Virus record (IMG/VR): IMGVR_UViG_3300002144_000204
Span: 1 to 24,851 of that record
From: a virus
Length of the DNA stretch: 24,851 nt
Strand: one strand, 5' to 3'
Shown one piece after another: positions 1-24,851 of the stretch (positions are counted from its first letter, which is position 1; each line of letters opens with the position of its first letter). Below the pieces are notes generated by a model. The model made no database searches and was not told the origin of the DNA. It was given only the letters and a program-made list of their open reading frames with translations. The translations under genes were made by a program, and so were the position numbers.

Positions 1-647
1 CATGTTTTCCAAAAGTGGTTTAAACCGTTTGGTGTAGAAGTCATTAATAGCTTCGTAGATTCACCAGACGAAATAGTAGGATAAACAGAAGCGAAGAATT
101 CGTCGTAACCTTCAATAAACGCGACCTCGTCGAGATATAGAAAGTTAACAGATTTACCACGAATTGCTGATGAAGATGTAGTACCAGCAAGTACTTGACA
201 ACCATTTTCTAATGCAATGTTACCCTTGTTCCATTCTTCGATACCTTGCTGAAGCCACTTAGGTAAAGCTTCATATGCTAACTTAACCCTTGCCATAACC
301 TCTCTAGAAGCATCACCTTTGTTAGCAAGGATAGCTACAGTCTTAAACTCATTAAACAAGATATAATGCAGAATAACCGCAACTGCGGTAGTGGTTTTGC
401 CTGATTGTCTAGCAGTTAGAACGGCTACACGTCTGTTTTTAAAGATCTTATCACAAATTTCTTTTTGGTAATCGTACATATCAAAAGGAATAAGACCTCT
501 ATCAACATGCACAATTTTGATGTATTCTTTAGAAAAATAGATAGGGTCATCCGCACACTTCATGTACTCCTTAAGGAGTTCAGGTGTCCATTCAATATTC
601 TCTTGAACTTTTTTAAGATGCGAATTGCCTAAGTAACCGTCACCCAT
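1..647 (-). CDS. 17: Terminase large subunit (gp17-like), N-terminal part
   Basis: This is the ATPase motor that packages DNA into the prohead. The minus strand is open from an ATG at 647 to the window edge, about 215 residues, so the nuclease half lies outside. The translation shows a Walker A-like segment TARQSGKTT near residue 80 and a Walker B segment FLYLDEVAF near residue 172, followed by a coupling-type motif (MTSTPNG). These match the T4 gp17 ATPase domain, whose Walker A is also the non-standard SRQLGKTT type. The start overlaps the stop of the small-subunit gene by 8 bases (ATGGGTGA), which suggests translational coupling. Order 16-17 is as in T4. The symbol follows T4 numbering. 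Confidence 0.95.
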   Translation of the reverse strand, partial: MGDGYLGNSHLKKVQENIEWTPELLKEYMKCADDPIYFSKEYIKIVHVDRGLIPFDMYDYQKEICDKIFKNRRVAVLTARQSGKTTTAVAVILHYILFNEFKTVAILANKGDASREVMARVKLAYEALPKWLQQGIEEWNKGNIALENGCQVLAGTTSSSAIRGKSVNFLYLDEVAFIEGYDEFFASVYPTISSGESTKLLMTSTPNGLNHFWKT

Positions 648-1098
648 CTTTAGTTCCACTATTATCTTTTAGCATTTTAAGTAAGTCTGCTGTGGAGACG
701 ATTAAATTATTGTTTGTAACATTTGTCTGTGCTGCTTCTTTCGGGCCGTTTATTTCTTCTAAAGCGTATTTCTTTTTAGAAGATATATCTGCAAAATCTT
801 TGTTAGCATCAAGCAGTGTTTTCATAAGAGTAGAAACGACCTCAAATGCTCTAGGTTGCTCAGATTGTTTCGCGATCTCAAGCATCTCTTCCATTGCTGA
901 TCTTCCGGTTTCCATAATACTTTCGATATTCTTACGTACCGATTCAATATCACGCAAGTTTTCTCCGTCGTCAGCTGAAACTATTGCAACAGGATTATCG
1001 GATGGAGGAGCAACCTGAGCTGGCAGATGCATTTCGGCTTCATCTATGTCAGACATTTGTCTAATGCCTAGTGCAGAAGAAATCTTTTCGTCGCTCAT
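640..1098 (-). CDS. 16: Terminase small subunit (gp16-like)
   Basis: The 152-residue protein is close in length to T4 gp16 (164). It is mostly helical, with a central segment (roughly residues 52-110, including EQPRAFEVVSTLMKTLLDAN) that looks like the oligomerising coiled-coil core of gp16, and an acidic, proline-rich N-terminal tail. It would recognise viral DNA and regulate gp17 during packaging. Its position between gp15 and gp17 supports the call. The ATG shares its first base with the last base of the gp15 stop, and its TGA overlaps the gp17 start, so gp15-gp16-gp17 appear to be translated as a coupled unit. Confidence 0.9.
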   Translation of the reverse strand: MSDEKISSALGIRQMSDIDEAEMHLPAQVAPPSDNPVAIVSADDGENLRDIESVRKNIESIMETGRSAMEEMLEIAKQSEQPRAFEVVSTLMKTLLDANKDFADISSKKKYALEEINGPKEAAQTNVTNNNLIVSTADLLKMLKDNSGTKDG

Positions 1099-3191
1099 TA
1101 TACATCCTCAAATATTGTAATAATACCCCAGTCATCATCGAACTCAATTTGTTGGTAAGCTACTGATATGGCTGCTGGGTCACCAACAGTAACTAGCGGT
1201 GGAGATCTATAGCCAGAGCCAGCATTGGTTACTGTAATACCCGTAGCTTGGCCATCAACACCGATAGAGATAGTAGCTGTTGCAGTGTTAGCAACAACTG
1301 TATCTATAGTAGCACTCGCTGAAATATAGAACTTACCATTGTTATTTATACTAATTGAAGATACAGAACCGTCAGTTAGAACTGCCGTAGCAGTTGCTTG
1401 ATAATCTGCAGCGACACCGGTAGGCGCCGAAAAAGTGATTTCCGGTGTCGTGTTGGCATAATTAGCACCACCATTTGTCATAGTAATTGCTGTTACTTCG
1501 CCGGCTGACACAGTCACAAGTGCTGTAGCATTATCTTTATCAAAATTAGATGTAAAATATGTACCAGTCTGGGCAGTGGTTGGTACTACATACGATCCAA
1601 CTGCAGTTAATCCAGAGATTTGGCTAATAGTCAAGTTATCTAAAGCTCCTAAAAAGCTTCTTTCATTCGTAGAACGTTCGCCAATATACACACTTGTACC
1701 ACCGCCAATTAAGAAACCCTGCGGTGCAGCAGCCCCAGCATCTGCAGTACCGTTTACTAACCATCTTGCTGTTGCACCATAATGTTCAAGGCGGCAATGA
1801 TTCCATTGGTTTAAAACTAAGACTTCTGGAGTAGATCTTGTCGGTGCACTATTAAGAACTGGCCGATATACAAGTTCTCCTGAAGCTTCTATTTCAATTC
1901 TCATAGTAGTACCGGCGAAATTTAGAACATGAGAATCGTTAGCGTGGAACTCTTCAGGGTAAATCCAAAATTCTATAGCAAAACCAGTACCAGCAGTGAC
2001 TAAATTATATGTTGTTACATGGTCGAGAATTACATCAGTATGGTTTGCATGATAGAGCGCGTCGTCACCAAACTTAATATATTGTGATTTTACAGGTGCC
2101 TCGGATATAGAGACGGTGGCTGAGTTATAATATGTACCGCTGTTAGTAATACCAATAGATCCAACGGTGTCGCCAGAGAGCACTGCAGTGCCACTGGCGG
2201 TGGTTACAGGAGAGTCTGGAGCACTAATTACTATGGCAGGAGAAGCAGAATAGTATCCACCTGCTTCAGGAATACTGAATGAAGTTATAGAAGTGTTAGT
2301 GATAACGGGAGTAATTTGTGCGTTTAAAGAACTTGGTGCAGCAACAGTAACTGGGATGCTATTGTTTGGATCGTAGTTTTCACCATCATTTACAATAGTA
2401 ATTCCAGATACAGCTCCGTTTGAGAGAGAAGATGTTGCCGTAACAGTTATGCCGTCTTCGTAAAGCGGATTGCCATTTCCATCAAGACCTGGCTTAATTA
2501 TAACTCTTTCTTCTGGAGTTGCATTAGAAGCAGTGGTGGTAGACATATCGACATCAATGAACTTGATAACTTTCTTTGTTTTCTCAGGACCGAAGTACCA
2601 ACCTTTTAAAGTAAAAGTAAGAGTGTACAGAATAGTTTGTCGTGTCTCGTAATCACCTTCGTAAAGATCTTCTGTAGTAACACTATTTAAAATAATAGGA
2701 ATATCAATAGGATCTAAGTCTGGCACCATTTTAGCAGTAACAGTCCAATCGGGTGTAAAGAACGGAATGATTTGTTCCATAAGTTTTGTTGCATCTTCTG
2801 AATACTTTGTCATAATATACAAAGAGAATTCTAAATTGTATGGCACAGAAGCGTAAACAAAATTACGAGAAGAGTTTGACTCTGCTTTTGATGCTTTGCG
2901 CATCTTTTGTGTTGACGCAATTTTGCGCACTGGATCATACGACAAGCTTGTAATTTCAAAAGACATGCGCGGCAAAGTCATAGCAGGTCTTCTGCTATTA
3001 ATAAGGTCAGGATCTTCATTTAATCTTGAAAGAACTTTTTGGAATGGCGCATAGGACAACGGTACAATCATAGACTGTATTAACACACCGGCATTATCTT
3101 TTCTTTCAATTTTGAGTTGATTGAAAATAGTGCCAAATAACGCGACATATCTTCTAGTCGTTTCGTTATAGAAATAATTAGCAATTGCCAT
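1098..3191 (-). CDS. 15: Tail sheath stabiliser/completion protein gp15 with lectin-like extension
   Basis: Residues 1 to about 215 correspond to T4 gp15 (272 residues), the ring that caps the tail and joins it to the head neck. The protein here is 697 residues. The extra C-terminal part has two clusters of about 20-residue beta repeats of the form I-x-I-x-N-x-G-x-x-Y-x-S-x-P-x-V-x-I, near 264-283, 305-323 and 346-363, then 569-587, 613-630 and 652-669. Between them, residues 368-527 look like a LamG/concanavalin-type jelly roll (FAIEFWIYPEEF, LNQWNHCRLEH, YIGERS, GALDNLTIS). The extension probably projects from the neck and may bind glycans; that is inference. It lies between gp14 and gp16 with 1-base overlaps on both sides. 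There is no frameshift or internal stop, so it is a true fusion. Confidence 0.88.
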   Translation of the reverse strand: MAIANYFYNETTRRYVALFGTIFNQLKIERKDNAGVLIQSMIVPLSYAPFQKVLSRLNEDPDLINSRRPAMTLPRMSFEITSLSYDPVRKIASTQKMRKASKAESNSSRNFVYASVPYNLEFSLYIMTKYSEDATKLMEQIIPFFTPDWTVTAKMVPDLDPIDIPIILNSVTTEDLYEGDYETRQTILYTLTFTLKGWYFGPEKTKKVIKFIDVDMSTTTASNATPEERVIIKPGLDGNGNPLYEDGITVTATSSLSNGAVSGITIVNDGENYDPNNSIPVTVAAPSSLNAQITPVITNTSITSFSIPEAGGYYSASPAIVISAPDSPVTTASGTAVLSGDTVGSIGITNSGTYYNSATVSISEAPVKSQYIKFGDDALYHANHTDVILDHVTTYNLVTAGTGFAIEFWIYPEEFHANDSHVLNFAGTTMRIEIEASGELVYRPVLNSAPTRSTPEVLVLNQWNHCRLEHYGATARWLVNGTADAGAAAPQGFLIGGGTSVYIGERSTNERSFLGALDNLTISQISGLTAVGSYVVPTTAQTGTYFTSNFDKDNATALVTVSAGEVTAITMTNGGANYANTTPEITFSAPTGVAADYQATATAVLTDGSVSSISINNNGKFYISASATIDTVVANTATATISIGVDGQATGITVTNAGSGYRSPPLVTVGDPAAISVAYQQIEFDDDWGIITIFEDV

Positions 3192-3874
3192 TAGTTGTTA
3201 TCCTGAATAGTAATGTTTTCGCTGAACGGATCGAACTCGCTAAAGTCTAAAATGTCGTCTGCTAACTGTTCGAACTCAAGGTTTTGTGCCATTACATCGT
3301 TGTTTGCCACATCTTCAAGCGTAGTCACAAAGGTACTAGTAGAATTAATATCATCGAAATAATGATCTATATCGTAGCGGCCTGTATCGAATCTTTCGTT
3401 TGAATATTCCATTAATTCGCATTTGATATCGTATACTTGTAGAGAGCCAGACTGATAGAAAACACTTTCATGTTCTACGTATGTTACTCTGTACATTTTC
3501 TGGTTTAAAGGAAGCCAGATAATATCGTTTTCTCTAGGACGAACTTTAGTTTGGTTAACTCTTGTAACAAATCTTTCGAATGTTCTAATCGCAACAGTAA
3601 ACGTAACTTGATCTCTGATCTGTAAGCCGAACTTAGATAGGAAGTCGCCTTCACCTTCAAAGCCATCAACGTTCTTAACATATACTTCAAAAGAATACAT
3701 CTCATCGTAAAGAGGTGTATCATCTTCGTTAAAGATACTATCGATGTTATTGAACAACCCGCTTATGTAGGTTACATCGAGGCCGAAGATCTGAATAGAT
3801 TCAATTACGAGATCATCAATTAAATTCTGCTCATTAAAGTTGTCGTAATTGCTAAAGTATACATTGGTTGCCAT
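3191..3874 (-). CDS. 14: Neck protein gp14-like (head completion)
   Basis: This 227-residue protein compares with 256 in T4 gp14. It is acidic and beta-rich, starting MATNVYFSNYDNFNEQNLIDDL, and has the segment YRVTYVEHESVFYQ typical of this neck family in T4-like marine phages as I remember it. gp14 with gp13 closes the head portal after packaging and forms the joint for the tail. Evidence is similarity by eye plus synteny: it sits exactly between gp13 and gp15. Its stop shares a base with the gp15 start, and 3 bases separate it from the gp13 stop. Confidence 0.87.
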   Translation of the reverse strand: MATNVYFSNYDNFNEQNLIDDLVIESIQIFGLDVTYISGLFNNIDSIFNEDDTPLYDEMYSFEVYVKNVDGFEGEGDFLSKFGLQIRDQVTFTVAIRTFERFVTRVNQTKVRPRENDIIWLPLNQKMYRVTYVEHESVFYQSGSLQVYDIKCELMEYSNERFDTGRYDIDHYFDDINSTSTFVTTLEDVANNDVMAQNLEFEQLADDILDFSEFDPFSENITIQDNN

Positions 3875-3877
3875 GAT

Positions 3878-4621
3878 TTACCCAATAAAATTGTATGTTA
3901 GTGGCTGCAAATTATTAATAGCTTCTTCTTCCATCTTTTCTCTTTCGGCTCTTGCTTCAGCTAGTATTTGCTCGCCGTTAAAAGAAACACCGCCAACTAA
4001 TTGCATATTTGTAAACTTAGTTAGGTTAAGACCCCACTGTTCACGTACAAGAACTGACGCGTAATTCTGCAACCAACGGTCGCCCCATACATCTGAGTAT
4101 TCGTCCGGATCAATAATGTCGTATGCTTCAACGATGATATACGTACCAACAGTCCAGCGTTCTTTATCGTTATCAATGAATACTTTGTTTACGTGTTTGT
4201 TATAACGTATAATCGGTTTACCAACAAGCATTTCTTGCATAAACTCGATGTGCTGCATAGTCATATAATAATTGACCATGCTATAGCTTGACATGTCTTG
4301 TACGTTATTTAGAACAAATTGATACTGGACGTTAAAAATACCGCCGCCCATAGAGATTGAGGTATCAAAATTAAAAATATTAGATATACCTAGCAATTTT
4401 TCTGGTAATGGAATCCAACCATTTACTTTATCTTGTTCTGTAATTATGTGCTTTAAATAAACTAATTGGCTACCATTATAATGGTAATCTCTCCAGAAAG
4501 AAACAGCTTCGTCTACTCGGTCGTCAATTTGTTCTTCAGCAACGTTGATTTGGATAACTGGTGCACCAATTTTCCTTAAAATATACTGAATGAACTCTTC
4601 TCTTGACTGTGGTTGTGCCAT
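3878..4621 (-). CDS. 13: Neck protein gp13-like (head completion)
   Basis: The 247-residue protein (T4 gp13 is 309) begins MAQPQSREEFIQYILRKIGA and contains DDRVDEAVSFWRDYHYNGS, a signature of gp13-type neck proteins. The middle carries the paired-tyrosine segment MVNYYMTMQHIEFM, and the C-terminal half WGDRWLQNYASVLVREQWGLNL is also typical. It forms part of the portal-proximal neck ring. A strong GGGG ribosome site lies just before the ATG. It leads the gp13-14-15-16-17 block, in the same order as T4. It is somewhat short but shows no sign of truncation. Confidence 0.9.
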   Translation of the reverse strand: MAQPQSREEFIQYILRKIGAPVIQINVAEEQIDDRVDEAVSFWRDYHYNGSQLVYLKHIITEQDKVNGWIPLPEKLLGISNIFNFDTSISMGGGIFNVQYQFVLNNVQDMSSYSMVNYYMTMQHIEFMQEMLVGKPIIRYNKHVNKVFIDNDKERWTVGTYIIVEAYDIIDPDEYSDVWGDRWLQNYASVLVREQWGLNLTKFTNMQLVGGVSFNGEQILAEARAEREKMEEEAINNLQPLTYNFIG

Positions 4622-4631
4622 GTTTTTCCCC

Positions 4632-4964
4632 TTAAGCCAGTTCGTCTTTAATGATTACTTTGATATAACCAGTATTCGGAAAAGTTTCAATCTGACCATT
4701 GACGTATTCTATTTGGAATTCTGCTGTATGAGTACCAACGCTGGAAGTATCTCCAGTTTGCCATTCATATGCTACGGTACCTTTAGTAGCATTAACAATA
4801 GTACCAGTCCCGCCGTTGATTTTGATAGTACCATCTTCGTCTTTCATATGAAATTTTACTAAAGACGCGTTTGCCATTGATTTGACTCTACCGTTAGAAT
4901 CCTTAAGAGCAGCCTCGATAGACGGTGCCGTGTCATTCTGTTTTATGTAAAAGCTAGCCGCCAT
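4632..4964 (-). CDS. BppU-N-like / Ig-like small virion protein
   Basis: This 110-residue protein has the pattern of the N-terminal domain of phage baseplate upper proteins (BppU_N): an early QNDTAPSIEAAL segment, a central VKFHMKDEDG strand, a GTVAYEWQTGD turn, then TAEFQIEYVNGQIETFP and a final GYIKVIIKD strand. In other phages such domains anchor larger structural proteins. Here it stands alone, so a decoration or adaptor role is likely but unproven. It is 10 bases upstream of gp13. An imperfect late-promoter motif (AATAAATA) lies about 25 bases upstream of its ATG. Confidence 0.65.
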   Translation of the reverse strand: MAASFYIKQNDTAPSIEAALKDSNGRVKSMANASLVKFHMKDEDGTIKINGGTGTIVNATKGTVAYEWQTGDTSSVGTHTAEFQIEYVNGQIETFPNTGYIKVIIKDELA

Positions 4965-4987
4965 TATTTTTCTCCAAGGTTTACTTT

Positions 4988-4995
4988 TATTTATT
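4988..4995 (-). promoter_or_regulatory. Possible weak T4-type late promoter
   Basis: On the minus strand this reads AATAAATA, one base off the T4 late consensus TATAAATA. It lies in the 42-base gap before the BppU-like gene and gp13, at a distance typical for a late start site. The mismatch and AT-richness make it uncertain. Confidence 0.35.
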
Positions 4996-5006
4996 AAAAC
5001 TAAAAA

Positions 5007-5597
5007 CTATTTCTGAATAATTTCAGCTTGTGTCATTCCGTTGCTTATTATCTTAATAGAATTAGACTCATCGTTGATATGTAAGTCATTAAAGTCGATT
5101 TGGTTAAACACAACATAGTTTGCACCATCTTTAGAGTAAGTTCGTGTCGATACATTTACCCCAACGCTTTCTACACTAAAGCCGTATGATCCAACACTAT
5201 CACCTACTGACCATACGTATATATTTGTATCAAGTGTAAATTCTAAAGTAGGATTGAAATGTGCGTGAGTAAGATTATAACCTTGCGCAGATTGAGTAAA
5301 CGGTATTACAAGTGCGCCGTATTCTACCGTTGCGTAGCGTATAACACCAAATTCTATAGTAGAACTTGATGTAAAACCAAAACTTAATTCAGCAGAAGCT
5401 TGAATTATTGGTGCAGTAATAAAACCTATTAACTCAAAGTCTAAATTAAAGTTATTTAGAGTACCAGCAATTGGGATCTGCGCATAAGAAACAAAGGAAG
5501 TTTCAATTAATCCTGAAACTCCCCCTGAAAGCTGTGTGTAACCACCGCCAAAAAATTCGAAATCTAGTGTTGTAGAAAACGCGCCATTTGCAGACAT
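5007..5597 (-). CDS. Beta-rich structural protein of unknown function
   Basis: I do not recognise this 196-residue protein. It is almost free of charged residues in its first 110 positions and alternates hydrophobic and Ser/Thr/Gly residues (GAFSTTLDFEFFGGGYTQLSG; LDFELIGFITAPIIQASAEL; FGFTSSSTIEFG), the pattern of a beta-sandwich virion protein. There is no signal peptide or membrane helix. It lies among late structural genes 22 bases downstream of another small structural gene, and probably shares the late promoter at 6060-6067. A decoration or fibre-associated role is the simplest guess. Confidence 0.6.
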   Translation of the reverse strand: MSANGAFSTTLDFEFFGGGYTQLSGGVSGLIETSFVSYAQIPIAGTLNNFNLDFELIGFITAPIIQASAELSFGFTSSSTIEFGVIRYATVEYGALVIPFTQSAQGYNLTHAHFNPTLEFTLDTNIYVWSVGDSVGSYGFSVESVGVNVSTRTYSKDGANYVVFNQIDFNDLHINDESNSIKIISNGMTQAEIIQK

Positions 5598-5619
5598 GAG
5601 GCTTTACCTTAAGTTAAAT

Positions 5620-6027
5620 TTAAGCGCCGCCAGCTGTGATGGTGAATGTAGTAATATTAATTTGCTGACCTGTTGCAATGTTAGTATTATCTAATTGCAT
5701 GTCGCCTCCGGCACCAGTAGCTGTAACAGTACCCTGCATGTGGCAAACAGTACCAGCATTGTTGTGCACTCTAAAATAGCCAGCTGTGCCGCCTGCGTCT
5801 GCAGATAAGTCTTGCCAGGTTCCTGATAAAGCAATAGATCCACCAAAAGGTGCTCCTAGCCAATCTGAAGGAAGAACCATTGTTGCTACAACTACACCAG
5901 TATTGGCGGTTGCAGCGTCTGCTGGTACAGATCCTGTCGATATGGTCAAAATCGGGTTAATACCAATTTCTGTTTCTAACGCGGTTAATGTCGCGTTTCT
6001 TGCGGTCACCGATAACTGAAAAGCCAT
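5620..6027 (-). CDS. Small beta-rich virion protein, function unknown
   Basis: The protein has 135 residues from the second of two adjacent ATGs. I prefer position 6027 over 6030 because the GGAG ribosome site then sits 6 rather than 3 bases away. It begins MAFQLSVTARNATLTALETEIG and then alternates small residues and strands, with Gly/Ala/Thr-rich turns (SADAGGTAGYFRVHN; GTVTATGAGGDMQL). From memory, similar small proteins occur near structural genes in marine phages, but I cannot name a family. It is the first gene after an exact late promoter at 6060-6067, which fits a virion component. Confidence 0.6.
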   Translation of the reverse strand: MAFQLSVTARNATLTALETEIGINPILTISTGSVPADAATANTGVVVATMVLPSDWLGAPFGGSIALSGTWQDLSADAGGTAGYFRVHNNAGTVCHMQGTVTATGAGGDMQLDNTNIATGQQINITTFTITAGGA

Positions 6028-6059
6028 CATTGTCTCCTTTGTTTGTATTAATTTATTGA

Positions 6060-6067
6060 TATTTATA
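6060..6067 (-). promoter_or_regulatory. T4-type late promoter
   Basis: The minus strand reads exactly TATAAATA, the T4 late promoter core used by the gp55 sigma factor, about 33 bases before the ATG of the 5620-6027 gene. It would start the late transcript that runs through gp13-gp17. Confidence 0.72.
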
Positions 6068-6076
6068 AAAAAACAG

Positions 6077-6104
6077 TTGACAACCTTTCAAAACAGTGTA
6101 TAAT
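6077..6104 (+). promoter_or_regulatory. Sigma70-like promoter pointing against the flanking genes
   Basis: TTGACA (6077-6082), a 16-base spacer and TATAAT (6099-6104) give a consensus sigma70 promoter on the plus strand. Downstream, however, the genes are all on the minus strand until 11005. Only a tiny ORF (ATG at 6111, 8 codons) follows. It could make an antisense RNA, or be a relic of a lost divergent gene. Confidence 0.45.
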
Positions 6105-6137
6105 AGGATTATGTCCTTTATAATAATAAGAAGTTAA

Positions 6138-6896
6138 TTAATTGTTTCTTCTTTCTATATCATCTTCAGACAATGTATCACCCATCCAAACTTCTATTAC
6201 TTTAACAGGAGTGCTGCCAACGTTAGTTGCTTTGTGCCAACAAAGCTTCGGTATGTCAATACTATCACCAGTTTCATATGTCTTAGAAGTACTGTAATCG
6301 TTTGTAAACTGTAATTCCATCTTAAGTTTACCATCAACGATATGCCAATGTTCAGATCTAATAAAGTGTCTTTGATCGCTTAAAGATTTTCCAACATCAA
6401 TAGATAGTTCTTTTACTTTCCAATGGCCGTTCTGGTCTAGATCTCTATATGTGCCCCAGAGTCTTTGTGTTTTAGGCTTATCCCAGTTCTTTAGAATCCA
6501 AGATGAACTGTTCTTTTTGTCGTGGCCACCGACACCAAACACAAATTGAACATCATCAAATACCATTTCTGGAATATTATATCTTGTTCTGTCACCGCCA
6601 TTAGCAAATACTATCTCAGCTGTTTTAGGGAAGTAGTTTTTGATATATTTTATAGCGTCACAAGCAGAATCATCACTATCATCAAATCCAAAAGTATGAC
6701 CAACACATTTGATATTATTAACTATATTTATACGTTCTTCAAAAGACATGAAGGGCTGACCTTTTTTACGAGTCAACCAATCATCACTGTTTACTCCAAC
6801 ACATAAAATATCACCAAGTTTTTTAGCTTCTTGAAAATAGGCGATATGCCCAGAATGAAGTGGATCGAATCCGCCTGTTACAACTACTACTCTCAT
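6138..6896 (-). CDS. Cytidylyltransferase-like nucleotidyltransferase fused to a sugar-isomerase-type cupin
   Basis: This 252-residue protein has two parts. Residues 1 to about 130 are a nucleotidyltransferase of the TagD/RfaE-C type, with GGFDPLHSGH (HxGH at 14-17), a conserved FEERI and ANGGDRTRYNIPE. These enzymes activate a sugar or polyol phosphate with CTP or ATP. Residues 145-252 are a cupin like the C-terminal part of type II mannose-6-phosphate isomerase/GDP-mannose enzymes (RLWGTYRDLD, HFIRSEHWHIVDGK, YETGDSIDIPKLCWHKATN, SEDDIERR); likely metal ligands are Q175, H177, E182 and H221. The longer ORF starts at a TTG at 6923. The ATG at 6896, with GGAG 8 bases upstream and a 4-base ATGA overlap with the FkbM gene, is better. 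It is probably part of a glycan-modifying set with the two genes before it; the actual sugar is unknown. Confidence 0.82.
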   Translation of the reverse strand: MRVVVVTGGFDPLHSGHIAYFQEAKKLGDILCVGVNSDDWLTRKKGQPFMSFEERINIVNNIKCVGHTFGFDDSDDSACDAIKYIKNYFPKTAEIVFANGGDRTRYNIPEMVFDDVQFVFGVGGHDKKNSSSWILKNWDKPKTQRLWGTYRDLDQNGHWKVKELSIDVGKSLSDQRHFIRSEHWHIVDGKLKMELQFTNDYSTSKTYETGDSIDIPKLCWHKATNVGSTPVKVIEVWMGDTLSEDDIERRNN

Positions 6897-8140
6897 TTTT
6901 GTTTCTCCATTATATAATCCCAAGCAAAATTATGCTTGCCAACAGATTTCATTACTATCTTACGTTTTGCATGCATTGGGTGTACCCACCAATCTTCATA
7001 GTTAGATTTTTCATCAGTTGAAACATCAGATACTAATAATACATATCCGATTTTAGTAAGTATTTTTCTAGACTCTTCTCTAAACTCAGGACCCCACCAA
7101 ACTGCGTTGTGCTGAAATTGAATTACACTAAATTCATACTTATCAAAAGGAATTCTACTTAGAGCTTCTACTGAAGCTCTTTCTGCATTAATTCTTAAGA
7201 AATCAATATGCTGCTCTAAGCAATTCTGTTTAAACATTACTTTATAATCTACTGTCGCAGCGTCTGCACAAATAATATTTGTATTTCTTTGACGAGAAAA
7301 AATATGACACATTCTTTCAGAATTATCTAATGAAATACCTCTCCAACCAAATTCTTCTTCTAATAAAAGTGTATTATTGTATAGTTCGGGGTGGCCGCAT
7401 CCAAGCTCTACGAATGTACCATCACGCTTACCATCTAACACAGATAACACGAACATATCTTGGAAGTGACGAGAGTAATTCTTTTCAATGTCTTCTAAAC
7501 CAGTAAAAGCATATTTAAATCTGTCGAATTCGTTTCGAACGTATGCTAATGTACTTGGGTAACCGTGCTCTGCTAATAGCGCAGTTGCGCCTCTATCAAC
7601 TTCAGGAGATACTTTACGCTTATACTTTAAGTCAAATGCTAGATTTTTAGAATCATCTCTGCCATTTGTTTTCCATTTAGCTCGAGCATATATTAAGCGC
7701 AGCTCGTCATCGCCAGGATAACCAACATCATTATCAGTAAACCAACTGTTATCTAAAGATGTATTGCACGATAATCCGATTTTTGCATACATCAGACATT
7801 CTCGCCAATCATCTTTGTCTTGTTTATATTTAGCAAGAAAATAATAAGCTTCTGGTCTATCTGGCAAAGTATCAATTGCAATCTTAAGAAGACCTTCAAC
7901 ACTTTGACCACGGTTACCATTGCGTTCGTAAATAAAAGAACTTAAAATCATGCACTTATACTGTAACCACTGGTCTTTTATAGTTTTTCCGGGTGACATG
8001 TCAGCAGCTCTTAAATAGAAACCAAATGCGGCAGACCCTTGCTGTAATCTGTCGTATTCACGCGCTAATTTATAGATTTTGTCGGGATTGCTGTAATCTA
8101 AAATTACATCATTCAGGAGTTTCATGTTTGGAAATTTCAT
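6893..8140 (-). CDS. TPR-like domain plus FkbM-type SAM methyltransferase
   Basis: The protein has 415 residues. Roughly residues 20-200 are helical repeats of TPR type, as seen N-terminal to some glycosyltransferases (DRPEAYYFLAKYKQDKDDW is one repeat). Residues 225-410 form a Rossmann methyltransferase of the FkbM family: SAM-binding motif FVELGCGH (243-250), a downstream acidic strand GISLDNS and a LRINAERASVEAL segment. FkbM enzymes usually O-methylate sugars or related natural products. The start has AGGTGA just upstream, overlapping the stop of the beta-propeller gene, and the stop overlaps the next gene as ATGA. The context suggests methylation of a capping or surface glycan; the substrate is unknown. 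Confidence 0.78.
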   Translation of the reverse strand: MKFPNMKLLNDVILDYSNPDKIYKLAREYDRLQQGSAAFGFYLRAADMSPGKTIKDQWLQYKCMILSSFIYERNGNRGQSVEGLLKIAIDTLPDRPEAYYFLAKYKQDKDDWRECLMYAKIGLSCNTSLDNSWFTDNDVGYPGDDELRLIYARAKWKTNGRDDSKNLAFDLKYKRKVSPEVDRGATALLAEHGYPSTLAYVRNEFDRFKYAFTGLEDIEKNYSRHFQDMFVLSVLDGKRDGTFVELGCGHPELYNNTLLLEEEFGWRGISLDNSERMCHIFSRQRNTNIICADAATVDYKVMFKQNCLEQHIDFLRINAERASVEALSRIPFDKYEFSVIQFQHNAVWWGPEFREESRKILTKIGYVLLVSDVSTDEKSNYEDWWVHPMHAKRKIVMKSVGKHNFAWDYIMEKQK

Positions 8141-8147
8141 ATTATAA

Positions 8148-9194
8148 TCACCTGTTATCCATTAAAAAATCTAAAAATGTTTTTTGGGGCATTCTAAGAA
8201 TAAATGAAGCGTTATCTTGCCAACCAAAAGATATTAAAATATCACCATTATCTGGGTGTACTGTCATACCTGTTACAAATTCAATACCGTAATCAGTGTT
8301 TGTAACGTGGTCATAGTATGTACCCATAAAATGGAAATTGTGAGACGCGTGTATTAGATTCCAATCATTATCCCAAATAACAATGCGGTGTGAATACTCA
8401 CCATCTTTACGGCCAAATGGATCTCTTAACAAATTTGTTTCGTGTATAAAAGCCATTCTTTGCTGATCATTAATTCTGATAACCTGTGATCCACCGCGGA
8501 AGTCTCTACCAAAAGGTTTACGCTCACCTTCTTCTACGAAAGCGTCTACAGTGGTTCCTTCTTCAATATCGAATTTAATAACTTGTGTAGGATTACACCA
8601 CTTAACAAAATGATATGGCATATCAATAACCGGCATCCAGTTCTTTTCACAGAAACTGCCATCGCCGTTTGGTGCTGGGATTGGGTGACGCGAGATTTCT
8701 GTCCATTGACCATCTACGAATTCAATATGACACAATTCCATGCGGCCTGTGCCTTTGCTATCATAGCAATCACGTCGGACCCCGCATAGATAAAGTTTAT
8801 CATCCCACTCAAATAAGCGGGCATCTTCTAAACCGATAAAGTTCCATGTTGGTTTACCTGTATCTAAAGCCATATCTATACGTTGTGCAGACTTCAAATT
8901 CAGACCAGCGTCTAACTCACACATAACATTGTGAGTTGTTAAAGTTACGTCATTTTCTGGATGAATATAAACAAGAGGTCCCCACTGATGTGGGAACTTC
9001 TTACCTTCGCTGTGATAAAGGATGTAGTTTATGTGTCGAATATTAAGAAGAATCTTCCCTTTGTAAGAGAAGATAGACGGATTCATAATGCCGGTTTCAT
9101 TTCCCAAAACCGATTGAGGTAATAAGACTGGGTGAAGCGAACCGCCTCTTTTTAAAGCCCAAGCTGCCAAACCACCTATATGCAGATCATGCAT
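8148..9194 (-). CDS. Five-bladed beta-propeller protein, glycoside hydrolase/phosphorylase-like (GH130/GH43-type)
   Basis: The 348-residue protein looks like a glycosidase-type five-bladed propeller: an early MNPSIFSYKGKILL blade, the GLEDARLFEWDDKLYL segment (121-136), EKNWMPVI (183-190), RGGSQVI (233-239) and YGIEFVTGMTVHPDNGDILISFG near the end. The arrangement, blade by blade, resembles GH130 mannoside phosphorylases and GH43 enzymes. I cannot be sure which residue acts as the acid, so it could also be a non-catalytic glycan-binding propeller. It has no signal peptide. A GGAG ribosome site is 8 bases before the ATG. It is the first gene of a three-gene overlapping set with the FkbM and nucleotidyltransferase genes. 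Confidence 0.65.
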   Translation of the reverse strand: MHDLHIGGLAAWALKRGGSLHPVLLPQSVLGNETGIMNPSIFSYKGKILLNIRHINYILYHSEGKKFPHQWGPLVYIHPENDVTLTTHNVMCELDAGLNLKSAQRIDMALDTGKPTWNFIGLEDARLFEWDDKLYLCGVRRDCYDSKGTGRMELCHIEFVDGQWTEISRHPIPAPNGDGSFCEKNWMPVIDMPYHFVKWCNPTQVIKFDIEEGTTVDAFVEEGERKPFGRDFRGGSQVIRINDQQRMAFIHETNLLRDPFGRKDGEYSHRIVIWDNDWNLIHASHNFHFMGTYYDHVTNTDYGIEFVTGMTVHPDNGDILISFGWQDNASFILRMPQKTFLDFLMDNR

Positions 9195-9251
9195 GTAAAA
9201 ACTCCATAATATAAATTGAACGTATATACTATATATTAATAGTAGCTGAGT

Positions 9252-9584
9252 TTAGTTCCAGCTAGGTGTAATAGTAAGTAATCTACTCTTTTCAACTCGT
9301 GTATTCAATTGCGCGTCAATGCGAGAAATCTCTTCACCAGCCATAGAATTTTCTACCCAAGCAATAACTTGCTCTTTGGTAACGTCGTTAACTGCGATAA
9401 AATCACTTAAGCTGACGTTAGTAGCATCTAAAACTGTGTATCCGAGATAACTCGCGCTCGTTCCATCTGTGTCTTCGGCTATTCTTTTCCACTGTACTTT
9501 CACAATAGCATTTTCTAAGAGAACATTGTTCTCGTTCAAGCTGTCGCTTAAGCCTAACTTTTTAATGCGCCAAGAATAATTCAC
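9252..9584 (-). CDS. Small conserved phage protein, paralogue of the next gene upstream
   Basis: This protein of 110 residues starts at a GTG (9584) with AAGGA about 6 bases upstream; no ATG fits. Its middle (LLENAIVKVQWKRIAEDTDGTSASYLGYTVLDATNVSLSDF) aligns by eye with the neighbouring 9607-9996 protein (LSNAVCQTYWKVTGTDENGNTGEFSGATPFTAATV), so the two are paralogues. From memory, proteins of this kind are common in T4-like cyanophages near structural genes. No function is known to me. A virion or assembly role is inferred from the late promoter in front of the pair. Confidence 0.65.
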   Translation of the reverse strand: MNYSWRIKKLGLSDSLNENNVLLENAIVKVQWKRIAEDTDGTSASYLGYTVLDATNVSLSDFIAVNDVTKEQVIAWVENSMAGEEISRIDAQLNTRVEKSRLLTITPSWN

Positions 9585-9606
9585 GATAGATTCCTTTTAA
9601 AATTTC

Positions 9607-9996
9607 TTACTCAATCAAGCCAAGGCCAGGATCAGGTGTAATATCTTCTTCTACTGCCCAAGGCATCGCTTTATCGCTAACAGCAGTAATATCGATCATC
9701 TTTTGACATTGCATTTCAATATGAGCTTTATATGAAAGATCTGCATCGACTACTGCCGTGATCCAACCAAGAACGTTTGATTCTTGAAGGTCTGCGAAAT
9801 CAGTAAAGTTTGCAGCAGGAACAGTTGCAGCTGTAAATGGGGTAGCACCACTGAACTCGCCTGTGTTACCGTTTTCGTCAGTGCCAGTTACTTTCCAATA
9901 TGTTTGACATACTGCATTTGAAAGAGTAACGCCTTCAGCGTTAACTTCATCTTTTACTTTTACGCCTGTGACGCTATATGATAGTGTTAGTGCCAT
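9607..9996 (-). CDS. Small conserved phage protein (paralogue pair), probably late
   Basis: The protein has 129 residues from the ATG at 9996 (MALTLSYSVTGVKVKDEVN). The open frame reaches a TTG at 10023, but the ATG with an in-phase GGAG 9-10 bases upstream is the natural start. The core, with conserved Trp (YWKV, LGWI) and a G-T-D-E-N-G turn, recurs in the 9252-9584 protein. The C-terminus ends in an acidic Pro/Gly tail. Two exact late-promoter motifs lie 37 and 59 bases upstream, so it is expected to be abundant late in infection. Confidence 0.68.
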   Translation of the reverse strand: MALTLSYSVTGVKVKDEVNAEGVTLSNAVCQTYWKVTGTDENGNTGEFSGATPFTAATVPAANFTDFADLQESNVLGWITAVVDADLSYKAHIEMQCQKMIDITAVSDKAMPWAVEEDITPDPGLGLIE

Positions 9997-10032
9997 TTTG
10001 ATTTTCTCCGTTAATTTAACCAAAGTTATTTT

Positions 10033-10040
10033 TATTTATA
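10033..10040 (-). promoter_or_regulatory. T4-type late promoter
   Basis: Exact TATAAATA on the minus strand, 37 bases before the ATG at 9996, in the intergenic gap 9997-10091. Confidence 0.7.
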
Positions 10041-10054
10041 CGTTACTATGATTC

Positions 10055-10062
10055 TATTTATA
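10055..10062 (-). promoter_or_regulatory. Second T4-type late promoter
   Basis: A second exact TATAAATA on the minus strand, 15 bases upstream of the first. Tandem late promoters would raise transcription of the 9607-9996 and 9252-9584 genes. Confidence 0.55.
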
Positions 10063-10091
10063 TGAATTAGCCACTGTGTGCAGAATCATGT

Positions 10092-10325
10092 TTAGCCAAT
10101 CAGTTTATCGTTGTTGTTATCAATAAACTTCTCTTTAATGTCGTATACTAATTCATGTTTTATCATACCGATAATAGTATTAGTAAGCTTTACTTCACCT
10201 TGAAGGTATCTTATTTTTTGTTGTATTTCTTCTAGCTCTTTGAGATAGTACTCAATTTCTTTTTCTTTTCTTAATTTTTGCTCAATAACCTCAGTTATTA
10301 GTATTAGTCTGGCAGAATTAGACAT
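10092..10325 (-). CDS. Short coiled-coil protein, unknown
   Basis: The 77-residue protein is highly charged, and its middle (about residues 12-50; KLRKEKEIEYYLKELEEIQQKI) is a strong coiled-coil heptad region. AAGGAT precedes the ATG by 7 bases. It follows the 2OG oxygenase gene by 3 bases and so is probably cotranscribed with it. No family recognised. It could be a small oligomeric accessory protein. Confidence 0.55.
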   Translation of the reverse strand: MSNSARLILITEVIEQKLRKEKEIEYYLKELEEIQQKIRYLQGEVKLTNTIIGMIKHELVYDIKEKFIDNNNDKLIG

Positions 10326-10328
10326 AAT

Positions 10329-10889
10329 TTATCCTTTATACAAATAAAGATCAACAGGAATACAAATTCTCAATTTAGAATAGTACGGATTAACATGATG
10401 ATATGTAAAACTTGGAAAAATCATGTAATCTCCAGTTTGCGGAGTATGCTTAAATCTCTGAAACATTGGTTCGAATTCTTCGTCATACCCTCTATTAGCG
10501 TTTGATCTTGGATCAGAAAATACGATATCACCACCTGATTTTTGATCTTCGGCCATAACATAAAACACTGCAGACAAATGAGCCCCAGAATGATTATGAA
10601 TAGTCATACTGTAATCTTTTCCGTGGCCAGTAATCCAGCCTTTCATTTCATGATTATTCCAATCAGTTATTTCTTTATTAATAGTTTCTTTTAAATAAGA
10701 GTTAAATTGATTGTAAACTAATTCTTTGAATAACTGCATTACGTCAGAATCGTCGTCAAATATATTGCAACCATCTACTTCAGCATCTAAATCATGCAAG
10801 TCGTAATTTGTAAATATGTGTTCAACAAGACCGCCAATTTCAAATTTACCACTGCCAAACATTGTTGGCCACTGTGGTGTCATTTTCAT
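10329..10889 (-). CDS. 2-oxoglutarate/Fe(II) oxygenase (Oxy_5-type)
   Basis: The 186-residue protein has the core of the 2OG-FeII_Oxy_5 family: an HNHSGAHLSAVFYV metal segment (H98, H100), SGGDIVFSDPR, then DYMIFPSFTYHHVNPY with a distal His (H164/H165) and LRICIPVDLYLY with R174 as the likely 2OG-binding arginine. Such enzymes hydroxylate proteins or small molecules. The segment DPRSNANRGYDEEF is nearly the same as in the 16417-16878 protein on the other strand, so the two are close paralogues. A GAGGAG ribosome site precedes the ATG, and an exact late promoter is at 10924-10931. It may belong functionally to the plus-strand modification cluster although it is transcribed divergently. Confidence 0.82.
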   Translation of the reverse strand: MKMTPQWPTMFGSGKFEIGGLVEHIFTNYDLHDLDAEVDGCNIFDDDSDVMQLFKELVYNQFNSYLKETINKEITDWNNHEMKGWITGHGKDYSMTIHNHSGAHLSAVFYVMAEDQKSGGDIVFSDPRSNANRGYDEEFEPMFQRFKHTPQTGDYMIFPSFTYHHVNPYYSKLRICIPVDLYLYKG

Positions 10890-10923
10890 AATAATCTCCT
10901 CATAATGTATATATTGCTACCTA

Positions 10924-10931
10924 TATTTATA
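10924..10931 (-). promoter_or_regulatory. T4-type late promoter (leftward)
   Basis: Exact TATAAATA on the minus strand, 35 bases upstream of the oxygenase ATG at 10889, in the divergent region between the two gene blocks. Confidence 0.68.
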
Positions 10932-10943
10932 CACATTTTTGTG

Positions 10944-10972
10944 TTGACATTTTGGTCTGAGTATGTTATTAT
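10944..10972 (+). promoter_or_regulatory. Sigma70-like promoter (rightward)
   Basis: TTGACA at 10944-10949, a 17-base spacer and TATTAT at 10967-10972 give a near-consensus host-type promoter about 32 bases upstream of the first gene of the plus-strand cluster. It could drive the long overlapping operon early in infection. Confidence 0.58.
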
Positions 10973-10977
10973 AAATA
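10970..10977 (+). promoter_or_regulatory. T4-type late promoter (rightward)
   Basis: Exact TATAAATA on the plus strand, sharing bases with the -10 element of the sigma70-like promoter. If both work, the cluster can be read by host-type and late polymerase from nearly the same place. Confidence 0.55.
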
Positions 10978-11004
10978 TATATTACAGCACAGCATGAGGT
11001 TTAG

Positions 11005-11472
11005 ATGAATTTTCAACAGTTTGAAGAATTTCTATTATCAGATAAATGCTATGACGAACACGATGTATCTATTATTGATACAGACGGGCTTCAACACTAT
11101 ATTGAAGCAGCTGAGCACTTCGAATATCAAACTAAAATGACGAGATATTTGGCAGAACAAAAAGTAACTATTAAAGTTGAACAGATGGAAAACCACTGGA
11201 AGTTTAATGATCGTACAATCCATATGTTTTATAACCCAAAGAACGGTCCAACGTTTAGCGAGCACACAGATCCAATTGATGTTATTATTGAATGCAAAGA
11301 CGGTATTAAATACGTAGAAGTAGAAGGCAAGAAAATTGACTTACTTCCAAACGAACGACTACATATTCCAGCAGGAACATTTCACAAAGCATTAAACTAT
11401 GAAAAGGCATTGGTGATATCACATGGCATTAGCGACACAGAAACACTTGAGCGTTTACGTAAAGACGACTGA
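11005..11472 (+). CDS. JmjC/cupin-like 2OG-Fe(II) oxygenase candidate
   Basis: The protein has 155 residues. The C-terminal half has a cupin barrel pattern: HMFYNPKNGPTFSEHTDPIDVII with an HxD pair (H87, D89), a GIKYVEVEG strand, then LLPNERLHIPAGTFHKAL with the distal His H127. HxD...H with an IPAGTFH segment is the layout of JmjC-type protein hydroxylases related to ribosomal oxygenases, though this protein is short and lacks their C-terminal dimer domain. It may oxidise a side chain of the peptide substrate or bind a small molecule. It opens the plus-strand cluster behind a promoter region, and the next gene starts 50 bases before its stop. Confidence 0.66.
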   Translation: MNFQQFEEFLLSDKCYDEHDVSIIDTDGLQHYIEAAEHFEYQTKMTRYLAEQKVTIKVEQMENHWKFNDRTIHMFYNPKNGPTFSEHTDPIDVIIECKDGIKYVEVEGKKIDLLPNERLHIPAGTFHKALNYEKALVISHGISDTETLERLRKDD

Positions 11473-12430
11473 AACATGCAACTTAAATTGCTCTCATTGT
11501 TTTACGTCAGGCACTAACGGCGCTAAAATCTATTTTGATCCAGTGCGAACCGCAAATTGGGTTAATCAATTAGATCGAGATACAATTTTTTATGAATTTC
11601 ATGGCGGCGAGCCTATGCTTGCTTCTGTCGAATCGATGATGAAGTTTGTTGAACTAACAAAAGGTGAAGGTGTAGAATACGGTACAACTACAAACCTTGT
11701 ATATAAGTTAACAGATGAAAAGCTAAAGTTCTTTGATGAGGTTCTTAACAAAAGAATTGGCACATCGTGGGATCCTACAATTAGATTTACTAATGAAAAG
11801 CAAAGACAGTTGTGGGAAGACAATGTTAAATTACTTATTGCTCGCGGTTACACTATTAAAGTCTTTGTTAGTCTAAGCAAAGATGTTGTTAATATGGAAC
11901 CAAGAGATATTGTATCTTACATGGAAGATCTCGGTATTCAAGAAATTGATTTCGAACGCATCACTATGGATGGAAACGCTAAAGGTAAAATGTGGCCATC
12001 TAACATTGAGTTAGACGAATGGTTTGTGAAATACCACTCTCAGGTTGAATCTAGAGATGGAATTTATCATGTAATTATGGAAAATATCTATGCTAAATTT
12101 GAGGATAACAACCCATCCCGCGGCACATGGTGTAGAGACTGTGAGCAAAAGCTACTAACTATTAACGCAAATGGATCTATAGCAGGATGTCCTAACACTG
12201 CTCCTATTAACGCATATGGTCATATTGATACTCCAGCAAGTGTAGTCATGAAATCAAACGGACGCTGCGGTGTTATTATAAAAGAACTAAACAGAAATCC
12301 TGCGTGTTATGAATGCCCAGTCTTTGATGTGTGTGGTTCTGATTGTCACCAATTAGAATGGGAAGGCGACATATGTCCGTCTCCTAAGACCCTAATGATG
12401 CAATTAAAAAATGAATATAAATATAAATAA
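11423..12430 (+). CDS. Radical SAM protein with SPASM domain (peptide-maturase-like) 1
   Basis: The 335-residue protein has the radical SAM motif CNLNCSHC (C19, C23, C26), the HGGEP motif (60-64) and a C-terminal SPASM-type array: C237, C240, C256, then C295-x2-C298-x5-C304-x3-C308 and C318. SPASM radical SAM enzymes modify ribosomally made peptides and proteins by C-C, C-S or C-O bond formation. The gene overlaps the cupin gene by 50 bases. It lies immediately before the CHxS-repeat protein, the classic position for a maturase next to its substrate. A TTG at 11447 is an alternative start but has no better ribosome site. Its last codons contain two late-promoter motifs that serve the next gene. 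Confidence 0.9.
   Translation: MALATQKHLSVYVKTTETCNLNCSHCFTSGTNGAKIYFDPVRTANWVNQLDRDTIFYEFHGGEPMLASVESMMKFVELTKGEGVEYGTTTNLVYKLTDEKLKFFDEVLNKRIGTSWDPTIRFTNEKQRQLWEDNVKLLIARGYTIKVFVSLSKDVVNMEPRDIVSYMEDLGIQEIDFERITMDGNAKGKMWPSNIELDEWFVKYHSQVESRDGIYHVIMENIYAKFEDNNPSRGTWCRDCEQKLLTINANGSIAGCPNTAPINAYGHIDTPASVVMKSNGRCGVIIKELNRNPACYECPVFDVCGSDCHQLEWEGDICPSPKTLMMQLKNEYKYK
12416..12429 (+). promoter_or_regulatory. Overlapping pair of T4-type late promoters before the CHxS-repeat gene
   Basis: TATAAATA occurs at 12416-12423 and again at 12422-12429, inside the last codons of the radical SAM gene. They end 29 bases before the ATG of the 12459-13043 gene, as expected for late start sites. This suggests the substrate protein is made late and at higher level than its enzymes. 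The codons spelling it (Tyr-Lys-Tyr-Lys-stop) are simple, so chance is possible. Confidence 0.62.
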
Positions 12431-12458
12431 TGGAAAGAACACTCGGAGTTAGTATAAC

Positions 12459-13043
12459 ATGGTATCATTAACAAATAATGTCAGCAGATCAAACACCCGG
12501 CAAAGGTGGGAAGATTATGTTGCAGACGCTGCTCGTGGAGGTATTTCGTGGGGACTTAATAATAAGCCGTTTCCTCAAGCGCCTAATAGCTGGTTTGGCG
12601 GTAATTACAACTCACCCCCAGCGAGAAGTTCTTATGCTGATGATAATACCCTCGGAAGTTCTGGTGGATTGATTACTGCGTCTACGCTCCGTAATGGTTT
12701 GGTTGCTGCTACTACTAACTGGACTCACCTGCGAAATATGAATGCACGAAGATATTTTAATAGCCAAGGCACAAATTATCTTCAAATTAACGTAACAGCA
12801 AAAGCATATCAAACTACAGCTGTTAGAGAAAACATTGCAGCGCCTGCTATTCCAACTAATGGGCCAAACGCGGGTAATCTGATTACTGCTGGCTCAGACG
12901 CTAGTAATACCGGTATCGAAGAATACTTTGCTAGATTGCGCAGTGCATATTATACAAAAAGAGATAGTGCATATCCTCGGTATGAATATACGTGCCATTA
13001 TAGTTGCCACTATAGTTGCCATTCCTCGAGAGGACGTAGATAA
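12459..13043 (+). CDS. CHxS-repeat protein: putative peptide-modification substrate / late virion protein
   Basis: The 194-residue protein has a hydrophilic body rich in Asn, Ser, Ala and Arg (residues 1-172) and a sharply different tail: YEYT, then CHYS, CHYS, CHSS (179-190) and RGRR. The only cysteines are the three in these repeats (C179, C183, C187). A terminal short repeat of Cys, His, Tyr and Ser next to radical SAM/SPASM genes is the layout of RiPP-type precursors. The His-Xaa-Ser repeat (HxsA) proteins matured by paired radical SAM enzymes are the closest known parallel. The length and composition of the body argue for a structural protein whose C-terminal tip is modified rather than a small secreted peptide. 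GGAG lies 10 bases before the ATG, and two late promoters lie upstream. The next gene overlaps its stop by one base (TAATG). I recognise no named family. Confidence 0.75.
   Translation: MVSLTNNVSRSNTRQRWEDYVADAARGGISWGLNNKPFPQAPNSWFGGNYNSPPARSSYADDNTLGSSGGLITASTLRNGLVAATTNWTHLRNMNARRYFNSQGTNYLQINVTAKAYQTTAVRENIAAPAIPTNGPNAGNLITAGSDASNTGIEEYFARLRSAYYTKRDSAYPRYEYTCHYSCHYSCHSSRGRR
12993..13028 (+). repeat. Three 12-base tandem units encoding Cys-His-Xaa-Ser
   Basis: The units start at 12993, 13005 and 13017. The first two differ by one silent base in the His codon (CAT/CAC), and the third keeps TGCCAT and diverges in the last two codons. They spell CHYS, CHYS, CHSS. The near identity suggests recent duplication of the unit. 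Confidence 0.85.
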
Positions 13044-13789
13044 TGATAAAAAATACAGTGGCTCCTATTCCTATTGAGTTGCTCAAGGAATATTTTAGTG
13101 ATGATACTATTGTTTTCAATATTGATTACGCCGAAAGTATTTTAAAAGGTGATAAGCTTATAACATATTTGAGCAATTTAGATGTTCCTTCTAAATTAAC
13201 TGGATGGGACAAAGTATCAACTGTAGATAAGTTCTCTTTTATTAAAGATTACATGAATGCAAAGTTGGTTATTAAAAACTATGAATTAGAAGCGTGTGTT
13301 CTACAGATTTTATTTGAGCTGTCTTACTTAGAATTTTTTGTTAGATACGAGTGTGAAGATATTCTAACACGCGAAGAGATTTGTAGTTTCTGCGAAGATA
13401 ATCAAGATCTAATACAAACATGGTTGACTATGCTAGCAAGTTGTTCTCTATACGCGTTAACAACAGTAGGTGAAGATAATGACTTATGTGATTTGATATC
13501 GAAAGAATTTGAAACAATAGACGATTACGACTACTGTGGTGTAAACTTCGTGATGTTATTTAGACATGAGATCATACAAGAACTATTAAGTGCTGATCGC
13601 GAAGTATATTATTTCGAGAAACAGTTTAACGAGCCAATGTTTAAAGGGCAAGACCTATTTACATTTTGGAACCATGAAAACAATACGATGGCAATCATTA
13701 CGTGGGGTATCTCATCAGGAGAGATTCTGCATGACGAGTTTTCCGCTAATATAGAAAAAGGACTGGACAATGTTTCTGCTATTCGATAG
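13043..13789 (+). CDS. Unknown protein coupled to the CHxS-repeat gene
   Basis: I do not recognise this 248-residue acidic protein. It is predicted mostly helical (LELSYLEFFVRYECEDIL, TREEICSFCEDNQDLIQTWL), with five or six scattered cysteines and no CxxC pair, signal peptide or membrane helix. The C-terminal part (YYFEKQFNEPMF, AIITWGISSGEIL) looks more globular. It starts in the TAATG overlap with the putative substrate gene, so the two are probably made together. A role as chaperone, scaffold or recognition subunit for the modification is a guess based on position only. Confidence 0.6.
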   Translation: MIKNTVAPIPIELLKEYFSDDTIVFNIDYAESILKGDKLITYLSNLDVPSKLTGWDKVSTVDKFSFIKDYMNAKLVIKNYELEACVLQILFELSYLEFFVRYECEDILTREEICSFCEDNQDLIQTWLTMLASCSLYALTTVGEDNDLCDLISKEFETIDDYDYCGVNFVMLFRHEIIQELLSADREVYYFEKQFNEPMFKGQDLFTFWNHENNTMAIITWGISSGEILHDEFSANIEKGLDNVSAIR

Positions 13790-14927
13790 AGTTTACGTAA
13801 AGTACGACTTTATGATGGACAACAATACTGATAACCTACTTTGCTCTCCAAACATTCCGAGTCTTATTTGGGATGAACTAGAAGCCATCCATACGAATAT
13901 GGGTGAACAAATGCACAGGGTAGATACCTACGAAGATCTTGTTGGTACCGCTGAAGTTGGCGCCTTAGATCGTAATGACGAACAAATCGTTATTCCTTAT
14001 CTTAATGACCTAGCATTCTTTGATGCTTTGTTAACAAAAGGCAAAGTAAATATTCACGTTGATACAATTGCATATGATAAGATCTTTTCTAAATTTTTAA
14101 AAATATTCTTTCCAGATATGTCAAGAGATGTTGCATGGAAAACATATAACATATTTAGAACATTCAGCCAAATGCTAAACACTACTAGTTTTGTATGGGG
14201 TGGAGCTGGCGAGCAACAACAAATCGATAATGCTGCTTCGTGGATACCTAGAACACAAACAGAATTTCTTAGTGTTTATGACAGCATATCACGAGATTTA
14301 GAAGATGCTGCGTATACTACTTTTATTGCTTCTGCTAAACAGAAAATTGGTATTGAGTTTATGATTGCTAATAGACTAGCTGGCGACGAAACCTACGACG
14401 TTTTTCTTGGCCAAAAGATGTATAAGCTTATGGTATCAAGAGTTAATGAAGAAGGTACGTTCTTAAAATCTACTTTGTTTAACAATATGTTCAGACCTTG
14501 GGTACAAACGGTGCTAGGCGTTACTGTAGACGCAAGTAATGACTTATTAGATCTTAAAGATACTAATGATAAAACACGTTGGTTGTTTGATGACGATGAG
14601 AAATATTTTACACCAGATTATCAGACAAGACATCCAAACATTCGATTTAGTGATATCCGTACCGCAATGATAGCTTCTATTACAGAGGATGTTACTCCTC
14701 AAGAAGAAGCGCTTACAGATCAGATGATGAATTTTGTTCATGATAATGTTTCAGTACAAAACTTTACGTCTGCTAATATCACAACCATATTAAACACTGA
14801 TAAAACTTACTTAGGACCATCTGTATTTGAATGCGAAGATAGAATTAAGGTTAACGCTTTGTTCTTAAGTTATATCTATAAGTTAGCTGTTGACGAAGAC
14901 GATGAGCTGAGTATATTTAGTCTATGA
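13770..14927 (+). CDS. Unknown conserved-looking protein, mostly helical
   Basis: The 385-residue protein starts MFLLFDRVYVKYDFMMDNN and has AAGGA 8 bases before the ATG, which overlaps the previous gene by 20 bases. It is acidic and helical, and I see no catalytic motif (no Walker, no radical SAM, no HxD...H set). Notable segments are WIPRTQTEFLSVYDSISRDL and KTYLGPSVFECEDRIKVN. With only a couple of cysteines it is unlikely to bind iron-sulphur clusters. It sits between the substrate-like gene and the first oxygenase/radical SAM pair and ends in an ATGA overlap. It may bind substrate or be a structural partner; the function is unknown. Confidence 0.6.
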   Translation: MFLLFDRVYVKYDFMMDNNTDNLLCSPNIPSLIWDELEAIHTNMGEQMHRVDTYEDLVGTAEVGALDRNDEQIVIPYLNDLAFFDALLTKGKVNIHVDTIAYDKIFSKFLKIFFPDMSRDVAWKTYNIFRTFSQMLNTTSFVWGGAGEQQQIDNAASWIPRTQTEFLSVYDSISRDLEDAAYTTFIASAKQKIGIEFMIANRLAGDETYDVFLGQKMYKLMVSRVNEEGTFLKSTLFNNMFRPWVQTVLGVTVDASNDLLDLKDTNDKTRWLFDDDEKYFTPDYQTRHPNIRFSDIRTAMIASITEDVTPQEEALTDQMMNFVHDNVSVQNFTSANITTILNTDKTYLGPSVFECEDRIKVNALFLSYIYKLAVDEDDELSIFSL

Positions 14928-15466
14928 TACAAAACTGCTATGAATCTTCGATATGGGTTAAACAATTTGATAATAGCAACGACTTCAATCAAGATGTTTT
15001 AAATATTACAAAAGCAATATCAGCTATGACTCCTGAGCCTGTAGCTGATCATAATGTTGATCTATGGGTGTCTGATAATATGCAGACTATTAGATCATAC
15101 TTTATAGAAGGCTTTAAAGATCTGTGTAGTCAGTATAATGAAACTCCTGACTTTGATATAGATTCAATGAATATGGTAAATCCTATGAAGCACGGCGACT
15201 TTAAGTCATGTCATAACCACGATGTTATCGACGCGTTCGGCGTGTATTATGTTAATGAATCAGATGAGGGCGGCAAGTTAAGATTATACGATCCAAGATT
15301 TCTTAGTAAGAAGTCATTTTCACAAGGTCCTTATATTGAGATAAAGCCACGAACTGGGCTTATGGTAATTGCACCATACTATGTTTGGCATGAGGTTACT
15401 CCATATCTAGGTAATGAAACCCGATACAGTTTAGTATGCAACATGGTATTTAATAATGTCACTTGA
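14924..15466 (+). CDS. 2-oxoglutarate/Fe(II) oxygenase (Oxy_5-type)
   Basis: The 180-residue protein shows the Oxy_5 core: SCHNHDVIDAFGVYYV (H97, H99), GGKLRLYDPR, PRTGLMVIAPYYVWHEVTPY with distal H156, and ETRYSLVCNM with R167 as the likely 2OG arginine. As in its relatives here, HNH replaces the usual HxD, so H97 or H99 with a nearby residue must make up the iron site. It would hydroxylate or desaturate a side chain. Its start overlaps the unknown 385-residue gene by 4 bases (ATGA), and the following radical SAM gene starts 11 bases before its stop. Confidence 0.82.
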   Translation: MIQNCYESSIWVKQFDNSNDFNQDVLNITKAISAMTPEPVADHNVDLWVSDNMQTIRSYFIEGFKDLCSQYNETPDFDIDSMNMVNPMKHGDFKSCHNHDVIDAFGVYYVNESDEGGKLRLYDPRFLSKKSFSQGPYIEIKPRTGLMVIAPYYVWHEVTPYLGNETRYSLVCNMVFNNVT

Positions 15467-16448
15467 TATGATAACAAAGCTGGACAAGCGAGGCAAGACT
15501 GGCGAAATCATTGTTACCTTGTTTGAATTCTGCAACTTAAGCTGTAAGTTTTGCAACCAAGACCACAATAGTCTAGAAGGTGTTAAGACTATTGTTGAAA
15601 AGATTAATACAGTAAAAGAAGTTATATTAAAAACACCAAAAGAAGAATACAGTGTTCACTTTATGGGTGGAGAAGTTTTTGCTGATGTATTACCTTTACA
15701 CGTCTATACTGATTACCAATATGTGTGTCACGAATTAAACGCATGGTCAGTAGAACAAAACATTAATCTAGAGATATGCTTTACTAGCAACATGGTATTT
15801 AATAACACCGATGATTTAGATCATTTGCTGTTAATTTCTAATCCTACATTAATAACTAGCTTTGATCCTGCGGCTCGCTTTAATAGTGATACATTTGAGA
15901 TATTTAAGCGCAATGTAAAGAAGTACAAAGATCATATTAAATCCGTTAATATCATCATGACTAAGCCGACTATAAATAAGTTTATGAAAGGTGATGTTGA
16001 ATTTTTTGATTATCTATATGATCATTTTGATGTTTACTTTGACTACTATACACCGGAAAAGAACATGGCGATGTTTATTCCTAATGATGTATTACTACGC
16101 GACTTTATGCTTTATATGCTTGAACATTATCCTAAAGCATTACCTTTTGCAGATTATACGAGCAAGATTAAGAAACAAATGAGCTGTATGGATACAGTAA
16201 CAATAATGCCAAATAATACTTATGGCAATTGTACTATCCTACTAAAAGATTTTAAAAATGTAACGACAACTAAGCAAGACATGGAGCAAGAATGGTTTAA
16301 GCAATATAGTTGTTTAACCTGTCCGCACTTTCAATACTGTTCTATGGGTTGTTTTTTGTCTAATCATATGCAGAGTTTTAGAACTCAAGAAGCATGTTGG
16401 TTAAGTGAGGTTTATGATGTGGTCCACGCCGATACAAGTACACGATGA
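15456..16448 (+). CDS. Radical SAM protein with SPASM-like tail 2
   Basis: The 330-residue protein has CNLSCKFC (C26, C30, C33), a FMGGEV motif (69-74) and a C-terminal C286-x2-C289-x5-C295-x3-C299 plus C314, the same spacing as radical SAM 1. The two also share the layout of the body, including an earlier pair (MSCMD..., GNCTILL) that could complete an auxiliary cluster. It is probably a protein or peptide maturase acting with the neighbouring oxygenases. An exact TATAAATA inside the gene at 15971 is probably chance. The next gene starts within its last 32 bases. Confidence 0.87.
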   Translation: MSLDMITKLDKRGKTGEIIVTLFEFCNLSCKFCNQDHNSLEGVKTIVEKINTVKEVILKTPKEEYSVHFMGGEVFADVLPLHVYTDYQYVCHELNAWSVEQNINLEICFTSNMVFNNTDDLDHLLLISNPTLITSFDPAARFNSDTFEIFKRNVKKYKDHIKSVNIIMTKPTINKFMKGDVEFFDYLYDHFDVYFDYYTPEKNMAMFIPNDVLLRDFMLYMLEHYPKALPFADYTSKIKKQMSCMDTVTIMPNNTYGNCTILLKDFKNVTTTKQDMEQEWFKQYSCLTCPHFQYCSMGCFLSNHMQSFRTQEACWLSEVYDVVHADTSTR

Positions 16449-16878
16449 TGGTTATAAAGATCCAATTGAGCGATATGCTCATTTCTTGCAGAAGCATTAT
16501 CAACTTGAATTAGAAGACTTCAAATACGATATCAGAAAGTGGGATACAACCCCAGAATCTGGATATTGGATGGCGCCGCATAATCACGGTCACTCACATT
16601 TCACATCTATATATTACGACTGTATCTCAGGAGAAGGTGGAGAATTATTACTCCACGATCCGAGGAATAATGCTAATAGAGGATACCCGCAAGAATTTGG
16701 CAACCAGTTTGCTCCTTATATTCTGCAACCTAAAACAGGCACAACAATAATCTTCCCATCATACATTTATCACACAGCTGCTCCATTTCGCGGAATAGTA
16801 AGAAAAGCTATTGTTACTGAAATTCAGCTAGGTAGCATAAATACAGGTGAGTCATATATGGGAGCGACGTCGATATGA
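16417..16878 (+). CDS. 2-oxoglutarate/Fe(II) oxygenase (Oxy_5-type)
   Basis: The protein has 153 residues from the ATG at 16417, chosen because GAGG (16407-16410) is 6 bases upstream; GTG 16405 and ATG 16414 are alternatives. It carries APHNHGHSHFTSIYY (H55, H57), GGELLLHDPRNNANRGYPQEF, GTTIIFPSYIYHTAAPF (H119) and R129. It is a close paralogue of the minus-strand oxygenase at 10329-10889, sharing the DPRxNANRGYxxEF segment, but is shorter at the N-terminus. The C-terminal 15 residues (NTGESYMGATSI) are extra. It overlaps radical SAM 2 and the following oxygenase (ATGA). Confidence 0.8.
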   Translation: MWSTPIQVHDDGYKDPIERYAHFLQKHYQLELEDFKYDIRKWDTTPESGYWMAPHNHGHSHFTSIYYDCISGEGGELLLHDPRNNANRGYPQEFGNQFAPYILQPKTGTTIIFPSYIYHTAAPFRGIVRKAIVTEIQLGSINTGESYMGATSI

Positions 16879-17513
16879 ATATTAATAAATTTTATAAAGA
16901 TGGCTACGATGAATGGCAGATGCCACCACATTTAACTGCTATGGTTTGGGGACAGCTGCTATGCGAGAATTGGATTGATCATCCTGTGTACAAAGAAGTT
17001 CCAGACTGGAGTATTAATAAAGGTGGTGAAGCTCAAAATCAAGATCAAAAGTATCTTAGAGGTAAAGAGCAAGAGATTAACAAACAAAGCCTAGCTATTG
17101 TTCCGCCGGCATATCAAACAGTAATAGAAGAATTACTTAAAGAAGATTATTATTCATCATGGTTTGAGACTGTATGCGGTTATCAACAAAAGATCAAATT
17201 CATTGATGTTTGGAATGGCTCTGATGATCTTAAATGGCATTGGGACGGTGTAGAAGACCACGATATGGGATTTCTAATATACTTTACAGAACAACACCAA
17301 TGGAACGAAGAATGGAAATCATATCTTCAAATCGGTGAAAGAGAGTGGCCTGATGAGAATGAAATTGATGTTAAACACACAGCTTATCCTGGCAACGGTA
17401 AGATTATCTTGCTGAATAACATGAACCCAAAATTTGTGCATTCTGTAGCAAAACTAACAAACAATAAAGTTAATAGATATACTATTAATGCTGGAATATC
17501 TTTATGGAATTAA
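16875..17513 (+). CDS. 2-oxoglutarate/Fe(II) oxygenase (HxD type)
   Basis: The 212-residue protein is a double-stranded beta-helix oxygenase: WHWDGVEDHDMGFLIYF gives HxD (H122, D124), GNGKIILLNNMNPKFVHSVAKL gives the distal His (H189), and NRYTIN gives the 2OG arginine R201. The conserved LLNN...FVH segment is shared with the 19057-19776 protein, so the two are paralogues. The long aromatic N-terminal half (residues 1-105) may shape the substrate pocket. It might act on peptide or on a small molecule. It starts in an ATGA overlap and overlaps the next radical SAM gene by 10 bases. Confidence 0.82.
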   Translation: MNINKFYKDGYDEWQMPPHLTAMVWGQLLCENWIDHPVYKEVPDWSINKGGEAQNQDQKYLRGKEQEINKQSLAIVPPAYQTVIEELLKEDYYSSWFETVCGYQQKIKFIDVWNGSDDLKWHWDGVEDHDMGFLIYFTEQHQWNEEWKSYLQIGEREWPDENEIDVKHTAYPGNGKIILLNNMNPKFVHSVAKLTNNKVNRYTINAGISLWN

Positions 17514-18505
17514 TTATTAAACCAACCGAGAGATGTAATTTTAAATGTACATTCTGTTCAAGTACATCTATTGCAGATGATGTTAGTGATGAACTAGGTT
17601 TAGAACATATTTACACATTTCTTAGAAGATTTCCTGACACACATACTATCATTGTAAACGGTGGCGATCCTTTAATGATGAAGCCATCTTATTACACAAA
17701 GCTGCTTGCGCATCTTGACGAACACGACTATCCTACTACAGTAGCATTTACAACAAACCTATGGCCATTTTATATGAAGCCAGAAAAATGGCTTGATATC
17801 TTCTTACATCCCCGTATAGGTATTACAACAAGTTTTCATTACGGCGACTCAAGACTAAAGGGTGATTATTCTGTATTCAGTGAAGAAGACTTCTGGGCTG
17901 TATCAGATAAAATGTTAGAACTAGTTGGGTATAGACCAGGATTTATTTCAGTTATAGATGAAGTTAATGCAGACAAGGCGCTTGATAATGTGCGCCTTGC
18001 AAAAAAGATGGGTGTTGAATGTAAACTGAACTACACAATGGCGTCTGGTATTGCAGGTCGGCCTTATCAATTATCAAAAATGTATAGTATCTATTTAGAT
18101 GTATATGAGGCCGGTTTAACTGAGTGGGAGTTTAACACCAAACAAATGGTTGAGCGGCTTCGTAATGAATCTATGATGTGCCCTCAGAATAGAGCATGTG
18201 ATAGTACTATTAGAGCTTTGCAACCAAGCGGAGATTATTATAGCTGTGGAGCGATGGGCGATGACAGAGAATACGCTATTGATTTTGAGAGAGAAATGGC
18301 TGGTGAATTCTTTACTCCATTACAACATGATCCTGATATTCAAACAATGAGATCTGATGGTGAATGCTATTCGTGCCCGATGTTCCAAATATGTAACGGA
18401 TGCAAGAAAACAGTAAAAGACACTAGACGACATAATATGGTTGAGACCCACTGTACATTGATGAAACAATTAGCGCCGAGGATTATAGATGCAAATAACG
18501 GATAA
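17504..18505 (+). CDS. Radical SAM protein with SPASM-like tail 3
   Basis: The 333-residue protein has CNFKCTFC (C11, C15, C18) very near the N-terminus, VNGGDP (51-56) as the GGE/GGD motif, and a tail with C288-x2-C291-x5-C297-x2-C300 plus C317; an earlier MCPQNRAC and YSCGAMGDD add further cysteines for an auxiliary cluster. The shorter N-terminus than radical SAM 1 and 2 means no separate leader-binding domain is visible. It is probably a protein or peptide maturase. It starts 10 bases before the end of the preceding oxygenase, and its stop lies 17 bases after the start of the next one. Confidence 0.88.
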   Translation: MELIIKPTERCNFKCTFCSSTSIADDVSDELGLEHIYTFLRRFPDTHTIIVNGGDPLMMKPSYYTKLLAHLDEHDYPTTVAFTTNLWPFYMKPEKWLDIFLHPRIGITTSFHYGDSRLKGDYSVFSEEDFWAVSDKMLELVGYRPGFISVIDEVNADKALDNVRLAKKMGVECKLNYTMASGIAGRPYQLSKMYSIYLDVYEAGLTEWEFNTKQMVERLRNESMMCPQNRACDSTIRALQPSGDYYSCGAMGDDREYAIDFEREMAGEFFTPLQHDPDIQTMRSDGECYSCPMFQICNGCKKTVKDTRRHNMVETHCTLMKQLAPRIIDANNG

Positions 18506-19067
18506 TGCACTGTCGCCTGTAGAATTTAAAACAATACTAAATTATTTTACGTCAGAAGCACCAAATTGGAAATTTGTTACTAATGTAACACACGGTTCTG
18601 TGGGCAATTACGCACATGGTCGGGAACAATGGGGCTTCGCGTGTAGCATATACGATAGTGGGAAAGGAATAGGTCGGAATTCAACAGAAGAAATAAAAGA
18701 TAGAACTGCTTTAAAAATAATTGAACCCATAATTATCGATAAAAATAAATTACTCAGAGTTAGAGTAGGTATGATATTAAATACAGGTCCCGATAAACCA
18801 CACACTCCTCATATAGATCAACCTAGCATAGAGCATTGGTCTCAATTATATTACCTAACTAGTAGCGACGCGCCAACTAATATATTTGAAGAGTACGGCC
18901 CTGACGAAAAATATAACGCGTTCAAACATGAAGATTTTACTATTAAATTCCAGTCTAAACCTGAGCCTAACAGAATGGTTGTGTTTGACGGTTGGCATTG
19001 GCATAGTTCATCGCACGTACATGGACCAGAAATGAGATTATCTGTAAATATTAACTATGCTAAGTAA
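18489..19067 (+). CDS. 2-oxoglutarate/Fe(II) oxygenase (HxD type)
   Basis: The 192-residue protein has PHTPHIDQPSIEHWSQLYYL with HxD (H108, D110), PNRMVVFDGWHWHSSSHVHGP with the distal His (H172 or H176) and EMRLSVNINY with the 2OG arginine R183. This is the layout of small prolyl-4-hydroxylase-like oxygenases; phage members act on unknown substrates. It differs clearly from the other six candidates, so it is a separate lineage rather than a recent copy. GAGGA is 7-8 bases before the ATG. It overlaps both neighbours (17 and 11 bases). Confidence 0.82.
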   Translation: MQITDNALSPVEFKTILNYFTSEAPNWKFVTNVTHGSVGNYAHGREQWGFACSIYDSGKGIGRNSTEEIKDRTALKIIEPIIIDKNKLLRVRVGMILNTGPDKPHTPHIDQPSIEHWSQLYYLTSSDAPTNIFEEYGPDEKYNAFKHEDFTIKFQSKPEPNRMVVFDGWHWHSSSHVHGPEMRLSVNINYAK

Positions 19068-19776
19068 TAGTCCAAACTTTAACAACTTATATCTGAAAGG
19101 CGCAGACATAGTTGATGTTGATTCGTCATTCTCTGCAATGCTGTTTGCTCAATTGCTTTCAGAGAAATTTTGCACAGAAAGTAGTTATGGTACTGCTATA
19201 ACTAACCCTGTATGGGACAGAGAATATAATGAAAGAGAAGAGCCTGTTTATGTTGAAGGTAAAAAGCCTTATGTGGAATTCTTCAAAGAAGTTATTAAAT
19301 CCCCGTACTTTGATTATTGGCGCCACGTTTACGGAGAGTTTGACGAGATACATGTTAATATTAACAAAGTAACATCAGGCGGAGAGATGCCTTGGCACTT
19401 CGATGGGTACGACGGAACGTTTCTACAAATACTGTGTTATCCTAATATGGATGATTTTAATCCTGATGATGGTGGACATCTTTTAGTAGGCAGACCTGAT
19501 ACATTATATCGCGAAGGTGATCCTATGCCGCATTGGGTTCCAGAAAAAAGCTTAGATGATATTCTAACAAGCAATGTAGAAGTAACACAAAGATTCGTTC
19601 CTAACAGAAACCAAGTAGTTGTTCTTAATAATAACGATCCATCATTTGTACATAGAGTAACAAAGCTCAGCGCTGATAAAACAAGATATACTATAATTGC
19701 AACACTAGGATTTAGTTCTTTGTGGAAAACAAACACGCTGAAGTCTGGTTTCTATAAAGATATACAGTTACTATGA
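19057..19776 (+). CDS. 2-oxoglutarate/Fe(II) oxygenase (HxD type)
   Basis: The 239-residue protein has PWHFDGYDGTFLQILCY with HxD (H114, D116), GGHLLVGRPDTLYREGD, RNQVVVLNNNDPSFVHRVTKL with H199, and DKTRYTI with R210. It is homologous to the 16875-17513 oxygenase over the LNN...FVHRV-K-L segment but has a longer N-terminal half and a 25-residue C-terminal extension. It probably hydroxylates a side chain in the same modification route. Its start overlaps the preceding oxygenase by 11 bases, and it ends in an ATGA overlap with radical SAM 4. Confidence 0.82.
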   Translation: MLSNSPNFNNLYLKGADIVDVDSSFSAMLFAQLLSEKFCTESSYGTAITNPVWDREYNEREEPVYVEGKKPYVEFFKEVIKSPYFDYWRHVYGEFDEIHVNINKVTSGGEMPWHFDGYDGTFLQILCYPNMDDFNPDDGGHLLVGRPDTLYREGDPMPHWVPEKSLDDILTSNVEVTQRFVPNRNQVVVLNNNDPSFVHRVTKLSADKTRYTIIATLGFSSLWKTNTLKSGFYKDIQLL

Positions 19777-20678
19777 TTATATCATTAAACCCAACTTACT
19801 TGTGCAACTTTAGATGTGATTTCTGTTATCTAACATCAGATCAATTAGCGGATAAGAATAAAATAGATTTAAATGTTCTTGATCAGCGCTTGTCTGAGGT
19901 AGCAAAACACACCCCGATTGAGCACGTTGATTTGTACGGTGGCGAGATTAGTGTGCTGGGCGACTCATACTTCTATGCTATGAAAGAAATTATTCGTAGA
20001 TATTATCAAAGCGATATTAATATTATAACGAACTATGCATCTCCTAAGCCATATATGCATGATAAGGATATATCTCTTTCAGTATCATATGACTTTGACG
20101 CTCGTGAAAAATCTGATTTAGTATTTACTAATATGGTTATGTGTCCTGTTCCAATCTCAATTCTAATACTTGCTAGCAGAAAAGTTATTGATATGGACGT
20201 TAAGTCTATGGTACAACAATTAAGTATGTTATCTAATATTCGTTCTGTAGAGATTAAACCATATTCAACGAACCAAGCTAACCAACAAGATGTTACTCAT
20301 AAGGACTTCGAGGACTTTGTTATTAAATGGCTTGAGATGGACTTGCCGTTTGAGTTTGAAAACAGACATCGCATAGAAGATTCAATTGCAAAATACTACG
20401 ATGCATTCAGTAATAATCATGTTTACATTAATCCTAATGGTAAGTTTTCCGTTCTAGAATTTGATGAAGACGACAATGAATACTTTCTAGAATTGAATTC
20501 GTTTGATGAGTATAGAGAGTGGGCTAAAAACGAAGCAAAAGATAATACAAGTGACATATGTAGAAATTGTGAATACTACGGTCATTGTTTAACTGAACAT
20601 TATAGATATGTTACAGATTTAACTAACAGTTGTAATGGATATAAGGGGTTGTTAGAATGGGCAAAGATAAAGTATTAA
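19773..20678 (+). CDS. Radical SAM protein with reduced (twitch-like) cysteine tail 4
   Basis: The 301-residue protein has CNFRCDFC (C11, C15, C18), YGGEIS (55-60) and a shortened C-terminal C263-x2-C266-x5-C272 followed by C287. The earlier cysteine pair that completes a two-cluster SPASM domain in the other three is absent; the region before the tail (HVYINPNGKFSVLEFDEDD) has no Cys. It therefore probably holds one auxiliary cluster, as in twitch-type enzymes. It may catalyse a different step from the others. It overlaps the halogenase gene by 22 bases. Confidence 0.85.
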   Translation: MIISLNPTYLCNFRCDFCYLTSDQLADKNKIDLNVLDQRLSEVAKHTPIEHVDLYGGEISVLGDSYFYAMKEIIRRYYQSDINIITNYASPKPYMHDKDISLSVSYDFDAREKSDLVFTNMVMCPVPISILILASRKVIDMDVKSMVQQLSMLSNIRSVEIKPYSTNQANQQDVTHKDFEDFVIKWLEMDLPFEFENRHRIEDSIAKYYDAFSNNHVYINPNGKFSVLEFDEDDNEYFLELNSFDEYREWAKNEAKDNTSDICRNCEYYGHCLTEHYRYVTDLTNSCNGYKGLLEWAKIKY

Positions 20679-21943
20679 TATGTGGGGGTGGTACTGCTGG
20701 TTGGTTAGCAGCATTAATGATGCATCAAAAGTTTGATGTAACACTTATCGAAAGCAAAAGTATCCCGACAATTGGCGTTGGTGAAAGCACAACTGAAGCA
20801 GTAACTGATGTATTGCGCGCTGCTGGAATTGACATGGAAGACTTTGTATCTAAAACAAACGCAACTGGCAAGTACGGCATAAAGTTTACTGGGTGGCCAG
20901 ACTTTTTTCATCCGTTTGGAGAAACTTGGTTACAAGAGCATATTGACGAAGATAGTCTTAAGTCAATTTATAATGCTGGCAAGGATATTAGTAACCTATC
21001 GCCGTATACACATTTAGCAAAAAACAAAATATCACCACCACTTGATTTTAAAGATCCGTATTTTCACGATGTTGCACTGCATTGGCAGAACGATCTAGTT
21101 GCTCCTTATCTAAAAGACTTTCTAGGCGATAAGATTAAGCATCACTATCATGATATAAAAACAATAAAATCAGACACGAATGGTATTAAATCGGTTGATG
21201 AGTTTACCGCTGATTATTATGTTGATTGTACTGGTCAAGCAAGACTTCTTAGTAGACAGTTTGGGATAGAATATATTCCGTTTGATGATCTACATTTAGA
21301 TTCAGCTATAATACATACTATGCCTAAAACAAACAATTTGTATACCGAAGCAATTAAAAGAAAGTTTGGTTGGGAATGGTCAATACCTCTACAAGACAGA
21401 AATAATAGAGGGTATGTATATTGTTCTAAGTGGGCTACTGAACAAGAGATATTAGAAGAAATTGGTGTTAAAGATAATTACGAAACAGTTAGTTTCTGTG
21501 CCGGTGCTTTAACTTCTATTGCTTATGAGAATATCATATCAACTGGACTATCGGCACACTTCATAGAACCACTAGAAGCTACTAATATTGAATTTAGTGT
21601 ATTTACTATTAAATGGTTTATGGAAGCAGTAGAAGCTGGATACGATTACGATGTACTGAATGATAAACTGTGCACGTCTGTAAGAGAGATTAGAGATTTT
21701 ATTATTTTACATTATCACAACGATGATAGGTTTAGGACAATAGAGAATATCCAAGATCGCCCACCAATAGAACCTTGGCATCCTTTTAATTGGTACTGTG
21801 TTGCGCAAGGTGTAAGTCCAACAAAGCACATAAATAGCAATATGGATGCTTTATTAGATTATGCGATTATTGAGGGGAAAATGCATGAAAGAATGGCAAG
21901 CAAGACAAGAGATCTACCGGAGGTTAAACAAACCAACAACTGA
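20657..21943 (+). CDS. Flavin-dependent tryptophan-halogenase-like enzyme
   Basis: The 428-residue protein is shorter than bacterial tryptophan halogenases (about 500-540). The FAD site is GGGTAGW (10-16), followed by GVGESTTE (40-47). K72, in NATGKYGIKFTGW, is in the place of the catalytic lysine of PrnA/RebH-type enzymes. WEWSIP (239-244) is the WxWxIP signature that separates halogenases from monooxygenases, and HFIEPLEATN (301-310) holds the conserved Glu. All key motifs are present, so an active halogenase is expected with reduced flavin from the host. T4-like cyanophages are known to carry such genes without a known substrate. In this cluster the aromatic residues of the CHYS tail (Tyr, His) or Trp in a virion protein are possible targets; this is inference. 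It needs a flavin reductase, and none is seen here. Confidence 0.87.
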   Translation: MGKDKVLICGGGTAGWLAALMMHQKFDVTLIESKSIPTIGVGESTTEAVTDVLRAAGIDMEDFVSKTNATGKYGIKFTGWPDFFHPFGETWLQEHIDEDSLKSIYNAGKDISNLSPYTHLAKNKISPPLDFKDPYFHDVALHWQNDLVAPYLKDFLGDKIKHHYHDIKTIKSDTNGIKSVDEFTADYYVDCTGQARLLSRQFGIEYIPFDDLHLDSAIIHTMPKTNNLYTEAIKRKFGWEWSIPLQDRNNRGYVYCSKWATEQEILEEIGVKDNYETVSFCAGALTSIAYENIISTGLSAHFIEPLEATNIEFSVFTIKWFMEAVEAGYDYDVLNDKLCTSVREIRDFIILHYHNDDRFRTIENIQDRPPIEPWHPFNWYCVAQGVSPTKHINSNMDALLDYAIIEGKMHERMASKTRDLPEVKQTNN

Positions 21944-22277
21944 TGATCTCAGCAAATTTGATATTGTATGGAGACCAGATACAATTGTTGAAGATGCGTT
22001 AAAGCACTTTAAAGAACATGTAGGTGAATGGATATATCCAGGCAAGTCGTACTTTGTTGCGATCTGTTATGCTACGTGGATTGCTAACGAATTTCATGAA
22101 AATCTTATCGAAGTATTAGATGATCCTGATTTACTACCAGACGATCCATACTTCCTACCGTATAACTTAGCCCGTGAAGAGTATGACCAAATTCTCAAGA
22201 ATTTAAAATGGCACGATACTGATGGCATGGTGCCAGATGTTCGTAAATACTATGATGAAGAGATGCATTATGATTGA
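21885..22277 (+). CDS. Unknown small protein following the halogenase
   Basis: The protein has 130 residues from the ATG at 21885, chosen because GAGGGG lies 7-12 bases upstream; a longer frame opens at 21861. It is acidic and helical, with an aromatic core (GEWIYPGKSYFVAICYATWIANEF) and an Asp/Pro-rich loop (DDPDLLPDDPYFLPYN). No metal or nucleotide motif is seen. It overlaps the halogenase by 59 bases and the next gene by 8 bases (ATGATTGA). A partner role for the halogenase is possible from position alone. Confidence 0.58.
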   Translation: MKEWQARQEIYRRLNKPTTDDLSKFDIVWRPDTIVEDALKHFKEHVGEWIYPGKSYFVAICYATWIANEFHENLIEVLDDPDLLPDDPYFLPYNLAREEYDQILKNLKWHDTDGMVPDVRKYYDEEMHYD

Positions 22278-22806
22278 GAAGAAGTGGTCTACTGACGGCG
22301 AACAGATATTCTATAGACCTGAATCGTTTCATAATTTGCCTGTATTCGTTTCAAAAGATGAAATAGAATTAATTGGTGTGTCTGAAAAAAGTATCAATAT
22401 CACATACGACAAATATCCTAATAAAAAGATATTAAAAGTTTTTAATGTAACAAAGAAACATGCTTTTTGTGATTATTATGCTGTAGAGATTTTTGATGAT
22501 CACCAAGTGTTAAAGATATATGACCAAGATCTTTCTCAGTATCCATTGCCATCATTACCGCCTGGATCAAGATTAGATCCTCTTAAATCAGGAATCGGGA
22601 TTCAATATCCAAATAACGATATAGCAAAGATTTATTTTTTACATAACGACGTAAGTATTGTGCACGAATGGTTTAAAGACATGAAACCAGTAATAGCCGA
22701 TTCTGTTACAAGACTTACTTATTTTGGTTTAGAATATAATTTAAAAACTTTATTATTGACAAACCTTTCACAATATGACATATATAAGGATGAAGATTTT
22801 GGGTAA
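22270..22806 (+). CDS. Unknown protein
   Basis: The protein has 178 residues from the ATG at 22270, which overlaps the previous stop and has GAAGAG 8 bases upstream; the frame is open from 22222. It is beta-rich and rich in Tyr, Asp and Lys, with a proline-rich stretch (LSQYPLPSLPPGSRLDP) in the middle and no recognisable catalytic motif. I see no cysteine pair or membrane segment. The end of the gene contains TTGACA and an AT-rich stretch that may act as a promoter for the next gene. Confidence 0.55.
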   Translation: MIEKKWSTDGEQIFYRPESFHNLPVFVSKDEIELIGVSEKSINITYDKYPNKKILKVFNVTKKHAFCDYYAVEIFDDHQVLKIYDQDLSQYPLPSLPPGSRLDPLKSGIGIQYPNNDIAKIYFLHNDVSIVHEWFKDMKPVIADSVTRLTYFGLEYNLKTLLLTNLSQYDIYKDEDFG

Positions 22807-23383
22807 AGCAAATAAAAGAATAGCAGTAGTAGGCGCTCACGGTGTAGGTAAGAATACCATCGCCATCAAATTACTTGAACGTGAGAAGTTTAGTGAACGT
22901 GGTGTTAACGTAACATATATGCCTGAGACGGTACGATCAACTATGTTTATGGACCACAACATTCTAGGCAAAGAGATCGGCGGTAATTATTACTCAGTGA
23001 GCTGGTTATTCCATAGACATTGGAGCCAAATGCTTGAACATGAATATAGCTGCGACGTGTTTATCTCTAAACGTCTTCCACTAGATTATGTTGTCTTTAA
23101 CGAAGTCGCGTTTGAGCTTGGTTTGTGCAATAGACAACTAGAGCTTATGTACAAAGAACTTGCCGTTTTTCAAGCAAAAGAGTTTGATGAAGTTTGGTTT
23201 GTAAGACACAATCCTGAACACGAGATGGTTGAAGATAGTGTAAGACAAGGTGAAGCTGGTAACGCTGACCTCCAACCGTTATGGGATCAGCGCTACAAAG
23301 ACATCATTGATGGCTGGGATATTCCTGTAATTGAAGGAACGTGTGGAGAGTTGCTAGCCCTCCACTTTGGTATTAAACCTTAA
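22799..23383 (+). CDS. P-loop NTPase, NadR/AAA_28- or nucleotide-kinase-like, with altered Walker A
   Basis: The protein is 194 residues from the TTG at 22799 (AAGGA 8 bases upstream); ATGs at 22775 and 22790 are alternatives but lack a usable ribosome site. It has RIAVVGAHGVGKNT near the N-terminus: the P-loop position after GK is Asn, where Ser or Thr normally binds Mg. A later VFISKRLPLDYVVFNEVAF resembles the Walker B region of AAA_28/nucleoside-kinase proteins, and RQGEAGNADLQPLWDQRYKDII a lid-type segment. It may phosphorylate a nucleotide or cofactor, or be impaired. It is the last gene of the plus-strand array; its stop overlaps the tail-fibre stop on the other strand by 11 bases. Confidence 0.72.
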   Translation: MGKANKRIAVVGAHGVGKNTIAIKLLEREKFSERGVNVTYMPETVRSTMFMDHNILGKEIGGNYYSVSWLFHRHWSQMLEHEYSCDVFISKRLPLDYVVFNEVAFELGLCNRQLELMYKELAVFQAKEFDEVWFVRHNPEHEMVEDSVRQGEAGNADLQPLWDQRYKDIIDGWDIPVIEGTCGELLALHFGIKP

Positions 23384-24851
23384 CTTCTACTTCACCGTTT
23401 TCGCTATCTTTAAGAGCGATACCGATGATCTCGTAGCTATTCACGCCTGGGGTGCCATAGTCAACACCCTTGGCTTTACCGTTAGCATCTGGGATAACCC
23501 ATTGGCCTTTCTTAACAGGCTGACTTACTAGACATGGAATACGACCTTTAAGAGCGATGAATGGGTTCATTCTCGCTTTCTTAGAAGTGCTTCCTGGCTC
23601 AATACCCATATCGTTCATTTGAACAGCTGGGTTTGTTGAGATAACACCCAGAAGCGGCATTCCTGGCTGCCATAGAGTGGCTTCAGAATCACCATCAAGG
23701 TTAACACCTAGAACTGTTGCGTTATCATACATATCATCAGCAGTATATCTTTCCGCAAGGTCAGCCCAGCGCGCTGACGTAGCTGTACCAACATATAATC
23801 CGTTGTTATCAACATAAGATCTATCAGCTCCATTACGACGGAATTGTACGATACGATCTGAGTTACCACCAGCTTCAATATAGAAACGGTTTGCGTGATA
23901 CTCAAGTTTACCAGCGTCGTTACCAATGTTACCAGTCCAAGATTCGTTACTAGACTCAATGAAACGTAGAGTTGGTGAGTAACCATCTTCGTGGCGAGTT
24001 TGTAATTGCCATTGACCTGCAGCGTTAAGATCACCAGACCAAGTTCTATCACCATACATCCAACGACACATTGTACCGTTATATGCTGCTCTAAGTTGTA
24101 GAGACATAGATGAAGAGTTATTGTTACCAGTGATAGCCCAATACTGACCTTGGTAAGAATAACAATGCGAACCGGTTGCTTGGTTATACAAACCAGCACC
24201 AGCACCATCATTGCGGAACCAGCTACGAGCATAAATGTCAGTAGCTCTTACACCAGTGTTTAGGTTAGTAAACGCTGTTGGATCACAATAATAACCAGTG
24301 TTATCTGAATCTACAAAGCTGTTCGCATAGATTGTACCAACGTTACCATCGTTAACGTTAAGCATTGGAATTGTACGCCAAGCTCCAAAGCCACCCCACG
24401 ATTGACGGAAGCGAAGGTTGCCAATTGGGCCACCAACCATTTGCCAGCCATAACGACTAGAGCCGTTAGTATAGTGGAATGACTGCGTGCCAACCCAATG
24501 TGAAGTACCTGAAGGCTGGTTTCCTGGGTTAGACCAAGAATCAATAAATCCAGCGCCCCAGTCAGCAACTGTGTTCATATCAATAGTACCCCAGCCCATG
24601 TTACCGGTCCAGTAGTTGGTATCACCTGTTATACGAGGGCGTGCAGCATAGTATTCTTTAGAGCTTCTTGTTTGACCAGAAAGACCCATGTAGGCCATTG
24701 TTTCTGCCTGAACACCGCGGAATCTTGTAGAGTTTGTAGCGTTGCCATCAAAGTAATAAGCTGTGTCATTTGAATCGTAGAAGATTGGAGCTCTTAACGA
24801 TGAACCAGCTTGTAGGTTGTTATTAACATAAACGTTGTTTCCGCCAAGTGG
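23373..24851 (-). CDS. Tail-fibre-like protein, C-terminal part
   Basis: The minus-strand frame runs from the window edge (24851) to a TAA at 23373-23375, 492 residues; there is no need for the internal ATG at 24698, since the frame continues upstream of it without a stop. The body has repeats of the form YDSNDTAYYFDGNATN (near 25-40), DSDNTGYYCDPTAFTNLN (near 181-198) and YVDNNGLYVGT (near 345-355), interspersed with Trp/Gly/Asn-rich strands. These are typical of fibre proteins of marine T4-like phages. The last 130 residues (RWADLAERYTADDMYDNATVLGV onward) form a distinct domain that resembles capping or self-processing tips. It probably binds the host surface. It converges with the plus-strand modification operon. 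Confidence 0.83.
   Translation of the reverse strand, partial: PLGGNNVYVNNNLQAGSSLRAPIFYDSNDTAYYFDGNATNSTRFRGVQAETMAYMGLSGQTRSSKEYYAARPRITGDTNYWTGNMGWGTIDMNTVADWGAGFIDSWSNPGNQPSGTSHWVGTQSFHYTNGSSRYGWQMVGGPIGNLRFRQSWGGFGAWRTIPMLNVNDGNVGTIYANSFVDSDNTGYYCDPTAFTNLNTGVRATDIYARSWFRNDGAGAGLYNQATGSHCYSYQGQYWAITGNNNSSSMSLQLRAAYNGTMCRWMYGDRTWSGDLNAAGQWQLQTRHEDGYSPTLRFIESSNESWTGNIGNDAGKLEYHANRFYIEAGGNSDRIVQFRRNGADRSYVDNNGLYVGTATSARWADLAERYTADDMYDNATVLGVNLDGDSEATLWQPGMPLLGVISTNPAVQMNDMGIEPGSTSKKARMNPFIALKGRIPCLVSQPVKKGQWVIPDANGKAKGVDYGTPGVNSYEIIGIALKDSENGEVEVKV

Follow-up and report, generated by a model that had tools for sequence, protein, structure and literature searches.

A phage gene array that may chemically rebuild the Cys-His-x-Ser tail of a probable virion protein

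Why would a virus encode four radical SAM enzymes, a series of oxygenases and a halogenase beside a protein of 194 residues that ends in three Cys-His-x-Ser (CHxS) units? The question is raised by IMG/VR virus record IMGVR_UViG_3300002144_000204, whose positions 1 to 24,851, the whole stretch of DNA that was analysed, are here called the window. The initial annotation described a T4-like phage in which the CHxS gene directly follows one radical SAM/SPASM gene and heads an array with three more, five 2OG oxygenases, an upstream cupin and a halogenase. All of its gene calls were reproduced. The halogenase runs past the end of the stretch that had been assigned to the array, and the gene list had left out the genes at 13043-13789, 13770-14927 and 21882-22277 as well as a sixth oxygenase on the minus strand (10329-10889). 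The features are as follows (family or profile matches in brackets).

10329..10889, minus: 2OG-Fe(II) oxygenase, divergent, accessory (PF13759 7.2e-14)
11005..11472, plus: cupin/JmjC-like protein, start of the core operon, 5' of radical SAM A in most loci (JmjC_2 1.4e-04)
11423..12430, plus: radical SAM/SPASM enzyme A, with CNLNCSHC and SPASM cysteines (PF04055 1.4e-05, phrog_1802 6.8e-63)
12459..13043, plus: CHxS protein, 194 aa, proposed substrate; folded domain at residues ~10-179 plus C-terminal tail
12993..13040, plus: tail CHYSCHYSCHSSRGRR, residues 179-194, proposed modified core; common to at least 118 viral loci and four isolated jumbo phages, disordered in the model
13043..13789, plus: core protein, 248 aa, immediately 3' of the CHxS gene (phrog_20767 2.6e-47)
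13770..14927, plus: core protein, 385 aa, with homologues in many marine loci as well as in FLC6 and DT01
14924..15466, plus: 2OG-Fe(II) oxygenase (PF13759 1.2e-10)
15456..16448, plus: radical SAM enzyme B, CNLSCKFC, SPASM-like C-terminus (PF04055 3.3e-06, phrog_1802 2.6e-36)
16405..16878, plus: 2OG-Fe(II) oxygenase (PF13759 5.2e-11)
16875..17513, plus: 2OG-Fe(II) oxygenase (PF13661 3.8e-06)
17504..18505, plus: radical SAM/SPASM enzyme C, CNFKCTFC, 52-57% identical to jumbo-phage copies (PF04055 4.9e-10)
18489..19067, plus: 2OG-Fe(II) oxygenase-like protein (PF13759 2.7e-05)
19057..19776, plus: 2OG-Fe(II) oxygenase-like protein (PF13640 2.3e-05)
19773..20678, plus: radical SAM enzyme D, CNFRCDFC (PF04055 1.1e-06, phrog_1802 9.3e-35)
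20657..21943, plus: flavin-dependent (tryptophan-type) halogenase, GGGTAG and WEWSIP, accessory (PF04820 2.3e-61, phrog_2928 8.1e-77)
21882..22277, plus: small core protein, recurring beside radical SAM D (phrog_20737 5.6e-37)
23373..24698, minus: tail-fibre protein with a C-terminal 'DLAExY' domain, converging on the array (phrog_19602 tail fibre 1e-06)

The CHxS gene starts 28 bp after the end of radical SAM A. Every gene junction from 13043 to 20657 overlaps, so these genes very likely form one operon. The halogenase scores 208.5 bits with PF04820 against a cut-off of 21 and carries the GxGxxG-type and WxWxIP motifs. The 385-aa protein could not be placed convincingly in any Pfam, NCBIfam or PHROG family, and the phrog_20767 protein has a confident model, yet no PDB fold match.

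As had been claimed, the only cysteines of the 194-aa protein are residues 179, 183 and 187, each followed by a histidine, within TCHYSCHYSCHSSRGRR-stop. AlphaFold (mean pLDDT 83.1, pTM 0.79) predicts a folded domain and a tail that is disordered from the first cysteine; comparison of the domain with the PDB gave no meaningful match. CHxS proteins are folded, of 124-309 aa, and 28 of 30 aligned homologues match the unannotated family phrog_35144. Their tails hold 3-14 units and usually end in RxRR. Serine occupies position 4 of the unit in all 80 distinct tails among the matches listed, although the search also allowed Thr, Arg and Cys. Among the matches listed, 129 distinct tail DNAs use both codon families for serine (AGY and TCN) and for arginine (AGR and CGN) with the residues fixed, which points to selection on the protein sequence of the tail. 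Expanded arrays have 5 CH units (loci L305 and L341), 6 (L302), 13 (L126) or 14 (L327), always with radical SAM A present; low-complexity CHxx matches have no such neighbour. The L302 homologue continues C-terminally of its CH array, and a Hint-like reading of this extension was not confirmed by Pfam.

A pattern scan of IMG/VR for the tail returned at least 120 stretches, 118 of which have the motif, C-terminal in every readable one. A permuted pattern gave 10 matches, none of them a real C-terminal tail. In a scan of cellular sequences, 12 of 44 loci had genuine C-terminal tails; 11 of these 12 had the enzymes, the remaining one (L158) stopping at a contig end, and the enzymes accompanied only loci with genuine tails. 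Together, the permuted control, codon usage in the tail and the scan of cellular sequences rule out a chance or low-complexity repeat. The hosts of the tail include T4-like marine phages, as initially described, but also phiKZ-like and Rak2-like jumbo phages and Bdellovibrionota-type chromosomes. The same tail directly follows the same radical SAM gene in the unrelated isolates FLC6 (...VCHSSCHTSCHGSRGRR), pPa_SNUABM_DT01 (...ICHTSCHTSCHSARGRR), Atu_ph07 (...FCHSSCHASCHNSRSRR) and Phosso (...YCHTSCHASCHSSRSRR). Whereas radical SAM A and C of the window find these four isolates at 36-57% identity, tblastn with the window's CHxS protein recovered none of their four CHxS proteins even at E=10; the enzymes and the tail are thus conserved, and the body of the protein is not. 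A tblastn search of the phage collection with the tail alone gave no match and missed known positives too.

The linkage of tail and enzymes holds in both directions. The initial annotation had named CHxS proteins lacking a nearby radical SAM gene as a refutation; among the matches listed, radical SAM genes occur in the retrieved DNA of 111 of 116 tail loci, and the other five are incomplete stretches, three of which have radical SAM genes elsewhere on the same contig. Conversely, where radical SAM A was located independently of the tail, the tail lay adjacent or further along the contig wherever the sequence allowed. One contig with radical SAM A and no tail within 6 kb carried two tails further along, as predicted, and apparent failures of the linkage at seemingly tail-less loci of type II order were dismissed on finding tails on the same contigs. 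Four or more radical-chemistry enzymes stand beside the tail. Judged by sequence comparison, the core of the system is the cupin, radical SAM A-D, the families at 13043, 13770 and 21882, and one or two CHxS proteins. The oxygenases and the halogenase, initially counted as parts of the system, are indeed present in the window, but the oxygenase set varies by lineage, and both kinds of enzyme are missing or different in most loci. Among the matches listed, the halogenase is confined to a few loci, chiefly the clade whose tail begins with CHYS, and beyond it L210 and L214. All CHYS-first loci sequenced through radical SAM D have it. In L210 and L214 two halogenases accompany a tail that contains no tyrosine, so the CHYS tyrosine is rejected as sole target, and its association with halogenase is only a lead.

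The enzymes themselves resemble peptide maturases. All four radical SAM enzymes of the window carry the CxxxCxxC motif, and in 18 diverse A homologues both this motif and the SPASM cysteines (C232, C235, C251, C290, C293, C299, C303 and C313 of A) are invariant. With TIGR04085 (SPASM), A and C score 24.8 and 23.6 bits, just below the cut-off of 27. The best NCBIfam matches of A are DarE, HxsB and other maturases, all below cut-off, and every match to a named maturase family falls far under its curated threshold. The solved structures nearest to A include ChlB, anSME and CteB, which modify peptides or proteins. The locus has the layout by which a RiPP is recognised, namely a linked precursor, a conserved core (the tail) and a variable remainder (the body). 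Pfam and NCBIfam gave no match to an RRE (PqqD-like), a protease or an exporter in the window cluster; a divergent RRE in the core families is possible.

Where would such a product act? In 29 loci among the matches listed, a tail-fibre gene lies directly upstream of the operon. In the clade of the window the fibre gene stands at the opposite end of the array, and the 'DLAExY'-type domain that it encodes is found 5' of the cupin in other phages. In phiKZ-like phages another structural gene occupies the upstream position, and in predatory-type bacteria the system is near a pilin/S74 fibre chimera. Virion mass spectrometry of Atu_ph07, in the accessible part of the report, delimits a gene cluster 'CDS 170-215' (PMC6102473). 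Its first gene is the CHxS gene gp170, whose presence in virions rests on the boundary of that cluster. A putative role of the CHxS protein as a virion component is backed by the fibre-gene operons and by the Atu_ph07 proteomics cluster.

The tail, the enzymes and the frequent fibre gene, all shared, suggest that these viruses chemically rebuild the tip of their own tail protein. Heavy modification of the CHxS tail, as proposed initially, is also what we infer, and we consider it probable that the array is a phage-encoded RiPP-like system modifying, in place, the tail of a fibre- or baseplate-associated virion protein. As a leader that is part of the protein itself, the folded domain would deliver the tail to the radical SAM/SPASM enzymes, and these would act on the CHxS units one after another. 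The most likely product would be a small crosslink inside each unit, either a Cys thioether as made by ranthipeptide and sactipeptide maturases or a His-x-Ser three-residue cyclophane, which in some lineages oxygenases and halogenase might decorate. The protein would then stay uncleaved in the tail-fibre or baseplate apparatus, where a rigid or metal-binding tip may act at or near the host surface; retention and this role both have moderate support. Some points count against this explanation. Radical SAM enzymes are oxygen-sensitive, and 2OG oxygenases and flavin halogenases require O2; their operation in one cell is possible. A fibre neighbour is common, not universal, and no RRE was found. 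The wider claim, that phages of several unrelated lineages and some predatory bacteria share a modular machine making a new radical-made crosslinked Cys-His-x-Ser tip on a cell-attachment fibre protein, is one that we regard as evenly balanced.

The same gene content could be read in other ways. After modification the tail might be released as a small secreted peptide, the folded domain being only an oversized leader and the product a true RiPP, that is, a toxin, a siderophore-like metal binder or an anti-competitor. Proteusins combine a folded leader with a short core that a flavin brominase can modify (PMC10858898), core repeats expand here to 13-14 CH units, and the L302 extension could be removed. 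This is nevertheless unlikely, given that the window cluster yielded no peptidase or exporter, that the RxRR end and the extreme C-terminal position are retained, and that the operon follows tail-fibre or baseplate genes in many phages, with the Atu_ph07 virion cluster, as far as its report is accessible, beginning at the CHxS gene.

Somewhat less likely still is that the tail stays unmodified and uses Cys and His to bind Zn, Fe or Cu, the radical SAM enzymes being engaged in sugar, host-metabolite or other chemistry. Cys-His repeats are good metal ligands, and metal-binding tips are known from phage spikes; but metal binding does not explain why, in unrelated phages and in bacteria, this single tail is paired almost without exception with a single radical SAM family, nor does it explain the invariant position-4 serine (80/80) or the kinship to peptide maturases. 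In the accessible part of their article, Iyer et al. assign a cyanophage halogenase/2OG/cupin cluster to metabolite or sugar decoration (PMC7824862), which fits both this possibility and a third, in which the cluster is a set of auxiliary metabolic genes that serve a small molecule or the modification of host components, with the CHxS protein as an accessory carrier. Timms et al., likewise in the portion available, take the many radical SAM genes in Campylobacter phages to be metabolic (PMC2853527). We hold that third possibility to be highly improbable: the core is without known biosynthetic starter enzymes, the halogenase and oxygenases are missing or different in most loci, and the peptide tail is, besides the enzymes, the only sequence conserved over all loci.

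Virions are usually seen as assemblies of ribosomal products that mature through proteolysis, folding and a handful of simple modifications. Modification of the tail in place, if true, would be the first known case in which several enzymes chemically mature a virion component in the style of a RiPP; phages would be building parts of their host-contact apparatus by chemistry, with at least four radical SAM enzymes per 16-residue tail. It would bring new bond chemistry, new accessory protein families and an enzyme set to modify the C-terminus of folded proteins, give a role to the unannotated phrog_35144, phrog_20767 and phrog_20737, and explain radical SAM-rich phages hitherto termed 'highly unusual' or metabolic. 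Cultured phages with the system exist, which makes a direct test possible.

Among known systems, HxsA/HxsB/HxsC/HxsD, to which the initial annotation had compared the array, also has repeated His-x-Ser at a protein end and radical SAM enzymes encoded with it, and the window tail contains three H-x-S units, each preceded by Cys. The window type differs in having Cys before every His, 3-14 units, a usual RxRR end, four or more radical SAM enzymes and a phage tail-gene context. None of the models tested supports membership, which was rejected: HxsB gives 42.1 bits for A (cut-off 370), HxsC 30.0 for C and 17.7 for D (cut-off 267.9), the HxsA model had no match among 30 CHxS homologues (NCBIfam, E<=10), and HxsD none for the genes at 13043, 13770, 21882 and 22222. 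The radical SAM/SPASM maturases of sactipeptides, ranthipeptides, darobactin, dynobactin and cyclophanes (ChlB, CteB, PapB, DarE, DynA) share the radical SAM core and SPASM cysteines, and they supply the weak family matches and the nearest PDB relatives. In contrast to their short precursors, the window substrate is of a folded type of 124-309 aa, in a cluster with no identified protease or exporter. In the maturation of quinohemoprotein amine dehydrogenase, the radical SAM/SPASM enzyme QhpD crosslinks a subunit that stays in a larger machine. The match to its family is weak (TIGR03906, 25 bits), and the window system has another substrate, several enzymes and a phage genome, but a retained crosslinked protein is what is proposed here.

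A literature search found no paper that connects phage tails with CHxS or with radical SAM RiPPs. The cyanophage cluster, the Campylobacter phages and Aeromonas phage 332-Vera, which has eight radical SAM genes within its structural cluster (PMC12390700), resemble the window in having halogenase and oxygenase genes or many radical SAM genes; unlike here, the accessible parts of these reports recognise no peptide substrate. The SrpI proteusins are bacterial-type natural product precursors rather than phage tail proteins and have no CHxS tail, but they too join a structured part to a core, and their flavin-dependent brominase acts on a structured protein substrate (PMC10858898).

On the left side of the window, a 24,851-base virus record from IMG/VR, lie terminase, tail sheath stabiliser, head closure and head-tail adaptor genes. 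A dense gene array spans from a cupin (11005) to a halogenase (20657-21943), with an overlap at every junction from 13043 to 20657, and because all of these junctions overlap, the array genes are very likely co-translated. Family scans bore out the enzyme set proposed in the initial annotation, namely four radical SAM enzymes, five 2OG-Fe(II) oxygenases, the cupin and the halogenase. The following features were also delimited:

13043-13789: array member of undescribed function, phrog_20767
13770-14927: array member of undescribed function (385-aa family)
21882-22277: array member of undescribed function, phrog_20737
23373-24698, minus strand: fibre gene with a 'DLAExY' domain, closing the other end of the array

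At 6138-6923 (minus strand), the window also encodes a cytidylyltransferase fused to a mannose-6-phosphate-isomerase-type cupin, with a probable role in sugar-nucleotide chemistry. The window's phage recurs as DGBH01000096.1 (99.99% over 7 kb), binned in the Bacteroidetes MAG UBA4009, possibly a host hint or a binning error.

The proposed substrate is the 194-residue CHxS protein (12459-13043, plus strand), whose cysteines had been described as limited to its C-terminal Cys-His-x-Ser units; all indeed fall within the terminal TCHYSCHYSCHSSRGRR. A degenerate DNA pattern for CHxSCHxSCHxxR.R, run over IMG/VR, matched at least 120 stretches; among the 120 listed, 118 carry the motif and the other two are low-complexity. 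Wherever the frame of these 118 is readable to a stop, the motif is the extreme C-terminus. As a control, a permutation of this pattern with the same information content had 10 matches, with no real C-terminal tail among them. The search pattern left several positions free and permitted Thr, Cys and Arg at the fourth position, which is Ser in 80 of 80 distinct tails; the last residue is Arg in all 80, and Ser follows the third CHx in 73 of them. Across 129 distinct tail DNAs, Cys is encoded by TGT and TGC, Ser by AGY and TCN, and Arg by AGR and CGN. Loci reached via radical SAM A rather than via the tail revealed natural variants (CHYD, CHNN, CHSN and one CHYSCFTSSCHFS).

Starting from the tails, radical SAM family members were found in the fetched DNA at 111 of 116 loci, as expected from the initial pairing of tail and enzymes. 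The other five were cut short, and for three of these (L025, L065, L090) radical SAM genes were fetched separately from the same contigs. The reverse search, with a profile of radical SAM A (11423-12430 in the window), confirmed 393 relatives, of which 80 were kept. Many radical SAM A loci are of type I, with the tail right behind this gene. In type II loci the order is cupin-A-C-D-p138-B, with converging radical SAM E genes behind it, and several of their contigs carry paired CHxS proteins of about 130 aa, known from the tail scan. L238, a type II locus without a tail inside 6 kb, was predicted to have one further along its contig, and two were found. In L011, L043, L057, L071 and similar type II loci, the two neighbouring CHxS proteins of about 130 aa have related bodies and are accompanied by several radical SAM E copies; such pairs possibly form a heteromer. 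Loci of at least 11 kb that have both tail and radical SAM A number 88; many are clipped by a contig or fetch end, and some overlap on one contig. Of the 88, 81 show the cupin, 82 phrog_20767, 73 radical SAM B, 65 radical SAM C, 63 the 385-aa family and 12 the halogenase, a census that clearly divides core from accessories.

The halogenase is present in every locus with CHYS as first tail unit that was read through to radical SAM D, which makes the Tyr of this unit a candidate target. Tyr targeting does not hold as a general rule, since L210 and L214 have two halogenases and no tail Tyr. These two loci form a second lineage, in which the two halogenase genes and several oxygenases lie directly 5' of the cupin. 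The radical SAM array of phage FLC6 (L007 16316-17529) includes two dihydrofolate reductase-like genes, between B and C.

The units are multiplied in five loci, all with radical SAM A adjoining the CHxS gene: L126 and L327 have 13 and 14 CH units, both arrays ending in RGRR; L341 has five units, then RARR; L305 has five and ends in SSGGW; and L302 has six, behind which a Pro/Thr-rich linker leads into a further domain. Low-complexity four-unit matches were without an adjoining radical SAM A. Such repetition of units, paired with enzymes of their own, is the pattern of repeat-core RiPP substrates. The expanded tails of L126 and L327, both phage contigs, consist of CHSSCHSNVPV repeats. In L302, a PTEAP linker precedes a domain of about 150 residues that starts with CVAIASLLPDG and ends with HHNLPTQKV; by eye this domain resembles the self-cleaving Hint/intein type, a reading that Pfam did not confirm.

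With the window's radical SAM A as query, tblastn returned seven phage records, from Agrobacterium, Sinorhizobium, Burkholderia and Pseudomonas phages. At all four loci read, a protein with the same tail lies directly downstream of radical SAM A:

Agrobacterium phage Atu_ph07 gp170
Sinorhizobium phage Phosso
Burkholderia phage FLC6 gp72
Pseudomonas phage pPa_SNUABM_DT01

None of these four carriers was recovered by tblastn with the window's CHxS protein, even at E=10. Its AlphaFold model, built with a 30-sequence alignment (mean pLDDT 83, pTM 0.79), matches the Atu_ph07 protein and a 178-residue viral protein in BFVD. The tblastn failure and the structure match together indicate that the bodies diverged beyond tblastn recognition while tail and enzymes did not (radical SAM C: 52-57% identity between window and phage copies), and the predicted fold shows CHxS bodies to be related across unrelated phages. 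The model has helices, a long beta hairpin, another helix and a final strand reaching residue 179, which is the first Cys, and it leaves residues 180-194 without structure. A PDB search with this fold gave no match, nor did one with the phrog_20767 protein, which also models well (pLDDT 88.7). In BFVD, three large proteins of Myoviridae sp. ctijX18 (A0A8S5USJ7, A0A8S5USJ8, A0A8S5USV2) have the CHxS body fold.

A conserved C-terminal 'DLAExY' domain marks the fibre gene (PHROG tail fibre) that 29 loci have upstream of the cupin and on its strand. In most of these loci the fibre gene overlaps the cupin or is at most 43 nt away, and large structural genes lie 5' of it. In FLC6 and DT01, the upstream gene encodes a virion structural/tail protein, not a DLAExY fibre. 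According to the Atu_ph07 paper, most proteins found by virion mass spectrometry map to CDS 31-76, 170-215 and 284-329 (PMC6102473), a numbering consistent with the record (portal gp198). Cluster 170-215 starts at the CHxS protein gp170 and leaves out the phrog_20767 homologue gp169; from this boundary between the two, gp170 is read as probably detected in virions.

A scan of prokaryotes (one genome per species, 84,980 species) gave 44 pattern matches, with genuine C-terminal tails at 12 loci. Enzymes of the CHxS system lie beside the tail in the fetched DNA at 11 of these 12, the twelfth (L158) being cut off. One of the 12 is the copy of the window's phage in MAG UBA4009. Several others are on long contigs of Bdellovibrionota-type MAGs, in surroundings that read by eye as housekeeping (e.g. 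ribosomal protein S20, dapF, cbb3 oxidase, metG), and no phage genes were seen around them; the system is rare in that phylum (5 of 369 genomes). Near two of these loci is a protein with a pilin-type N-terminus and a C-terminal Peptidase_S74 fibre domain, the pilin motif being Pfam-confirmed in one. Prey recognition by Bdellovibrio uses S74 fibre proteins (PMC10769870). The chromosomally embedded CHxS/radical SAM clusters of L274-L278 (382 kb and 228 kb contigs of Bdellovibrionota-type MAGs) and L276 include cobalamin-type radical SAM enzymes (about 575 aa) and 2OG oxygenases, and near them are the pilin-type/Peptidase_S74 chimera and a protein of about 200 aa ending in VDGRHWV[QK]VK.

The analysis shows a conserved tail on a folded carrier, dedicated enzymes and a frequent fibre-gene setting. 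We propose a mechanism in which the enzymes would be docked by the carrier domain, the CHxS units would each be processed by radical SAM A with its partners, and the protein, once finished, would become part of the phage tail. Relatives of radical SAM A catalyse thioether formation, cyclophane formation, or Cys/Ser oxidation, and family models and PDB structures relate it to maturases with such chemistries. The Cys of C-H-x-S could serve for a thioether, and the H-x-S spacing would suit a three-residue cyclophane.

Among family models, only the unannotated phrog_35144 matches the CHxS protein, and membership in the HxsA system was tested and fails. In the passages covered, the papers on FLC6, S13, 332-Vera and the Campylobacter phages describe these radical SAM genes as anomalies or assign them to metabolism, and make no mention of the CHxS tail. 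As its chemistry is still putative, the CHxS system is rated within the known type of radical SAM peptide/protein maturation rather than as a new kind, a status it would deserve if the tail proves to be modified in virions.
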